This document shows positions 1 to 60,622 of a stretch of DNA of 60,622 bases, one piece after another (positions within the stretch are counted from its first letter, which is position 1; each line of letters opens with the position of its first letter). The stretch is from the IMG/VR virus record IMGVR_UViG_3300043395_002731, positions 1-60,622 of that record, one strand, 5' to 3'. Both the position numbers and the translations under genes were made by a program. The DNA is from a virus. Below the pieces are notes generated by a model. The model was not told the DNA's origin. It was given only the letters and a program-made list of their open reading frames with translations, and did not search any database.

Positions 1-1
1 T

Positions 2-1288
2 GCCGGTGGTTCTGGTGGAGGTGGAGCGAGTGTACAGCCATTAGTACCCGCTTCACCGGCATATGCTACAGGAGGTGCTGGCACGCCCGGACAAGGTAAC
101 AGTGGTGGTAATGGGGGGTTAGTTCCAGGTTTTGGTTATGTAGTTGCTGGTGGTGGTGGTGGTGCTGGCGCTGCGGGTGTTGGACCAACTACACCCGTCA
201 CAGCTGTAAGCAGTGGTGGAGCTGGTCTTTCATCGTCTATAACTGGAACACCAGTAACATACGCTGGCGGTGGGGGTGGGGGGAGACCATTTGCGTCAGG
301 CACACCCGGAGCCGCACTCGGTGGTGATGGGGGTGGTGGTCTAGGTGGTCATGGGAATCAATATACCGCAGGGCCAGGAACTATTAACACTGGAGGTGGT
401 GGTGGAGGTGCTTTAAGCGCCCCAGCATCTCGATCTGGTGCTGGTGGAAGTGGCATTGTTATTATCAAATACAAAAGCAGAAAATTTATCAACACTGTAT
501 ATACTTTTGTTGCTACACAAGCATGGACACCACCTCAGGGTGCTTCAAAGGTAGATTATCTTGTTATTGGTGGGGGTGGTGCTGGTGGTACAAATTCTGG
601 TGGTGGAGGTGGTGCCGGTGGATTTAGAACGGGTACTGATTTTCCAATCACAGCAGGAACTCCAATAACCATTACTGTTGGAGCTGGAGGTGCAGTTACC
701 GCAGCCCCAGCAAGAGGTGGCAATGGAACTGACTCTATTTTCAGCACCATTACTTCTGCTGGTGGTGGGGGTGGTGGTAACCCAAATACAAGTCCATTAA
801 ACAGAGGAGCTGCTGGTGGTTCGGGGGGAGGCGGTGCGGCATATGGTCCAAGCACTTTTACCGGTGGAACTGGTGGTCCGGGTACACCGGGACAAGGCAA
901 CAATGGTGGTGCTGGCTCACCAGTTTCGGGTAGCATCGCCGGTGGCGGTGGAGGTGGTGCCGGTGGAGCAGGGGGTGATGGTGGATCCACTCCATTATCA
1001 GCTGGAGGTGCTGGTGGCGCAGGAGTCTCTTCGGCCATCATGGGATACAGTCAAACTTATGCTGCGGGTGGCGGCGGTAATGGCCTTACGCCCACTGGTG
1101 GATTGGGGGGTTCTGGTATTGGTGGTGATGGCCTTACTACTGGACCAGGAACACCCTTTATTTTAGGAAGATACGCAACGGCTGGCGTTAGACATACCGG
1201 ATCCGGTGGTGGTGGTGGAAGTTCTCCTTCATTATCTCCGCTTGGTGCTGGTGGTGATGGTATAGTAATCGTAAAAATAACTGGATAG
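2..1288 (+). CDS. Glycine-rich tail fibre protein, C-terminal part (5' end outside window)
   Basis: The frame is open from the window edge to a TAG at 1288 (about 428 codons). It consists of long glycine runs broken by short conserved blocks. Around 430-560 a block reading GIVIIKY is followed by W-T-P-P-x-G-A and VDYLVIGGGGAGG, and the protein ends GIVIVKITG. The complete protein at 42741-44705 has the same architecture and the same ending, so this is a paralogue. Such glycine-rich proteins are typical distal adhesins or fibre tips in T4-like phages. That role is inferred from composition and from the neighbouring small tail accessory genes. Confidence 0.75.
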   Translation, partial: AGGSGGGGASVQPLVPASPAYATGGAGTPGQGNSGGNGGLVPGFGYVVAGGGGGAGAAGVGPTTPVTAVSSGGAGLSSSITGTPVTYAGGGGGGRPFASGTPGAALGGDGGGGLGGHGNQYTAGPGTINTGGGGGGALSAPASRSGAGGSGIVIIKYKSRKFINTVYTFVATQAWTPPQGASKVDYLVIGGGGAGGTNSGGGGGAGGFRTGTDFPITAGTPITITVGAGGAVTAAPARGGNGTDSIFSTITSAGGGGGGNPNTSPLNRGAAGGSGGGGAAYGPSTFTGGTGGPGTPGQGNNGGAGSPVSGSIAGGGGGGAGGAGGDGGSTPLSAGGAGGAGVSSAIMGYSQTYAAGGGGNGLTPTGGLGGSGIGGDGLTTGPGTPFILGRYATAGVRHTGSGGGGGSSPSLSPLGAGGDGIVIVKITG

Positions 1289-1303
1289 TTGTAGGAGATT
1301 TGA

Positions 1304-1636
1304 ATGGCACATTTTGCTGAATTGAATGAAAATAACGTAGTATTACGTATCATTGTTGTCGCCGATAGTGATACTTCAGATGCCAATGGTGACGAAAAAG
1401 AAAGTATTGGTATAGCATTTTGTGAAAAGTTACTTGGTGGTCGTTGGATAAAAACTAGCTATAATGGTAAAATTCGTAAACGCTATGCAGCACCAGGAAT
1501 GATCTATTTGCCAGAACACGATCAATTTACTAATCCTAAACCTGGTGATGAATATGAATATAATCCCGAAACGGGCGAATGGATCGTTCCTGGCTTAAAC
1601 GATAATCCATTACGAGTTGAAAGAGTGGGAGAATAA
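1304..1636 (+). CDS. Conserved small phage protein, paralogue of the gene at 44995
   Basis: This 110-residue protein starts MAHFAELNENNVVLRI and contains GGRWIKTSYNG and the block RKRYAAPGMIY. The gene at 44995 shares all these blocks in the same order. AGGAG at 1293-1297 serves as ribosome binding site. In both places the gene lies just downstream of a glycine-rich fibre gene (one small gene intervenes in the second copy), so it is probably a tail-fibre accessory or virion protein. The precise function is unknown. Confidence 0.7.
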   Translation: MAHFAELNENNVVLRIIVVADSDTSDANGDEKESIGIAFCEKLLGGRWIKTSYNGKIRKRYAAPGMIYLPEHDQFTNPKPGDEYEYNPETGEWIVPGLNDNPLRVERVGE

Positions 1637-1640
1637 ATTA

Positions 1641-2021
1641 ATGAGTAGTCCTTCTATACGAGAAATGGCAATTGCTGACAATGTTTTAGTTTACATGAAT
1701 TATCTTGTGAAAACGGGTGACGAAATTGAAGGTCATGCCCATGTGTTTGATCATATAACTTTACTGGCACGTGGCTCAGTGCGAATGGAACACGACAACG
1801 GCAGCAAAGAATACATGGCGCCTTATCTAATCATTACACCTAAAAACATAAAACATAAATTTACCGCTTTGGAAGATAAATGTTTGCTCTGTTGTATACA
1901 TGCCATTCGTGATGGTGATGAACTTGATGATGTAGCACCGCAAGATATTACTCCAGAAAAAGCCATGGAGTTGTTCGCAAAACATCCATTAATACATCAA
2001 GAAGTTTTGAGTAATGAATAG
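1641..2021 (+). CDS. Cupin-fold protein
   Basis: The 126-residue protein has a cupin-like core: G-H-A-H-V-F-D-H at about residues 31-38 supplies candidate metal-binding histidines (H32, H34, H38), followed by a glycine turn and a second block PYLIITPKNIKHKF. The ATG at 1641 is preferred over an in-frame TTG at 1617 because GGGAG lies about 9 bases before it and the TTG lies inside the preceding gene. Cupins can be sugar-processing enzymes or small-ligand sensors; substrate and reaction cannot be read here. Its place in a tail-fibre cassette suggests a role linked to fibres or the cell surface, which is inference. Confidence 0.6.
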   Translation: MSSPSIREMAIADNVLVYMNYLVKTGDEIEGHAHVFDHITLLARGSVRMEHDNGSKEYMAPYLIITPKNIKHKFTALEDKCLLCCIHAIRDGDELDDVAPQDITPEKAMELFAKHPLIHQEVLSNE

Positions 2022-2055
2022 ATAAATTACTAAACATTTTATTAGAGGTGATTGA

Positions 2056-2475
2056 ATGAATAACGAAGATATTTCTTATGCACAGTATTTGATAGGTAGC
2101 AACAACAAACTTGTGTGTGGTATTGACACGGCAATTAAAGCACTTAGACCACATGCTCGTTATGATATGTCGGCATCAGGTGGACACTTTGAGTTCACAC
2201 GTTGGGAAGATGACACAGGCTCAAAGCCGCCAACCAGAGATGAGATTTTTAAAGAATTAGAATACCAGAATAAATTTATCGAATATTGGCAGCATTTTGT
2301 GGATCGTGTAGCGAACTATCCTGATATAGCAGTCACAATAAATAATTTGTGGGAAGCAATTGATTCTGGTGATATTCCGGGAAAAGGAACAAAATTTTAT
2401 CAATCAATCAAAGAGGTGAATGATAAATTCATCAAACCAGAAGGTGAACCACCGGTAAGACCGACATACGAATAA
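2056..2475 (+). CDS. Tail-cassette accessory protein, XkdW-like, paralogue of 41255
   Basis: The 139-residue protein starts MNNEDISYAQYL. It carries ALRPHARY, then W-E-D and PPTRDEIFKELE, then EYWQHFVDRVANYPDI, and ends PEGEPP. The gene at 41255 has the same blocks at nearly the same length and an almost identical leader (GGTGATTGAATGAA). The pattern of an LRP motif followed by a PT-x-EEI motif resembles the XkdW-type domain of small phage tail genes. A chaperone or accessory role for fibres is likely but not shown. Confidence 0.6.
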   Translation: MNNEDISYAQYLIGSNNKLVCGIDTAIKALRPHARYDMSASGGHFEFTRWEDDTGSKPPTRDEIFKELEYQNKFIEYWQHFVDRVANYPDIAVTINNLWEAIDSGDIPGKGTKFYQSIKEVNDKFIKPEGEPPVRPTYE

Positions 2476-2481
2476 TAAATA
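2474..2481 (+). promoter_or_regulatory. Possible T4-type late promoter (AATAAATA)
   Basis: AATAAATA matches seven of eight bases of the T4 late -10 element TATAAATA and sits 31 bases before the ATG of the oxygenase gene. It overlaps the stop codon of the preceding gene, so a chance match in AT-rich DNA is possible. Confidence 0.3.
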
Positions 2482-2512
2482 TTCGTGTAACTAAAATAAA
2501 GTACAATATATT

Positions 2513-3148
2513 ATGCTTAACACTGCTTATCATTTTGCTTGTCCAATTTATTATGCCGAACATCCAGAGTTTCTGAAATCGGTGATACAAGTTTCTGAAG
2601 AAGAATTGGCGAAAGTACACAAAGAAAAAAAAGTCGATGACATATATCCTGTGATGATGACAGGCAATTATTATGAAGACTCAAGGATTCAGGACTTCGT
2701 ACAGTTTGTCGGTCAAACATCTTGGAATATATTAGACAGCCAAGGTTACAATATGCAAAACCTTGATGTGATGTTTAATGAAATGTGGACACAAGAACAC
2801 TATAAGCATTCATTGATGGAACAACATGTACATGGATATGGTTCCCAAATTGTTGGTTTTTATTTTCTCAAAGTTCCAGACAAATCTTCAAGAGTTGTAT
2901 TTCACGACCCACGACCCGGTAAAGTTCAACTTGACCTTTACGAAAAAGATTCATCTATCGCTACGATTGCTAGTCAGATGATTAACTTTGAACCCAAGCC
3001 TGGTCTTTTGATTCTTACAAATTCTTGGTTGGCTCACTCATTTACCCGACACGCATCAAATCAACCAATAAAGTTTGTTCACTTTAATTTGACCGTAGTA
3101 CAAGCACAGACAAACTTTGCGATGAAACCAGCAGACGATATCATATGA
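2513..3148 (+). CDS. Putative 2OG-Fe(II) oxygenase
   Basis: The 211-residue protein has the pattern of the phage-associated 2OG-Fe(II) oxygenase family (TIGR02466/PF13759-like). HVHGYGSQIVGFYFL lies at about 105-119, VVFHDPRP at about 128-135 and PGLLILTNSWLAHSF at about 163-177. H105 or H107, D132 and H175 are candidate iron ligands. Such enzymes hydroxylate proteins or small molecules using 2-oxoglutarate. The gene overlaps the next one by four bases (ATGA), so the two are probably translated together. No strong Shine-Dalgarno sequence precedes it. The substrate is unknown. Confidence 0.7.
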   Translation: MLNTAYHFACPIYYAEHPEFLKSVIQVSEEELAKVHKEKKVDDIYPVMMTGNYYEDSRIQDFVQFVGQTSWNILDSQGYNMQNLDVMFNEMWTQEHYKHSLMEQHVHGYGSQIVGFYFLKVPDKSSRVVFHDPRPGKVQLDLYEKDSSIATIASQMINFEPKPGLLILTNSWLAHSFTRHASNQPIKFVHFNLTVVQAQTNFAMKPADDII

Positions 3149-3387
3149 ACAAATACCGAATTCGTTTTAACAAAAGCAGAGGTCAACCCGGTCGTGGCAC
3201 CGCAGATCATGTATGGCGTGTATTTGAGGGTGACAAAGAATACTTGTTCAAACATCTGAACATAACCGTTCCAGTTCAAAGTGAAAAAGAAGAACAGTCA
3301 GAAGATTGGAATATTGTCTGTAACGGTTATCTTTCAATTGATCGTCAAAACTCAATTGCCATTATTACAGAAAAAGCAACAAATTAG
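3145..3387 (+). CDS. Small hypothetical protein coupled to the oxygenase gene
   Basis: This is an 80-residue basic-start protein with no recognisable domain. It begins MNKYRIRFNKSRG and has a central block HVWRVFEGDKEYLFKHL. Its start overlaps the stop of the oxygenase gene in an ATGA arrangement, which suggests translational coupling. It ends just before a sigma70-like promoter, so it probably closes the transcription unit. Function unknown. Confidence 0.65.
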   Translation: MNKYRIRFNKSRGQPGRGTADHVWRVFEGDKEYLFKHLNITVPVQSEKEEQSEDWNIVCNGYLSIDRQNSIAIITEKATN

Positions 3388-3408
3388 TGTTGTAAAAATA
3401 CAACACGC

Positions 3409-3437
3409 TTGACAAAGATAGCCGCTCATAGTATAAT
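3409..3437 (+). promoter_or_regulatory. Consensus sigma70 promoter with near-zero leader
   Basis: TTGACA at 3409-3414 and TATAAT at 3432-3437 both match the consensus exactly and are separated by 17 bases. The expected start of transcription is near 3444, three bases before the ATG at 3447, so the mRNA would be essentially leaderless. Confidence 0.85.
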
Positions 3438-3446
3438 GTATATACT

Positions 3447-3803
3447 ATGAAAAATCTGCCTTCTGTTGGTTCTACGGTCACCGTAGACTGTCGCTATATT
3501 ACTAAAACGACAACATTTACTGGTGTCGTTATCAAGCCCTATCGTTTTCTAAATGCTAACGAATTCTGTTTGCAAACTGGTAACAAAGAATTTCCAATAT
3601 CTGTTATCAATCTAGCAAATGTTGTTAATCTGAAAATACTTAAAGGTTCAACAACAAATATTCGTAAGTTCAAAGTTGCCGGCTCAAAAGGTGAGTATTT
3701 GGTAACATTATCAAATGAGCATTTTTCTTGCTCTTGTATTGGTTTCAAATATCACAACAAATGTAAGCATATCACTAAGGTAAAAGAAAAGATTACCTCT
3801 TGA
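3447..3803 (+). CDS. SWIM-type zinc-finger protein
   Basis: The 118-residue protein ends in a CxCx8CxH arrangement (C95, C97, C106, H108), the SWIM zinc-finger pattern, within FSCSCIGFKYHNKCKH. The N-terminal 60 residues look like a small beta-barrel fold (VGSTVTVDC, TFTGVVIKPYRF) but this is only an impression. SWIM domains bind DNA or proteins. The gene has its own consensus promoter and no Shine-Dalgarno sequence. It is probably expressed early by host RNA polymerase, which is inference from the promoter type. Confidence 0.7.
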   Translation: MKNLPSVGSTVTVDCRYITKTTTFTGVVIKPYRFLNANEFCLQTGNKEFPISVINLANVVNLKILKGSTTNIRKFKVAGSKGEYLVTLSNEHFSCSCIGFKYHNKCKHITKVKEKITS

Positions 3804-3828
3804 CAAGTGGCTCAACCCTTGATATAAT
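3800..3828 (+). promoter_or_regulatory. Consensus sigma70 promoter with near-zero leader
   Basis: TTGACA at 3800-3805 and TATAAT at 3823-3828 are 17 bases apart. The predicted transcription start near 3835 is three bases before the ATG at 3838. The -35 box overlaps the stop codon of the preceding gene. The geometry is the same as in the promoter at 3409. Confidence 0.85.
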
Positions 3829-3837
3829 GGTATTGTT

Positions 3838-4230
3838 ATGATGATTCGTATATATTCCAGTTCCAAGAAAAAGAAGTTGACGAAGAAGCAATTGCAAGAA
3901 CAGCAAGACTTCATTTCGTCAATCAACAAGATTCCGCTGCCGTCTGGTGGTCGGTTTCCTGCTGCTGCACCGAAGAAAGTAAAAGACAAGCCACTGATGC
4001 CATATCGTGTAAAGCGTGAGGTATCACATGCTCCGAGTCTTCCAGACACTCACAAGGGTGCTTTGACTAAGACTGGTATTATGAAAGACTATCACAAACT
4101 CTCATCTTCTGACCGTGAGATTGTGGCTGATGTAGCATCTTGCACTGCACCGATGCACAAGGGTAATTATGTATACGTTACTCCTGGCATTAATCCGGCA
4201 GGGCTTGGTCGGAAAAACGAAGTGTTATGA
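3838..4230 (+). CDS. Hypothetical basic protein
   Basis: A 130-residue protein, very rich in lysine at its N-terminus (SSKKKKLTKKQLQEQQDF), with a proline-rich middle and a C-terminal block MKDYHKLSSSDREIVADVASC. I recognise no domain. It starts with two consecutive ATG codons and no Shine-Dalgarno sequence, directly downstream of a consensus promoter, so it probably initiates on a leaderless message. The charged N-terminus would suit nucleic-acid or RNA-polymerase binding, but that is only a guess. Confidence 0.65.
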   Translation: MMIRIYSSSKKKKLTKKQLQEQQDFISSINKIPLPSGGRFPAAAPKKVKDKPLMPYRVKREVSHAPSLPDTHKGALTKTGIMKDYHKLSSSDREIVADVASCTAPMHKGNYVYVTPGINPAGLGRKNEVL

Positions 4231-4242
4231 TTTTGACAATGC

Positions 4243-4271
4243 TTGACAAAGTGTCCGAATCATGTTACACT
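4243..4271 (+). promoter_or_regulatory. Sigma70-like promoter
   Basis: TTGACA at 4243-4248, a 17-base spacer and TACACT at 4266-4271. The expected start is near 4278, giving a leader of about 28 bases with GGAGG at 4293-4297. This contrasts with the two nearly leaderless promoters just upstream. Confidence 0.7.
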
Positions 4272-4305
4272 ATCATTTCTACTGTTGATAATGGAGGCCT
4301 TTATT

Positions 4306-4749
4306 ATGGCACGTACTAAAGCAGGTGATTTTACACCTTATCAAAAACTCTTGACTCTAATGCAAGAGGGTGATATCGTTACCAAAGACGAGATTGAATC
4401 TAAACTTGGTAATGACATTTATATTTACAAACTTTCTACTTACATTTGGGAAGTCAAAACAAAGACGCCCGGCGTGGTGAAAGTTCTTAAAAACGGTCGT
4501 ACTGTGACTGGCTATCAAATCACAAATTCAGGTGAAGTGAAAGCATATCTGAAATCTTGTGGTGCTGATAAGTTTGTTCCTGGTCAGGGCTTACTAAAGC
4601 CTTCTACCAGTAAGTTCGCAAACAAGCCTGTCAAATCGTTGGCAGCATTGAGTGCAAAACCAGTTAAGGCTAAAGCAGCAAAGCCTGCAAAAGTCGTTGC
4701 ACCTGTTGCACCTGTGATTGAGGATGAAGTAACCGAAATCACCGAATAA
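4306..4749 (+). CDS. Hypothetical winged-helix-like protein with basic Ala/Lys/Pro tail
   Basis: A 147-residue protein. The first 85 residues (YQKLLTLMQEGDIVTKDEIESKLG, then IYKLSTYIWEVK and GYQITNSGEV) have the helix-turn-helix and wing order of a small winged-helix domain. After residue 105 follows a low-complexity AKPVKAKAAKPAK tail that ends acidic. The start at 4306 is set by GGAGG eight bases upstream; an upstream in-frame start would lie inside the promoter. DNA binding is plausible but unproven. Confidence 0.65.
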   Translation: MARTKAGDFTPYQKLLTLMQEGDIVTKDEIESKLGNDIYIYKLSTYIWEVKTKTPGVVKVLKNGRTVTGYQITNSGEVKAYLKSCGADKFVPGQGLLKPSTSKFANKPVKSLAALSAKPVKAKAAKPAKVVAPVAPVIEDEVTEITE

Positions 4750-4800
4750 TCAGTTTCGGGGTATCATGCGAATTTGACGCTAGATATTAAACGACAACTA

Positions 4801-4814
4801 CTGTCGGGAGACAG
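4801..4814 (+). other. GNRA-loop hairpin in a 5' leader
   Basis: CTGTC, loop GGGA, GACAG forms a perfect five-base-pair stem with a GNRA-type tetraloop. It lies 31 bases before the ATG at 4846 and is not followed by a T run, so it is not a terminator. It may stabilise the mRNA or affect translation of the membrane-protein gene. Confidence 0.45.
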
Positions 4815-4845
4815 CAAATTGCGCCCCTTCTTTTATGAGGTGAAA

Positions 4846-5088
4846 ATGTCAAAATTCAAAGCATGGCTTGTTGACAAGTATTTACAACTTGAAAATCAAG
4901 CCATTCAAGCAATTACTACAGCAAATTTTTATGGTAACCTGTTCACTGAACGTCAAAAGTTCTACATCATTGCCACGTTCATGGCTCTTCTGGCTATGGC
5001 CGGTGCATCTGGCGCTGTTCAGTTTATTGGTTTGGTTTATATTATGGGTAAAATGACACCGGAGGACAAAGATGAAAACGAAAAGTAA
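4846..5088 (+). CDS. Small membrane protein
   Basis: An 80-residue protein. An amphipathic N-terminal half (MSKFKAWLVDKYLQLEN) is followed by a hydrophobic stretch at about 39-70 (FYIIATFMALLAMAG and VQFIGLVYIMG), enough for one or two membrane passes, and a charged end PEDKDENEK. GAGG at 4837-4840 selects the ATG at 4846. It overlaps the lipoprotein gene by 17 bases. A membrane protein overlapping a lipoprotein recalls holin or spanin pairs, but neither role is shown by the sequence. Confidence 0.65.
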   Translation: MSKFKAWLVDKYLQLENQAIQAITTANFYGNLFTERQKFYIIATFMALLAMAGASGAVQFIGLVYIMGKMTPEDKDENEK

Positions 5089-5347
5089 GTTGATTTTTCT
5101 TGTGCCGCTGTTGCTATTAACGGCGTGTAACACAATTACTAAAGATCCTGTACACAATCCACAGGGATTAAATAATGAAGATTTAATCAAAACGCAGATT
5201 GCAAAAATCGAAGCAATACAGCGTGAAAATGATCGTCGTGAGCAAGAACTCAAAATGCAACATCTCAAAGAGTTGCATCAAGTTCAGATACAAAGTAAAT
5301 CTTCACCACAAACTGTGAATACAAACTGCCGCTTTCTCTGCTTCTGA
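5072..5347 (+). CDS. Predicted lipoprotein (possible spanin-like)
   Basis: The first 18 residues form a lipoprotein signal (MKTKSKLIFLVPLLLLTA) ending in the lipobox L-T-A-C with the lipidated cysteine at 19. Residues about 40-75 form a charged helix likely to be a coiled coil (IAKIEAIQRENDRREQEL). The gene starts within the upstream membrane-protein gene, and such nested pairs are typical of phage spanins. The protein has no proline-rich segment like Rz1, so the spanin role is only a possibility. Confidence 0.65.
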   Translation: MKTKSKLIFLVPLLLLTACNTITKDPVHNPQGLNNEDLIKTQIAKIEAIQRENDRREQELKMQHLKELHQVQIQSKSSPQTVNTNCRFLCF

Positions 5348-5928
5348 TGAATATCTTTTATCTTCATCCTGATCCACGGAAATGCGCCGAATACCACTGT
5401 GATAAACACGTGGTGAAAATGATTATTGAGTATGCACAACTCATGTCAACGGCGCATCGTATTCTTGATGGTAAAGAGTATTACGATTTGACGGCAAACA
5501 ATCGTAAAATTAAACGCTGGCTTTTGCCCGATAAACGTGAAGAAGTTTTGATGAAAGCATCACACATAAGTCATCCATCAAATATTTGGGCACGACAGAA
5601 TGACAGCAATTACACATGGCTGTATCAGATGTGGTATGCATTGTGTAAAGAATACACTCATCGCTATGGTAAAACACACTCGGTTGAAACACGACTAGTG
5701 AGTACAATAATTGCGCTACCGAACAACATAAGTGAAGGTGTGTTTACTGAACCAACACCAGCTATGCCTGATGATGTGAAAGTTCCTAAAGCAGGACCAC
5801 GTGGAATGTTACATTATGACTCTCTTGCTTCATATCGTAATTACTATATAAAGAATAAGACACACTTGGCCAACTGGAAGAAGCGTCCAGTACCAAGTTG
5901 GTACCTTGAGAATATAAGACCTATTTGA
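5347..5928 (+). CDS. Conserved phage protein with CDKHVVK motif
   Basis: A 193-residue protein beginning MNIFYLHPDPRKCAEYHCDKH and continuing VVKMIIEYAQLMSTAHRILDG. I recognise the N-terminal motif from many phage genomes but know no proven function. Conserved Cys, Asp and His residues near the start (C13, H17, C18, D19, H21) could bind metal. A later block HPSNIWARQNDSNYTWLY is also characteristic. The start overlaps the preceding stop by one base (TGATG). The 3' end overlaps the antisense endonuclease gene by eight bases. Confidence 0.65.
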   Translation: MNIFYLHPDPRKCAEYHCDKHVVKMIIEYAQLMSTAHRILDGKEYYDLTANNRKIKRWLLPDKREEVLMKASHISHPSNIWARQNDSNYTWLYQMWYALCKEYTHRYGKTHSVETRLVSTIIALPNNISEGVFTEPTPAMPDDVKVPKAGPRGMLHYDSLASYRNYYIKNKTHLANWKKRPVPSWYLENIRPI

Positions 5929-6472
5929 TGTCAGATTTTAGTTTGCATTTATCAAAATGCCAGCGCATCATTGCCCTATGTTGTCCAATTTTATTACAAT
6001 GAACGCATCGCACTTGTTTTTTGTTGTAGATTATTCTTGCTTTTTTTATTTTTGATTTAGATTCTTCCGTTTGTAATGCATTCTCAACACCATACTTTGA
6101 TAAACAAGTTTTTGACGCCTTTATTCTATTGTTAAAATTTGAAGATTTTCCTTTGTTTGCCAATGAAATTTTTAATTTAGTTTCTTCTGAATGTGGTCGT
6201 ATAGTGCCAGATGTTCCTTCACCACCTTCAGTTTTATTTAATAAAATACCACCATCAGGATTTTTACGTGCCCACCAACGAATCAATCTTCGTTCAAGTG
6301 CTAATGCACCAATTTCTGATAATTTAGTTTCAAGGAAAACTATTTTGGATTTATCTTTTGGTATCTTTATATTACCGTGTGGTGAATATGCTCTATTGCC
6401 TTTACCTTTACCGATATAGTATGGTGTGCCGTCAGACTTTCTGATGTAGGCGTAAACGTAATAAATATACAT
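5921..6472 (-). CDS. GIY-YIG homing endonuclease with NUMOD3 and zinc finger
   Basis: The 183-residue protein has YVY at 5-7, YIG at 19-21 and R27 of the GIY-YIG nuclease core. An E in ALERRLIRWW follows, then a NUMOD3-type DNA-binding helix (HSEETKLKISLANKG), and a C-terminal CxxC...H...C motif (CVHC and HFDKC). It is a free-standing, Seg-like mobile gene inserted on the strand opposite to its neighbours. Its tail overlaps the preceding gene, and it has its own ribosome binding site (AAAGGA) and a perfect T4-type late promoter match at 6538-6531. Such enzymes cut a homologous site in related phages and spread by repair. Confidence 0.9.
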   Translation of the reverse strand: MYIYYVYAYIRKSDGTPYYIGKGKGNRAYSPHGNIKIPKDKSKIVFLETKLSEIGALALERRLIRWWARKNPDGGILLNKTEGGEGTSGTIRPHSEETKLKISLANKGKSSNFNNRIKASKTCLSKYGVENALQTEESKSKIKKARIIYNKKQVRCVHCNKIGQHRAMMRWHFDKCKLKSDIK

Positions 6473-6530
6473 GCTGACATTCCTTTACAATGTTAGAGTA
6501 TGTGCGGGCTGCTACCCGGCGACATACACC

Positions 6531-6538
6531 TATTTATA
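6531..6538 (-). promoter_or_regulatory. T4-type late promoter, TATAAATA
   Basis: On the minus strand positions 6538-6531 read TATAAATA, an exact match to the T4 late promoter element. It lies 59 bases before the ATG of the antisense GIY-YIG gene, which fits a normal leader. Confidence 0.55.
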
Positions 6539-6554
6539 AGAATGGAGATTTTAA

Positions 6555-6860
6555 TTGCCGGTATATGATTTCTTAAACACTGAAACAGGTGATACATTTG
6601 AGAAACTTCTGAGCATTTCTGCCAAAGAAGAATATCTCAAAGAAAATCCACACATTCAACAAGTTCATCTTGGCGCCATGTCAATTGTCAGTGGCGTATC
6701 AATCACTGGTAAAGTACCAGACGGTTTCAAAGAAGTTCTGTCTAAAGTATCAGAAAGTCACAAACAATCTTCAGTTGCCAATAAACACGGTAAAAAAGGT
6801 GTCAAAGAATCACAAACACAAAGAATTGTAGATAAACATTTAGGAAAGTTTGGGCAGTAA
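6555..6860 (+). CDS. FmdB-like small phage protein, TTG start
   Basis: A 101-residue protein beginning (M)PVYDFLNTETGDTFEKLLSI. That is the beta-hairpin start of the FmdB zinc-ribbon family, but the cysteines of the true zinc ribbon are absent. The start is TTG at 6555 with GGAG ten bases upstream; no ATG is suitably placed. The C-terminal half is helical and lysine-rich. I know similar proteins from marine T4-like phages only as hypotheticals. Confidence 0.6.
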   Translation: MPVYDFLNTETGDTFEKLLSISAKEEYLKENPHIQQVHLGAMSIVSGVSITGKVPDGFKEVLSKVSESHKQSSVANKHGKKGVKESQTQRIVDKHLGKFGQ

Positions 6861-6894
6861 TTACATTATGTGAACCTTAGCACAAGGAGCATAT

Positions 6895-7074
6895 ATGGCT
6901 AAAAAATCTTTGCAGAAAAAAGTAGCACTACTGAATGACTACATCACAAAAGAGATTGAAAGAGAAATGACCACAGAAATAACACAAATAGAAAAAGAAG
7001 ATCCTGCAAAGATAGAAAAGAAGTATCCAAGACAAAGTTATCCACACCACAGCCGAAATCACTACTTTACATAA
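6895..7074 (+). CDS. Small hypothetical protein (59 aa)
   Basis: ATG at 6895 follows AAGGAG at 6884-6889. The product starts MAKKSLQKKVALLNDYITKE, is highly charged and helical, and ends in a basic, aromatic tail (PHHSRNHYFT). Its TAA overlaps the ATG of the exonuclease gene by one base, so the two are probably co-translated. Function unknown; a partner of the exonuclease is possible. Confidence 0.6.
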   Translation: MAKKSLQKKVALLNDYITKEIEREMTTEITQIEKEDPAKIEKKYPRQSYPHHSRNHYFT

Positions 7075-7739
7075 TGCGAATATTTGAACATGTAAGTTTA
7101 CCACAGTTACAATTTGACTTAACAGCGGAAACCACCGATAGTGGTAGACTGTATACTACGCCAGAAGGCAACAAGTATAAGTCTATCACTACGGTGCTTT
7201 CTCATTACAATAAGCAAGGCATATATGAATGGCGTAAAGCAGTTGGTGAGGAACGAGCAAATGAAGTGTCACGCAAGGCATCAAATCGTGGTACAAAGGT
7301 ACACAAGATATGTGAAGACTACCTGAAGAATGAAATAAACGAATTCAAGATGCAGTTATTGATGCCTGACTTGAAAGAATTATTCTTCAAAATCAAACCT
7401 AAAATTGATGAAAATGTTGGTCAAGTTTATGCACAAGAACAAGCACTTTATTCCGACAAATATCGTATTGCTGGCCGTGTAGACTTAATTGCCGAATGGA
7501 ATGGCAAATTGTCAGTCATTGACTATAAGACTTCCACGAAACAAAAAGATGAAGACTACATTCAAAACTACTTTATGCAGTGTACAGCATATGCCCTGAT
7601 GTTTGCCGAAAGAACTGGTATTTGGATTGATGACATTGTGGTATTGATTGCTACCGAAGAAGGACCCGCACAGGTGTTTGAGCGACAGATACATGATTAT
7701 CGGCAACCATTGATTGAGTATATTGATAAATATGCTTGA
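7074..7739 (+). CDS. PD-(D/E)XK exonuclease
   Basis: The 221-residue protein has the Cas4/RecB/MGME1-type nuclease core. The motifs are RGTKVHKICEDYL (H77, E81), then IAGRVDLIAEWNGKLSVIDYKTSTK split as D137 and D150-x-K152, then QNYFMQCTAYALMFAE as the QxxxY motif. Such enzymes degrade or trim DNA ends in recombination, host DNA breakdown or replication repair. It is coupled to the 59-residue gene upstream. Family assignment is firm, exact role is not. Confidence 0.85.
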   Translation: MRIFEHVSLPQLQFDLTAETTDSGRLYTTPEGNKYKSITTVLSHYNKQGIYEWRKAVGEERANEVSRKASNRGTKVHKICEDYLKNEINEFKMQLLMPDLKELFFKIKPKIDENVGQVYAQEQALYSDKYRIAGRVDLIAEWNGKLSVIDYKTSTKQKDEDYIQNYFMQCTAYALMFAERTGIWIDDIVVLIATEEGPAQVFERQIHDYRQPLIEYIDKYA

Positions 7740-7754
7740 CAAGTCGGAGGCACT

Positions 7755-8300
7755 ATGCTATCATTCAAACAACACGTACAACTAGATGAAGGTAATCCAC
7801 TTCAACAAAAAGTAAATAAACATTTGGCCTCCGGGCATAGTATTGGAGCATTGTCTCCCGAAGGTCCTCACACGAATACTCCGGAGAAGAAAAAAGCAGC
7901 CCACACTGAGATGCAGAAAGACCTAGAACATGCCCGTAAATCTGGACATATAGGTGGTTGGTCTGGACCACATAAAGGTGAATATCAATACGGTGGTGAA
8001 CATGAAGTGAGTCATGAAGGCTCATATGTAGTTCATGCCGCTGAAAAAGGTAAAGAAGGTCATAATAAAATGGTTCATGCTTTAAAAAATGTTGGCAACA
8101 AGCATAAACAAGAATCTATTCTGGCTGTTCATCACACCTCACATGAAGGTAGTTGGCACCATCTTGATGCTTCTGCTAAATCAGGTAAAGTTGAAAACCA
8201 AGGTAAAGTGCATTACAATGTTAAAGTGAAGCCTGGTGAAGAAAGAGGTAAAGGTAGAACAAGGCTTGGTCCAAATCAAACTTTTACAGCATATAAGTAA
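7755..8300 (+). CDS. Hypothetical glycine/histidine-rich protein
   Basis: A 181-residue basic protein with CGGAGG at 7745-7750 as ribosome binding site. It starts MLSFKQHVQLDEG, a type of start common in marine phage virion proteins. The middle has GGWSGPHKGEYQYGGEHEVSHEGSYVV and later KHKQESILAVHH. The order resembles the small DUF3293-type domain (Trp/Glu, Ser/Val block, then KYxQxSIL), but I cannot confirm it. It is very rich in His, Lys and Gly and contains no cysteine. Confidence 0.55.
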   Translation: MLSFKQHVQLDEGNPLQQKVNKHLASGHSIGALSPEGPHTNTPEKKKAAHTEMQKDLEHARKSGHIGGWSGPHKGEYQYGGEHEVSHEGSYVVHAAEKGKEGHNKMVHALKNVGNKHKQESILAVHHTSHEGSWHHLDASAKSGKVENQGKVHYNVKVKPGEERGKGRTRLGPNQTFTAYK

Positions 8301-8314
8301 AGAGATATTTTATA

Positions 8315-8626
8315 ATGAGTTACTTGAAAGAATTAATTGATGAGATAAAGAAGAGTCACAAAGATTCTTTATTATTTTCGGAATTGTCTAAGTATCGTGC
8401 AAGATACATGGACTATTATGATAAAAATGTTTCTGCTCATCCAAAGAGTGGATTTTTTCATTGTATGAGTTGGGATGCCGAAAGACGCAACGAGTTTCAT
8501 AAAGAATTTGATAAACTAAAATATAAAGTTATTGATGATCCAGTTGAACCTCTTCATGATTATGATTTGCAAGAAACTGGTATGAACAGATTACATGAAT
8601 TGGAGAGAAAAATAAAAAGGGCATAA
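8315..8626 (+). CDS. Hypothetical protein (103 aa)
   Basis: A 103-residue, charged, mostly helical protein starting MSYLKELIDEIKKSHKDSLL. It has a central aromatic block (YRARYMDYYDKN) and a C-terminal helix (MNRLHELERKIKRA). No domain recognised. The stop overlaps the next ATG by one base (TAATG). Confidence 0.55.
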   Translation: MSYLKELIDEIKKSHKDSLLFSELSKYRARYMDYYDKNVSAHPKSGFFHCMSWDAERRNEFHKEFDKLKYKVIDDPVEPLHDYDLQETGMNRLHELERKIKRA

Positions 8627-8805
8627 TGCTATACGCACTCATTGTAACGGTTATCATTTCAGGTTCAGTTACAGAATCACAATGGAAAACTTTTGATACA
8701 TATGAGGAATGCCATGAAGTGGCATCAACAATCGTGCGTTATAGAGATTACATCGTGGCACGTTGTGTGCTACAAGAAAGAATTGTTGTAACTCCTTCGA
8801 AGTGA
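8626..8805 (+). CDS. Small secreted or membrane-anchored protein (59 aa)
   Basis: The product starts MLYALIVTVIISGSVTES, a short hydrophobic segment suited to a signal or anchor. It continues WKTFDTYEECHEVASTIV and has a second cysteine in ARCVLQERI, so a disulfide outside the cytoplasm is possible. Its last codons lie at the 5' edge of the tmRNA acceptor piece, only a few bases before the predicted helix strand at 8809-8814. Message and tmRNA precursor therefore overlap. Confidence 0.55.
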   Translation: MLYALIVTVIISGSVTESQWKTFDTYEECHEVASTIVRYRDYIVARCVLQERIVVTPSK

Positions 8806-9040
8806 AGGCATTCTGGACGGCGGTTCAATTCCGCCCACCTCCACCAAAAGCACATAGTTGTCCTAGATGAAAGAAACCTCTGAGGGCTCTAGTGGGGATT
8901 GTGTGCTTTTGATGGGGGTGACCTGGTTTCGACAGGGTGAGATAGTGGAGAAGGCAACACAGTAGGCGATGACTGTAAATCAAGCAAATAAATTATCTGC
9001 AAACGATAATTACTACGCAATGGCTGCTTAAATAGCCTTG
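8790..9040 (+). ncRNA. ssrA: Circularly permuted (two-piece) tmRNA
   Basis: The 3' acceptor piece comes first. It has a T stem GGCGG (8819-8823), loop TTCAATT and CCGCC (8831-8835), then acceptor strand CACCTCC (8836-8842) and ACCA (8843-8846). The 5' piece starts GGGGGTG (8914-8920), which pairs with CACCTCC over seven pairs including one G-U, followed by the tmRNA signature GGTTTCGACAGGG. The spacer 8847-8913 is closed by a perfect ten-base-pair stem (8845-8854 with 8902-8911). The tag frame at 8999-9031 reads ANDNYYAMAA then stop; its stop lies in a hairpin (9018-9040) like helix P5. AGGGTG (8934-8939) can pair with CATTCT (8809-8814) as start of helix P2. Outer ends are approximate. With host SmpB it would rescue stalled ribosomes and tag proteins for proteolysis. 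Confidence 0.93.
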
Positions 9041-9103
9041 CTGGGGTTTAAGTGGGCTGTACCTTATTACCAAAACAGTCCACATCATATTCAGAGATAC
9101 ATC

Positions 9104-9814
9104 ATGCGTGTTTATATTGGTCCTTATACAAATTGGTTTGGTCCTTACCAATTAGCAGAACTACTTTGCTTTTGGGTAAAAAAAGTACCTGATGAGTACG
9201 GATTCAAACGGCATCCAGAATGGGTTCATGATTTCGGCACTTGGCTGGCTGAAGATAAAAACGGCAAATCATCTTGGTTGAATGATTTCTTTAATTGGAT
9301 TGACAGTCACAAGGAACGCAAAATCAAAGTACGCATTGACAAGTACGATACATGGTCAATGGATCACACATTGGCAAATATTATTTTGCCAATGCTCAAA
9401 CAACTTCAAGCAACAAAACACGGTTCACCTATGGTTGACATTGAAGACGTGCCAGAAGAACTTCGTATAACTGGTTATGATGATGGCTCATCACAATTCA
9501 GATTGAAGTTTGAAGATGATGAGCAATTTCAAAAAGAATCATGGGATATCACACATCGTCGGTGGGAATGGGTGTTGAATGAAATGATTTTTGCCTTTGA
9601 ACATCTGCTTGACGATTCATGGGAAGAAGCATATCGTTCGGGTGTGATTGATATGAAGTTTGTTCCTTGTGAAGACAATCCTAAATTATCAACTATGGTA
9701 GATGGTCCTAACCACACATACCAATGTGATTATGATGGTATGAACAAAGTATATAATCGCATGGATAATGGTTTTCGTCTATTTGGTAAATACTACCGTG
9801 GTTTGTGGGATTAA
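9104..9814 (+). CDS. Conserved hypothetical phage protein (236 aa)
   Basis: It starts MRVYIGPYTNWFGPYQLAEL and has KYDTWSMDHTLANIILPML, VDIEDVPEELR and HRRWEWVLNEMIFAFEHLL. I know this set of motifs from many marine T4-like phages but know no function. The ATG at 9104 is preferred to an in-frame TTG at 9038, because that start would lie within the tmRNA. Rich in Trp, Tyr and acidic residues; no signal or membrane segment. Confidence 0.75.
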   Translation: MRVYIGPYTNWFGPYQLAELLCFWVKKVPDEYGFKRHPEWVHDFGTWLAEDKNGKSSWLNDFFNWIDSHKERKIKVRIDKYDTWSMDHTLANIILPMLKQLQATKHGSPMVDIEDVPEELRITGYDDGSSQFRLKFEDDEQFQKESWDITHRRWEWVLNEMIFAFEHLLDDSWEEAYRSGVIDMKFVPCEDNPKLSTMVDGPNHTYQCDYDGMNKVYNRMDNGFRLFGKYYRGLWD

Positions 9815-9819
9815 AATAA

Positions 9820-9826
9820 CTAAATA
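9820..9826 (+). promoter_or_regulatory. Possible late promoter motif CTAAATA
   Basis: CTAAATAA lies in the 66-base gap before the gene at 9881. The same CTAAATA[AG] occurs at 45426 and 51814, also in intergenic gaps 20-60 bases before a gene. It is a variant of the T4-type late element. Confidence 0.35.
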
Positions 9827-9880
9827 AGTATACTGGCATCACACACACAATCGCCAGTAAACACACACAGGAATAAACAC

Positions 9881-10153
9881 ATGAGTAATCTAACACCGTT
9901 TGAGATTCGTCTTGAACTTCTTAAAATGGCCAAAGAACTTTTATTGGAAGATTTTATTGCCAATAAAGAACGGCTAATCAATGAATGGCATGTAAAGGTA
10001 GAGTCCGCTAAACTAAACGGACAAGCAATACCTGATCATCCAGCCTTTCCAACTTATCCCTCAGAGACAGAAATCATATCTAAGGCACAAGCCTTGAATG
10101 GATTCGTTTCTAATATCACAGCAGAAAAAACACAAAGCAAAAAAGCTGCCTGA
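9881..10153 (+). CDS. Hypothetical helical protein (90 aa)
   Basis: It starts MSNLTPFEIRLELLKMAKEL and is helical for the first 50 residues, followed by a proline segment (PDHPAFPTYPSETEII) and a final helix with a lysine tail. I have seen similar small proteins in marine T4-like phages as hypotheticals. A UUCG-loop hairpin follows directly after the stop. Confidence 0.6.
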   Translation: MSNLTPFEIRLELLKMAKELLLEDFIANKERLINEWHVKVESAKLNGQAIPDHPAFPTYPSETEIISKAQALNGFVSNITAEKTQSKKAA

Positions 10154-10162
10154 ATGGGAACG

Positions 10163-10180
10163 GAGGTGCTTCGGCATCTC
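10163..10180 (+). other. Seven-base-pair hairpin with UUCG tetraloop
   Basis: GAGGTGC (10163-10169), TTCG, GCATCTC (10174-10180) gives a seven-pair stem with one G-T pair, closed as C(UUCG)G, the very stable tetraloop class. No T run follows, so it is not an intrinsic terminator. In T4 such hairpins between genes protect or punctuate mRNA; it lies between the stop at 10153 and AAGGAG of the hydrolase gene. Confidence 0.7.
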
Positions 10181-10200
10181 TCTAACTAAAAAGGAGAAAT

Positions 10201-10752
10201 ATGCGTTACATCACACTATTAATTTGTAGTATCTTTGCAGCATTCGTTGTATACATCGGTCATGCCGCCGCACAAATAAATGTGCCAGTTCAACCCAAAG
10301 TACAACTAGAAGATTTATCACCACAAGCAAGATCAGAAGTTGAGTGCCTTGCCCAGAACATGTATTTTGAAGCAGGTTTAGAACCAAGATTAGGTCAACT
10401 TGCTGTAGCATTTGTTACACACAATCGTGTACACTCTGGAACATTTCCAGACACATATTGTGGTGTAGTCAAACAAAAAGTCGGCACCGTTTGCCAGTTT
10501 TCATGGGTATGTGAAAATCGTCCTAAGGATATGATGCGAAAAGGCCTCTTGACATTAGAGAGCAATTCGTTGTACAATAGTGTTACTGAGTTAGCATTGG
10601 CGTTTTATCTTTATACTGAGAAGTTTAAAGATCCAACAAGAGGTGCTTTGTTCTTTCATGCAGACTATGTAAAACCTGGTTGGAATAATATGAAGTACAC
10701 TGCACAAATAGGCAGACATTTATTCTACAATAAAGCAAAGAAGAGTTCATGA
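10201..10752 (+). CDS. Secreted SleB-type cell-wall hydrolase
   Basis: The 183-residue protein has an N-terminal export signal (RYITLLICSIFAAFVVYIG, cleavage likely near AAA-Q at 22-25). The cell-wall hydrolase domain (PF07486, SleB/CwlJ type) follows: CLAQNMYFEAGLEP with E57 as probable catalytic acid, AVAFVTHNRV, FPDTYCGVV, CQFSWVCENRP and ALFFHADYVKPGW. These enzymes cleave peptidoglycan and probably act in lysis. The Sec-type signal means it may reach the periplasm without a classical holin. It overlaps the next gene region by ATGA. Confidence 0.85.
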   Translation: MRYITLLICSIFAAFVVYIGHAAAQINVPVQPKVQLEDLSPQARSEVECLAQNMYFEAGLEPRLGQLAVAFVTHNRVHSGTFPDTYCGVVKQKVGTVCQFSWVCENRPKDMMRKGLLTLESNSLYNSVTELALAFYLYTEKFKDPTRGALFFHADYVKPGWNNMKYTAQIGRHLFYNKAKKSS

Positions 10753-10778
10753 GTATTTTATCAAGTAAAAAGGAGAAG

Positions 10779-11000
10779 ATGATGGAAAAAGGATTGAGTA
10801 GTATAACCACAGTATCATTTACTTTGGTTTTACTTTCAATCGTTGCTGCAACATGTCTTTATGGTTTGAATGACCGTAAACTGATGGCAGCAAATATTGA
10901 AAACGCTATTGCAAAAGGCATTGACCCATTGGCTGTACGGTGTTCATACGCCAAGAGTGATGATATTGTTTGTATTGCACACGCTGCTAATCGTAAATAA
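10779..11000 (+). CDS. Small single-pass membrane protein next to the hydrolase
   Basis: The ATG at 10779 (or 10782) follows AAAGGAG closely; an in-frame ATG at 10749 overlapping the hydrolase stop is less likely. The product has one membrane segment (TVSFTLVLLSIVAATCLYGL), then DRKLMAANIENAIAKGIDPL and a C-terminal part with two cysteines (RCSYA and IVCIAHAA). I know similar proteins in marine T4-like phages as hypotheticals. Its place next to the hydrolase allows a lysis role, unproven. Confidence 0.65.
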   Translation: MMEKGLSSITTVSFTLVLLSIVAATCLYGLNDRKLMAANIENAIAKGIDPLAVRCSYAKSDDIVCIAHAANRK

Positions 11001-11014
11001 AGGGAGATTATATT

Positions 11015-11311
11015 ATGAGTTTCAATAGTGACGAACATTCATTCATGTTTCGCTTTCATTCCGCTGAAGATGAAAGAGATTTAGAAATGAACTGCAATGC
11101 CTTATACCTTGGTGACATCTTTGATAGATTCCGTGATTTCTTGCAAGGATGTGGTTATCAGATTGATGGTCAGATTGAAGTTGTGCCTTTTGAAAAGGAA
11201 GAGGACTATATTATACTTGGTGATCAGCCTGAATATGATTTCAGCAACATACCACAAAATAACTGGCCATTTAGTTCAACAATGAACGATACAATACCGC
11301 CTTCAGCATAA
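11015..11311 (+). CDS. Hypothetical acidic protein (98 aa)
   Basis: It starts MSFNSDEHSFMFRFHSAEDE, with GGGAG upstream. The block LYLGDIFDRFRDFLQGCGYQIDG is followed by EVVPFEKEEDY. No domain recognised. Its stop overlaps the ATG of gp33 by one base (TAATG), which places it in the same translation unit as the 33-59-32 block. Confidence 0.6.
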   Translation: MSFNSDEHSFMFRFHSAEDERDLEMNCNALYLGDIFDRFRDFLQGCGYQIDGQIEVVPFEKEEDYIILGDQPEYDFSNIPQNNWPFSSTMNDTIPPSA

Positions 11312-11535
11312 TGCCTACAAAAGATGAGATGCTGAAGTTCTCTATGCAGATAGAGGGTTTGGTGGCCAATACAGATTACACATATCTTGAGGCCATTACC
11401 GAACACTGTAAAGAGACAGGTTTGGAGTTAGAGGTTGCTGCTTCACTCATAACTCCAAATCTCAAAGCAAAAATACACGAACAAGCGGAGCGTTTGAATA
11501 TGTTAAAAGTGAAAGGCAATCGTTTACCGATATGA
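11311..11535 (+). CDS. gp33: Late-transcription coactivator gp33
   Basis: A 74-residue protein with the gp33 pattern: FSMQIEGLV, then YLEAITEHCKETGLELEVAASLI, LKAKIHEQAERLNMLK and a final RLPI. In T4, gp33 bridges RNA polymerase to the sliding clamp and lets the gp55 sigma factor fire late promoters. The gene order 33-59-32 is the T4 order, which strengthens the call. It overlaps gp59 by four bases. Its presence fits the TATAAATA-like motifs in this window. Confidence 0.8.
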   Translation: MPTKDEMLKFSMQIEGLVANTDYTYLEAITEHCKETGLELEVAASLITPNLKAKIHEQAERLNMLKVKGNRLPI

Positions 11536-12143
11536 CGGGATATGAAACATTTTGTTTATACTCTTCTCTCAAACTACACTTCAATTCAGATTCTTACGAT
11601 TACTTTAAGTACAATGGTAAAGTAAGCACAAGTATTGGTGCGTTTGAGAATCGTAAAGACAAATGGCACTTTTACAAACTCAGCCGGAGATTCACAAATG
11701 TTGACATATGCCGTGATTTTGTTGTTGCTAATTTGGTTAATGACCAGAATGTTTGGGTAGGACACCTATTAACTAATGAGGCTGATGCTGAGTATCGTAA
11801 ACGCCAGAAAGTGATTCAATCATTGACCTACACTTTCACAAATGAAATTGAATCATTAATGAATCATAGTAATCCAAATGATTTGTTTATGTCGCATGAA
11901 GGTGAGTATCCAGACTTGCTCATCAAATTGTTGCATGAAGAAGTCTCACTTGAAACTATTTGCATACTCAATCAAGTTCTGGGTTTCCTATCATCATGGG
12001 ATCGTAAGATTGGTGATACCATTCATTATCCAAACATCAGTAAAAGAATAAAGAAATACACACCGTTCATACCATTTGAGCCAACGAAATATAAACTCAT
12101 ACTAAAGAAAGAATATGATGCGAATACAGAAAATATATCTTGA
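11532..12143 (+). CDS. gp59: Helicase loader gp59
   Basis: The 203-residue protein begins MTGYETFCLYSSLKLHFNSD and continues YDYFKYNGKV, FENRKDKWHFYKLS, VANLVNDQNVWVGHLL, SLTYTFTNEIESL and IKKYTPFIPF. These match the gp59 family in order and length (T4 gp59 is 217 residues). gp59 loads the gp41 helicase on gp32-coated single-stranded DNA. Its position between gp33 and gp32 is the T4 arrangement. The 3' end overlaps the HAD gene by 29 bases. Confidence 0.85.
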   Translation: MTGYETFCLYSSLKLHFNSDSYDYFKYNGKVSTSIGAFENRKDKWHFYKLSRRFTNVDICRDFVVANLVNDQNVWVGHLLTNEADAEYRKRQKVIQSLTYTFTNEIESLMNHSNPNDLFMSHEGEYPDLLIKLLHEEVSLETICILNQVLGFLSSWDRKIGDTIHYPNISKRIKKYTPFIPFEPTKYKLILKKEYDANTENIS

Positions 12144-12660
12144 TATGGATGGTGTGTTGTCTGATTTCAATCAAAGATACAAAGAAATCTTCAAACAAAA
12201 AGCATTAAGCACACGTGAACGTGGTGAAAAGCATGATGATAAATGGAATCAGTTCGTAGAAGGTAAAAACTTTGAAACACTTGATTGGTATCCTGGTGGT
12301 AAAGAACTATTGAAATACATCATCTCTCTTGATATACCTGTAGAGATACTTTCTTCTTCTGGTGGCCGTATGCATCATGAAGAGGTAAAGCGACAGAAAA
12401 AGGTTTGGTTGAAAAGACATCACATTGACTTTACAGCCAATATCGTACCTGGTCGTCATTTGAAAGCAACTTATGCCAAATCAGATATTATTCTCATTGA
12501 TGATACCCAAGATGTTATTGATGATTTTAATATGGCAGGCGGCATAGGCATTCTTCACAAAGAAACGGCTAAAACGATAAAAACTGTGCAGTCTGTTCTT
12601 GACGACACATATATAAAAGTATATAATGAATCATGTGGACAAGATGCACATACAATTTAA
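12115..12660 (+). CDS. HAD-superfamily phosphatase (5' nucleotidase-like)
   Basis: A 181-residue protein with HAD motif I at 10-14 (DMDGV, nucleophile D10 and acid D12) and motif IV around IILIDDTQDVIDDFNMAGG. LSSSGGRMHHEE in the middle serves as motif II, and K near 115-120 is a candidate motif III lysine. Probably acts on nucleotides or DNA/RNA ends, as phage HAD enzymes often do. It is nested between gp59 and gp32, overlapping gp59. Start may be the first or second of two adjacent ATGs. Confidence 0.8.
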   Translation: MMRIQKIYLDMDGVLSDFNQRYKEIFKQKALSTRERGEKHDDKWNQFVEGKNFETLDWYPGGKELLKYIISLDIPVEILSSSGGRMHHEEVKRQKKVWLKRHHIDFTANIVPGRHLKATYAKSDIILIDDTQDVIDDFNMAGGIGILHKETAKTIKTVQSVLDDTYIKVYNESCGQDAHTI

Positions 12661-12686
12661 TACAACTTTTTATACGAGGTAACTAA

Positions 12687-13544
12687 ATGGCAGATTTTTC
12701 TTCTCTCAAACGCAACCGCAATTCTTTTGATAAACTTACCAAAGCGGTTGAATCAATCAATACTCCCACTGAAGGTTCTGGCAAAGATGAACGCTTTTGG
12801 CAGCCAGAAGTTGATAAAGCAGGTAATGGCATGGCAGTTATTCGTTTCTTGCCAGGTCCATCAGCCGATGGTGATGAGGCACTTCCTTGGGTTCGTTTAT
12901 TTGACCATGGCTTTCAAGGTCCAGGCGGCTGGTACATTGAAAACTCTTTGACTACACTTGGTCAAAAAGATCCAGTATCAGAATACAACTCTGTGTTGTG
13001 GAACTCTGGTATTGAAGCAAACAAAGAAATTGCACGTAAGCAGAAACGCCGTTTGTTTTATATTGCAAACATCTATGTGGTTTCTGATCCTAAAAATCCA
13101 GACAACGAAGGTCAAGTAAGACTGTACAAGTTTGGTAAAAAAATCTTTGATAAGATTACAGAAGCAATGAATCCTCAATTTGAGGACGAAAAGCCAATCA
13201 ATCCTTTTGACTTTTGGGAAGGTGCAAACTTTAAACTAAAGATTCGTCAAGTTGAAGGCTATCGCAACTATGACAAGTCTGAGTTTGATTCACCTTCTCC
13301 TTTGCTTGATGGTGATGATGTGAAACTTGAAGCACTATGGAAAAAAGAACACTCACTCAAAGAGTTTCTTGATCCTAAGCACTTCAGATCATATGATGAA
13401 TTGAAAACAAGATTGGATAAAGTTTTGGGATTGAGTGGCACAACATCAGTTTCAAAGACTAAGGCTGAAGACTTTACACCACGTTCTTCACCTGACATTG
13501 AAGATGAAGAGTTGGACTACTTCAAATCTTTAGCAGAAGATTAA
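12687..13544 (+). CDS. gp32: Single-stranded DNA-binding protein gp32
   Basis: The 285-residue protein begins FSSLKRNRNSFDKLTKAVE, the gp32 N-terminal cooperativity region. The core has WQPEVDKAGNGMAVIRFLP, LPWVRLFDHGFQGPGGWYIENS, LFYIANIYVVSDP and PFDFWEGANFKLKI. The end is acidic (DIEDEELDYFKSLAED), as in T4, where it recruits replication proteins. Unlike T4 gp32 it contains no cysteine, so the zinc site (H64, C77, C87, C90 in T4) is missing. GAGG precedes the ATG; a strong terminator follows. Confidence 0.93.
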   Translation: MADFSSLKRNRNSFDKLTKAVESINTPTEGSGKDERFWQPEVDKAGNGMAVIRFLPGPSADGDEALPWVRLFDHGFQGPGGWYIENSLTTLGQKDPVSEYNSVLWNSGIEANKEIARKQKRRLFYIANIYVVSDPKNPDNEGQVRLYKFGKKIFDKITEAMNPQFEDEKPINPFDFWEGANFKLKIRQVEGYRNYDKSEFDSPSPLLDGDDVKLEALWKKEHSLKEFLDPKHFRSYDELKTRLDKVLGLSGTTSVSKTKAEDFTPRSSPDIEDEELDYFKSLAED

Positions 13545-13566
13545 TCCTCCACTTAATCAACTGCGA

Positions 13567-13590
13567 CGCCACCTTAGGGTGGCGTTTTTT
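13567..13590 (+). terminator. Rho-independent terminator after gp32
   Basis: CGCCACC (13567-13573), loop TTAG, GGTGGCG (13578-13584), then six T. It ends the plus-strand 33-59-32 block. The T run overlaps the stop codon of the converging tape measure gene. Confidence 0.92.
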
Positions 13591-15673
13591 ATGATGTTGC
13601 TCTATCAACCAAAAGATTAGTGGCGTCTGGATTGTATGCAGAACCAACCGCTGATGCTAATCCAGGTGGCATGGTGTTGTTCACAGTTTGTGAACTATCA
13701 ACAAAAGTTGGATTATTCATAAACTCTCTTGTGACATCTCTCAACATATCTGCTAATACTGTTGAACCTTCCATTAATTTTCCACCCATCAACTTATCAA
13801 GTGCAGTAATTTGGTCGTATGCCAATGATGCTACCGAATCCGGCATTGAAGTTTTGCCGGCCATTGGTGTAGTTTGTGATGGCGCTTTTGCTGGTGTTGG
13901 TGCTTCTGCCTTTGCTGTTCTTGATTCTGCCGCTGGCATTCCCAGAGTGCTATAAATTCCAGCCGTATATTTTGATAGTTGTGCTTCTTCAGCAGCATTT
14001 CTTGGCGCTACCCATTTTCTCAAAGCGTCATCTAATGACATATCACCATATTTTGTTTTCCACAAATCTCTTTGAGCATTTCTACCCGCTTCGAATGTAG
14101 GAAATTGAGCGAACGGAACTAAATTGCCTTTTGAATCTTTTAAAGTTCCTCTTGTTGTATTTGGAATGGCTCCATACTTTGCAGCAAAAGGTCCATATAT
14201 CAATGCACCTGGATTATTCAAATCATAAGCCAATTCACCTTTTTTATTTCCTTCTTGTTTGAACTGCATATCTAAGATGGCGTTCTGCTGTTCTTTTGTT
14301 AAACTATTGAACGTGACTTTTCCTGATTCAGACTTTGTCGGTGTTGGTGATTGTGAACTTGAATACCAGTCTCTCCATTTGTTTGCGCCTAGTTTTTCCT
14401 CATATCTTTGAGAAAACGACATATTCTCAACTGTCTCCGAAACATTTGATGTTCTCTGTTTCTGCGATAAGTCTTTTCCTTTTACATAAGAAATATTCTC
14501 ATCCAGTTTATCTAAAACTCGGTTCCATTTAACTCTCATATCTTGATCTTGCCATTCAGACTTTCCGGTTTTAGGATCTATTTTAAGACCTTTTCTAAAA
14601 AAAGAATATTCACCTTTCATCTCAAGTGCTTGTTGTTTTTTGGTTTCAAGTTCTTCTAAACTTCTGCCACTAGTTAGACCCATTTCACTAACATTCATAC
14701 CTCCCGGACCAACTTTAGTTTCTCTAGATTGACCCGTAATTTGGAATCTTATGTCTTCATAAAAGTTTTCTATTTTTCCCATTATGTCTCTCACTGTTGC
14801 AATCACCAATTTTGACATTAGTTCCATTGTTGTTTCAACTATAGATGTTACTTGCAAAGAAAAAGTTTTAAAACCCTCTCTAAGTTCTTTCATGGTTTTA
14901 CTAAACTCACCATCAGTTAAGCTATCTAAGCCTTTAGTCAGTTCATCAGTAAAGTTATTGATATTTTTTTTGAGACCCGAAAAATCCAGGCTTTGATAAA
15001 GTTGATATATTAATAAACCCAAGGCACCGGCTGCAAGTATTCCAATAAACCCCATTCCTCCTAACGCACCTTTAAGTACACCAAAAACACCAGAAACCGC
15101 ACCACCGAGTAGCCCTCCAATACCTCCGAGTATTGAACCTACTGCACTAGCAGCACCTCCTAATAAACTTCCTGCCATACTTCCTAATCCACCCAACATG
15201 CTTAAAATATTGAAACCTCCAGCACCACTGGTTTTGCCTAGGCCAGTTGACCCTTTTTTCCCGCCGCCAAACTTTGATTCATATTTCTCTTCTTTTTCTT
15301 TTGCACCCTCAAAATATTTTGTTGGTGTTCCGCCTGATAATCGAACCAATTGTGCCATGTTACGAGCAATTGAAGGTAGCGACATAGAGTTTCTTGCACT
15401 AATTCTGGCATCACGTGCAATTGAACTGAGTGCTGTAGGTGAACCAGATACTTCGGGTGATATCATTGAAGTCGGTGACTTTTTCGATATAGGGCTTGCT
15501 TGATAACCTTTTAGAGAGGGGAATAAAGCAGTCATTAGTCCAGTCTGAGAAAATAAAGCATTTCTCGGATCAAATCTTTGCATGTTTAGTTGATTGTAAG
15601 CACCACTTAAAGAAGTAGCGGCACTTTTGCCTGATTCTCTTTGGGCACGAACTAAGTCTGTAAATGATGCCAT
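13589..15673 (-). CDS. Tape measure protein with muralytic-like domain
   Basis: A 694-residue protein. Residues about 155-225 form a long Gly/Ala/Leu hydrophobic region (GGLGSMAGSLLGG through GILAAGALGLLIYQLY), typical of tape measure proteins. Helical, polar segments follow. At about 452-565 lies a domain with LTKEQQNAILDMQFKQEG, DLNNPGALIYGPFAAKYGA and FAQFPTFEAGRNAQRDLW, which resembles phage transglycosylase or lysozyme-like domains; the Glu in FKQEG is a candidate catalytic residue. It starts two bases after the stop of the frameshifted chaperone frame. It corresponds in role to T4 gp29 but sequence identity is not clear, so no symbol is given. Confidence 0.8.
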   Translation of the reverse strand: MASFTDLVRAQRESGKSAATSLSGAYNQLNMQRFDPRNALFSQTGLMTALFPSLKGYQASPISKKSPTSMISPEVSGSPTALSSIARDARISARNSMSLPSIARNMAQLVRLSGGTPTKYFEGAKEKEEKYESKFGGGKKGSTGLGKTSGAGGFNILSMLGGLGSMAGSLLGGAASAVGSILGGIGGLLGGAVSGVFGVLKGALGGMGFIGILAAGALGLLIYQLYQSLDFSGLKKNINNFTDELTKGLDSLTDGEFSKTMKELREGFKTFSLQVTSIVETTMELMSKLVIATVRDIMGKIENFYEDIRFQITGQSRETKVGPGGMNVSEMGLTSGRSLEELETKKQQALEMKGEYSFFRKGLKIDPKTGKSEWQDQDMRVKWNRVLDKLDENISYVKGKDLSQKQRTSNVSETVENMSFSQRYEEKLGANKWRDWYSSSQSPTPTKSESGKVTFNSLTKEQQNAILDMQFKQEGNKKGELAYDLNNPGALIYGPFAAKYGAIPNTTRGTLKDSKGNLVPFAQFPTFEAGRNAQRDLWKTKYGDMSLDDALRKWVAPRNAAEEAQLSKYTAGIYSTLGMPAAESRTAKAEAPTPAKAPSQTTPMAGKTSMPDSVASLAYDQITALDKLMGGKLMEGSTVLADMLRDVTREFMNNPTFVDSSQTVNNTMPPGLASAVGSAYNPDATNLLVDRATS

Positions 15674-15675
15674 TT

Positions 15676-15876
15676 TTATCTCTTACTCTTTGTTATTTTT
15701 TCTTGTTGCAGTTTTTCGTTTTCTTCTTTAATAAAGTTGACCAACATGGTCACATAAACACTCTTTTCCCAAGGTAACATATTTTCAATGTCACTCAAAT
15801 TATATTTGTGGTGCTGCATTAATGCAAAGTTAGTTTCAAAGTAATTCTTCAGATTATCATAACAAAAGGTTATACG
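15676..15876 (-). CDS. Frameshift extension of the tail assembly chaperone
   Basis: This frame (66 codons then TAA) is open from inside the end of the gp26-like gene and has no start codon at its head. It encodes RITFCYDNLKNYFETNF, then HHKYNLSDIENMLPWEKSVY and VTMLVNFIKEE, an H...LPWE...Y..ML pattern like the second frame of phage tail assembly chaperones. It lies in -1 relative to gp26 and is entered at TTTTTTC (15882-15876). An internal ATG at 15819 could alternatively start a 47-residue protein. The tape measure gene begins two bases after the stop. The frame may correspond to small gp51-like genes annotated after gp26 in related phages; I am not sure of that. Confidence 0.75.
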   Translation of the reverse strand, partial: RITFCYDNLKNYFETNFALMQHHKYNLSDIENMLPWEKSVYVTMLVNFIKEENEKLQQEKITKSKR

Positions 15877-16604
15877 AAAAAACTTTGGAGTCCTTCAATC
15901 GTAATCGTTTCTTGATAACCACACTTAGTACAACTAAAATCAACATCTTTTTTAATCTTAGGCATTGTCTCAAAAAACTCTTGTACCTTACTGAATTGTT
16001 CTCTTGTTAGGTTTTCAATAAAATCAAGAAGTTCTTTTTTAGGTACATCTTTTGAATAAAAAATAGTTTCCTCTGTGTACACACCATCAATACATGCTAC
16101 AAGTATGTTCATTAGTTTATCAACTTCGGAACCTTCTTGTTTTTGTGCCTCTTCTACCATTCTGAAAGATGGATACTTAATCAAGATGCCCATATTTTGA
16201 CTGAGTTCAATCTTGTCTATTTTCTTTTCGTGGACTTCTGGGCGTATCTCAAGCAAGTTCATCTGAAGTGTTACAATATTGCCACACTCTTTCTGTTCAC
16301 CATTTGCATCAATTTTATTGTTACAGCGATAAGGTAGTTCAACAATTTCGTTTACCGATCTTGCTCTTAGATTCAGAAACAAATATTCAATATCTGTGAT
16401 AGGCAGATCGTCTACGTCCAAATCATCTAAACAGCAGTTGGTTAATATTTGTTTGATCGCCAAAAGAACTGCATCAGGTTCTTCACTCTCCATTGCCATT
16501 AAAAGAATCTTTTCTTCTTTTACTAAGAAAGGTCTAAATCTAATTGATTTTTTCGTTAATGGTAAAATCAATTCATAAATTGGTACATCTATTTTGGGTA
16601 GCAT
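15870..16604 (-). CDS. gp26: gp26-like baseplate hub / tape measure chaperone
   Basis: The 244-residue protein matches the T4 baseplate family PF12322 in outline: LPKIDVPIYELILPLTKKSIRFRPFLVKEEKILLMA at the start (in sections), then CLDDLDVDDLPITDIEYLFL, and LRARSVNEIVELPYRC. It contains CN...C and a C-terminal CTKCGY, probably zinc-binding, and ends GLQSFFV. A -1 frameshift six codons from the end region would give a 309-residue form. Position just before the tape measure gene is that of a tail assembly chaperone. GAGG precedes the ATG. Confidence 0.85.
   Translation of the reverse strand: MLPKIDVPIYELILPLTKKSIRFRPFLVKEEKILLMAMESEEPDAVLLAIKQILTNCCLDDLDVDDLPITDIEYLFLNLRARSVNEIVELPYRCNNKIDANGEQKECGNIVTLQMNLLEIRPEVHEKKIDKIELSQNMGILIKYPSFRMVEEAQKQEGSEVDKLMNILVACIDGVYTEETIFYSKDVPKKELLDFIENLTREQFSKVQEFFETMPKIKKDVDFSCTKCGYQETITIEGLQSFFV
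15876..15896 (-). promoter_or_regulatory. Programmed -1 frameshift site with SD-like stimulator
   Basis: On the minus strand the gp26 reading is CAA AGT TTT TTC GTA TAA. The heptamer T TTT TTC (15882-15876) obeys the X XXY YYZ rule exactly, so both tRNAs can re-pair after slipping back one base. GAAGGA (15896-15891) ends eight bases upstream, the placing of the internal Shine-Dalgarno stimulator known from dnaX. The zero-frame stop comes two codons after the site. Confidence 0.8.
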
Positions 16605-16621
16605 AATAACCTCACGTTAAG

Positions 16622-17350
16622 TTAAAGTGACAGCAATCTTGATGCACCTGTGCCAAATATAGCCGCTGCTGTTGCACCAAGATCATATTTTCCTTCATAA
16701 ATTGTTTCGAATCTTTGATATGCGAATTGCACAGTCAATCGATGAAAGCCTTCTTCCGCCCAACTCAATGGTTGTGCTGCTATACCAATTGGAAAGGCAT
16801 CAATTAAGTTCACAGCATAGATTTGTTTTACTATATCATCAAATTGAGTCACTGTAATTTTGGTCAAGTATCTTGAGTTTTGACCTTTTGGAAAACGCAA
16901 GTTGTTGGTGTCTGTAGGCATGATTGCCTCTAGCCATTTGTCGAATAACTTGCGTTCGTAAAACTCATTTGTACAAAGAAATGTTAGAGACATTTCTGAG
17001 TATTGTGTTTGATATGGTACCTTATAAGTTGGTCCATAAATCTTTACATCTTCAGTTTGTATTGTCTTACCAGGAAGTTCAGCCGTTTCACATTGCAGTG
17101 CCAAATAACGAGACAGTCCGGGGTTTGCACTTTTTTGTGAATCACTTTTTTGACCTATTGCATTTCCTATTGCTTCTGTTATTTCTGAAAAAGCGGAGTT
17201 AGGCAAATTCAGTATTTTTTCTATAACCGAATTAGTCACAAAGTTTCCAATATAAGCTGGTATTGGAAGTATTACCTCATAACGATTAGGTCGGGCAAGT
17301 CCATCCTTACCTCTAATATTTGATAAAAATAAATTTGGTGAAAATGACAT
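16622..17350 (-). CDS. gp54: gp54-like baseplate tail tube initiator (gp19 superfamily)
   Basis: A 242-residue protein with the tail-tube fold pattern: ARPNRYEVILPIP near the start, LQCETAELPGKTIQTEDVK, KVPYQTQYSEMSLTFLCTNEF, LFDKWLEAI, then LIDAFPIGIAAQPLSW and LTVQFAYQRFETI. The block order is that of T4 gp19 and its baseplate relatives. In this baseplate gene block it more likely starts the tube (gp54 type) than forms it. It overlaps the gene upstream by one base (TAATG). Confidence 0.7.
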   Translation of the reverse strand: MSFSPNLFLSNIRGKDGLARPNRYEVILPIPAYIGNFVTNSVIEKILNLPNSAFSEITEAIGNAIGQKSDSQKSANPGLSRYLALQCETAELPGKTIQTEDVKIYGPTYKVPYQTQYSEMSLTFLCTNEFYERKLFDKWLEAIMPTDTNNLRFPKGQNSRYLTKITVTQFDDIVKQIYAVNLIDAFPIGIAAQPLSWAEEGFHRLTVQFAYQRFETIYEGKYDLGATAAAIFGTGASRLLSL

Positions 17351-17931
17351 TAAAATTTGTCCTCTGATTCAGACCAGACTTTGCTGGCTGATGCTTTTGC
17401 AAATGATTCTAATGGTAACATGACGGCAATATCCCACTCATCTGCTGTTATTTCTAAAAAACGAGACTGTACATGGCCAGACAAGTATCGTTTGATACAT
17501 GGTGTGGCTTCATAAATTTTAGATGCTCGTTTCAAAAAATCATAACTGATTCTCAACCTAGTGCCTTCGTCATAACGATGGTCGGTCAGAATTGTACTTA
17601 ATTTGTCTAGAAGAATGATTCGTCGCTTTGGGTGAATGTAATGTAGATTCAACCCTAAAAAACCGTCTGAGTATCGTTCTATTGGAATCACCAATGGGAA
17701 CCTGTCGTAATATGGCAACGAATCTTTCGTCTTCGGATCATAATAATAAAAGTACATACGACCAATGATAGACTGATTTCTTAATCGTTCACGATCACGC
17801 ATAAGATCACCTTTGGTGGGTCTGAGTGATGGAACTTTGGACTTTAACCAAGCACGTGCTTCACGTGACCGTGGTGCATATCCTGATTTTGCAAGGGATT
17901 CCTTGATTCTATCAATAAGTCGTTTCGCCAT
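17350..17931 (-). CDS. Conserved protein of the tail/baseplate block
   Basis: A 193-residue basic protein with IGRMYFYYYDPKTKDSLPYY, FPLVIPIERYSDGFLGLNLH and RRIILLDKL. I recognise the YDPKxKDxLPYYDxFPLV motif from marine T4-like phages but cannot assign a T4 gene number. It sits between the head-completion nuclease gp4 and the gp54-like gene, so a structural or assembly role is likely. Confidence 0.65.
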   Translation of the reverse strand: MAKRLIDRIKESLAKSGYAPRSREARAWLKSKVPSLRPTKGDLMRDRERLRNQSIIGRMYFYYYDPKTKDSLPYYDRFPLVIPIERYSDGFLGLNLHYIHPKRRIILLDKLSTILTDHRYDEGTRLRISYDFLKRASKIYEATPCIKRYLSGHVQSRFLEITADEWDIAVMLPLESFAKASASKVWSESEDKF

Positions 17932-17938
17932 CTAATAT

Positions 17939-18373
17939 TTATCTTATACCAAGATGCTTTTCTGTCAAAATTTGAAATTGCCAACCATGATCTTTACAAA
18001 ACTCTTCAGCCGCATACCACTTGGCTTTGTTAATCTCATAAGTCATTGCTTCTTGTAGAAATGTCTTGGTCTTTCGTTTCTGTGTGGGTGGCTGAGTTTG
18101 TTTTTCTGGCTTGACTTCAATAATGTAAGTCATCACTGTACCGTCTGCTTTACGCATTTTAGCAATAAAGTCTGGAAAGTAACGATGTTTCTTTTTGTCA
18201 ATTGGATTGTAATAAGGTATAGGAAGTTCTTCCGACCCCCACCAGAGAACGTTCGGATTGTCATCTAAATAATTCATTACCTTTATTTCCCACGTAGACC
18301 TATAGATGATATTGTTTGCATCACCTTTGTATTTCTGTGGGTTTTTCGGTCTAAATCTTCCTTTGTTTGGCAT
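17939..18373 (-). CDS. gp4: Head completion nuclease gp4
   Basis: A 144-residue protein with the TnsA/PD-(D/E)XK-like fold of T4 gp4. YRSTWEIKVMNYLDDNP (E29), NVLWWGSEELPIPY, HRYFPDFIA (D68) and IIEVKPEKQT (E86, K88) are all in the expected order. In T4, gp4 finishes DNA-filled heads before tail joining. The start overlaps a plus-strand late promoter motif at 18371-18378 in a 33-base divergent gap. Confidence 0.85.
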   Translation of the reverse strand: MPNKGRFRPKNPQKYKGDANNIIYRSTWEIKVMNYLDDNPNVLWWGSEELPIPYYNPIDKKKHRYFPDFIAKMRKADGTVMTYIIEVKPEKQTQPPTQKRKTKTFLQEAMTYEINKAKWYAAEEFCKDHGWQFQILTEKHLGIR

Positions 18374-18378
18374 AAATA
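18371..18378 (+). promoter_or_regulatory. Putative late promoter for the baseplate operon
   Basis: CATAAATA matches the T4-type late element at seven of eight bases. The expected start of transcription is about 22 bases before the gp48 ATG, leaving room for AGGAA. It is the only candidate in the short divergent region that drives the long rightward structural block. Confidence 0.55.
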
Positions 18379-18406
18379 CTATCTAGTCAACGAACAGGAA
18401 CCCATC

Positions 18407-19726
18407 ATGGCATTTTTCGGTCTTTCAGACATAAGATTTAATTATTCAGAAACTCGTACATTTGGACCACTATCCGTTTTAGATGCTGTTGGTGGTGGAT
18501 TCAAACAAAATGCCTTAAAATATCCCTTAGATGTTGGTAGCGCAGATAAAGGTCATTACATGATATTCTTTGTGCGTCAACAAAAAGAGACACAGTTTTC
18601 CGCTGCTTATCGTGGCGGTCAAGTCTTCGATTCAAATGCTGAGAAGGCTATTCAAGATCAATTATCAAAAGGTGTTTCCGTTTCAAATAGAATCTCTACA
18701 AGCACAGTCAGAAGTTCTTTTGCTGACAAGATTAATAAGGGTGTTGAAAATCTAATCTCTGCTGGAACCTCTACAGTGGGAAAATATGGTGGAAGAGTTG
18801 GACAAAAGATTGGTTCTGGTATTGAAGGTTGGATAGGAACAAATAATCCTCCTCAAGTTCCGCTTTCTGGTGAGCAAAGAATAAACGACAATATAACAAC
18901 ATCAGTCAAACGAATCAGTGACAAAACACCTTTTGGTTTTATCAATAAAACTCAACTTACAACTGATTCAATTGCTTTATACATGCCAGATACAATTCAG
19001 TTTGATAGTCGTCAATCGTATGATGGACTATCTCCTGGTAAAGAGTTACTAGGTCAAGCACTTGTTGCATTGCCTGGTTTGGTAGATACTTATAAAAAAG
19101 GTGGTGGTAAAGCTGCACTTGAGGCGATCAAAAAAACTGGTGCCTTACAGGCACTTGGTGAAAGAGTGATTGGTGGTGTTACAGGCGCTCAAGACACAAC
19201 TCGTCTAGGTGTTTTTGGTGTAACAGGTCGTGTTGTAAACCCAATGCTTGAACTGATTTATAACTCACCTGATTTTCGTCAATTTCAGTTTGAGTTTTTC
19301 TTTTGGCCACGTGATGAAAAAGAAGCGTTAGAAGTTCAAAAAATTATTGATCGTTTTAGGTTTCATCAATCTCCAGAATTGGAAAAAATTTCTGGTAAAC
19401 AATCAGGACTTTTGATACCTCCATCCGAGTTTGATATTCAGTTTTTCTATGCGGGTCGTCAAAACCCAAACATACCACCAATAGCATCCTGCATATTAGA
19501 AAGCCTACAGGTGAATTATACACCTAGAGGTTTTGCTGCATATGAAGTGCCTGGTGAAAATAATCCAGATTTGGGTCGCACAGGTATGCCGGTTGGTATT
19601 CAGTTGACTCTTCAATTTAGAGAAACAACTTACGTCACAAAAGAAGATTTTGGTGCCGCTCAAGATTACTCTTCAACAAGAATGAATGTTGAAGACAAAA
19701 AACAGGGAATATTTGCACAAAAATAA
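18407..19726 (+). CDS. gp48: Baseplate tail tube cap gp48
   Basis: The 439-residue protein has KGHYMIFFVRQQ near 46-57, IALYMPDTIQFDSRQSY in the middle, and the signature NPMLELIYNSPDFRQFQFEF followed by FFWPRDEKEALEVQKIIDRF. Its C-terminus has SEFDIQFFY and CILESLQVNYTPRGF. This is the T4 gp48 pattern (T4 364 residues; this is longer). gp48 caps the baseplate and starts the tail tube with gp54. First gene of the rightward baseplate operon, three bases ahead of gp53. Confidence 0.88.
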   Translation: MAFFGLSDIRFNYSETRTFGPLSVLDAVGGGFKQNALKYPLDVGSADKGHYMIFFVRQQKETQFSAAYRGGQVFDSNAEKAIQDQLSKGVSVSNRISTSTVRSSFADKINKGVENLISAGTSTVGKYGGRVGQKIGSGIEGWIGTNNPPQVPLSGEQRINDNITTSVKRISDKTPFGFINKTQLTTDSIALYMPDTIQFDSRQSYDGLSPGKELLGQALVALPGLVDTYKKGGGKAALEAIKKTGALQALGERVIGGVTGAQDTTRLGVFGVTGRVVNPMLELIYNSPDFRQFQFEFFFWPRDEKEALEVQKIIDRFRFHQSPELEKISGKQSGLLIPPSEFDIQFFYAGRQNPNIPPIASCILESLQVNYTPRGFAAYEVPGENNPDLGRTGMPVGIQLTLQFRETTYVTKEDFGAAQDYSSTRMNVEDKKQGIFAQK

Positions 19727-19729
19727 ACA

Positions 19730-20395
19730 ATGGCAAATTACTTCAATTTTTATCCATCAACCTTTTATAGTGTTGATGCCAACAATAAGGTTGCACTTGA
19801 TGTTGTAACCAATATAATTTCTAGGTTTGCATTTGAAGGTTCTCTTAAAGAAAACTCAAATGTATTTTATCCTTATGAAATAAAAGATTCAGATACTCCC
19901 GAATCAATAGCATATAAACTTTATGGTGATGCTGAGAGACACTGGATAGTTTTGCTATTTAATAATATCATTGACCCCCAATATGATTGGCCATTGAACT
20001 ATAATAATTTTATTAGTTATGTAAATGAAAAATATTCGGCTAACGGTGCGGCAAATACGACCGTTCAAACAGGTCTTCAATGGGCACAAAGTGAAAACAA
20101 TGTGCATTCATATTATCAAGTGAACACAAGAAGTTCTGTTGCTGTTACTGCCGATAGTAAAACAATCGAAGAAAAGATTCAGATAACGGCAAACACTTAT
20201 GCCAATGTTATCGTTGGTTCTGTAACTTATACACTAGATAACGGCAAAACAATAACTGAAACTACCAGTAAAGAAAAACTTACATACTATGATTATGAAG
20301 TAGAGGTGAATGAGAACAAGAGAAAAATTAAGCTATTAAAACCAGAGTTTGCATTTGATGTCTTTGAAGAGTTTAAACAGATCGTTAGAGAATGA
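19730..20395 (+). CDS. gp53: Baseplate wedge gp53
   Basis: A 221-residue protein with YFNFYPSTFYS at the start, DVVTNIISRFAF, a LysM-like block (DTPESIAYKLYGDAERHWIV) and IDPQYDWPLNYNNFISYV. These match T4 gp53 (196 residues), which joins wedges around the hub. The stop overlaps the hub gene by four bases (ATGA). Confidence 0.88.
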   Translation: MANYFNFYPSTFYSVDANNKVALDVVTNIISRFAFEGSLKENSNVFYPYEIKDSDTPESIAYKLYGDAERHWIVLLFNNIIDPQYDWPLNYNNFISYVNEKYSANGAANTTVQTGLQWAQSENNVHSYYQVNTRSSVAVTADSKTIEEKIQITANTYANVIVGSVTYTLDNGKTITETTSKEKLTYYDYEVEVNENKRKIKLLKPEFAFDVFEEFKQIVRE

Positions 20396-21717
20396 CCACA
20401 TCACTATTAGATTCAACGCAGTTTAAGGTAAAACAAATCTCCATCATGTCTAAAGGTGGTGCTGTTGACATTTCGGCAATTTATGATGAGATTAATATTT
20501 ACGATTCACTGTTTATGCCGATGATGTCGGGAAATATATTACTAACTGATGCTGTTGGTTTATCCAAGGCTTTGAGTTTTGATGGATCTGAAGTTATTCT
20601 AATAGATGTAGAAAAAAGTTCTAACTTTTTGTCTTTTAGAAAGTCTTTTAGAATATACAAACAAACAGATCGCAAGAATGTAAATCAATCAACTGAAAAA
20701 TACATTCTTCATTTTGTTGCAGATGAGTTTGTTTTTTCTTTGCAACAAAAGGTAAATCAAAGCTACCAATCAACATACACAGATATCGTTCAGAAGATTT
20801 TATCAACATATCTTAAACTAGAGAATGATAAAAAAGGTTTAATTGAAAACTCCTTTGGTGTAAGAAAAGTTGTCATACCTAACCTATCGCCCATAGAAGC
20901 AATTGAATGGTGTGCAAAACGTTCATTGGACGGTAAAAATGCTCCTACCTTTGTATTTTTTTCTAACATTTTTGGCTATAATTACGTATCTTTGTCTTCT
21001 CTTTTGAATAAAGATTCAATATTAAAAATTAACTTTGATCCCAAAAACTTGAGTCAAAATGATCCTTTATCAGAGATGAGTACCGCTAGAAGTTATGAAA
21101 TGATATTACAAGGTGATTCTGTTGACAAGATTAGAAGTGGTGTAAATGCTGGTAAGTTTATAGGCTTCGATCCAATCACAAGAAGTTTTGGTGAAAAAAA
21201 TGTAACATTTGATGATCATTATGGTATAACAGAACATCTAAACAAAAACCCAAACAGAACAGAGATATTCAACAAAGACAATACGACGAATCTGACTTCA
21301 TTAGATTCCAGAAAAGTATTAAGTATTTTTGGTGCGAATAGAAAGAACAGTAACTATATCAAAAAGTATGATGCCGAGTCCATAACAAAAGTTGAAAATT
21401 ACGAAAGTTTTCTTTTTCAGAGAAAAGCTATATTTAAAAATCTGGTGAATAAAAGAATGAAGGTTGTTATGCCTGGTAATTTTCAACTGACATCGGGTTT
21501 TAATGTAGATATTTCAACCTCTGGTTTTAATAGAAAAACTAAAGATTCTCAAAATGAAGAAGTATCGCTGAACGGAAAATATCTGATAGTTGCCGCAAGA
21601 CATACAATAACAAATAATAAACATGAAACTTTAATTGAAATTGCTACAGATTCGACTAACAGCTTAGAGGTTTACACAAGCAATCCTCAACAAAATGAAT
21701 TACTCAAAAAGACTTAA
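20392..21717 (+). CDS. gp27: gp27-like baseplate hub protein
   Basis: A 441-residue protein, near the length of T4 gp27 (391). It has YDEINIYDSLFMPMMSGNIL near the start, IEAIEWCAKRSLDG in the middle and a conserved hub-type end VNKRMKVVMPGNFQLTSG with LIVAARHTI. gp27 trimers form the hub between tube and spike. It lies directly before the gp5-like gene, with no gap, which supports the call. Confidence 0.75.
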   Translation: MTTSLLDSTQFKVKQISIMSKGGAVDISAIYDEINIYDSLFMPMMSGNILLTDAVGLSKALSFDGSEVILIDVEKSSNFLSFRKSFRIYKQTDRKNVNQSTEKYILHFVADEFVFSLQQKVNQSYQSTYTDIVQKILSTYLKLENDKKGLIENSFGVRKVVIPNLSPIEAIEWCAKRSLDGKNAPTFVFFSNIFGYNYVSLSSLLNKDSILKINFDPKNLSQNDPLSEMSTARSYEMILQGDSVDKIRSGVNAGKFIGFDPITRSFGEKNVTFDDHYGITEHLNKNPNRTEIFNKDNTTNLTSLDSRKVLSIFGANRKNSNYIKKYDAESITKVENYESFLFQRKAIFKNLVNKRMKVVMPGNFQLTSGFNVDISTSGFNRKTKDSQNEEVSLNGKYLIVAARHTITNNKHETLIEIATDSTNSLEVYTSNPQQNELLKKT

Positions 21718-22647
21718 ATGAATCAAAGTGCATACGATTTTGCTGGTAGAGCAAACTTCATATGGTGGGTTGGTGTTGTCGAAGACAGACAAGACCCGCT
21801 AAAATTAGGTCGTTGCCGTGTGAGATGTATAGGTTGGCACTCAGCAAATAAAATGCAATTACCCACAGACATGTTGCCTTGGGCTATGCCAAGTATACCT
21901 ATAAATTTATCAAATGTTTATACACCAAAAGAAGGAGATATGGTTTTTGGGTTTTTTGTCGATGGTGAAAATGCACAAGAACTGGTGATGTTAGGTTCTT
22001 TTCCTAGCATACCATTGAAGTCTCCTAACAGACAAGATCCTTTTACGGATCCAAGAACAGAAGAGCAGATATCTTCAGCACCCGTCAAACCATACGAATC
22101 AGCAACAAATTATCCACGTAAGTTAGATGAACCAACGACATCAAGACTAGCACGTAATGATGCTGATTATCCATCAGAAATTGTAGCGGCCAAAAGAGAA
22201 AGAAAAGCAAGTAAGGTTGAACCAGACCCGTATTATGCAGCAAAGTATCCGTATAACAATGTTTACGAATCTGAATCTGGCCATGCATTAGAGTTTGACG
22301 ATACCAAAGGCGCTGAAAGAGTTCACCTTTACCATCGTTCTGGTTCTTACGTTGAATGGGGACCAGAAGGTGATAGGTCAGAAAGAATACAAAGAAATAA
22401 GTTTGAGGTTGTGGTTGGAGATGAACAAGTATATGTCAAAGGTGATGTTAAAATCTACGTTGACGGTGATTATGATTTAGAGGTTACGGGTGACATAAGG
22501 ATAAACGGTCAAACAATTAATCTGAACAACGGAGATATGGGTGCTGCTCGTATTGGTGACTCAACTGAAGATAATGATACCGAAACAAATGGACCAGATA
22601 CGGGAGAAATTACGTCAGGTTCAAGCACTGTGTTTATCGGAGACTAA
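21718..22647 (+). CDS. gp5: gp5-like central spike protein without lysozyme domain
   Basis: A 309-residue protein. Residues 15-110 form an OB-fold: WWVGVVEDRQDPLKLGRCRV, LPWAMPSIPI and PKEGDMVFGFFVDG. After a linker come VYESESGHALEFDD and beta-helix-type repeats (VVVGDEQVYVKGDVKIYVDG). The ending has INGQTINLNNG and TSGSSTVFIG. The central lysozyme domain of T4 gp5 (575 residues) is absent. It forms the needle below gp27. A muralytic-like domain occurs instead in the tape measure protein. Confidence 0.85.
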   Translation: MNQSAYDFAGRANFIWWVGVVEDRQDPLKLGRCRVRCIGWHSANKMQLPTDMLPWAMPSIPINLSNVYTPKEGDMVFGFFVDGENAQELVMLGSFPSIPLKSPNRQDPFTDPRTEEQISSAPVKPYESATNYPRKLDEPTTSRLARNDADYPSEIVAAKRERKASKVEPDPYYAAKYPYNNVYESESGHALEFDDTKGAERVHLYHRSGSYVEWGPEGDRSERIQRNKFEVVVGDEQVYVKGDVKIYVDGDYDLEVTGDIRINGQTINLNNGDMGAARIGDSTEDNDTETNGPDTGEITSGSSTVFIGD

Positions 22648-22659
22648 GATAAATAAAAG

Positions 22660-23082
22660 ATGACAACAACAATAACGACAAATAATCCTAGAATATCTTC
22701 TGAAAGAGTTTTCAGAGATTTGGACTTGAACTTCACGTTGCATCCCGTGAAAAAAGATGTTTCAACGCATATTAATGAGTATGCGATAATTAACGCTGTT
22801 AAAAACTTAATTTCGACTAATTTTTATGAGAAGCCTTTTAGACCTGAGATAGGTTCATCGGTCAGAAGCCTCTTATTTGAAAATGTAGACCCTTTGGTCG
22901 CATCAAGACTTGAAAGATCAATAGAAGAAACAATTTTAAATTATGAACCAAGAGTTTCAGTTACAAACGTAAGAGCGCAGGCTTCACCAGACGAAAATCT
23001 TTACCTTGTGACACTCACATTTATCATAGTAAACAACCCAACACCAATTACAATTGATTTTTTCTTGGAAAGAATTAGATAA
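22660..23082 (+). CDS. gp25: Baseplate wedge gp25
   Basis: A 140-residue protein with the gp25/lysozyme-like family (PF04965) pattern: FRDLDLNFTLHPVKKDVS, AVKNLISTNFYEKPFRPEIG, VRSLLFENVDP and IEETILNYEPRV. T4 gp25 is 132 residues. It nucleates the sheath at the wedge. The gp6 gene follows by two bases. Confidence 0.93.
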   Translation: MTTTITTNNPRISSERVFRDLDLNFTLHPVKKDVSTHINEYAIINAVKNLISTNFYEKPFRPEIGSSVRSLLFENVDPLVASRLERSIEETILNYEPRVSVTNVRAQASPDENLYLVTLTFIIVNNPTPITIDFFLERIR

Positions 23083-23084
23083 AA

Positions 23085-25148
23085 ATGGCAGACAGATTAA
23101 GAGTAACGGAACTTGATTTCGATACGATCAAGCAAAACTTAAAAACATTTTTAAATCAACAGTCACAGTTTACTGATTATGATTTTGAAGGTTCAGGTTT
23201 ATCTGTTTTGCTTGACATCTTGGCATATAACACACATTATCAAGCATACTATTTGAATATGGTTGCCAATGAAGCCTTTATGGATACAGCTTTGCTAAGA
23301 GATTCAGTTGTTTCTCATGCCAAAGTTTTAGGTTATGTTCCATATTCACGTAAAGCACCAGTAGCAACAATCAACTTCACCGCAAATACCAATTCTAATA
23401 CTGCTTCAACACTAACAATACCAAAGGGTTTTAGATTTCTTTCGAATGAAATAGATGGTGTCAGTTATGGTTTTGTCACATTAACTGAAACCACTGCGAC
23501 AAAAGCAAACAACAATTTCACTTTTTTGAACTTGCCGATTTATGAAGGTCAACTAGTAACATATTCTTATAATCATAATGAAGCAACAAATCCTAAACAG
23601 ATTTTTACTTTACCTGACACTTCAGTTGACACAACAACAATCTCAGTGGTTGTTCAGCCTTCATCGACAAATACTCAGGTTTCAGTCTACACATTAGCTG
23701 CTGATGCAAGTAACACTTCAATGCAGTCTGAAGTTTTTTATCTTCAAGAGAATAAAGGTCAGCAGTATCAAATTTATTTTGGTGGTAACATCATAGGCAA
23801 AAAACTACCAGATGGTGCCGTTGTAAACATAACTTATCTTGTGACGAACGGTGATACTGCAAACAAAGCAAATAATTTCGTTGCTACGGGTACATTGACA
23901 GACTCTCTTAATAATTCACAGAGTGATTTTGTTATTAATTCAGTGAGTGCTGCTGCTGGTGGTGCAGAACGTGAGAGTGTGGATGAAATTAAGTTTTCAG
24001 CACCACTTCAATATACAACACAGAATCGTTTAGTTACAACAAAAGATTACGAAGCATACATTAAGAAAAACTATCCATCAATCAGTTCGTTATCTGTATG
24101 GGGTGGTGAAGATGAAATACCTCCAGTTTACGGCAAAGTGTTTGTTTCACTTAAACCAAAAGATAACTATTACATAAGTGAAGCGGAGAAACAAAGAATC
24201 ATTGATGAGATTATCAATCCAAAATCAATCATTTCTGTAAGCACAGAGATTAGAGATCCTGATTATCTTTATATTTTACTTAATAATCAAGTGAGATACG
24301 ATTCGAAAAAAACTACATTAACCGAAACTCAGTTATCTACGCAAATTAGAAATACAATTATTAGTTACAAACAAACATTCTTGAATAAGTTTGGTGCTAT
24401 ATTCGCACTTTCAAAACTACAAGATCAGGTTGATAGCGTAGATACTAACTCAATTATTGGCTCCGAAACAATATTGAAACTTCAAAAACGAGTTACACCA
24501 GAACTTGGTGTAAGTTCAAATTACACCATAAACTTTGGTGTACCTATTAAGAGAGGTACACTTGCAGATCGTTTGACTACAACCGAGTTTTCCGTTTTTG
24601 ATACAACAGGCGTCAGTAGAACAGCAATTATTGAAGAAATACCGCAATCGTTCACGGGTGTTTCTTCCATTGAAATTGTGAATGCGGGCTACGGTTATAC
24701 ATCTACCCCTACGGTAACAATTTCTGGTGATGGTACAGGTGCTACTGCTGAAGCAATTATTGAAGGTGGAAGAATCACACAAATTCATATGACTAATCGT
24801 GGTACAGATTATACACGTGCTACTGTAACTATTTCTGGTGGTGGAGGTTACAGTGGTTCTGCCACAGCAGTAATTGATTCAAAAGTGGGAACACTCAGAG
24901 TCATTTACTATGATGAAAATGCCAATAGACAAATCATTAACGCTCATGTTGGTGAAATTTATTATGATACTGGAATTATTCAACTTAATGATTTAAAAAT
25001 TCTTTCTGTTTCGGCATCTGACGGATTGCTACGACTAACCGCAGTTTCGGAAGAAGGGGTAATCGAATCGTCAAGAAATGTAATTATCACCATAGATGAT
25101 ACCGATGCAACATCAATTGTAACAACGCTTGAAAAAATGGCGACTTAA
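23085..25148 (+). CDS. gp6: Baseplate wedge gp6
   Basis: A 687-residue protein (T4 660) with LSVLLDILAYNTHYQAYYLN and MDTALLRDSVVSHAKVLGY near the N-terminus, then ERESVDEIKFSAPLQY and YPSISSLSVWGGEDE, the baseplate J pattern. An Ig-like or adhesive insert with VNAGYGYTSTPTVTISG and a similar second copy lies near 530-600. It forms the ring that transmits the contraction signal. It overlaps the next gene by one base. Confidence 0.92.
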   Translation: MADRLRVTELDFDTIKQNLKTFLNQQSQFTDYDFEGSGLSVLLDILAYNTHYQAYYLNMVANEAFMDTALLRDSVVSHAKVLGYVPYSRKAPVATINFTANTNSNTASTLTIPKGFRFLSNEIDGVSYGFVTLTETTATKANNNFTFLNLPIYEGQLVTYSYNHNEATNPKQIFTLPDTSVDTTTISVVVQPSSTNTQVSVYTLAADASNTSMQSEVFYLQENKGQQYQIYFGGNIIGKKLPDGAVVNITYLVTNGDTANKANNFVATGTLTDSLNNSQSDFVINSVSAAAGGAERESVDEIKFSAPLQYTTQNRLVTTKDYEAYIKKNYPSISSLSVWGGEDEIPPVYGKVFVSLKPKDNYYISEAEKQRIIDEIINPKSIISVSTEIRDPDYLYILLNNQVRYDSKKTTLTETQLSTQIRNTIISYKQTFLNKFGAIFALSKLQDQVDSVDTNSIIGSETILKLQKRVTPELGVSSNYTINFGVPIKRGTLADRLTTTEFSVFDTTGVSRTAIIEEIPQSFTGVSSIEIVNAGYGYTSTPTVTISGDGTGATAEAIIEGGRITQIHMTNRGTDYTRATVTISGGGGYSGSATAVIDSKVGTLRVIYYDENANRQIINAHVGEIYYDTGIIQLNDLKILSVSASDGLLRLTAVSEEGVIESSRNVIITIDDTDATSIVTTLEKMAT

Positions 25149-27643
25149 TGACCACAGATTTAAAAACATCGTTACTTATTGATCGTCAACTTCCTGAGTT
25201 TGTCAGAGAAGATTATCCTACTTTTGTTGCCTTTTTAGAGGCTTATTATGAGTTTCTTGAGCAAAAGCAAGGAACTGAAATCAATGATCTGATTACTCAG
25301 GCAAAAAAACTTCGTAATATTTCTGACGTTGATGATTCAATCGAACAGTTTCAAACTAATTTTATTAACACTTATGCACCATTAGTGCCTCAAGATGCTG
25401 TTGTTGATAAGGCATTTTTGATAAAGAAAGTTTTGCCTCTTTATCTAACAAAAGGTAGCATAAAGTCATTTGAACTCTTGTTTAGACTTCTTTATGGTAC
25501 AGAAGTTACCATAACTTTTCCTAAAGATAACATTCTTCGTGCTTCTGACGGTAAATGGACAGTAGAAAATGTTGTTCGTATTGACAATGATGTTTATTCA
25601 TATTATGTTGGTAATGGAACAACAAAAATATTTACACTGGCACAACAAGTTGCTGATTCTGATGTTACTGTTTACGTTAATGGTACAATAACAACAAGTG
25701 GTTTTTATATACAAAAAGAAGCCAAAAGAATTGTTTTTGACTCACCGCCGGCAAGTAATGCAGAAATAAAAGTTATATACGATGACTTTGATGAAACACT
25801 TTTTACAAACAGAAAAATTACTGGTCTAACTTCAGGTGCTACAGCAATTGTTGAAAGAGCAGCACCTAGACTTATTACTCAACAAACTTCAATTGAATTG
25901 TATGTTGATGATGCAACTTTACTAGGTTCATTTCTAAATGCTGAAGTAATTACCGCAGATATTTTTGCTGATGATGGTGAAACACTTATTACCATTAGGT
26001 CAGATACCGTAGCAACACTAAGTTCAATTACTGTAACAAATGCTGGTGCAAGTTATAATGTAGGTGATCCTGTAACAATTATTGGTGGTGCACCGCAAAC
26101 TCCTGCTGAAGCAATTATCAGTGAAGTTTCGGTTGGTTTTGCTGACTCTGCAAACGTTGGTTATGGCGGTGCTGGTTTTGCACTCGGTGGTATTATAACA
26201 GCGTTTAATGATGATGGTACAATTACTCTTGCTTCAGGTGCAATTGATTCATCAGGTGCAAACTCAGCTAACACATATACACTATTCACTGATACAATCA
26301 ATACGTATGCGAATATAGTTCTTTCAAATACAAATTACGGTTTTCCTTCAACTGTAATACCAACCGGTGAGAATATCGCTACACGACTTGTTGATGCTTT
26401 TTCCAAGTTCACGATTACAGACATTGGACCAATGACCAATGTTGCTATCATCTATTCTGGCACAGACACCGCAAATCTGACAATTGATGCTGATGGTGCA
26501 AAATATGCGAACACATTTGATATAAAAACTTTTGGTTCAATTGGTAGAATTGATATTATTTCGGGTGGTAGCAACTATAAAATTGGTGATGAACTTATAC
26601 TTGGTACTAATCCAGTGGGAACATATGGTAGAGGTTTTGCGGCCGCAGTTACAAACACGAACGCCTCAGGTGCAATTACGAAAATTGAAATGCAGCCGTC
26701 AAGAATTAGCGGTAACGCTAATACAACGGCAGGTAATGTAGTGGTTGTTGGAGTTGGCACAAACTTCACCGGTGAACTAGCGGTGGGTGACCAGATTATG
26801 ATCAACTCTGAAGCAAGATATGTCAACTCCATTTTGTCAGCAACGTCACTGAATGTAAACGTAGCATTTACGAGAACTTCAACTCAAAGAAGAGTTGGTG
26901 TTTATGACCGCTATCTTATTGGTGGTCAAGGTTATATACAAAACAATTTTCCATCTGTTACAGTTTCTTCAGCGGCAGGCTCCAGTGCAAATCTTCAAAT
27001 CACATCTTTAATGGGTGACGGTGAAAGACTGGGTATTAATTCTTCAGGTGTTGCCGGCTCAATCACTAAAATCAGAGTAACGAATCCTGGTGTGGGTTAC
27101 CAATTTATTCCAACCATTGATTTGTCAAACCGTGGTGATGGCACAGCAACCGCTGAGGCGCAAATTGAAAGATCGTATATTTCGTTCCCAGGTAAATGGG
27201 TTGGTTCTGATGGTATCATATCTTCACTGGATAGAAAGATAGAAGGTCTGGATTACTATATTGATTTCACTTATATTACTTCAGTTGCCACAGAGTTTTC
27301 TAAGTATGCAAACATTTTGAAAGACTTGTTGCATCCGGCGGGCTTTAAGAATTATGCTGAGTACCCACTTTCAAGACCAATAGAATTGACACTCACCGTT
27401 GATTCTACAGTGGCTCAAACAATTTCTGGACTGGTTTCAACGAATGCCAACTCAATTATTGTGACTGGTACTTCAACGAAATTCAACGTGGCAAACAGTT
27501 TAGGTATCATTTCAATTGGTACACAAATCGCTATAAATAATCAAATACGTACAATTAATGCTATCGTTAGCAACACTTCATTGACAGTCTCAAGTGCATT
27601 TACGACAAATTCATCTGCACAGACATTGATTATTATCACATAA
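25148..27643 (+). CDS. Large baseplate wedge protein (gp7 position)
   Basis: An 831-residue protein starting LIDRQLPEFVREDYPTFVAFL, then EAYYEFLEQKQG and KGSIKSFELLFRLLYGTEV. This N-terminus is common to marine T4-like phages. After residue 300 it has several glycine-turn repeats (GGSNYKIGDELILG, GVGYQFIPTIDLSN) like those in gp6 and gp8. The C-terminus has KDLLHPAGFKNYAEYPL. Between gp6 and gp8 it holds the place of T4 gp7, but I do not see enough similarity to give the symbol. Confidence 0.75.
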   Translation: MTTDLKTSLLIDRQLPEFVREDYPTFVAFLEAYYEFLEQKQGTEINDLITQAKKLRNISDVDDSIEQFQTNFINTYAPLVPQDAVVDKAFLIKKVLPLYLTKGSIKSFELLFRLLYGTEVTITFPKDNILRASDGKWTVENVVRIDNDVYSYYVGNGTTKIFTLAQQVADSDVTVYVNGTITTSGFYIQKEAKRIVFDSPPASNAEIKVIYDDFDETLFTNRKITGLTSGATAIVERAAPRLITQQTSIELYVDDATLLGSFLNAEVITADIFADDGETLITIRSDTVATLSSITVTNAGASYNVGDPVTIIGGAPQTPAEAIISEVSVGFADSANVGYGGAGFALGGIITAFNDDGTITLASGAIDSSGANSANTYTLFTDTINTYANIVLSNTNYGFPSTVIPTGENIATRLVDAFSKFTITDIGPMTNVAIIYSGTDTANLTIDADGAKYANTFDIKTFGSIGRIDIISGGSNYKIGDELILGTNPVGTYGRGFAAAVTNTNASGAITKIEMQPSRISGNANTTAGNVVVVGVGTNFTGELAVGDQIMINSEARYVNSILSATSLNVNVAFTRTSTQRRVGVYDRYLIGGQGYIQNNFPSVTVSSAAGSSANLQITSLMGDGERLGINSSGVAGSITKIRVTNPGVGYQFIPTIDLSNRGDGTATAEAQIERSYISFPGKWVGSDGIISSLDRKIEGLDYYIDFTYITSVATEFSKYANILKDLLHPAGFKNYAEYPLSRPIELTLTVDSTVAQTISGLVSTNANSIIVTGTSTKFNVANSLGIISIGTQIAINNQIRTINAIVSNTSLTVSSAFTTNSSAQTLIIIT

Positions 27644-27652
27644 ATATAACTT

Positions 27653-29209
27653 ATGGCGCTAAATTATACATCAGAAAAACTTTCACTAGACAATGCTGAG
27701 AGATTCAAAGACTCTTTCAGTGACTCAGATCCGTCTATTCAATATATTTTCATTGGAAACCATACACCTTATTCCAATGAATCTTCACCACCAAGTATCA
27801 CTGAAACCATTTCAAGTGAAAAACTGGTTTGGGACAACATGTTTGCGGCAAAAAAAGTCACCGCAAATGATGTTGAACTGGTCATACCAAGAGTAAACTG
27901 GACAGCAAATACAAAGTATCGTCAGTATGATGACACAATTGCCCTGTCGGATTTGATTAGTGGAAATACTACACAAAACTTAAAGCCTTTTTATATTATT
28001 ACATCTGCGAAAAATGTTTATAAGTGTCTGTCAAATAATTTTTCTTCCAACTCCACAGTAGAACCTACGGGTGATTATTCTACCTCTAACGGCGCTATTT
28101 CGACTGCTGACGGTTACATTTGGAAGTATATGTTCAATGTTAAATCGTCTAACAAATTTTTGAATGCTGACTGGATTCCAACACCCACAAGAAATACACA
28201 AACAAGTACATTATCTGATTATAGCCTTGATAATACTGGTGTTGTAGAGGGTGAATTGACTACAGTTGTAATCACCAGTGGTGGCTCAGGATACTACGAT
28301 ACAAGTATTGGTGTGACACCTTTTATTTCTGGATGTTCAATTCTTACGGTGGCAAATACGGCGAATATTGCTGCTAATATGACGGTAACAGGAACAGGCA
28401 TACCAACAGGCACAATTATTTCCGTTCTTGATACGCCAAATAATAAAATTACTTTATCATCACCAGCAACTTCAAATGGTGGCGGCAATGGTTCAAATAT
28501 ATCTGTTGCAACACGCATTTATTTTGATGGTGATGGAATAAATGCTGCCGGTTCAGCAACATTGGCAAACGGACAGATTTCTAAAATTATTATTACAACA
28601 ATCGGAACTGGTTATTCACGTGCAAACGTTTTGATTTTTGGTTCAGGCACAGGTGCTAATGCAAGAGCAATTATTGCACCAAAATATGGACATGCTAAAA
28701 ATCCAGCAAAAGATTTGTTGGCTAAAAATGTAATATTGACAAGTGTAATTGGTCAAGTAGATTCAACAGAGGGTGGTTTAATTTCAACTGATACTTCCTT
28801 GAGACAATTTGGTCTGCTTAGAAACCCACATAAATATGGTCAATCAGCGGCAGCAAATAATTCAACAGCAAATGCAGTTATAACTCAAGCAAGAACACTG
28901 ACATTGACACCAGGTCCTTCATACACACTAAATGAATATGTGTATCAAGTGACCGCTAATAATACTGTAGCATATGGTTTTGTTTATTCACAAACCGCAA
29001 CAACAGCAAAAGTTACTCAAGTAAAAGGTAATTTTGTCGTAGGACTTTCAGTTATCGGTGCAACATCAGGCACATCAAGAACACTGGTGGCTTCAACAAA
29101 CCCTGAGTTCGAACCTTATTCTGGTGATATTTTATATGTTGAAAATATTCAAAAAATAGAAAGAGAAGATGGTCAAGCTGAAAATATTAGATTTATTATA
29201 CAATTTTAA
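27653..29209 (+). CDS. gp8: Baseplate wedge gp8
   Basis: A 518-residue protein with YIFIGNHTPYSNESSPP, WDNMFAAKKVTANDVELV, IPRVNWTANTKYRQYDD, PFYIITSAKNVYKCLSNN and TADGYIWKYMFNVKSSNKFL. These are gp8 family motifs. It is longer than T4 gp8 (334) because of a glycine-turn insert (residues about 205-345) of the type also seen in gp6. CATAAATA lies seven bases upstream, too close to be its promoter. Confidence 0.9.
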   Translation: MALNYTSEKLSLDNAERFKDSFSDSDPSIQYIFIGNHTPYSNESSPPSITETISSEKLVWDNMFAAKKVTANDVELVIPRVNWTANTKYRQYDDTIALSDLISGNTTQNLKPFYIITSAKNVYKCLSNNFSSNSTVEPTGDYSTSNGAISTADGYIWKYMFNVKSSNKFLNADWIPTPTRNTQTSTLSDYSLDNTGVVEGELTTVVITSGGSGYYDTSIGVTPFISGCSILTVANTANIAANMTVTGTGIPTGTIISVLDTPNNKITLSSPATSNGGGNGSNISVATRIYFDGDGINAAGSATLANGQISKIIITTIGTGYSRANVLIFGSGTGANARAIIAPKYGHAKNPAKDLLAKNVILTSVIGQVDSTEGGLISTDTSLRQFGLLRNPHKYGQSAAANNSTANAVITQARTLTLTPGPSYTLNEYVYQVTANNTVAYGFVYSQTATTAKVTQVKGNFVVGLSVIGATSGTSRTLVASTNPEFEPYSGDILYVENIQKIEREDGQAENIRFIIQF

Positions 29210-29218
29210 AGGTTAGAC

Positions 29219-32200
29219 ATGGCATTAAATTTCAACACGAATCCATACTATGATGATTTTGATGAAGATAAAAATTTTTATAGAATTCTGTTTAGACCAG
29301 GTCGTGCCGTTCAAGCACGTGAATTGACGCAATCACAAACTATTCTTCAAAATCAAGTTGATCGTTTTGGTAAACATATATTTCAAGAGGGATCAAAAGT
29401 TACTGGTGGAGAAACATTTGACGAGAACGTAATTTCTATTAAACTACAACCAACTTTTGGTAATACTACTATTGATATTTCAAACTATGATGGTTATTTT
29501 GCCGTAGCTAATTCTACTAGTGCTGTATATAAAATTAAAAAAGCACAGATTTCTGATAATGTAGATCCAAACACCTTATTACTATCTTTTATTTCAACTT
29601 TAGGAATCGGAACAGGAAATACAACAAATGGCTCAATAGCAAATTCGGAAACTTTAAGAATTTATTCAACTGGTGATATTAGTCCTGCAAATTTAGTGAG
29701 CAATGTGCTTACTTCAGCAACCGAATCATCTGTTATTGGTAGATTATTTTCAATTAATGAAGGTGTATTTTTTACAAACGGACATTTTGTAAAAAATGCT
29801 CAACAGTCCGTAGTAATTTCAAAATACTCAAATGATGCTAATGTAACAGTTGGATTTGATGTTAATGAATCGATTGTTTCATCAACATCCGATACGTCTT
29901 TGCTTGATCCTGCTGTAGGGGCTTCAAATTACATTGCTCCTGGTGCGGATCGTTATAAAATAGAGTTAACACTTACAGCAAAAGAAATTTTGACTGATGC
30001 ATCAATTCCCGATTTAACTTCTGAAAAATACATTGAAATCGCAAGATACAAAAATGGAGTTTTAGTAAAAAATTTAAAAACATCAGTTTATTCAGAAATT
30101 GGCGAAACTCTTGCTCGTAGAACATATGATGAATCTGGTAATTATAGAGTTGATGGCCTGGATCCAAAAGTCAGAAAAGAGTCTTTTGTTGAAGCAAATA
30201 CTGAATTTTTACTTGAAATAAGTCCTGGAAAAGCATATGTTCAGGGTTATGAACTGGAATCAATTTCAAAAAATCTTTTAAATGTAAAAAAAGCACGTGA
30301 CACCGAAACTGTTTCCGGTTATGATGTTCCAGCTTACTATGGCAATTATTTTTACGTAACTACGGCCAATGGTGCTGTTTTCAATTTCTCTACTGCTGAA
30401 AAACTAGAGATTCACAGTAATAACGGCAATTTTGGTGCTTCTACAAAAATCGCAGAAGCATATCCAAGAAACATTGAGTATGTTAGCGGCAATGGTTCTT
30501 CATCAGTTTACAAATTGCAATTATTTAATATCGTAATAACAAGTAATACTCCAATAACTTTGGCAAACTGCATTATTGCCAACAGTTCAACATCCGTAAA
30601 TGCTACATGTAATGTTCATTCCAGTTCAATAATTACACGTTCAACAGCGGGTTCGTTTGACAGTGCTAATCCGCTAATTAATTTGACAAGTACATCTGGT
30701 ATTACTATTGGTATGCGTGTTGATGGTACTGGAATTAAATTCCCAACATATGTGACTGCTATTAACGGTAATCAAATTACTATTAGTCAAACACCAGCTA
30801 CAAGCAATACTTTACAAACTCTCACATTCAGATCAGCGTACTTGACTGATACAAATTATGATTCTTCTGTTTTTGAATCCTCATATGATGTTATTAAACA
30901 GTTCTCTAAAGTCAATTATTACACAAAACGAGTTTTCAAATCTGTTTCATTTACAGCAGGTATAGGTTCAGTTCAGACAAATGATGGTACTGAAAGATTT
31001 GCAAGTGCAACTGGTGGAAATAAACAAAAAAATTATGCTATTTGTATTCGCACTCCTGGCAGTTCTTATTCAAGAGGTCAGTGGGTAGATTTGAGTTCGA
31101 ATACATATGTTAGCGTTCCTACTCCTTCCGTTGGTTCTCCAGCCACACTAAACATCGATCTTGCAGATTCAGGTTTCAATGGTACAGCGGATATTCTAAC
31201 TACACTTGATATTACAGCAGCAGCAAGAAGAACTAAAACGCTATCATCAAATAACATCAAATATTTTACCGTATTAGATTCGGCAAATACATTCTCTTTG
31301 GGCTACGCTGATGTAATTAATGTTTCGGCAATTTATATTGCCACTGGTTCTAATACGGCATCAAACGCTAACGTAAACGTAGTTGGAAGTTTTGATGTTG
31401 ATTATGGACAAAGAGATGGTCTTTATGACCATGCTACAATTAAATTAAAAACAGGGGCTTCTGTTAATGTTGGTAACACAATGGTTGTTTTTAGTCGTTA
31501 TACTCACTCTGGCACAGGATTTTTTGATACACAATCCTATCCAACATATAACACAATTTCAACTTACACAAAAACAGACGGTACAATTATTGATTTAAGA
31601 GATTCAATAGATTTTAGACCAATTAGATCAGCAAATACTACATCTAACGTATACTCTAATTTGTCAATGTCATTTGCTTCTCAGCAAATTGTTGATTCAC
31701 TAATTGGCTCCGTTGACACTGACATTGAATATTATTTACCTAGAAACGACAAAGTTATTTTGAAAAAAAATGGTGACTTTAAAGTTTTAGAAGGAGTAAG
31801 TGCTTTAAAAAATCCTCCGGTTCCAAATGATGAAGCTGATGCGATGACTCTTTATACTCTGTCAATCGATCCATATACTTATGGCGCAAGCAACGTAAAA
31901 ATAAAAATTGAAAATAATAGACGTTATACAATGAAGGACATTGGTGCGCTTGATAATAGATTAACAAGAGTTGAATATTATACGGCTTTAAATCTGCTAG
32001 AAAAAAATATTGCTACTACAACTTATTATGATGATCAAGACAATCAATTATTCAATAATGGGTTTGTTGTAGATTCATTTAGAGGTCACAGCATAGGTGA
32101 TGTTTTTAGTAGTGATCATAAGTGTTCAATTGATTATGATAATGAAATATTAAGACCAAGATTTGAAAGCAATGGTGTTTCTTTAGTTCTTGCAAGTAAT

Positions 32201-33370
32201 ACAACGGCTGTGACAAGTAATTTGGTTACACTTTCATATACTTCTGTTCCTTATATTACACAAAATATTGCTTCTCAGATTGTAAATGTAAATCCATTTA
32301 ATGTTGTATCTTTTATTGGATATGTAAAACTTGAAAAAGACGCTGCAACTTGGGTTGATTTCACAACACGACCAGATATTGTTATTAATAAAGATAATAG
32401 TCTAGATAACTTTGTTTATTCTGATAATTATAAAGGTTCAAAGTGGAATGATTGGGCATTTTTAGGTTTCCCGGAAGACACAAATCGTGTTTTTACATAT
32501 TATTCAATATCTGGGCAAGACATTCAAACAACAACTGATGGTAGAATAAGATCGTTGGATAGTGCTGTCTATGAAAACAAACTTCTTGTTTATAATGGCT
32601 CAAATGTTATTAATTTTGAATTGTTTGGAATGAGACCCAATACTGCAATTTCTCTTTATATGGATTCTGTTGGAATTAGTGGATATTTGAGAACTTATAA
32701 CGTATCAACATCAAGTTATACAACTGAACAATTATATACAAACAGTAATGGTTACGCTAAAGGACAATTTACTATTCCTAATGATAATTATTTCAAATTT
32801 ACTGTAGGAAAAAATCATTTATTTTTCTGTGATAATCGTATTGATCGTTCTTTAGTATCTACATTAGCAGAAACTTATTTTTATTCGGCAAATCCTCCAC
32901 CAAAACCACCAGATCCGCCGAAACCAAAACCAAAACCAAAACCATCAGGTGGTGGCGGAGGGGGTGGAGACACTTATATACCACCACCGCCTTCTGGAGG
33001 AACAGGATTATATTCGGATAGTTCGGAGCCAACTCATACATTAAATACAGGCATAGCAATTACTATAGTTTCTAGTGGTAATGGGCCAAGAGTTGGTGGT
33101 TCAACAGATTGGGAAAGTGCTGCTGCTGACGCTGGTGTTACTAATTTTGGTGCCGTTGATTATAATACTACTGTATCAGCAGCCGCAGCGGCGGCTGCTT
33201 GGGCACAATCTCAGTACGATGGTATTGGTAGAGGAAACTCCATTGATTTTGACGGAATGAATTATTGGACTACAGCAGCTACTAGCGTTATTGCAAACGG
33301 AGCAGATTTGGGTCAACTTACGAATGCGTTCGAAGCGGCCGCCGTAGCAAACGGTGATATACAACCATAG
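29219..33370 (+). CDS. DUF4815-like baseplate/fibre protein, N-terminal partner
   Basis: A 1383-residue protein starting MALNFNTNPYYDDFDEDKNF, then RILFRPGRAVQARELTQSQ and ILQNQVDRFGKHIF, a hallmark of a large tail protein of marine T4-like phages (DUF4815 type). Near residue 1225 begins a proline/lysine linker (PPKPPDPPKPKPKPKP) and a seven-glycine run. A terminal domain of about 115 residues rich in Ala and Gly (VSAAAAAAAWAQSQYDG) follows. The gene at 33412 looks like what is usually the C-terminal part of the same protein. Confidence 0.65.
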   Translation: MALNFNTNPYYDDFDEDKNFYRILFRPGRAVQARELTQSQTILQNQVDRFGKHIFQEGSKVTGGETFDENVISIKLQPTFGNTTIDISNYDGYFAVANSTSAVYKIKKAQISDNVDPNTLLLSFISTLGIGTGNTTNGSIANSETLRIYSTGDISPANLVSNVLTSATESSVIGRLFSINEGVFFTNGHFVKNAQQSVVISKYSNDANVTVGFDVNESIVSSTSDTSLLDPAVGASNYIAPGADRYKIELTLTAKEILTDASIPDLTSEKYIEIARYKNGVLVKNLKTSVYSEIGETLARRTYDESGNYRVDGLDPKVRKESFVEANTEFLLEISPGKAYVQGYELESISKNLLNVKKARDTETVSGYDVPAYYGNYFYVTTANGAVFNFSTAEKLEIHSNNGNFGASTKIAEAYPRNIEYVSGNGSSSVYKLQLFNIVITSNTPITLANCIIANSSTSVNATCNVHSSSIITRSTAGSFDSANPLINLTSTSGITIGMRVDGTGIKFPTYVTAINGNQITISQTPATSNTLQTLTFRSAYLTDTNYDSSVFESSYDVIKQFSKVNYYTKRVFKSVSFTAGIGSVQTNDGTERFASATGGNKQKNYAICIRTPGSSYSRGQWVDLSSNTYVSVPTPSVGSPATLNIDLADSGFNGTADILTTLDITAAARRTKTLSSNNIKYFTVLDSANTFSLGYADVINVSAIYIATGSNTASNANVNVVGSFDVDYGQRDGLYDHATIKLKTGASVNVGNTMVVFSRYTHSGTGFFDTQSYPTYNTISTYTKTDGTIIDLRDSIDFRPIRSANTTSNVYSNLSMSFASQQIVDSLIGSVDTDIEYYLPRNDKVILKKNGDFKVLEGVSALKNPPVPNDEADAMTLYTLSIDPYTYGASNVKIKIENNRRYTMKDIGALDNRLTRVEYYTALNLLEKNIATTTYYDDQDNQLFNNGFVVDSFRGHSIGDVFSSDHKCSIDYDNEILRPRFESNGVSLVLASNTTAVTSNLVTLSYTSVPYITQNIASQIVNVNPFNVVSFIGYVKLEKDAATWVDFTTRPDIVINKDNSLDNFVYSDNYKGSKWNDWAFLGFPEDTNRVFTYYSISGQDIQTTTDGRIRSLDSAVYENKLLVYNGSNVINFELFGMRPNTAISLYMDSVGISGYLRTYNVSTSSYTTEQLYTNSNGYAKGQFTIPNDNYFKFTVGKNHLFFCDNRIDRSLVSTLAETYFYSANPPPKPPDPPKPKPKPKPSGGGGGGGDTYIPPPPSGGTGLYSDSSEPTHTLNTGIAITIVSSGNGPRVGGSTDWESAAADAGVTNFGAVDYNTTVSAAAAAAAWAQSQYDGIGRGNSIDFDGMNYWTTAATSVIANGADLGQLTNAFEAAAVANGDIQP

Positions 33371-33411
33371 TAAAACTCTAAAAATATGAGGATGTTCTCA
33401 AGGAAAATAAT

Positions 33412-34656
33412 ATGATAGATCCGTTAGCACAAACGTTTTTTGTTAATAAATTTACAAATCCAGATGGCATTTTTGTGTCGAGCATTGATTTGTTCTTTGC
33501 AACAAAAGATAAAGGTAATATTCCAGTTTCACTTGAATTGCGACCAACTGAAAATGGTTATCCCAGTTCAGAAAGATTTATTTTAGGTTCACAAGTAACA
33601 CTCAATCCTTCACAAGTAAATGTACCATCAAATCCTAATATTCCTGTTCCCACATCATTTACTTTTGATAGGCCTATATATTTGGAGCCAGGAGAGTATT
33701 CATTTGTAATCACAGCAAACTCTGATGAATATAAAGTTTATATTGGCACAATTGGTCAACAAAGACTTGATGGTGTAGGTCCGATTGTATCTCAACCATA
33801 TGTTGGTTCATTTTTTAAATCGCAGAATGCTTCTACATGGAGACCTGAACTAGAAACTGATATTTGTTTTGTTTTGTATCAATGCAGATTTGCCACCGAT
33901 ACAGTACAGACTACTGTTCTTACGCCTTCTGCTTTAGGATATGATCAAACATATGATGTGGCAAAAGTTAGTATTCCTTATCAGACAATATCACCTTCTG
34001 CAAATATTAATTTTGAGTTATCGACTAAAAACAACGGTGCTTCTGTTTTAAGTGATTATGTTGGAATAATACCAAACTCAAATATTATTTTGAATCAAAG
34101 AAAAATAGCAAATACCTCTTCTGATGCTAATGTCAGAATTAGTATGTCAACTTTAAATCCTGATATATCTCCTTATTTTGAAATTTCTAGATCAAACTAT
34201 ATTGTTGTAAAAAATTTAATTGAAAGTTCTTCTGCTGCTAATGTATCATCTTATCCAGAAACTTTAGCCTCTGGTGGAGGTGCACTATCTAAGTATGTTT
34301 TGAGAAAAGTTACATTGAATGATGGTTTTGATGCTACTGCTTTGAGAGTTTATTTACAACAAAACTTGCCGCAAGATTCTTCGGTTCAAGTTTATTATCG
34401 TGTACAAGCAGCAACCGATTCCGATAAAATTGAAAATAAGCCATGGATATTGATGACACAGACTGGCGTTTCTTCGGTAAATCAAAATATTAATGAATAT
34501 TATGATTATGAATATAAAGTAAATGGTGTCACATATACTTCCGGTGGTATAACTTATAAAAATTTCAGAACATTTTCGATTAAAATTGTGTTTTACTCAT
34601 CAAATCCAGCAAATGTACCAACAGTTAAAAATTTACGAGCGATTGCATTGTCATGA
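33412..34656 (+). CDS. Tail protein, C-terminal partner of the DUF4815-like gene
   Basis: A 414-residue protein starting MIDPLAQTFFVNKFTNPDG, then FVSSIDLFFATKDKGNIPVS and LELRPTENGYPSSERF, then FTFDRPIYLEPGEYSFVI and FFKSQNASTWRPELETD. In phages I recall, the DPLAQTFFV block lies inside one long polypeptide that begins like the upstream gene. Here a stop, 41 bases and a new ribosome binding site (AAGGA) separate them. It may be a clean gene fission or a domain insertion with its own stop. Confidence 0.7.
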   Translation: MIDPLAQTFFVNKFTNPDGIFVSSIDLFFATKDKGNIPVSLELRPTENGYPSSERFILGSQVTLNPSQVNVPSNPNIPVPTSFTFDRPIYLEPGEYSFVITANSDEYKVYIGTIGQQRLDGVGPIVSQPYVGSFFKSQNASTWRPELETDICFVLYQCRFATDTVQTTVLTPSALGYDQTYDVAKVSIPYQTISPSANINFELSTKNNGASVLSDYVGIIPNSNIILNQRKIANTSSDANVRISMSTLNPDISPYFEISRSNYIVVKNLIESSSAANVSSYPETLASGGGALSKYVLRKVTLNDGFDATALRVYLQQNLPQDSSVQVYYRVQAATDSDKIENKPWILMTQTGVSSVNQNINEYYDYEYKVNGVTYTSGGITYKNFRTFSIKIVFYSSNPANVPTVKNLRAIALS

Positions 34657-34862
34657 TGTACAAAGTAAAAGATCACAATAATCTCTTAAGAGATCCAAAA
34701 AATCAAGCAATCATAAATGTTGATAGGGAAAAGCTATCTGAGCATCGTAGTAAAAAACAAATAAAAAATGAACTTGATCATATAAACGAAGAGATTGCTT
34801 CTTTGAAGAGTGATTTTCAAGAGATAAAACACTTGTTGCAACAGATTGCAAGTAGAGGATAA
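34653..34862 (+). CDS. Small coiled-coil protein
   Basis: A 69-residue protein. The C-terminal half is a charged helix with heptad-like spacing (IKNELDHINEEIASLKSDF, then IKHLLQQI). The ATG overlaps the preceding stop; a second ATG follows at once. It probably links or traps a tail component, but that is inference from the coiled coil and context. Confidence 0.6.
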   Translation: MMYKVKDHNNLLRDPKNQAIINVDREKLSEHRSKKQIKNELDHINEEIASLKSDFQEIKHLLQQIASRG

Positions 34863-34864
34863 AA

Positions 34865-35080
34865 ATGCCAGCGAATATAAATCAAGTAACAACAGCAAAC
34901 ACCTTTCAACAATGGCTTGTTGCAACTCAAGATTTGATTGCAGTCGCCAATAATCTTACCAACGGAGTAGGTGGTACATTCTATGCGAACACAAATCTGG
35001 TTGTTGGTGGTGACTTTGCTGTAACTGGTAACAATACTTTGGTTGATACCGCTTTAGCATTTGCTATCGCCTTAGGATAA
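34865..35080 (+). CDS. Small virion-type protein (71 aa)
   Basis: It begins MPANINQVTTANTFQQWLVA, then TQDLIAVANNLTNGVGGTFY and LVVGGDFAVTG. The start resembles the N-terminus of many marine phage fibre proteins, which attach to the baseplate. It ends after a hydrophobic helix (TALAFAIALG). Two bases separate it from the coiled-coil gene. Confidence 0.6.
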   Translation: MPANINQVTTANTFQQWLVATQDLIAVANNLTNGVGGTFYANTNLVVGGDFAVTGNNTLVDTALAFAIALG

Positions 35081-35088
35081 GATAAATA
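35081..35088 (+). promoter_or_regulatory. Possible late promoter (GATAAATA)
   Basis: GATAAATAG sits directly after the preceding stop and 30 bases before the ATG at 35118, with AGAGGA between. Matches seven of eight bases of TATAAATA. Confidence 0.4.
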
Positions 35089-35117
35089 GATTCAAACTGT
35101 AAAATTAGAGGATTTTG

Positions 35118-35450
35118 ATGCCTAATACTTTTAAAAATCAAACACTCAAGGCTGCTGGAACCACGGCTCAAAACGCCTATGCGGCCGGTGCTGGTGTACA
35201 AGCAACTGTGATTGGTATGACAATTGCCAATATTACACCTTCACCTATTTCCGCAAACGTTATTCTGAGTGGTGGTAATATTACCAACAATGTTTATCTT
35301 GTCAAAGATGCGACAATTGCTCCAGGTGGTGCATTAGTTCCAGTTGGTGGTGATCAAAAATTGGTGCTAGAAGCAGGCGATTATCTGCAAGTCAACACAT
35401 CAATTGCTTCTGCTGCTGATGTTATTGTTTCGGTTCTGGAGGTCACTTAA
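35118..35450 (+). CDS. Small beta-rich virion protein
   Basis: A 110-residue protein, beta-rich: TFKNQTLKAAGTTAQNAYAA, then VIGMTIANITPSPISANVIL and ALVPVGGDQKLVLEAGDYL. Of the same general kind as the genes at 36131 and 42330 (sandwich proteins with TIANI or TIANL blocks). The ATG at 35118 is preferred to TTG at 35115 by spacing to AGAGGA. Probably a fibre accessory or decoration protein. It overlaps the next gene by one base. Confidence 0.6.
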   Translation: MPNTFKNQTLKAAGTTAQNAYAAGAGVQATVIGMTIANITPSPISANVILSGGNITNNVYLVKDATIAPGGALVPVGGDQKLVLEAGDYLQVNTSIASAADVIVSVLEVT

Positions 35451-36118
35451 TGGCATACATTGGCAATAGCCCTGAAGTCAATGTCTTTACTGCTAAAGTA
35501 GATAAGTTTAGCGGCACTGGTGCTTGTACTCAGTTTACTTTATCAAGAACTCTTGATGATGCCAATGCTATTATAGTTGTTGTCAACAGTGTTTTACAGA
35601 CACCAATTTCTTCGTATAATGTTTCATCAGGTGTTGTAACATTTACTGAAGCGCCATCATTAGGTACTGAAAACATTTTGGTGAATTATACATCACCAAT
35701 TACACTAACATTCAATCAAGTTACCTCAAGTCAGATTCAAGCAGGTGCCGTTGGTCAAACACAACTTGCTGCTAACTCTGTTACAAGCGATAAAATTGCA
35801 CCAGGTGCAGTAATTGTAACGGATATTTCGGATGGTAGTGTTACTGGACCTAAATTAGGACCAACAGCAATTAGTGGAAATAATATTGCCGTTAGCGCAA
35901 TTACTGGTAACCTTGTTGCCAATAACTCGGTTGCTGGCAACGCTATTGCCGTTGGCACACTTACGGGTAATCTGTTTGCGGCCAGCACAATCGCTGGCAA
36001 CTCCATTGCAGTTCGTACAATCACAGGTAATCTAATCGCTAATAACGCCGTATCTGGAAATAATATCGTATCACCTCCAGACATCTTTGATGATGCATTT
36101 TTGTTTGGTGGAATGTAA
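35450..36118 (+). CDS. Repeat tail-fibre protein (TGN/SGNNI family)
   Basis: The 222-residue protein has an N-terminal domain (MAYIGNSPEVN, then CTQFTLSRTLDDANAIIVVV and VTFTEAPSLGTENILVNY). A stretch of short repeats of the form TGNLIANNAVSGNNI follows, ending SPPDIFDDAFLFGGM. The gene at 41694 has the same N-terminal domain and repeats; those at 55613 and 55905 share the repeats, and 55613 the same ending. The repeats probably form a beta-helical shaft. Confidence 0.65.
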   Translation: MAYIGNSPEVNVFTAKVDKFSGTGACTQFTLSRTLDDANAIIVVVNSVLQTPISSYNVSSGVVTFTEAPSLGTENILVNYTSPITLTFNQVTSSQIQAGAVGQTQLAANSVTSDKIAPGAVIVTDISDGSVTGPKLGPTAISGNNIAVSAITGNLVANNSVAGNAIAVGTLTGNLFAASTIAGNSIAVRTITGNLIANNAVSGNNIVSPPDIFDDAFLFGGM

Positions 36119-36130
36119 AAGGAAAAATAA

Positions 36131-36469
36131 ATGCCAAGAAATTATACAATTTTAGGACAAAGAAACCCTACAGCCAATGTGCTGACGACTCTCTATACAG
36201 TTCCTACAAGTAACTCTGCAATTCTTTCATCAATCACTATTGCAAACCTTGATGAGGGTTCAGCAAACGGCGGAGCATTTAGAATTGCAGTAAACACTTC
36301 TGGTGCTGCTGTATCTAATGCAAGTTATTTGGCATACAGTGTCAATGTTCCTGGTAGAGACACTGTTACATTGTCACTTGGTGTGACACTCAATGCCGGC
36401 TCAATTGTGTCAGTCAATGCAAATAGTTCATTGTTAGCATTTTCTGCATTTGGTACTGAAGTCTATTAA
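36131..36469 (+). CDS. Small beta-rich virion protein, relative of 42330
   Basis: A 112-residue protein with TLYTVPTSNSAILSSITIAN, then LDEGSANGGAFRIAVN and VTLSLGVTLNAGSIVSVNA. Same fold type as the protein at 42330 (IANLDPSNSYAA block). Both follow a repeat fibre gene, so they probably belong to one assembly module. Function inferred from context only. Confidence 0.6.
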   Translation: MPRNYTILGQRNPTANVLTTLYTVPTSNSAILSSITIANLDEGSANGGAFRIAVNTSGAAVSNASYLAYSVNVPGRDTVTLSLGVTLNAGSIVSVNANSSLLAFSAFGTEVY

Positions 36470-36471
36470 GA

Positions 36472-39400
36472 ATGAGTTTAAAAAGAGCAGGTTTAACTGG
36501 CAGGTTGAACAATCAGCCTAGATTTACTGGTAGAAGAATTACTTTAAATAGAGTAAGCCTTAGACGTTTTCCATTTCCATCGGCACCTGCTGCGCCTGCG
36601 GCTGTTTATGTAGAAGATGTTTATTCCACATATCTTTATACTGGAACAGGTTCAACACAAAGTATTCCAAATAACATTCGTTTAGGAGATGGAGCAACAT
36701 CATCAGGTTGGATTGCTACTCTTAGCATACCATCAACTACGACAAGCACTTATGGTGAATATGTAACAGTAGATAGTGGCGGCAATGTTTATGTTTGTGG
36801 ACAATTAAACACCACAGTTAGCACAGAACTTTTTATCGCCAAGTATAATTCTTCTGGAATTTTTCAATGGCAAAAATCAATTGGAGGCGCTAATAACAGC
36901 AGTGGTAGTTCTGTAACTGTAGATAATAATAATAATGTCTATGTGTGTGGTAGTACAACACAAGGATCACCGGCAACTGATGATTTTCTTATTGCCAAAT
37001 ATAATTCTTCAGGAACACTTCAGTGGCAAGTAAGACTTGGTAACACCACTGCCGCACAAACCGCAGAAGGAATAAAAACAGATGACTCTGGCAACATATA
37101 TGTTGTTGGTTATACGGGCAGTGGTGCCGGTGGATTTGATGCTCAACTTGCCAAATATGACACAACAGGTGCAATTCAATGGCAGAGAAGTCTTGGTTTA
37201 GGTGGAACTGCATATAATTTTGGTCGTGATATCGCAGTAGATTCTAGTGGTAATTGCTATATTTGTGGTTCTCTAGAAACTCTTGGTAGTGGTTATAGAA
37301 TGCTTGTTGCCAAATATAATACTTCTGGTGAACTTCAATGGCAAAGAAGACTTCTTGAATCAAGCACCCCAACTGATGACCGAGCGCAAGGTATAGCGGT
37401 AGATAGCAGTGGAAATGTCTATATTTGTGGACACTCAAAAAATCAACTGAACACTGCTTACACGGATTTTATCATTGCGAAGTATAATACTTCTGGCGTA
37501 CTTCAATGGCAAAGAAGATTTGGTGCTACTTCACAACAAAGTTATGGCAGTTCCATAGCAGTAGATAGTGGTGGTAATGTATACGTGAATGGTTATTCAA
37601 GTGCTACTCCAAGTGGTACAAATAGAATGCTTATTGCCAAATATGATACCTCTGGTGTACTTCAATGGCAAAGAAGTCTTGGATATTCAGGGATCAATTC
37701 TGACGGAAGATCAATAGCAGTAGATAACAGTGGTACAGTATATGTTTGTGGATACGGGAATTATACCATTGACGGCACCAACAGATATATTACTGTGCTG
37801 GCTAAATTGCCAGGAGATGGTTCCGGCACAGGAGGATATCTATCAACAGGACTTTTCTTGACGTATGGAGAAAGTTCACTGACAAACACGGAAGCTACTT
37901 TATCAAATTCCGCAGCTACACTCAATAACACCGCAACCACATTCAGCAATACTACGTCTATAGCAACGGAAACAACAGGCAATTTAACGTCTAGTTTGGT
38001 TTCTATAACTACCGGTACTGGTTTTGGTGGTCTAGTTTGGATCAAAAGCCGCAGCGGAGTTACTGGTCATCGTCTTACTGATACTACAAGAGGTGCAACT
38101 AAGTCTTTGGATTCTTCTTCAACTGCTGCTGAGGCAACCGAATCAACAGGACTTACTTCTTTTGATTCTACAGGATTCACTATTGGTGGAGATGCAGATT
38201 ATAACGATGGTGTTCCTCATTTCTACGCATCATGGACATTCCGCAAGCAAGCCAAGTTCTTTGATGTGGTGACATACACTGGAACCGGCGTAGCTAGAAC
38301 TATATCGCACAATCTTGGTTCCGTGCCGGGGTGTATTATCGTTAAGAGGACAAGCAGTTCGGGTAATTGGCGGGTCTATCATAGAAGTTTAACATCAGCA
38401 GCGTACTCAATTGTTCTCAATTTAACCAATCCGGAAGGTTTGACGGCCAGTGTTTGGAATTCCACTGCGCCCACTTCCACTGAGTTTTCAGTAGGCACTG
38501 ATGGTGATGTTAACGCTAATGGTGTAACCTACGTTGCTTATCTATTCGCCCACAACGCTGGTGGCTTTGGTCTTACTGGTACGGACAATATAATTAGTTG
38601 TGGAACTTATCTCGGTAGTAATCATAGATTGAAAGAAGTTGTGCAGCTTGGATATGAACCGCAATGGGTAATGATTAAAAATATTACCAACGGAGCCCAA
38701 CGCTGGGTCATGGTAGATAACATGAGGAATATGTCTGTCAACGAACGTCATCGTGATGCATGGTTGTTCGCAGATTCAACCGTAGTGGAAACATCACTTA
38801 CTGCTGACCAAATTTGTGCAACATCTACTGGATTTTATTTCAATGGTGTAGAATCGGATGTGAATGAAGCGGGTTCAACATTTATTTACATGGCCATTCG
38901 TCGTGGTCCAATGAAAACACCAACAAGTGGTGTTGATGTGTTTCAGCCAGTCATATATACTGGCACTAACGTTGATAATCGCCAAGTAATAACCAATATT
39001 TTGACTGACATGATTATGGCTCGTCAGCGAAATTCTACTACCGTCGCAGGCTTTGTTATTGGTGACAGACTTTCTGGTGAAGATTATCTTTTATCTGGTT
39101 CTTCAGCAAATAGAAGCACCGACGCCGATTCTTTGATGACTCCTATAACAGGATATGGCAACTCTTTTTCTGCAATGAATGGATTTGGTGTTGGTAATGA
39201 TGCAACTTCTCAATTGAACATAAGCACTGTTGTGAATAACCAAATCGTTGAAGCATTCAAACGTGCTCCCGGATTCCTTGATATTGTTACATATACTGGC
39301 ACCGGTGCTGCTAGAACAATCAGTCATAATTTGGGAACTACTCCCGAAATGATGTGGATTAAAAATACATCCTCTGCACAGAGTTGGAGTGTTTATTTTA

Positions 39401-40734
39401 GCCAATTGGGTCCTAATGGGTATATACCTATTGACACTAGTGGTAATGCCATCAGAAATTCTCCAACTTTTTGGAATGGAACCTCTCCTAATACGACAAC
39501 TTTTTCTGTAGGAACCAGTGCTAGAACCAACGAAACTGGATCAAGGCATGTTGCATATCTGATGAGTAGCGTTCTTGGAGTAAGTAAGTGTTCTTTTTAC
39601 ATTGGCAAAGGCGTAGGTAGCACATTTCAAGTGGATTGTGGGTTTACAACTGGTGCTCGTTTTGTGCTTATTAAATCAATCAATGGAAGTGGTAGTACCG
39701 GTAAGTGGCATGTCTACGATTCAGCACGTGGTATCGTTTCTGGAAATGACCCTTATTTATTATTTGATGATACTGTTGCTGAAGTGACTAATACAGACTA
39801 CATAGACACGTATGCCAACGGTTTTGAAATTTCCTCAACGGCGCCAGATGACTTGAACGATGGTTATGCTGACAGTTGGAGGTCACAACTTGATTTAATG
39901 GGCACAAGTGGCATCAACACTGTTGCATATGGAGACAATTTATGGTTAGCTGGCGCAGTTAATGGAGATATTATCTATTCCTCTAATGGATATTCGTGGA
40001 CAACTGTTTCTAGTATTTTAGGTGGGACAACGATAAATCAAATTACCTATGGAAATGGATTATATGTGGCCGTGGGTGAATCTGGCAAAATATCAACATC
40101 TGCTAATGCTATTACTTGGTCTGCTAGAACTAGTGGCACTTCTGCTTCACTAGCTGCATGTGTCTATGCATTAGGAAAATATTGGATAGTTGGCAATTCA
40201 GTGGTACTTTCTTCAACTGATGGAGTCACATGGTCAACCGTTTCTTTAGGAATTTCACCGCCAAGCACAACTTTTAATAATATAAAATTTCTGAACAATA
40301 CTCTTATAATTGTTGGTGCTTCTGGCACGATTGTTACATCAACAGATGGTATTAATTTCACTTCTCGGACTTCTGGTACTTCCGCAAGTTTGCAAAGTGT
40401 TGCTTATGGTAACAACATTTATGTTGTGGTGGGAGGCACTGGCGTTATTCGCACATCAACAAATTTAGTTACTTGGACATCACGAAATGCTGGATCATTA
40501 GCAACAGAAGGTCTAAAAGATATTGTATTTGCGTCTTATAGATTTGTTATTGTTGCTACTTTAGGTAATACAGGATATTCGGATGATGGAATTACTTGGG
40601 TAACAGGAACCACTAGTGCCGGTAATAACGGACTTAATTGTGTTGCATTTGCCGACGATATAATTTTAGTTGGTAATACTGACGGAGATATTTACACTTC
40701 GGATCCAAAATACTTATATTGGGCTATAGCGTAA
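36472..40734 (+). CDS. Large tail fibre with two predicted beta-propellers
   Basis: A 1420-residue protein. Residues about 75-450 contain seven copies of an SBBP-like repeat with AVDSSGNVYICG and AKYNTSGxLQWQ, enough for a seven-bladed propeller. Two copies of a module TYTGTGxARTISHNLG follow near 600 and 940. The last 275 residues contain repeats YGNxxYVxVGxxGxIxTSxxxxxWT (about six), like sortilin/BNR propellers. It is most likely a receptor-binding fibre. RBS is weak and the gene begins two bases after its neighbour. Confidence 0.75.
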   Translation: MSLKRAGLTGRLNNQPRFTGRRITLNRVSLRRFPFPSAPAAPAAVYVEDVYSTYLYTGTGSTQSIPNNIRLGDGATSSGWIATLSIPSTTTSTYGEYVTVDSGGNVYVCGQLNTTVSTELFIAKYNSSGIFQWQKSIGGANNSSGSSVTVDNNNNVYVCGSTTQGSPATDDFLIAKYNSSGTLQWQVRLGNTTAAQTAEGIKTDDSGNIYVVGYTGSGAGGFDAQLAKYDTTGAIQWQRSLGLGGTAYNFGRDIAVDSSGNCYICGSLETLGSGYRMLVAKYNTSGELQWQRRLLESSTPTDDRAQGIAVDSSGNVYICGHSKNQLNTAYTDFIIAKYNTSGVLQWQRRFGATSQQSYGSSIAVDSGGNVYVNGYSSATPSGTNRMLIAKYDTSGVLQWQRSLGYSGINSDGRSIAVDNSGTVYVCGYGNYTIDGTNRYITVLAKLPGDGSGTGGYLSTGLFLTYGESSLTNTEATLSNSAATLNNTATTFSNTTSIATETTGNLTSSLVSITTGTGFGGLVWIKSRSGVTGHRLTDTTRGATKSLDSSSTAAEATESTGLTSFDSTGFTIGGDADYNDGVPHFYASWTFRKQAKFFDVVTYTGTGVARTISHNLGSVPGCIIVKRTSSSGNWRVYHRSLTSAAYSIVLNLTNPEGLTASVWNSTAPTSTEFSVGTDGDVNANGVTYVAYLFAHNAGGFGLTGTDNIISCGTYLGSNHRLKEVVQLGYEPQWVMIKNITNGAQRWVMVDNMRNMSVNERHRDAWLFADSTVVETSLTADQICATSTGFYFNGVESDVNEAGSTFIYMAIRRGPMKTPTSGVDVFQPVIYTGTNVDNRQVITNILTDMIMARQRNSTTVAGFVIGDRLSGEDYLLSGSSANRSTDADSLMTPITGYGNSFSAMNGFGVGNDATSQLNISTVVNNQIVEAFKRAPGFLDIVTYTGTGAARTISHNLGTTPEMMWIKNTSSAQSWSVYFSQLGPNGYIPIDTSGNAIRNSPTFWNGTSPNTTTFSVGTSARTNETGSRHVAYLMSSVLGVSKCSFYIGKGVGSTFQVDCGFTTGARFVLIKSINGSGSTGKWHVYDSARGIVSGNDPYLLFDDTVAEVTNTDYIDTYANGFEISSTAPDDLNDGYADSWRSQLDLMGTSGINTVAYGDNLWLAGAVNGDIIYSSNGYSWTTVSSILGGTTINQITYGNGLYVAVGESGKISTSANAITWSARTSGTSASLAACVYALGKYWIVGNSVVLSSTDGVTWSTVSLGISPPSTTFNNIKFLNNTLIIVGASGTIVTSTDGINFTSRTSGTSASLQSVAYGNNIYVVVGGTGVIRTSTNLVTWTSRNAGSLATEGLKDIVFASYRFVIVATLGNTGYSDDGITWVTGTTSAGNNGLNCVAFADDIILVGNTDGDIYTSDPKYLYWAIA

Positions 40735-40746
40735 AAAAGGAAAAAA

Positions 40747-41223
40747 ATGGGATATAGATTACAATCAACGGGAGAATATTTTCCCACAGTTTTCGCACTA
40801 CGAGATAGTATGCCAGAAACTCCAGCACTAGTAACAACTGAGTGGATGGAAGCAAATGGTATTGATCCAGTAATGGAAGGACCACAAGCGTCTGGTGGTA
40901 CTCCATACCAATATAGTCAATTTGGAGGTCTTGAACAAATTGACGGAAAATGGTACACTAAGTATGTGTTGGGACCAATCTTTACTGATAATGAAAACCA
41001 AACTGCTGCCGAACAAGAGACAGCATATAAAGCAAGAAAAGACGCTGAACAGAGTGAAGCTGTTCGCCGCACACGCAATCAAAGATTGACAGAAACCGAT
41101 TGGACACAACTGGAAGATTCACCAGTGAACAAAGCAACATGGGCAACCTATCGCCAAGCACTTCGTGATATGTCGTCGCAAGAAGGTTTTCCTTGGAACA
41201 TACAGTGGCCTGAGAAGCCATAA
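40747..41223 (+). CDS. Tail fibre assembly chaperone-like protein
   Basis: The C-terminal 55 residues have RRTRNQRLTETDWTQLEDSP, TWATYRQALRDMSSQEGFP and WPEKP, the pattern of the phage tail assembly chaperone domain (PF16778). The N-terminal 100 residues are variable, as usual for such chaperones. Length 158 residues. It directly follows the large fibre, its likely client. AAAAGGAAAAAA precedes the ATG. Confidence 0.8.
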   Translation: MGYRLQSTGEYFPTVFALRDSMPETPALVTTEWMEANGIDPVMEGPQASGGTPYQYSQFGGLEQIDGKWYTKYVLGPIFTDNENQTAAEQETAYKARKDAEQSEAVRRTRNQRLTETDWTQLEDSPVNKATWATYRQALRDMSSQEGFPWNIQWPEKP

Positions 41224-41254
41224 TATATAAAATTATAGATGAAAAGGTGATTGA

Positions 41255-41674
41255 ATGAACAACGAAGAGATATATTATTCACAGTTTTTAGTTAATCATG
41301 GTCAAGATAAACTTGATTGTAGTTATAAAACAGCAGTACGTGCGCTAAGACCGTCAGCACAGTATGGTTTATCTGAGCAAGACGGTGAGTTTGTTTTTGG
41401 TGAGTATCAGGATCCTAGTGGTCTACCGCCACCAACAAAAGAAGAAATACTCAGCGAACTAGAGTTTCAAGAAAGATTTTGCGAATATTGGCAGCACTTT
41501 TATGATCGTTATCAGGCATATCCTGATATTACTGTGCTGTTCAATTTGTTATTTGAAGCAATAGATAAAGATCAGATTCCAGGAAAAGAATCAGATTTTT
41601 ACAAAACAATAAAGTTAGTAAACGAACAATATCCTTGTCCAGAAGGTGAGCCACCTTCTAGAACGAATAAATAA
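41255..41674 (+). CDS. Tail-cassette accessory protein, XkdW-like, paralogue of 2056
   Basis: A 139-residue protein, MNNEEIYYSQFL, ALRPSAQYGLS, PPPTKEEILSELEF, YWQHFYDRYQAYPDITVLF and PEGEPPS. It shares most of these with the gene at 2056 and an identical leader element. It again lies in a fibre cassette. The duplication may allow two different fibres to be served. Confidence 0.6.
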   Translation: MNNEEIYYSQFLVNHGQDKLDCSYKTAVRALRPSAQYGLSEQDGEFVFGEYQDPSGLPPPTKEEILSELEFQERFCEYWQHFYDRYQAYPDITVLFNLLFEAIDKDQIPGKESDFYKTIKLVNEQYPCPEGEPPSRTNK

Positions 41675-41693
41675 AGAAAAACTAAGGATTTAA

Positions 41694-42326
41694 ATGTCTT
41701 ATATTGGCAATCAAGTTACCTCAGTACCACATATAGTTGACATCTATAATGGTAATGGTGTCACTACATCTTTTGGTACTCTTGCCAGATCGCCCGCTGG
41801 CACCGCTGCTATTGCTGTTTTTGTCAATGGTGCATATCAAGTACCAGGATTTGATTATTCACTTAATGGTAGTGTTATCACATTTACTACAGCACCGGGA
41901 GTAGGCACAAACAATATTGTTATACATCATCTAGGTAACGGCACAACAACACAAGTACCGTCAGATGGTTCGGTGACAGGTAACAAACTGGCGATTACAT
42001 CAGTATCAGGCAACAACATTACGACAAATGCGATTCGTGGTAACAATATTGTTGCTGGCACAATCACTGGCAACTTGATTGCTGGCGGTGCCGTTTCAGG
42101 TAATAACATTGTTGCTGATGCTATTCGTGGTAATAACATTGTAGCAGGCACAATTACTGGTAATCTGATTGGCGCTGGCGCTATTGCTGGTAATAACATT
42201 GTAGCAGGCACAATTACAGGTAATCTTATTTCCGATAACTCTATTTCAGCAAATCAACTTTCAGTATCAGCAAATGCTAAAATCTTTTCTTCAGGATTTG
42301 TAGGATCAATTATTTTTGGAGCATAA
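41694..42326 (+). CDS. Repeat tail-fibre protein (TGN/SGNNI family)
   Basis: A 210-residue protein: MSYIGNQVTSVPHIVDIY, then an N-terminal domain ending VTFTTAPGVGTN-like, then repeats NNIVAGTITGNLIAGGAVSG and near variants, ending IIFGA. The N-terminus matches that of the gene at 35450 and the repeats those at 55613 and 55905. Three copies of NNIVAGTITGNLI are nearly identical in DNA. Confidence 0.65.
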   Translation: MSYIGNQVTSVPHIVDIYNGNGVTTSFGTLARSPAGTAAIAVFVNGAYQVPGFDYSLNGSVITFTTAPGVGTNNIVIHHLGNGTTTQVPSDGSVTGNKLAITSVSGNNITTNAIRGNNIVAGTITGNLIAGGAVSGNNIVADAIRGNNIVAGTITGNLIGAGAIAGNNIVAGTITGNLISDNSISANQLSVSANAKIFSSGFVGSIIFGA

Positions 42327-42329
42327 TAA

Positions 42330-42713
42330 ATGGCCGCACCCAATATTGTAAACGTAACCACTATTGTACCTCACACGGTAACGCTAACACCGGCAAACAC
42401 GGCACGACAAGGACTGGTTGCTGCGCCCGCATCGGGTGCAACACATAAAATAAACACGGTCATGATAGCAAACTTGGATCCGTCCAATTCATATGCTGCT
42501 ACCATATCTCTTTGTCTTGCTGATGGAACTACATTTCGTTCAATTGGAAACACTGTTTCTGTGCCACCTAACTCAACTTTAGTTCTAACAGATAAATCAA
42601 CATCGTTTTATTTGTTGGATACCACTGTCACTGGTGAAACAAGCACACTGTGGGTTCAGAGTAACTCAGCAAGTAATTTGACATTCACTTGCTCATACGA
42701 AACAATTAGTTAA
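42330..42713 (+). CDS. Small beta-rich virion protein, relative of 36131
   Basis: A 127-residue protein, VTTIVPHTVTLTPANTARQG, then HKINTVMIANLDPSNSYAAT and TVSVPPNSTLVLTDKSTSFY. Similar layout to the protein at 36131 (joining blocks and length). Lies between a repeat fibre and the glycine-rich fibre. Starts three bases after its neighbour's stop. Confidence 0.6.
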   Translation: MAAPNIVNVTTIVPHTVTLTPANTARQGLVAAPASGATHKINTVMIANLDPSNSYAATISLCLADGTTFRSIGNTVSVPPNSTLVLTDKSTSFYLLDTTVTGETSTLWVQSNSASNLTFTCSYETIS

Positions 42714-42740
42714 TTCTGTGCATCAAGAGAGGAATTTTTA

Positions 42741-44705
42741 ATGACTAGACGTTATTCAGGTGGTTTGGTAAGAGCCCTACCAGTTTCAGTCGCTACTTCT
42801 GGTACAAGCGGCGTCTTTACTGTATCTGAAGCCATGAACTACATCGCAGCAGGTAAATGGCCACAAAACTTTCTCACCACTGTTTTGACATTTACGGGTT
42901 CTGGCACTTGGACAGCACCGCCTGGCGTTACTTCTGTTGATTATCTTGTTGTTGGCGGTGGCGGTGCGGGTGGAGGAGCTGTGCGAACAGGAATAACACA
43001 TTCTTGCGTTTTCATAGGCGGTGGCGGCGGTGCTGGTGGTTTTCGTATAGGCACAAACATGAGTGTAACTCCTGGCACTGATTACACTATAACAATAGGT
43101 GCTGGTGGAACATCAACGGTGGCACCTGGACAAGCAAGTGGAAATGGTAGTAACAGTTCTTTCGGCAATTCTCCTAATGATGTTATCTCAAGGGGTGGTG
43201 GTCATGGTGGTGGTTGTCAACTCTCAACTTTCTCTGGAACCGGTGGCTCTGGGGGCGGTTCTGGCGCATTAGTGGGTGGAGCGCCTAATTGGCTTGCGGG
43301 TTCTGGAAATATTCCAGTCACCTCACCCTCTCAGGGGAATAATGGTGGTACTAGTAGTGGCGCCACTGGACCTTCCGCTGGTGTTATGCGAGCCATGGGA
43401 GGTGGAGGAGGTGGAGCAGGTGCGGTCGGAGGAACTGCTAACACGACTTCAGCTGGTGGCGGTGGAATTGGTGGTGTTTCCGCTATAACAGGAATTTCAA
43501 CGTATTATGCTAGTGGTGGGGGAGGTGGAGCATACCCAACACCCACATACCCCGCACAAGGATCTCTTTGTTCTTATGCTGGCGCCGGTGGTTGCGGTGG
43601 TGGCGGTAGAGGTGGTGGTGGAAGAACCGCACCTTTAGGTAATTTTTGTTCAACAATACGGGGCAATGGAGCAAACGGAACAGCATTCACCGGTGGTGGG
43701 GGTGGTGGAAGTGCTTGTTCAGCACCCGCAGTGCCTACTACACCTTTTGTATTTCTTCCAGGTGGCTCAGGTGGTTCCGGTGTCGTCATTATTCGTTATC
43801 TGCAATCAACAAATACAAATACTTACACCTTCAAAGCATCAACTAATTGGGTCGCACCGCCTGGTGCTACATTGATTGACTATCTCATCGTCGGTGGCGG
43901 CGGTGGTGGTGGTGCAGCTTCTTTTGCGTGTTCAAGAAACTATGCTGGTGGTGGTGGAGGCGCCGGCGGAGTTAGATCCGGAACAAATTATCCAATTACT
44001 CCAGGTGCAACTTACGCCATACAAGTTGGAGCTGGCGGCACAAGAGGCTTTGCAGCAAATACCTCTTTCATAGACGCAGGTGCTAATGGTGGAAATAGTT
44101 CTTTTGGAACTGCACCAAATCAAATTTCTTCAACCGGTGGTGGCAGAGGAGGTGGATTTACTTCGTCTTCATTTCCTTCAGGAGTGACTTTTTATAATGG
44201 TGAAAATGGTGGATCTGGTGGTGGAGGTATAGGCTCTAACTGTGGTGTAGGAGTTAATGGTGGCCAAGGTAACATACCTAATGTAACTCCTGCTCAGGGA
44301 TTCGGTGGAGGAACTACAATTTCTCCATTAACTAATGCTTCTGGTGGTGGTGGAGCCTCTGCAAATGGAACTGGTGGTGGTGGTCCTGTGGCCACTTCTG
44401 GTAGTGGAGGTAATGGTATTGCTTCTACTATAAGTGGAGCATCAGTCACTTATGGCGGCGGTGGCGGTGGTGGGGGTGCAGCGCCAGTTCAAAGTTGGGG
44501 AACAGGTGGTACAGGTGGTGGGGGTGGAGCTGGTGCAATATCGGGTCCCGGAACTCCAGGATTAGGAGCCAACGGAAATAATGCCACATTAGCAACAGGT
44601 GGTGGAGGTGGCGGTGCATCAAGAAACGGTGCACCGCAAGCCTGCCGCCAGTATTCAGGCGGCAATGGTGGCTCAGGAATCGTTATTATTAAAGTTGTTG
44701 GATAA
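42741..44705 (+). CDS. Glycine-rich tail fibre protein
   Basis: A 654-residue protein. The N-terminus has MTRRYSGGLVRALPVSVAT and a FTVSEAMNYIAAGKWP block, found on many fibre tips. Two long glycine-rich domains follow, each opened by WTAPPGVTSVDYLVVGGGG or a similar block (WVAPPGATLIDYLIVGG) and closed by GVVIIRYL or GIVIIKVVG. The same pairs occur in the cut gene at 2-1288. Such domains form polyglycine-helix sandwiches in other phages. Probably a receptor-binding tip. Confidence 0.75.
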   Translation: MTRRYSGGLVRALPVSVATSGTSGVFTVSEAMNYIAAGKWPQNFLTTVLTFTGSGTWTAPPGVTSVDYLVVGGGGAGGGAVRTGITHSCVFIGGGGGAGGFRIGTNMSVTPGTDYTITIGAGGTSTVAPGQASGNGSNSSFGNSPNDVISRGGGHGGGCQLSTFSGTGGSGGGSGALVGGAPNWLAGSGNIPVTSPSQGNNGGTSSGATGPSAGVMRAMGGGGGGAGAVGGTANTTSAGGGGIGGVSAITGISTYYASGGGGGAYPTPTYPAQGSLCSYAGAGGCGGGGRGGGGRTAPLGNFCSTIRGNGANGTAFTGGGGGGSACSAPAVPTTPFVFLPGGSGGSGVVIIRYLQSTNTNTYTFKASTNWVAPPGATLIDYLIVGGGGGGGAASFACSRNYAGGGGGAGGVRSGTNYPITPGATYAIQVGAGGTRGFAANTSFIDAGANGGNSSFGTAPNQISSTGGGRGGGFTSSSFPSGVTFYNGENGGSGGGGIGSNCGVGVNGGQGNIPNVTPAQGFGGGTTISPLTNASGGGGASANGTGGGGPVATSGSGGNGIASTISGASVTYGGGGGGGGAAPVQSWGTGGTGGGGGAGAISGPGTPGLGANGNNATLATGGGGGGASRNGAPQACRQYSGGNGGSGIVIIKVVG

Positions 44706-44724
44706 TTAGTTATTTGGAGTGATT

Positions 44725-44976
44725 ATGAAAAAAATATATCAATTATATGGAATAGATACAGCAATGCATTTATTGCGACCAGGAGCAACTTGGGAAATTA
44801 GCAATATGGGATTTAGCAAATGGGATGATCCTAGACCATGCCCAACTATGGAAGAAGTAAAAGAGTGTATGGAAAAACTAAAGCAGTTAGAAGACTCCAT
44901 AGATACACAGTGGCGTGATGATCAACTCAAAGAATTTGGTATACAAGAAAAAGTATTATCTGAACAATTAAAATGA
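44725..44976 (+). CDS. Small XkdW-like protein
   Basis: An 83-residue protein, MKKIYQLYGIDTAMHLLRPG, then FSKWDDPRPCPTMEEVKECM and a helix. The LRPG...W-x-D...PT-x-EE layout resembles the proteins at 2056 and 41255 in shortened form. ATG at 44725 follows TTGGAG. It replaces the cupin at the corresponding place in the cassette at 1-2475. Confidence 0.6.
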   Translation: MKKIYQLYGIDTAMHLLRPGATWEISNMGFSKWDDPRPCPTMEEVKECMEKLKQLEDSIDTQWRDDQLKEFGIQEKVLSEQLK

Positions 44977-44994
44977 AAATTACAAGGAGATAAA

Positions 44995-45363
44995 ATGGCG
45001 CATTTTGCCGAACTGGATCATAACAATGTAGTTCTTCGTGTTATCGTTGTTGACAACAGAGATACATCTACACCTAATGGTACTGAAAAAGAATCTATTG
45101 GTGCCGCACATTGTGAAAAAATATTTGGTGGTCGTTGGGTACAAACAAGTTACAATGGTAATTTTCGCAAAAGATATGCGGGACCAGGAATGATTTATCA
45201 TGAAGGCACTGATGCATTTATCAACCCTTCACCATTCCCATCTTGGACACTTGATTTAGAAACAGCAAATTGGGTAGCGCCTGTGCCTAAACCCGAAGGT
45301 GATTATGAATGGAATGAAACAACTGGTGCTTGGGATCCTGTTTCACCACCAACGCAAGAATAA
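44995..45363 (+). CDS. Conserved small phage protein, paralogue of 1304
   Basis: A 122-residue protein, MAHFAELDHNNVVLRVIVVD, then ESIGAAHCEKIFGGRWVQTS and RKRYAGPGMIYHEG. Nearly the same blocks as the gene at 1304. Ends before a strong terminator, so it closes the second fibre cassette. Function unknown. Confidence 0.7.
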   Translation: MAHFAELDHNNVVLRVIVVDNRDTSTPNGTEKESIGAAHCEKIFGGRWVQTSYNGNFRKRYAGPGMIYHEGTDAFINPSPFPSWTLDLETANWVAPVPKPEGDYEWNETTGAWDPVSPPTQE

Positions 45364-45380
45364 ATTATAATTTCTTTGTC

Positions 45381-45409
45381 AAAACCCTCACACTTGTGAG
45401 GGTTTTTTT
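45381..45409 (+). terminator. Rho-independent terminator
   Basis: AAAACCCTCAC (45381-45391), loop ACTT, GTGAGGGTTTT (45396-45406) and further T to 45409. It ends the second glycine-rich fibre cassette. Confidence 0.92.
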
Positions 45410-45425
45410 ACGCTTCTGAGATTGA

Positions 45426-45432
45426 CTAAATA
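45426..45432 (+). promoter_or_regulatory. Possible late promoter motif CTAAATA
   Basis: CTAAATAG lies 17 bases after the terminator and 22 bases before the TTG start at 45454. Being directly behind a terminator, this gap must hold a promoter if the next genes have their own, which supports the motif. Confidence 0.5.
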
Positions 45433-45453
45433 GACGATTAGAAGGAGACAATC

Positions 45454-45789
45454 TTGGCTGCTTATGTAGAAATAACAATCGAACAGGGTGCTAATTTATC
45501 ATCAATTGTGACTGTGAGTGACACACAAGGTGATGCAATTAATCTTACAACATACTCCGCCTCTGCACAATTACGTAAGTCTTACTACTCTTCATCAGCA
45601 AACACACTTACATCAACTATTACAGGAAATGCCAACGGTCAAATTACTCTTTCAATGACCGCTGCAAATACGTCAAACCTTACACCCGGTCGTTATGTTT
45701 ATGATGTAAAAATTACAAACTCAACTGATAATTCTGTGACACGTGTAGTTGAAGGTACGGCCATAGTTCTTCCTGGTGTTACGAGGTAA
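45454..45789 (+). CDS. Small virion protein with TTG start
   Basis: A 111-residue protein, (M)AAYVEITIEQGANLSSIVTV, then SASAQLRKSYYSSSANTLTS and GRYVYDVKITNSTDNSVTRV, ending VVEG-like. It is a common small virion protein in marine T4-like phages. Start is TTG with GAAGGAG ten bases upstream; no ATG is near. Confidence 0.7.
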   Translation: MAAYVEITIEQGANLSSIVTVSDTQGDAINLTTYSASAQLRKSYYSSSANTLTSTITGNANGQITLSMTAANTSNLTPGRYVYDVKITNSTDNSVTRVVEGTAIVLPGVTR

Positions 45790-45792
45790 CAA

Positions 45793-46044
45793 ATGGCTAA
45801 CCTAGGAAAAGTCAGCATCAATCAAGCAGATGTTGGTAGAGTCACCGTATTTCAGCCAAATCAAACAACTGTTGTATCACCAAAATATAGTCCTAAGCCA
45901 AATGTATCATTGGCGGAAATTAATGATGTATCCACAGAAGGTGTTCAAGATGGATACTCTTTAGTGTTTGACTCAGCAAACAATCGTTTTGAAATGAAAG
46001 TTGCTACTACCGTTTTAGGAACTCTTGACGGCGGAATATTTTAA
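45793..46044 (+). CDS. Small virion-type protein (83 aa)
   Basis: MANLGKVSINQADVGRVTVF, then QTTVVSPKYSPKPNVSLAEI and VQDGYSLVFDSANNRFEM. The latter block is common at the base of phage fibre proteins. GAGG precedes the ATG, three bases after the previous stop. Function unknown, likely structural. Confidence 0.6.
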   Translation: MANLGKVSINQADVGRVTVFQPNQTTVVSPKYSPKPNVSLAEINDVSTEGVQDGYSLVFDSANNRFEMKVATTVLGTLDGGIF

Positions 46045-46053
46045 GAATTACAA

Positions 46054-49000
46054 ATGTCAAATACATCAATTCAAATAAAACGTTCACTGACTACAAACAC
46101 GCCGCCGGCGTTGAACATTGGTGAACCAGCATATTCATACAGTAGTAACACATTATTCATTGGCACACCTAATGAGACAGGCGCATTAGCAATTGGTGGA
46201 CATGATTCTTATGTTCGTGGCATATCAGCGTATCATTTTGCCAATGCTGCATATCTTCGTGCAAATAATTCTCTAAGTGCAAATGTCGGTGGTACAATTA
46301 CTGGTGACGTTACCATTCAGGGTAATTTGAGTATTGTTGGTGGTCAGATTGGAGCCAACGTACCTATTGTATTGATTGGTGATAATATCATCACATTGAA
46401 TGCAGCAATCAGTCAGTCGGGTACGCCGACAATGAATGCTGGTATTGAAATTGATCGTGGTGTATTACCGAATGTTTATTTGTTGTGGAATGAAACTGCT
46501 GATAAATGGCAGTTCACAAATGATGGCACAAACTATGATGACTTAGGTGGTTCAGCGACAGCATCATACGCCAACTCTGCATTTATAAAAGCAAATGCTT
46601 CATTTGACCATGCCAATTCAGGCTTCATACAAGCAAATGCTGCATATCAAAGTCAGAATGCCACAGGTCAATACGCTAATTCGGCATTTATACAAGCCAA
46701 TGCAGCATATAATCATGCTAACTCAGCATTTATTTTTGGTAACTCAACTTTTTATCATGCCAATTCTGGATTTGACCATGCTAATGCTGCATTCTTCAAA
46801 GCCAATGCTTCGTTTATCAGTCAGAATTCTACAGGTGAATACGCAAATGCTGCATTCACTTTGGCGAACGGTGCATTTATTCATGCAAACTCAGGTTTCA
46901 TACAAGCCAATGCGGCATATCAATCACAGAATGCAACTGGTAATGTAGCCAATGCTGCTTTCGCAAATGCCAATGGTGCATTTGCTGCCGCTAACGCCGC
47001 TTTTGCAAATGCCAATGGTGCCTTTGCTTCTGCGAATGCATCATTTATTGTTGCAAATTCGGGATTCATTCAAGCAAATGCTTCATTCAATCATGCCAAT
47101 GCGGCATTTGCTGCCGCCAACAATGTATTCCCACAAGTACAGCCTGCATTCAACACTGCTAATGCGGCATTCTTGCAGGCCAATGCTGCATTCATACATG
47201 TAAACTCAAGTTTTCATCATGCAAATGCTGCTTTTGCCAATGCTAACGGTGCTTTTGCAAGAGCCAATGCTGCCTTTGCTAACGCCAATGGTGCCTTTGC
47301 TTCGGCTAATGCGGCATTCAATACCGCTAATGCCGCATTCATCCGTGCAAACAACTCATTAGATGCAAATAATGGTGGTACTGTAACAGGCACAGTTACA
47401 ATTGTTGGTAATCTTACATCCAACACACTGACAACAACAGGTTCAAATGGCAGCATTACTGGTGCCAATGCCATTTTTGCGAACTATGTTTTTGCTGCGA
47501 ATAGCAATGTAGACTTATACATTTATTCTTCTAACGCATATGCCAATGCCAATGCTGGTCTTGCGATGGCGAATGCTGCTTTCGCAAATGCTAACGGTGC
47601 TTTTGCTAAATCAAATGCAGCATATAATCATGCTAACTCAGCACTGATTCATGCTAACTCAGGATTCAATCATGCCAATGCTGCCTTTGCAAATGCTAAT
47701 GGTGCATTTGCTGCTGCTAATGCTTCTTATATTCAAGCAAATTCGGCATTTATACAAACCAATGCAGCATTTGATCTTGCCAATGCAGCATATGTAAGTC
47801 AAAATGCAACTGGCCAATATGCAAACTCAGCATTTATTCATGCTAATGCATCATTTAATCACGCCAATGCATCATTTGCTAATGCTAACGGTGCTTTTGC
47901 TTCAGCCAATGCTGCTTTCGCAAACGCCAATGGTGCTTTTGCTTCAGCCAATGCTGCGTACACTCAAGCAAATTCGGCATTTATACATGCTAACTCAGCA
48001 TATCAGTCGCAGAATGCTACAGGCCAATACGCCAATGCGGCGTTTGTACATGCGAACAGTTCATTCATTCATGCCAATAGTGGTTTCATTGAAGCAAATG
48101 CTGCTTTTGCTCATGCTAATGCTGGTTACAATCAAGCTAATACTGGAACAACATTAGCACAAGCAGCATTTGATAATTCAAATACTAAGTTTAGTTCGGC
48201 TGGCGGCACGATTTCAGGTAATGTAACAATTCAAAATGACCTGAGTGTTTTAGGCAATGTTAATTTTGTAGGCAATGTTACTTCTATAACTGTTACTGGT
48301 AATAGCGGTCAATTTTTTGGTTATGCATCAAATGGTCATAACGCATTGTACGCTGGTATTCCAACTGGCTATGACTATCAACCATTCACAGTATTCCAGG
48401 CTTCTGCAAACTATGATGGTTATTCGCAGATAAACATTCAAAATATTAGTAATGGTCCGAATGCGTCAGGTGATTATGTCGCAACTGCTGACAATGGTAC
48501 TGAAGATGACACTTACATTGATGTTGGTATTGGCGGTAGTCAACATGCTGATCCTGAATTCACACTAATCGGACCAAATGATGGTTATTTGTATGTACAT
48601 GGCAACACATCAACTGGTGGTGGTGATCTTGTAGTTGGTACATTCTTACCACAAAATGATGTAGTATTTGCTGCTGGTGGTATGAATAATGAAAATGAAC
48701 AGATGCGTATCATCGGTTCAAGTAACACAATCAATATTCGTGCCAATGTAGATATAAGTCTTTCAAAGAGTGTTCTTTTAGGAACGATTGCTAATGTTCA
48801 CATTACTGGCGGTTCTAACGACGATTATATTAGAACTGATGGTGCTGGTAATCTAACATATGCAAGTCTAACTTCTGCAAATGTAATCAAGGTATTATAT
48901 AATACTACCAATTCGGCATTTGTACACGCTAACGCATCATACTTATCACAGAATGCTACTGGTCAGTATGCAAACTCGGCATTTGTACATGCTAATGCTG

Positions 49001-51324
49001 CTTATCAATCACAGAATGCAACTGGTCAATATGCGAATGCTGCGTTTGTACACGCTAACTCAGCATATCAGTCTCAGAATGCAACTGGCCAGTACGCTAA
49101 TGCATCATTTGTTGTCGCTAATTCTGGATTCATTCAAGCAAACGCATCATTTAATCACGCCAACGCCGCATTTGCCGCAGCAAATAATGTAGCACCACAG
49201 GTTCAGCCTTCGTTTGATACCGCTAATGCAGCATTCATTCAAGCCAATGCGGCATATCAATCACAGAATGCAACTGGCAATGTAGCAAACTCTTCGTTCA
49301 TACAAGCCAACTCTGCATTTATTCATGCGAATGCGGCATTTAATTATGCGAATAATCTTGTAACTGGCACAATTGCTAATGCGGCATTTATACAAGCCAA
49401 CTCTGCATTTATTCATGCCAATGCGTCATTTGATAAGGCTAATAATGCCGATGCCAATGCGCTGTCGGCAGGTGCATATGCCAATGCGGCATTTATTGCT
49501 GCTAATAACGTAGCACCACAAGTTCAACCTTCATTTAATACGGCTAATGCGGCGTTTATACAAGCCAATGCAGCATTTGATAAAGCAAACAACGCAGATG
49601 CTAATGCATTGTCTGCTGGTGCTTATGCTAATGCAGCCTTTGCGGCAGCAAATAATGTAGCACCACAAGTACAGCCAGCATTTCACACCGCCAATGCTGC
49701 ATTTATACAAGCCAATGCTGCCATAGTTCATGCACAGTCAGCATTCAATGCACAAAACACAACTGGTAGTTATGCAAACTCAGCATTTATACAGGCCAAC
49801 TCTGCATATGCTGATCTGAACACTGTATCAATTTACGCTAACACGCCAAGTTACACCGCAAACTCTGCTGCGATTTACGCTAACGGCGCATTTACTCAAG
49901 CAAACGTAGCAAATGCTGACGCTTTCTCAGCAGGCAACTATGCGAATGCAGCGTTTATTATTGCTAACTCTGGATTCATACAAGCCAACTCTGCATTCTT
50001 TCACAGCAATTCGGCGTTTGATCATGCTAATGGTGCATTTATTGCAGCAAACTCTGGCGGCATATATGCTAACGGTGCTTTTGCAACTGCTAATTCAGGC
50101 AGTCAGTATGCAAACTCAGCATTTATTGTTGCAAATTCTTCGTTCATTCAAACGAATGCTGCATTTAATACGGCAAATGCATCGTTTATTCAGGCAAATG
50201 CTGCTTTCAATGCAGCAAATAATGCATCTGATCCTTGGGTTCGTAATCAAGCAAATGCGGCATTTATTCAGGCTAATGCCGCATTTGCAAAAGCAAATAC
50301 GGGTGCCAATGCTGAAGTACGAACATTTACCACAACATCAAACGGCGCAGTTTCTACTTACGCTTTAGGATTTTCACCGCCATCTAATACCGCCGTAATT
50401 GTTTCTATTGGTGGTGTTGTTCAAGTTGAATATGCAGACTATGAAGTAAATCCTTCAAATAATTCTATTTCATTCAATGAGCCACCACCCGCTGGTGAAA
50501 CTGTACGTGTAGCAGCATTCAATAATGTAAATCTTTATACACTTGATGTTGCGAACTCCGCTGGTGCTGTTGTTGTTTCTTATAACGGTATTGGTGATGG
50601 TGTAACACAGGGATTCAATATTGGATTTAGACCTGAATCTGGTAATACAATCTTTGTTTCAATTGGTGGTATTTTACAACCTGAAAATGCATTTACAGTA
50701 AATCCATCAACAAACACAGTTACATTTACAACTGCTCCTGGTGTTGGTGAAAATATTCGTGTTGTTGGATATGAAAAAGTTAATCCATATTTTATTCAAT
50801 ATGTGAGTTCAAACGTTTCGGTTTCTACATTTGAAACTGTTGCAAACGGTAATTTCTCAACATTTAATCTTGGCTTCTTACCACAAGCCCGTGAAGTATT
50901 AATTGTTTCAGTTGATGGTGTTATACAACCAATTACATCGTATACTGTAAATAATATCCAACAGACAATTACTTTTGATGGCGCACCTGCAAACGGTGAG
51001 TTAGTTCGTGTCATTACAATGTACACGACAGCAAATGCCTTCATTACACCAGATGGTTCAATTACATTAGCAAAATTAAGTACAGATGTTGTAAATCTAA
51101 TTTATAACTCAAGCAATGTATCAAACAACATTTCTAATACAGCAAATGTTGCAATTGCAAACGTCAATTCTTCTGCTAATGCTGCAATTGCAAACGTCAA
51201 TTCTTCTGCTAATGCTGCAATTGCAAACGTCAATTCTTCTGCTAATGCTGCAATTGCAAACCTTTCAAATACAGCAGCATCTACAGGAAAGGCAATTGCT
51301 ATGGCTCTTGTATTTGGAGGATAA
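46054..51324 (+). CDS. Giant ANAAF-repeat tail fibre
   Basis: A 1756-residue protein. The N-terminus has MSNTSIQIKRSLTTNTPPAL and GEPAYSYSSNTLFIG, a fibre-anchoring start. Residues about 170-1420 are mostly repeats of (F/Y)xxANAAFxxAN in many variants, interrupted by VTIQGNLS-type and VTIQNDLSVLG beta blocks and one globular block (about 740-940). Near 1430-1660 there are three copies of a domain GxSxxxNxGFxPxxxxxxxVSIGGVxQ. The end has the NVNSSANAAIA repeats. It probably forms a long coiled or helical shaft with three-fold symmetry, which is inference. Confidence 0.75.
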   Translation: MSNTSIQIKRSLTTNTPPALNIGEPAYSYSSNTLFIGTPNETGALAIGGHDSYVRGISAYHFANAAYLRANNSLSANVGGTITGDVTIQGNLSIVGGQIGANVPIVLIGDNIITLNAAISQSGTPTMNAGIEIDRGVLPNVYLLWNETADKWQFTNDGTNYDDLGGSATASYANSAFIKANASFDHANSGFIQANAAYQSQNATGQYANSAFIQANAAYNHANSAFIFGNSTFYHANSGFDHANAAFFKANASFISQNSTGEYANAAFTLANGAFIHANSGFIQANAAYQSQNATGNVANAAFANANGAFAAANAAFANANGAFASANASFIVANSGFIQANASFNHANAAFAAANNVFPQVQPAFNTANAAFLQANAAFIHVNSSFHHANAAFANANGAFARANAAFANANGAFASANAAFNTANAAFIRANNSLDANNGGTVTGTVTIVGNLTSNTLTTTGSNGSITGANAIFANYVFAANSNVDLYIYSSNAYANANAGLAMANAAFANANGAFAKSNAAYNHANSALIHANSGFNHANAAFANANGAFAAANASYIQANSAFIQTNAAFDLANAAYVSQNATGQYANSAFIHANASFNHANASFANANGAFASANAAFANANGAFASANAAYTQANSAFIHANSAYQSQNATGQYANAAFVHANSSFIHANSGFIEANAAFAHANAGYNQANTGTTLAQAAFDNSNTKFSSAGGTISGNVTIQNDLSVLGNVNFVGNVTSITVTGNSGQFFGYASNGHNALYAGIPTGYDYQPFTVFQASANYDGYSQINIQNISNGPNASGDYVATADNGTEDDTYIDVGIGGSQHADPEFTLIGPNDGYLYVHGNTSTGGGDLVVGTFLPQNDVVFAAGGMNNENEQMRIIGSSNTINIRANVDISLSKSVLLGTIANVHITGGSNDDYIRTDGAGNLTYASLTSANVIKVLYNTTNSAFVHANASYLSQNATGQYANSAFVHANAAYQSQNATGQYANAAFVHANSAYQSQNATGQYANASFVVANSGFIQANASFNHANAAFAAANNVAPQVQPSFDTANAAFIQANAAYQSQNATGNVANSSFIQANSAFIHANAAFNYANNLVTGTIANAAFIQANSAFIHANASFDKANNADANALSAGAYANAAFIAANNVAPQVQPSFNTANAAFIQANAAFDKANNADANALSAGAYANAAFAAANNVAPQVQPAFHTANAAFIQANAAIVHAQSAFNAQNTTGSYANSAFIQANSAYADLNTVSIYANTPSYTANSAAIYANGAFTQANVANADAFSAGNYANAAFIIANSGFIQANSAFFHSNSAFDHANGAFIAANSGGIYANGAFATANSGSQYANSAFIVANSSFIQTNAAFNTANASFIQANAAFNAANNASDPWVRNQANAAFIQANAAFAKANTGANAEVRTFTTTSNGAVSTYALGFSPPSNTAVIVSIGGVVQVEYADYEVNPSNNSISFNEPPPAGETVRVAAFNNVNLYTLDVANSAGAVVVSYNGIGDGVTQGFNIGFRPESGNTIFVSIGGILQPENAFTVNPSTNTVTFTTAPGVGENIRVVGYEKVNPYFIQYVSSNVSVSTFETVANGNFSTFNLGFLPQAREVLIVSVDGVIQPITSYTVNNIQQTITFDGAPANGELVRVITMYTTANAFITPDGSITLAKLSTDVVNLIYNSSNVSNNISNTANVAIANVNSSANAAIANVNSSANAAIANVNSSANAAIANLSNTAASTGKAIAMALVFGG
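51151..51261 (+). repeat. Perfect 33-base tandem repeat
   Basis: Units 51151-51183, 51184-51216 and 51217-51249 are identical, followed by the first 12 bases of a fourth. Each codes for AIANVNSSANA. It lies near the 3' end of the giant fibre gene and could change in copy number. Confidence 0.9.
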
Positions 51325-51327
51325 AGA

Positions 51328-51810
51328 ATGCCGTTACAAACAGTAGGTTCTGCCAGAATAGCAAATAATGCAATCACTACAGATAAACTGGCAAATAATT
51401 CAGTAACAACAGACAAACTTGCTGATTATAGTGTTACATCAGGCAAATTAGCTAATACAATTTTTAGTGTTTATGACCTTGATGACATCTCATATTTGAC
51501 TGATGGTGTTACAAACATATTTCCATTAACTTACAATACAGCAAATGTATCGGTTGCAAGTCCATGGAATCTTATGGTATCAGTTTCCGGACTTATGCAG
51601 GCAGCATATGCGAACAACATTGAAACTTTTTGGATGAGTCATGTTACATCTGCACCAAAAGGGTATACTTTAGATAGCAGTGGGCAAATATTATTTGCCG
51701 ACCCAGTGCCGGCAGGTGCCGATGTGATGATTCGTGTGGTTTCAGGTGCGCCAGCACAAAATACAAAGATTTACCCATTCAGACCCACGGATATATTCAT
51801 GGGATACTGA
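51328..51810 (+). CDS. Small structural protein with TDKLA repeats
   Basis: A 160-residue protein. The start has short repeats (ANNAITTDKLANNSVTTDKL, DYSVTSGKLAN) like other phage fibre connectors. A domain with LMVSVSGLMQAAYANNIETF and DPVPAGADVMIRVVSG follows, similar to the GVxQ domains of the giant fibre. It lies three bases after the fibre gene. Probably an adaptor or tip. Confidence 0.6.
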   Translation: MPLQTVGSARIANNAITTDKLANNSVTTDKLADYSVTSGKLANTIFSVYDLDDISYLTDGVTNIFPLTYNTANVSVASPWNLMVSVSGLMQAAYANNIETFWMSHVTSAPKGYTLDSSGQILFADPVPAGADVMIRVVSGAPAQNTKIYPFRPTDIFMGY

Positions 51811-51813
51811 ATG

Positions 51814-51820
51814 CTAAATA
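51814..51820 (+). promoter_or_regulatory. Possible late promoter motif CTAAATA
   Basis: CTAAATAG lies in the 58-base gap before the large structural gene at 51869. Third occurrence of this motif in an intergenic gap. Confidence 0.4.
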
Positions 51821-51868
51821 GTAAAGAATTTAAAAAAACAAACACTTTCCCAATGTTTTGGAGTCAAA

Positions 51869-54800
51869 ATGGCTAGAAAAGATATTATAGACACATACTA
51901 TTCGTTCACACCTTCTACAAGAACGATTGTGTTGAATCAAATAGTTCCACGTGAACGACTTGTGTTGATTACAAATGCCAATACCAACCAAGTAATTTTC
52001 AACTTTTCAGATCCAAATCTGAAGCTGACTTCTCACGCAATTGCACAGAATACTATCAGTGGTGCTGCAACGACTACACTTGTGCTGCAATATAACACAA
52101 CAGCAATGTCTGCTACAGATAAACTTCAAGTGATTGTTGATGACTTTGAAGAAACTTTCAAACCTTCAGAATTATATACTGATCCAGTAAATAAGTTTCG
52201 TGTATCTCAGCCTCAATCGTTAATTGATACCGATTTTGAATATGGTCAACAAGCAACTAAATGGGAAAGTGTTGGTTTGGTAAACAATCGTGCATATGCT
52301 TATCAAAACACAAGTGCGAATCTTCAAATTTCAATTGGTGGTCCAATTATTCCTACGGCAGTGGTTGTAAACTCAAACTCAAATATTGTAACTGTTTACA
52401 CTGCAAATACACCTCTTGTAAACACTCCGATTTTTGTTTCAGATACCACATGGGCACCATCTGAAGGTACCTTTATGGTTGATGCAGCACAACAAGGACA
52501 ATGGTTTAGATATGCGGCAAAACAACGTTACGTAAACACTGCGATTGGTTCAGCAAACTTAAACATTAATATACCAAATACTACATTCATTGCAAACGGT
52601 TCGATCTTTACACGTGCTAATATTCCATTATCAAACATTAATTTTATTAGCACGTTCTCAAATGGAACAGTAACAACAACGACTGCTCATGGTCTTTCAC
52701 TTGGCAATCAAATTGTTCTTCAAGGCACAGTAGCAGCAACTTCTGGTGCGCCTAATGGTACATTTACTGTTACTGGTGTTTATTCTAACACTGTATTCCG
52801 CATTGATGCAAACGTTGCTCCAGTAAGTGCAACAGGTATTACCTCTGGTGGTCAAGCAAACCTATTCTCTTCTGCACGTGGCACAGTTGTTCATCGTTCG
52901 TTTGATGGTGGTGTTGAATTCTCCACATCAGCAGAAGGACATAACAATCAATTGATTCGCCAGACACGCCGTTATTTCCGTTATCAGTCCGGTAAAGGCA
53001 TTCAAATGTCAACGGGCACAATGTTGAAGCCTCAATTGTCAGTTGATTCAATTACAAGTTCAGGTGCATTAGTAACTGTACGTACAAAGTATTCACACCA
53101 AATTCGTCCTAATGTAAACATTCAAATTGCGAATGCCGATCAATCAGCATACAATGGTACATTTAGTGTTCGTGATGTAATTGACCCCTATACTTTTACT
53201 TATGTTGCAAATAGCACACCTTCTACTGCTACAGCAACAGGACTTTATCGTTGCTCAATCAATAACTGGTTTGGTGCTTCAAATCGTGTAGGTATGTTTG
53301 ATGATCAAAATGGTATCTTCTTTGAATATGACGGACAACAATTGTATGCAGTTCGTCGTTCATCAACATATCAATTGTCTGGTTTTGTTTCAGCAAACGT
53401 TGCAAACACGATTGTAAATGGTATTACATACAACGGGGTTACAACCAAGTTCTCTACTGAACTTGCAGTTGGTGATTATGTTGTTATTAAAGGTATGTCA
53501 TATCGTGTAACTGAGATTTTATCTGATCAACAACTTTCAATTTCACCGGCATATCGTGGTGAAGTTCCAGCCGTACAAGCAGTAGCAACAAAAACTATTG
53601 ATTTTAGAATTCCACAATCACAATGGAACATTGATCGTTGTGATGGTACAGGACCTTCAGGTTATATTCTTGATCTGACTAAAATGCAAATGTTGTACCT
53701 TGATTATTCATGGTATGGTGCCGGATTTATTCGTTGGGGTTTCAGAACAACTGACGGTAATGTATATTATTGTCATAAGTTGGTCAACAATAATGTCAAC
53801 TATGAAGCATACATGCGTTCTGGTAACTTACCAGCAAGATATGAAACAAACACCTTTGCACCAAGAACAAGGCTCAATTCTACGTTACAAGCAGCAGACA
53901 CTTCATTAAACGTAGCAAATGCTTCTGGATTCCCAACAGCAGGTGTTTTACTGATTGAAGGTTGGGGTTCTACTGGTCTGAGTCAAAGAGAATATGTTTC
54001 GTATAACGGTATTACAAACAATTCACCTACTGGTTGGACATTTAACAACCTGCTTCGTGGTCAACAAGGTAATACAATCAACTGTATTATGACCACAGCA
54101 AACGCTACACTGAATCTTGCTCCTGGTTCAACCACAGTAGGTATTCAAGAAGGCATGTATGTAGTCAGTGCAAATATTCCTCAAGTGGCAGTCGTTCAGT
54201 CAATTGTACCTAATGTATCAATTCAATTGAGCATGGCACCGCAAATTGGTGGAACCGGTTTTGTTACATTTGCTCCAATGGCAAATGCCGCACAAACATT
54301 TACATTCTCTACAACAACACCAACAAACATTGAACTACACGCACCAGGTTATGCACCACGTATTTCACATTGGGGCACTTCGGTTATGATGGATGGTCGT
54401 TACGATGACGATAAATCGTTTGTGTTTACACAAGGTATGACTACATCTACAAACGTTTCGTCATCTTTCCCATCAGCACTACAAAGTTTCCGTATTGCAC
54501 CTTCAGTAAGTGCTGGTGTTTCTGGTGCGACTTTAGGCACCCGTGAAATTATCAATCGTATGCAAATGGTCTTACGACAGTTGGATTTGTTATCTGGCGG
54601 TGCATTCTTGATTCAAGTTGTTCTAAACGGACAAATTGCTAATGCAACTCCAACATGGACAAGTGTTGGTGGTTCAAGTCTTGTACAATATATTAATCAC
54701 ACCGCAAATACTGCTGTAACTGGTGGTGAAGTTATTTTTGCTGCATTTACAAATGCTTCTGGTGGTGCTTCAACATTTACTACAACATCTCTTGATTTAC

Positions 54801-54967
54801 CTTTGGTTCGTGATTTAGGTAATAGCATTTTAGGTGGCGGCACTTCTAATCCAACCACAAGTCCTTATCCAGATGGCCCGGATGTTGTAACAATTGTTGC
54901 TCGTAATATTGGCACACCTTTTGCACCAATTTTTAGTCGCCTATCATGGACAGAAGCACAAGCATAA
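51869..54967 (+). CDS. Large virion structural protein (1032 aa)
   Basis: It starts MARKDIIDTYYSFTPSTRTI and has KFRVSQPQSLIDTDFEYGQQ, then ATKWESVGLVNNRA, a block typical of a conserved marine T4-like structural protein. Later come VVHRSFDGGVEFSTSAEGH, FFEYDGQQLYAVRRSSTYQL, YGAGFIRWGFRTTDGNVYYC and HLA-like Ig stretches. The C-terminus has LDLLSGGAFLIQVVLNGQ. Probably a baseplate periphery or long fibre part. T4 counterpart not clear. Confidence 0.75.
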   Translation: MARKDIIDTYYSFTPSTRTIVLNQIVPRERLVLITNANTNQVIFNFSDPNLKLTSHAIAQNTISGAATTTLVLQYNTTAMSATDKLQVIVDDFEETFKPSELYTDPVNKFRVSQPQSLIDTDFEYGQQATKWESVGLVNNRAYAYQNTSANLQISIGGPIIPTAVVVNSNSNIVTVYTANTPLVNTPIFVSDTTWAPSEGTFMVDAAQQGQWFRYAAKQRYVNTAIGSANLNINIPNTTFIANGSIFTRANIPLSNINFISTFSNGTVTTTTAHGLSLGNQIVLQGTVAATSGAPNGTFTVTGVYSNTVFRIDANVAPVSATGITSGGQANLFSSARGTVVHRSFDGGVEFSTSAEGHNNQLIRQTRRYFRYQSGKGIQMSTGTMLKPQLSVDSITSSGALVTVRTKYSHQIRPNVNIQIANADQSAYNGTFSVRDVIDPYTFTYVANSTPSTATATGLYRCSINNWFGASNRVGMFDDQNGIFFEYDGQQLYAVRRSSTYQLSGFVSANVANTIVNGITYNGVTTKFSTELAVGDYVVIKGMSYRVTEILSDQQLSISPAYRGEVPAVQAVATKTIDFRIPQSQWNIDRCDGTGPSGYILDLTKMQMLYLDYSWYGAGFIRWGFRTTDGNVYYCHKLVNNNVNYEAYMRSGNLPARYETNTFAPRTRLNSTLQAADTSLNVANASGFPTAGVLLIEGWGSTGLSQREYVSYNGITNNSPTGWTFNNLLRGQQGNTINCIMTTANATLNLAPGSTTVGIQEGMYVVSANIPQVAVVQSIVPNVSIQLSMAPQIGGTGFVTFAPMANAAQTFTFSTTTPTNIELHAPGYAPRISHWGTSVMMDGRYDDDKSFVFTQGMTTSTNVSSSFPSALQSFRIAPSVSAGVSGATLGTREIINRMQMVLRQLDLLSGGAFLIQVVLNGQIANATPTWTSVGGSSLVQYINHTANTAVTGGEVIFAAFTNASGGASTFTTTSLDLPLVRDLGNSILGGGTSNPTTSPYPDGPDVVTIVARNIGTPFAPIFSRLSWTEAQA

Positions 54968-55612
54968 ATGCAAACTGTTACTACATTACCAATACTGCAA
55001 ACCGTCAGTGATGCAACAATTCACTATGTCGGTTTGCAGCCTGCAATATCTGGCAGAACAACAGCAGAATATGTTAATCGTAACATATCGTTTAGTCCTG
55101 CCTCAAATACTTTAAACATTGCAGTCAATGTAAACTTTTTGCCTAATGCAATCAATGGTGCAGCAATAGTTGATAATGGTATTACTTCAACCAAAATTGC
55201 TCCATTAACTAGGCTTATTGAGCAATCAAAAATAATTCCTGCTCAGTTAAGCGGTAATGTAAATATTGATTTACTTGAATCAACCATATATTATATAACT
55301 CAGTTTCCATCAGGAAACTTGACATTTAATCTTCGTGGTAATTCTACAATACCTCTTGATAGAATTTTAAACCCAGGACAATCAATTACCACAGCATTTT
55401 TGATATCTCAGAACGTTGCACAATATTCAGCAAATATTGCAATTGACGGAGTATATCAAGCAGCAAATACTAGATACTCTGGTAATGTAAGACCTGGATT
55501 TTCCTCAACGTTGGCTAGACCTATAGTTGATGTGTATTCAATTACTATTATTAAAGTTGATGCAAATTCATATACATTATTAAGTTCTAATACAATTTTT
55601 GGTTTAGGATAA
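54968..55612 (+). CDS. Structural protein with DxTVYY-type C-terminal domain
   Basis: A 214-residue protein. The C-terminal domain (GNVNIDLLESTIYYITQFPS, LTFNLRGNSTIPLDRILNPG, and YSITIIKVDANSYTLLSS) is also present in the protein at 55905 (GGNVNIDLQNNTVYFFSSN, VDVYSFNIIKTAANTYTILA). So the two share a module. The ATG follows the previous stop at once; there is no gap. Probably a fibre tip or connector. Confidence 0.6.
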   Translation: MQTVTTLPILQTVSDATIHYVGLQPAISGRTTAEYVNRNISFSPASNTLNIAVNVNFLPNAINGAAIVDNGITSTKIAPLTRLIEQSKIIPAQLSGNVNIDLLESTIYYITQFPSGNLTFNLRGNSTIPLDRILNPGQSITTAFLISQNVAQYSANIAIDGVYQAANTRYSGNVRPGFSSTLARPIVDVYSITIIKVDANSYTLLSSNTIFGLG

Positions 55613-55903
55613 ATGATTCAAAAAGTCCGTTCACCTCTCATTGGAACAACAAATATTACGGGCAACTTAATTGCTGGTGGTGCTGTTGCTAGTAATAATA
55701 TTGTTGTTTCTACAATTACTGGCAACTTGATTGCTAGTGGTGCTGTATCTGGTAATAACATTACGACAAATGCCATTCGTGGTAATAATATTGTCGCCGG
55801 CACAATTACAGGTAATTTAATCGCTAACAATGCTGTTTCTGGAAACAATATAGTATCACCTCCTGACATCTTTGATGATGTTTTCTTATTTGGAGGTATG
55901 TAA
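55613..55903 (+). CDS. Short repeat fibre protein (TGN/SGNNI family)
   Basis: A 96-residue protein made almost only of the repeats seen in the gene at 35450: TGNLIAGGAVASNNIVVSTI, TGNLIASGAVSGNNITTNAI and NNIVAGTITGNLIANNAVSG. It ends SPPDIFDDVFLFGGM, almost as in 35450. Lacking an N-terminal domain, it looks like a truncated or duplicated shaft. Confidence 0.6.
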   Translation: MIQKVRSPLIGTTNITGNLIAGGAVASNNIVVSTITGNLIASGAVSGNNITTNAIRGNNIVAGTITGNLIANNAVSGNNIVSPPDIFDDVFLFGGM

Positions 55904-55904
55904 T

Positions 55905-56642
55905 ATGCCAGAACAAAAAGTAGAATCGGGTCGTATAGCAGATGGTGCAATTCTTGGAAATAAAATTGCAACAAACGCCGTTCGTGGCAACAATATTGTT
56001 GCTGGTACAATTACTGGTAACTTGATTGCACCACAAACAATTACTGGTGATGACTTAGCCGATAACATTATTCGTGGTAATAATATTGTTGCTGGTACAA
56101 TTACTGGTAACTTGATTGCACCACAAACAATTACTGGTGATGATTTGGCGCCCAACAGTGTTCGTGCTAATAATATCGTAGCAGGTCAGGTCGCAGGTAA
56201 TACTCTTGCTGCAAATTTACAAATATCTTTGACACAAGTATTTGAAAGCGCCAATGTTTTCACAACAGCGGTTGGTGGCAATGTAAATATTGATTTACAA
56301 AATAATACAGTATATTTCTTTTCTTCAAATACTACTGCAAATGTAACTTTCAATCTAAGAGCAAATACACAAAATACTTTAGATTCACAATTGTCTATAG
56401 GACAATCAGTCACCACGGCAATTTTGTTGAAACAAGGTGCGACAAGATATCGTGCAAATGTATATGTTGATGGTGTGTTACAAGTTCCTTTTTATTTGGG
56501 CAATTCTGCACCATCTTTTGCAACAACGCAACAAGAATCTGTTGATGTATATTCTTTTAATATTATAAAAACGGCAGCAAATACATATACTATATTAGCA
56601 GCAAACTCTAATTTTCAAAAAGCAATAAACCAAAACCCATAA
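55905..56642 (+). CDS. Repeat fibre protein with tip domain
   Basis: A 245-residue protein. Residues 1-95 are repeats (NAVRGNNIVAGTITGNLIAP, QTITGDDLA). Residues about 115-240 are the tip domain also found in the protein at 54968. ATG 55905 follows TGGAGG at 55890-55896. Two successive repeats of 90 bases are almost identical. It combines the shaft of one neighbour with the tip of another. Confidence 0.65.
   Translation: MPEQKVESGRIADGAILGNKIATNAVRGNNIVAGTITGNLIAPQTITGDDLADNIIRGNNIVAGTITGNLIAPQTITGDDLAPNSVRANNIVAGQVAGNTLAANLQISLTQVFESANVFTTAVGGNVNIDLQNNTVYFFSSNTTANVTFNLRANTQNTLDSQLSIGQSVTTAILLKQGATRYRANVYVDGVLQVPFYLGNSAPSFATTQQESVDVYSFNIIKTAANTYTILAANSNFQKAINQNP
55993..56143 (+). repeat. Near-perfect 90-base direct repeat
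   Basis: The 61 bases at 55993-56053 recur at 56083-56143 without change; the period is 90 bases (30 codons). The repeat lies within the fibre gene and resembles DNA at 42040-42220 and 55775-55840. It may promote recombination. Confidence 0.85.
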
Positions 56643-56646
56643 CATC

Positions 56647-57597
56647 ATGACTATTTCAACTAGACAACAATTTAAAGATTATTGCTTACGCCGACTTGGT
56701 TGGCCAGTTATTGAAATTAACGTTGATGATGATCAAGTAGATGATCGTATTGATGATGCATTAAATTTTTGGCGTGATTATCATTTTGATGGAACAGAAA
56801 AACTGTTCATGAAACATCAAATTACACAAGAAGATATTAATCGTAAGTGGATTTACTGTCCTGATGCTGTGCAATTTGTCACTGGTATTTTTCCATTTGA
56901 TCAATCTAATGCGTCAATCAACATGTTTGATTTGCGTTATCAGTTACGTCTGCACGATTTATATGACTTTACTTCGGTATCATATGTGTCCTATGAAATC
57001 ACAATGCAGCATCTACGTACATTGAATTTGCTATTTTCTGGTACACCACAGTTTAGATTCAATCGTCATCAAAATAAAGTGTTTCTTGACATTGATTGGA
57101 CAAGAGATGTGCAACCTGGTGATTGGGTTGTCGTTGAGTGTTATCGTACAATTCGACCAGAGACAGTTGTATTGACAGGTACAGTTACAGGTTCACCATC
57201 TTCAAATACCATTACTGGATATGGCACAAAATTTGATCAAGAAATTGTACCGTTTGACTTCATTACTATTGGCACAGAATCAAAACAAGTTGGTAATATT
57301 GAATCTCCTACAAGTTTAACATTAGTAGGACCACCAACGCTGACACATAACAATTCAGCAATTCAAATTGAAGGTACCACTGATGTATGGAACGACCGTT
57401 TTCTGAAACAATTAGCCACAGCAAAAATCAAACAACAGTGGGGCAATAACCTTAAAAAGTTTGAAGGTATTCAAATGCCAGGTGGTGTAACACTCAATGG
57501 TCAAAAGATTTATGATGAAGCAACAGAAGAAATTAAAGAGATGGAAGAACAAATCTACATGATGGGTTCTCTACCATCAGAAATCTTTACTGGATAA
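56647..57597 (+). CDS. gp13: Neck protein gp13
   Basis: A 316-residue protein (T4 309) with FKDYCLRRLGWPVIEINVDD, DRIDDALNFWRDYHFDG, FMKHQITQEDINRKWIYCPD and NDRFLKQLATAKIKQQWGNN. This is the gp13 pattern. With gp14 it forms the neck that seals the head and joins the tail. The stop TAA overlaps the ATG of the endonuclease by one base, an arrangement expected for gp13-gp14. Confidence 0.93.
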   Translation: MTISTRQQFKDYCLRRLGWPVIEINVDDDQVDDRIDDALNFWRDYHFDGTEKLFMKHQITQEDINRKWIYCPDAVQFVTGIFPFDQSNASINMFDLRYQLRLHDLYDFTSVSYVSYEITMQHLRTLNLLFSGTPQFRFNRHQNKVFLDIDWTRDVQPGDWVVVECYRTIRPETVVLTGTVTGSPSSNTITGYGTKFDQEIVPFDFITIGTESKQVGNIESPTSLTLVGPPTLTHNNSAIQIEGTTDVWNDRFLKQLATAKIKQQWGNNLKKFEGIQMPGGVTLNGQKIYDEATEEIKEMEEQIYMMGSLPSEIFTG

Positions 57598-58181
57598 TGG
57601 CTACTAAAACATATAAGATTTATAAATGCACTAATAATGTAAATGGAAAAGTTTACATTGGTTACACACATAAATCTTTAGAGAAAAGAATTATTGAACA
57701 TAAAAGTTGCTCAAAAAAAGGAAGTCATTATTTATTACATAAAGCCATTCAAAAATATGGTAATGATGTTTTTTCTTGGGAAGTCATTTTTGAATCACAA
57801 GATAAAAAATATCTTTTGGAAGAAATGGAAACATTTTTTATAAAAGAAAACAATTCTTATTTTGAAAATGGTTGTGGTTATAATATGACTCATGGTGGTC
57901 AAGGTGGTATGACTGATAAAAATCATAGTGAAGAGACAAAAAAGAAACTAAAAATTGCCAGAAATAATAGAAATGTGGAACCTATGTTGGGTAAAAAACA
58001 CAGTGATGAAACCAAACAAAAAATGAGTTTAGTTAGATTTAATAATCCTAAAAAGATCGCACAAGCACAGTACGCTGGAAAAAAATCAGCGAAAAAACGC
58101 AAAAATGATCCGGCTTATAAAGCACAACAATCTAAAAGAATTAAAGAATGGTGGGCTTCAAGAAAGGCGATAGGTAACTAA
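57597..58181 (+). CDS. GIY-YIG homing endonuclease inserted at the gp13/gp14 junction
   Basis: A 194-residue protein with KIYKCTNNVNGKVYIGYTHKS (K-I-Y at 7-9, Y-I-G at 20-22) and EKRIIEHK, a middle E (EEMETFF) and two NUMOD3-type helices (HSEETKKKLKIARNN; HSDETKQKMSLVRF). The tail is very basic (KKSAKKRKNDPAYKAQQSKR). The protein begins MATK, as gp14 would begin (MATN). Codon usage appears more AAA-rich than in its neighbours. It is a mobile Seg-like gene. Confidence 0.92.
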   Translation: MATKTYKIYKCTNNVNGKVYIGYTHKSLEKRIIEHKSCSKKGSHYLLHKAIQKYGNDVFSWEVIFESQDKKYLLEEMETFFIKENNSYFENGCGYNMTHGGQGGMTDKNHSEETKKKLKIARNNRNVEPMLGKKHSDETKQKMSLVRFNNPKKIAQAQYAGKKSAKKRKNDPAYKAQQSKRIKEWWASRKAIGN

Positions 58182-58182
58182 A

Positions 58183-59085
58183 ATCGCCACAAACTTCTAT
58201 TTTAATAATTTTCCAAGCAGACTTGCAGATGCTCCGATTACTCCTGAGCAACTGCTGGTTGAAGACTTGGTAATTGAAGCACTTAAAATTTATGGGCTAG
58301 ATGTCTATTATTTGCCACGCACAACACGTGACCAGGTAGATTACCTTTTTGGTGAAGATCCACTCAAACAATATTTGACCGCACATGCCATTGAGATGTA
58401 CCTTGAAAATGTTTCGGGGTTTGATGGCGAACAAGATTTTATATCTAAATTTGGCTTAGAAATTCGTGATGAAGTCACCATGCTTATATCACGACTAAGA
58501 TTTAGATATACAGTTAATGGCTACACAAGACCACGTGAAGGTGATTTAGTTTATGTGCCAATGACCACAAGTTTTTTTGAAATTACTAGTGTGGAATCTG
58601 AAAACGATCAAGCAATGTTTTATACATTAGGCCGTGGTCGTGGTGGTAATGTATATGTCTATGCTTTAAGAATGAAACAGTTTTACTTTTCCAATGAAAT
58701 TATTGAAACAGGTATCGCAGAAATTGATAATAGTATTCGTAATTACTACCCAAGACTACGTATTTCTTTAGGTTCAGGTTCAGGTAAATTTGTAAATGAT
58801 GAGATTGTGTATCAAGGTTCAAATGTTTCTTCAGCAACAGCACAAGCGTTAGTTTATGATTTTCAACCAAATTCATATATTGATGTTTATCGTATGCAAG
58901 GTGACTTTACAGCGTCAGCCAATGTAAAAGGTAATACAAGTTCTGCACAGTGGACAGTTACACTTGCATCGGATGCACCAGTTCAAAACACAGCATTTGA
59001 AGACATCATTGACAATGCACGTATTGAAGCAGCAAGTGATGGTATCATTGACTTTACGGAAGTTAATCCGTTTGGAGAACCGTAA
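58183..59085 (+). CDS. gp14: Neck protein gp14 without canonical start codon
   Basis: From 58183 the frame reads (I)ATNFYFNNFPSRLADAPITPEQ, then LLVEDLVIEALKIYGLDVYY and LPRTTRDQVDYLFGEDPL. This is the gp14 N-terminus, but the first codon is ATC where ATG is expected. TAG lies four codons upstream and no ATG, GTG or TTG occurs before the TTG at 58267, which would remove 28 conserved residues. AGGT at 58173-58175 lies near. The rest (300 residues; T4 256) has LSARPREGDLVYVP-like and FYTLGRGRGGNVYVY blocks. Translation may use ATC inefficiently. Sequencing error is possible. Confidence 0.85.
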   Translation: MATNFYFNNFPSRLADAPITPEQLLVEDLVIEALKIYGLDVYYLPRTTRDQVDYLFGEDPLKQYLTAHAIEMYLENVSGFDGEQDFISKFGLEIRDEVTMLISRLRFRYTVNGYTRPREGDLVYVPMTTSFFEITSVESENDQAMFYTLGRGRGGNVYVYALRMKQFYFSNEIIETGIAEIDNSIRNYYPRLRISLGSGSGKFVNDEIVYQGSNVSSATAQALVYDFQPNSYIDVYRMQGDFTASANVKGNTSSAQWTVTLASDAPVQNTAFEDIIDNARIEAASDGIIDFTEVNPFGEP

Positions 59086-60083
59086 TGTTAGGTAATGCAC
59101 AATTTTATCATCGCACCATTCGTAAAATGGTTGTTGTGTTTGGCACAATGTTTAATGATCTTGAGATTGTTCGTTATACACAATCAGGTTCACCAAAAGA
59201 AAAACTTAAAGTGCCGTTGTCGTATGGACCCAAAGAAAGATATTTGACACAGATTACTTCTGATCCGAATCTTATTAAGTCAGTCAATTCTGTGATACCA
59301 AGAATGTCATTTAATCTTGACAGTCTTGAATATGATTCCAGCCGTAAACAGATTTCTACATTACAGAACTTTGCAGCAGCAACAAATACTGGTGTAGCGA
59401 CACAATATCTTCCTGTGCCTTACAATTTTGAATTTAGTTTATCAATATATGTTCGTAATACAGAAGACGGCACACAAATACTAGAACAAATTTTGCCGTT
59501 TTTTACGCCAGACTTTAGTGTTGTGGTAGATTTTATACCTGCAATGAATCAAAAATATACTGTACCAATCATACTCAACTCTGTTGCATCTACAGTTGAA
59601 TATGAAGGTGGTATGTCTGACGGCACAACAAGAATTATTGTATGGGATTTGACGTTTACTGCTAAAAGTTTCATCTGGCCACCAGTCAAATCTGGCAAGA
59701 TTATTAATCAGGCAAATACAAATGTCAATATCGACCTTACATCTAAGTTGATACAAAAAGTCTATGTTGATTATGCCAATGGTAATAATGTATATACCAC
59801 TGGTGAAACAATTCGTGACACTGCTAATGGATTCTTTGGTACAGTGGAATACTTCAGTAATACTTCACTTGGTACACTTGTTATCACAGGTGGCAATGAG
59901 TACATTAAACCAGGATATACATTAATTGGTGATTACTCAGGTGCAAAATACAATGTGGCCACACTTGATGTAACATCAATCAATGCCGCTGCGGTAATCA
60001 CTGAACCCACACCGACAACTGCTGCACCACCCGCTGATTTTGGATTTACCGAAACAATTAAAGAATGGCCAGATACATTATGA
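59085..60083 (+). CDS. gp15: Tail completion / sheath terminator gp15
   Basis: A 332-residue protein (T4 272) with FYHRTIRKMVVVFGTMFNDL, KVPLSYGPKERYLTQ, VIPRMSFNLDSLEYDSSRK, LPVPYNFEFSLSIYVRNTED and QILPFFTPDFSVVVDFIP. This is the gp15 pattern. It caps the tail tube and sheath before head joining. The start overlaps gp14 by one base. The C-terminus beyond residue 210 is an extra beta-rich segment with TAAPPADFGFTE. Confidence 0.92.
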   Translation: MLGNAQFYHRTIRKMVVVFGTMFNDLEIVRYTQSGSPKEKLKVPLSYGPKERYLTQITSDPNLIKSVNSVIPRMSFNLDSLEYDSSRKQISTLQNFAAATNTGVATQYLPVPYNFEFSLSIYVRNTEDGTQILEQILPFFTPDFSVVVDFIPAMNQKYTVPIILNSVASTVEYEGGMSDGTTRIIVWDLTFTAKSFIWPPVKSGKIINQANTNVNIDLTSKLIQKVYVDYANGNNVYTTGETIRDTANGFFGTVEYFSNTSLGTLVITGGNEYIKPGYTLIGDYSGAKYNVATLDVTSINAAAVITEPTPTTAAPPADFGFTETIKEWPDTL

Positions 60084-60481
60084 AAAAACTAAACAAAAAC
60101 TTGTCAGAGATTTTTGATGTTGAGCCTATTGAAGAAAAAACAATAGAAACATTGCCTGTTATTGTGGAGGATTCTACTAATCAAATTGATTCTGATGCTG
60201 AATTTGCTCGTACCAATATGCGTTCATTAATTGATAATGGTAACCGAGCATTGTCTGAACTGGCATCCGTAGCGAATCAGTCAGAATCACCAAGAGCATA
60301 TGAAGTCTTAGCCACAATGATGAAAAATCTGGCTGAGATGAATAAAGATTTATTAGAACTTCAGAAGCGTAAAAAAGAACTTGCACCTCAATCAGAATCT
60401 AGTAAAAGTGTCAGTATAGATAAAGCAGTATTTGTTGGAAGTACAAACGAGTTACTTAAAATGATTAAAGGAAATAAATAA
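60080..60481 (+). CDS. gp16: Small terminase subunit gp16
   Basis: A 133-residue protein, MKKLNKNLSEIFDVEPIEEK, then FARTNMRSLIDNGNRALSEL and SPRAYEVLATMMKNLAEMNK with a coiled-coil LLELQKRKKEL, as in T4 gp16 (164). It recognises DNA for packaging. The ATG at 60080 overlaps the gp15 stop (ATGA); an in-frame ATG 15 bases earlier is less likely. Confidence 0.88.
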   Translation: MKKLNKNLSEIFDVEPIEEKTIETLPVIVEDSTNQIDSDAEFARTNMRSLIDNGNRALSELASVANQSESPRAYEVLATMMKNLAEMNKDLLELQKRKKELAPQSESSKSVSIDKAVFVGSTNELLKMIKGNK

Positions 60482-60485
60482 AATT

Positions 60486-60622
60486 ATGGAACAACTAATC
60501 GAACAAATGAAAGTCATCTTAGGTACAAACTTTGCTTTGTACTTTAAAGCACATACTTTTCATTGGAATGTAGAGGGTCCCGACTTTGCACAATATCATG
60601 GTTTCTTAGGAGACTTTTATGA
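60486..60622 (+). CDS. Dps-like ferritin, N-terminal part (cut by window end)
   Basis: The 45 residues seen are MEQLIEQMKVILGTNFALYF, KAHTFHWNVEGPDFAQYHGF and LGDFY. HWN followed by a His 12 positions after the first His is the Dps ferroxidase signature. The acidic residue that should stand four positions after the second His is Gly here, with Asp one place later. Dps proteins store iron and protect DNA. It follows gp16 by four bases, in the position where gp17 would be expected. Confidence 0.75.
   Translation, partial: MEQLIEQMKVILGTNFALYFKAHTFHWNVEGPDFAQYHGFLGDFY

Follow-up and report, generated by a model that had tools for sequence, protein, structure and literature searches.

The window analyzed here, the whole 60,622-nt stretch of virus DNA in IMG/VR record IMGVR_UViG_3300043395_002731, comes from a T4-like phage that has glycine-rich (Gly-rich) tail-fiber genes at two genome sites, each followed by small helper-type genes. 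This arrangement raises the question of whether the two sites hold shuffled copies of one cassette, as a preliminary description had proposed, or modules with histories of their own. The best explanation, and in our view the probable one, is that they hold interchangeable cassettes, each composed of a fiber tip plus its partner genes. The case is a clean example of well-known mosaic evolution, not a new system. The parts at the two sites are homologous, relatives carry alternatives to them at the same sites, and the differences at locus A are joint, affecting blocks of genes.

Cassette A is incomplete in the window, which begins inside its Gly-rich fiber gene, glyA (2..1288; this and all genes below are on the + strand), whose 3' part only is present (phrog_2295). 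The missing start was supplied by a contig, G001, which is 100% identical to the window over positions 14296–34295 and 99.99% identical over 1–14295. In this contig glyA encodes 579 residues with two Gly-rich domains, and upstream of it are a repeat fiber (repA) and a 282-residue Gly-rich ORF (gly0), the latter a weak candidate for a copy of the other Gly-rich domains (z 1.5–3.8). Downstream of glyA are mahA (1304..1636; phrog_7759), of the MAHFAEL (MAH) family; cupA (1641..2021), a cupin-like partner gene recognized from its ORF and from relatives at other loci (13.4 bits against Pfam Cupin_2, below the cutoff of 27.2); mnneA (2056..2475), an A-type MNNE gene assigned by identity to its counterpart mnneB and by its tree; and a 2OG-Fe(II) oxygenase gene (2513..3148). 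The oxygenase passed PF13759 (39.2 bits, cutoff 27) and fell below the cutoff of TIGR02466 (46.4 bits, cutoff 62.5). With residues compared by sequence only, it retained three His common to 44 of 44 alignment rows and had a gap at an Arg common to 42 of the 44. The full order of cassette A, as read in G001, is repeat fiber, Gly-rich, Gly-rich, MAH, cupin, MNNE, oxygenase, and its site lies between T4-type RNase H and gp32. Among named phages, the DNA relatives of window positions 1–3400 were four Melnitz records, which were rejected as near relatives as they matched over 90 nt at 75.5% only.

Cassette B is located in a fiber region that ends at neck-type genes (56647, phrog_211; 58267, phrog_460). 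Positions 36–57 kb were variable among relatives and form a fiber island adjoining the neck genes, as expected of a host recognition cluster. Two units, B1 and B2, were found in this neck-side region, unit A at the RNase H–gp32 site being the third. Unit B1 comprises a repeat fiber (35450..36118) with 39% identity to its paralogue repB, a 1420-residue fiber with DUF7483 and beta-propeller repeats (36472..40734) and, directly after it, a tail-fiber assembly chaperone (40747..41223; Phage_tail_APC, PF16778, 77.2 bits, cutoff 26.6; phrog annotation tail fiber assembly). Based on identity, gene order and its tree, we read the B-type gene mnneB (41255..41674) as the last gene of unit B1; it is more likely the end of the fiber unit preceding cassette B than a part of cassette B. 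The genes of cassette B are repB (41694..42326; phrog_18673, tail fiber), the small sandB (42330..42713), predicted to be sandwich-type in the preliminary description and supported here by its ORF and gene order, glyB (42741..44705), with two Gly-rich domains, xkdB (44725..44976; phrog_21526), a short relative of the MNNE genes, and mahB (44995..45363; phrog_7759). Beyond the stop of mnneB (41676), contig G002 diverged from the window; it rejoined it at 45380, past mahB and ahead of a conserved gene just to the right of the cassette (45454..45789). A common origin of the small genes at 36131 and 42330 had no support (z 0.8; 44 of 200 shuffles scored as high).

An ORF check placed the genes of both cassettes where they had been described, and common ancestry was found for each of the three pairs; the outcome named in the preliminary description as refuting it, pairs unrelated by alignment, did not occur. 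The MNNE proteins were 52% identical over 136 columns and the MAH proteins 61% identical over 96. Both Gly-rich fibers passed the test for the adhesin-type domain Gly_rich_2 (PF21722, cutoff 24.3 bits; glyA 115.8, glyB 103.8), and the four comparisons of glyA with glyB domains gave z scores of 16–22 against residue shuffles, with none of 200 shuffles reaching the real score. XkdB had been labeled XkdW-like; its homology to both MNNE genes was confirmed in a shuffle test (z 9.9 and 7.6), and neither it nor mnneA or mnneB matched the Pfam XkdW profile at E up to 1. In keeping with that label for xkdB, we presume a likeness of all three to the XkdW family. The claim of similar leaders held for the MNNE genes, both of which carry AGGTGATTGAATGAA, a string that extends into the start codon and has only these two matches in the window at up to two mismatches (0.30 expected; 2 of 100 shuffles had at least two). 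It did not extend to the MAH leaders, whose common string was AGGAGAT only, which is ribosome-site-like. A second string, TATAAATA, was rejected as a shared late promoter as the window had no excess of it (2 copies against 4.93 expected); it precedes MNNE in contigs G007 and G010, and repA in G001. The proposal that the same parts occur in different order was not borne out, as A alone has the cupin gene and B alone the sandwich gene and, once the start from G001 is added, A and B are colinear for repeat fiber, Gly-rich fiber and MAH, differing in the place of MNNE and in the extra genes. The apparent difference in order arose largely from the truncated start of A and from the choice of the point at which a unit begins.

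An indication that cassette parts are exchanged came from locus A in relatives. DNA comparison covered four (L161, L163, L164 and L166) of 24 other A loci; of the others, L165 resembles L164, the left flanks of L162 and L167 are short, and the remaining 17 have oxygenases at 59–67% identity. Similarity to G001 ended 35, 41, 57 and 56 nt into the second fiber gene in L161, L163, L164 and L166, respectively, and returned 11, 19, 19 and 19 nt before the oxygenase, which is the conserved right edge of the block. In all four relatives the lost stretch therefore runs from codon 12–19 of the second fiber to 11–19 nt before the oxygenase, and none had a colinear match to mahA, cupA or mnneA. As the gap spans everything from the body of the second fiber to this edge, the fiber body and its partner genes vary together as a single block. 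L164 and L166 also had a different first-fiber body, and the difference there is consequently not one block. A non-colinear match of 139 nt at 72% was observed between the glyA body and the first fiber of L164. As read from ORF starts, the small gene before the oxygenase in the 24 other A loci was NHPA in 13, MAH in four, another ORF in four, absent in two and unreadable in one, and was MNNE in none of them. The C-terminal part of the NHPA protein is common with the MAH family (phrog_7759, E 4e-4), and in L166 the order is fiber, MAH, fiber, NHPA. The sharp-edged blocks in four of four relatives support the earlier suggestion that adhesion modules recombine.

Based on these differences among relatives, we propose that a unit consists of a repeat or connector fiber, then at least one distal fiber (here Gly-rich and adhesin-like), then short partner genes (MAH, MNNE/XkdW-like, cupin, assembly chaperone, oxygenase). 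Exchange would proceed via homologous recombination in conserved anchors, the left anchor being the first 12–19 fiber codons and the right anchor the stretch before the oxygenase. The partner genes would remain with the tip because they fold, assemble or modify it, and MAH would act as a fiber chaperone in the manner of gp25 of phage Pam3. From the modeled structure, this last role is a tentative assignment, to which we give slightly less than an even chance.

Members of the MAH family (110–122 residues; at least 588 confirmed relatives in a scan of viral contigs) have no sequence profile that names them chaperones in Pfam, phrog or NCBIfam. For mahA there was no Pfam family at E up to 1 and no NCBIfam match, phrog_7759 being of unknown function; the only Pfam match of mahB was DUF1579, below its cutoff. 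In the comparison with the N-terminal fiber-binding fold of such chaperones, against 69 realigned chains, the MAH model reached Z ≥2 only for Pam3 7ypx_a (Z 4.8 over 58 residues at 2.9 Å, a weak match, below Z 8, that lies within model residues 1–81 only) and for Tfa of Mu, 5yvq_B (Z 2.2, weak). Foldseek matches were also weak (E 2.9 and 4.9). In BFVD, the 14 matches of the model with E of at most 0.001 were all to uncharacterized or unnamed proteins; a protein named as a tail assembly chaperone ranked 26th (E 0.06). Sequence comparison with solved structures gave no credible relative for either MNNE (best E 0.2) or MAH (best E 1).

The alternative that survives best, though we think it unlikely, is that the small genes encode virion tip proteins or unrelated passengers instead of chaperones, and are beside fibers because the region is a hypervariable island. 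Such a reading is consistent with MAH and MNNE being without functional annotation and with MNNE having no usable fold match (best Z 3.4; five structure models varying in confidence from 63.8 to 86.8). In the portion of PMC7029224 available, T4-like host-recognition islands contain many genes of other kinds, and in S-SSM5 a MAH gene comes after genes for an oxygenase and a ferrochelatase and does not adjoin an annotated fiber. Against it are the joint differences of fiber body and partner genes at locus A, and the recurrence of certain gene orders in the best 80 of the at least 588 confirmed MAH loci, a set that includes near-duplicates: XkdW-like, oxygenase, MAH in 28 of the 80 and Gly-rich, XkdW-like, MAH in eight. 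The gene upstream of MAH in this set was a 2OG oxygenase in 36 loci, Gly-rich in 20, XkdW-like in 10 and absent in four. Cultured relatives in which MAH comes after a Gly-rich fiber are Bellamy and HTVC008M. A Gly-rich ORF lay within three genes of MAH in 60 of 80 loci, as compared to 140 of 447 for farther genes, kinship being ignored; ORFs with at least 18% Pro were omitted from these neighbor counts as a guard against antisense of Gly-rich genes. MnneA is also constrained, with purifying selection indicated by comparison to G002 (dN 0.057, dS 0.48). The same comparison did not support a recent move of mnneA, as the dS of mnneB to G002 was 0.70.

Less probable still is the picture in the preliminary description, in which a single ancestral cassette underwent duplication in the lineage of this phage, followed by rearrangement of the copies. 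The homology of all three pairs is as this would predict, as is the grouping of mahA with mahB in one six-row group of the MAH tree (99/93; branch 1.58; 96/44 at the fork beside mahB), a tree of 56 rows after an 80% filter whose bootstrap had not settled. The underlying alignment had 67 rows. The window contributed two, and a 95% filter retained 66 loci, of which 65 were included; the locus omitted, L004, was identical to mahB. With mahA and mahB in that group, MAH may have duplicated inside this lineage. However, the two glyA domains scored higher against each other (613) than against the glyB domains (476–535), the N-terminal anchors with which glyA and glyB begin are unlike, and the MNNE tree (13 rows) put A-type and B-type genes in separate clades with 100/100 support each. 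MNNE-A grouped with B-locus genes of other phages and not with MNNE-B, its nearest relative (91%) being the second copy in G002. The MNNE pair, at least, has a separate history, and the claim of two shuffled copies of one cassette fails on this point.

The two types were seen as alternatives at locus B itself, where gene order was tabulated for 17 of 20 contigs (without G015, G017 and G019; G005, G008, G009 and G020 in part), 15 of them other than the window's own virus. MNNE at locus B in those 15 was A-type in 10, B-type in four and both in one, G002, which has the two types in tandem; the MNNE of G020 is a cut gene, typed by identity. These counts are of contigs, not lineages, because several contigs are near-identical (G004–G006; G009 and G010; G016 and G018; G011 and G020). 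The alternation of types, the tandem in G002 and the place of MNNE-A in the tree lend further support to recombination of adhesion modules, and their best reading is that MNNE-A at locus A would derive from the type that relatives have at locus B. A chimeric assembly of the window, with its two cassettes coming from separate genomes, is very improbable: the window does start within a repetitive Gly-rich gene, and G001 and G012, from one metagenome, both break at window 34276–34295, but G016 (window 33418–35805) and G002 (33417–35036) are colinear across the break and G014 is a single contig that contains both loci, A and B.

Interchangeable fiber-tip-plus-partner cassettes provide precise natural edges for fiber-tip exchange among uncultured T4-like phages, and they give phrog_7759 a function that can be tested. 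We also speculate, with considerable doubt, that Gly-rich adhesin tips are matured by a widespread and as yet unnamed kit made up of XkdW-like/MNNE, 2OG-Fe(II) oxygenase and MAH, in which MAH would be a new chaperone family with differing N-terminal domains and one C-terminal part and the oxygenase would modify the fiber. T4-like aquatic phages would then swap tip and kit as a block, and shift kit genes between the neck-side fiber region and the RNase H–gp32 site. Should MAH prove to be a chaperone for Gly-rich tips, many of the unnamed genes that adjoin fibers in aquatic phages would become interpretable, and host prediction from sequence should treat fiber and partner as pairs. Neither the MAH family nor the order XkdW-like, oxygenase, MAH is named in the available portions of the literature (PMC9608196, PMC3909814, PMC7029224, PMC12774648, PMC9004378 and PMC8986868) found in searches by terms other than the family number.

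Several known systems resemble this arrangement. In the myocyanophage Pam3, according to the available part of its description, the fiber gp24 has a Gly-rich tip and is co-expressed with the small chaperone gp25 (PDB 7YPX; PMC9608196). The likeness is in a Gly-rich-tipped fiber with a small partner gene and in the alignment of the MAH model to chain 7ypx_a, which we took to be gp25 from its 162 residues. MAH differs in being shorter, in matching over model residues 1–81 only, and in that its binding is putative. In T4, the long tail fiber genes 34–38 adjoin rnh; cassette A likewise has a T4-type RNase H gene and gp32 nearby, a likeness judged by gene position. Gene 38 is a fiber assembly gene in T4 and, according to a record note, an adhesin in T2-type phages. 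Here the fibers are between RNase H and gp32 on the RNase H strand, whereas the T4 fiber genes flank rnh on its other side, in the opposite orientation. Cassette B, in a variable fiber region ending at neck genes, is similar to the host recognition cluster of pelagimyophages and cyanomyophages as set out in the part of PMC7029224 available, where the left border is at VrlC; the candidate gene for that border here (29219–33370) matches phrog_358, of unknown function. Lastly, the metaviromic islands of marine phages, in the portion of PMC3909814 available, contain the same kinds of genes as here, given as frequencies (tail fiber 12, Fe(II) oxygenase 8, XkdW 4, tail fiber assembly 4, gp38 adhesin 3), to which the present analysis adds gene order and the edges of the blocks.

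Analyses of the ORFs at 1-2475 (locus A) and 41255-45363 (locus B) found the parts named in the preliminary description at those places, and the paired parts of the two loci were homologous, as it had proposed. That description gave, in order, Gly-rich fibre, MAHFAEL gene, cupin and MNNE gene for A, and MNNE gene, repeat fibre, small sandwich, Gly-rich fibre, XkdW-like gene and MAHFAEL gene for B. The MNNE genes, mnneA and mnneB, were 52% identical across 136 columns, and the MAHFAEL (MAH) genes, mahA and mahB, 61% identical across 96 columns. Both Gly-rich fibres, glyA and glyB, exceeded the PF21722 cutoff, and the comparisons of A-domains with B-domains (n=4) gave z values of 16-22 against residue shuffles. 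As 0/200 shuffles scored as high, the likeness of the two fibres was more than one of composition. In addition, the XkdW-like gene of locus B, xkdB, shared ancestry with each of the MNNE genes (z 9.9 and 7.6), a point absent from the preliminary description; the Pfam XkdW profile gave no match for xkdB, mnneA or mnneB.

The further claim, that the loci are two shuffled copies of one cassette, did not hold, both from the histories of the MNNE pair, which are separate, and from gene order. The window, a virus record of 60,622 bases, is linear, and two contigs of its own virus extend it. G001 matched 14296-34295 at 100% identity and 1-14295 at 99.99%, and reached 29 kb upstream of base 1; G012 matched 34276-60622 at 100% and continued 3.5 kb beyond. 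G001 ends and G012 begins at 34276-34295, a 20-base overlap; both came from one metagenome and otherwise match the window, and relatives align straight through this stretch.

The genes of G001 ahead of window base 1 were, in window orientation, an RNase H (PF09293), a cytidylyltransferase-like gene, a family 2 glycosyltransferase, a dTDP-sugar isomerase, an NAD epimerase, a ClpP-like gene, a 72-aa ORF, a repeat fibre (repA), a 282-aa Gly-rich ORF (gly0) and the start of glyA. Surface-sugar genes and the ClpP-like protease (G001 36634-39801, outside the window) thus directly precede the fibre genes. These upstream genes indicated that cassette A begins at repA, and the full cassette is repA, gly0, glyA, mahA, the cupin-like cupA, mnneA and the oxygenase.

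Cassette B runs repB (repeat fibre), sandB (small predicted sandwich-type gene), glyB, xkdB and mahB. The unit preceding it comprises a repeat fibre at 35450, a small gene at 36131, a 1420-aa fibre, a PF16778 tail assembly chaperone at 40747 and mnneB. We infer that mnneB belongs to this preceding unit because in three contigs (G003, G008 and G011) the upstream bases read as the terminus of a Gly-rich fibre directly ahead of an A-type MNNE at locus B. With A completed and mnneB so placed, A and B are colinear. RepA showed only remote similarity to repB (z 10.2) and resembled the fibre at 55902 far more closely (z 47.1). The repeat-fibre family (SGNNI/RGNNIVAGTITGN type) recurs through the fibre region at 35450-36118, 41694-42326 and 55613-56642, the last directly preceding a neck-type gene. 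The window also encodes, at 46054-51324, a 1756-aa protein consisting mostly of degenerate internal repeats of ANAAFIHANASF type.

So far as they could be resolved from sequence comparison, the parts appear to have separate histories. The comparison covered 17 of 20 MNNE contigs, several of them near-duplicates; in the 15 that were not the window's own virus, locus B carried the A type in 10, the B type in four and both in G002. Each type had 100/100 support in the MNNE tree. MnneA fell in the A-type clade, nearest (91%) to the second MNNE copy of G002, where B-type and A-type genes stand in tandem (21469-22334) with 32 bases between them. This similarity covers 43 bases of leader and stops two bases past the stop codon, and the pair has been under purifying selection (dN 0.057, dS 0.48). 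In the MAH tree, mahA had a branch length of 1.58 and grouped with mahB among six rows (99/93); MAH may therefore have been duplicated within the lineage. The two glyA domains scored 613 to each other versus 476-535 against the glyB domains, and the N-terminal anchors of glyA and glyB differed.

Comparison of relatives showed blocks that differ at both loci. The oxygenase gene at 2513 gathered 25 A loci, one being G001, and four of the other 24 were compared with G001. In all four, colinear similarity was lost at codons 12-19 of the second fibre gene, 35-57 nt from its start, and returned 11-19 nt ahead of the oxygenase, itself 81-98% identical; between these edges mahA, cupA and mnneA had no match in any of the four. 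In L161 and L163 the whole left side was also similar (gly0 83% and 94%), and thus a single block differs there. In L164 and L166 the first fibre body differed too, and the second fibre start was left as an isolated similar stretch of 72-82 nt (89%). Judged from ORF starts, the small gene ahead of the oxygenase in the 24 other loci was NHPA in 13, MAH in four, another ORF in four, absent in two and not readable in one. L166 carries MAH after its first fibre and NHPA after its second, and the NHPA protein shares a C-terminal part with the MAH family. At locus B, G002 diverged from the window right after the mnneB stop (41676) and rejoined at 45380, past mahB. Close relatives of cupA were few (three loci besides G001): one immediately precedes a homologue of the gene at 45454, and the other two come after an ORF similar to the chaperone at 40747. 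The order in L075 is Gly-rich, MAH, cupin.

The oxygenase (2513-3148) keeps three His common to 44/44 aligned rows and lacks many residues conserved in the others, one such Arg falling on a gap. Prolyl hydroxylase-like 2OG oxygenases reportedly occur widely among phages that infect marine bacteria (PMC12774648). Two homing-endonuclease-like genes were also present, one at 57597-58181 (+ strand; GIY-YIG plus NUMOD3) and one at 5921-6472 (- strand; NUMOD3). The former has a neck-type gene on either side and is absent from this position in 5/5 contigs showing both neighbours (G002, G009, G010, G016 and G020).

MAH neighbourhoods were counted, ignoring kinship, in the best 80 of at least 588 loci. 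Directly upstream stood a 2OG oxygenase in 36 loci, a Gly-rich ORF in 20, an XkdW-like gene in 10 and some other gene in 10; four had no upstream gene. The order XkdW-like, oxygenase, MAH occurred in 28/80 and Gly-rich, XkdW-like, MAH in 8/80. A Gly-rich ORF lay within three genes of MAH in 60/80, versus 140/447 for more distant genes of the same loci. In Bellamy, gene 33 (33% Gly) precedes the MAH gene 34, and in HTVC008M an ORF of ~300 aa (33% Gly) precedes a MAH-containing gene. The S-SSM5 MAH gene comes after an oxygenase and a ferrochelatase, which counts against a strict tie of MAH to fibres.

The predicted MAH model (pLDDT 92.4) had no significant match in the PDB, and the MNNE model no usable structural match. 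Among 31 weak Foldseek matches to MAH, Pam3 7ypx_a ranked 3 and Mu 5yvq_B ranked 7, and in a VIA realignment of 69 chains only these two reached Z 2 (Z 4.8 and 2.2). Both were taken as chaperones from chain lengths and titles. That two fibre chaperones surfaced among 350,542 library chains is suggestive; by themselves, the scores are no proof. In Pam3, according to PMC9608196, the chaperone gp25 forms a 3:3 complex in which it embraces the Gly-rich end of the fibre; mass spectrometry of virions detected gp24 but not gp25. The most promising proposal is that MAH may be a chaperone family for Gly-rich tips.

Together, these data indicate modular tail-fibre mosaicism at two places in one genome, in which partner genes are exchanged along with fibre bodies. 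Mosaicism of this type is already known. According to Table 1 of PMC3909814, marine phage islands include genes for fibres, their assembly, Fe(II) oxygenases and XkdW. The B region terminates at neck-type genes, as does the host recognition cluster of pelagimyophages and cyanomyophages, placed between VrlC and gp14 in PMC7029224. Locus A is situated between a T4-type RNase H gene and gp32; fibre genes 34-38 of T4 are likewise beside rnh, although on its other side and on the opposite strand.
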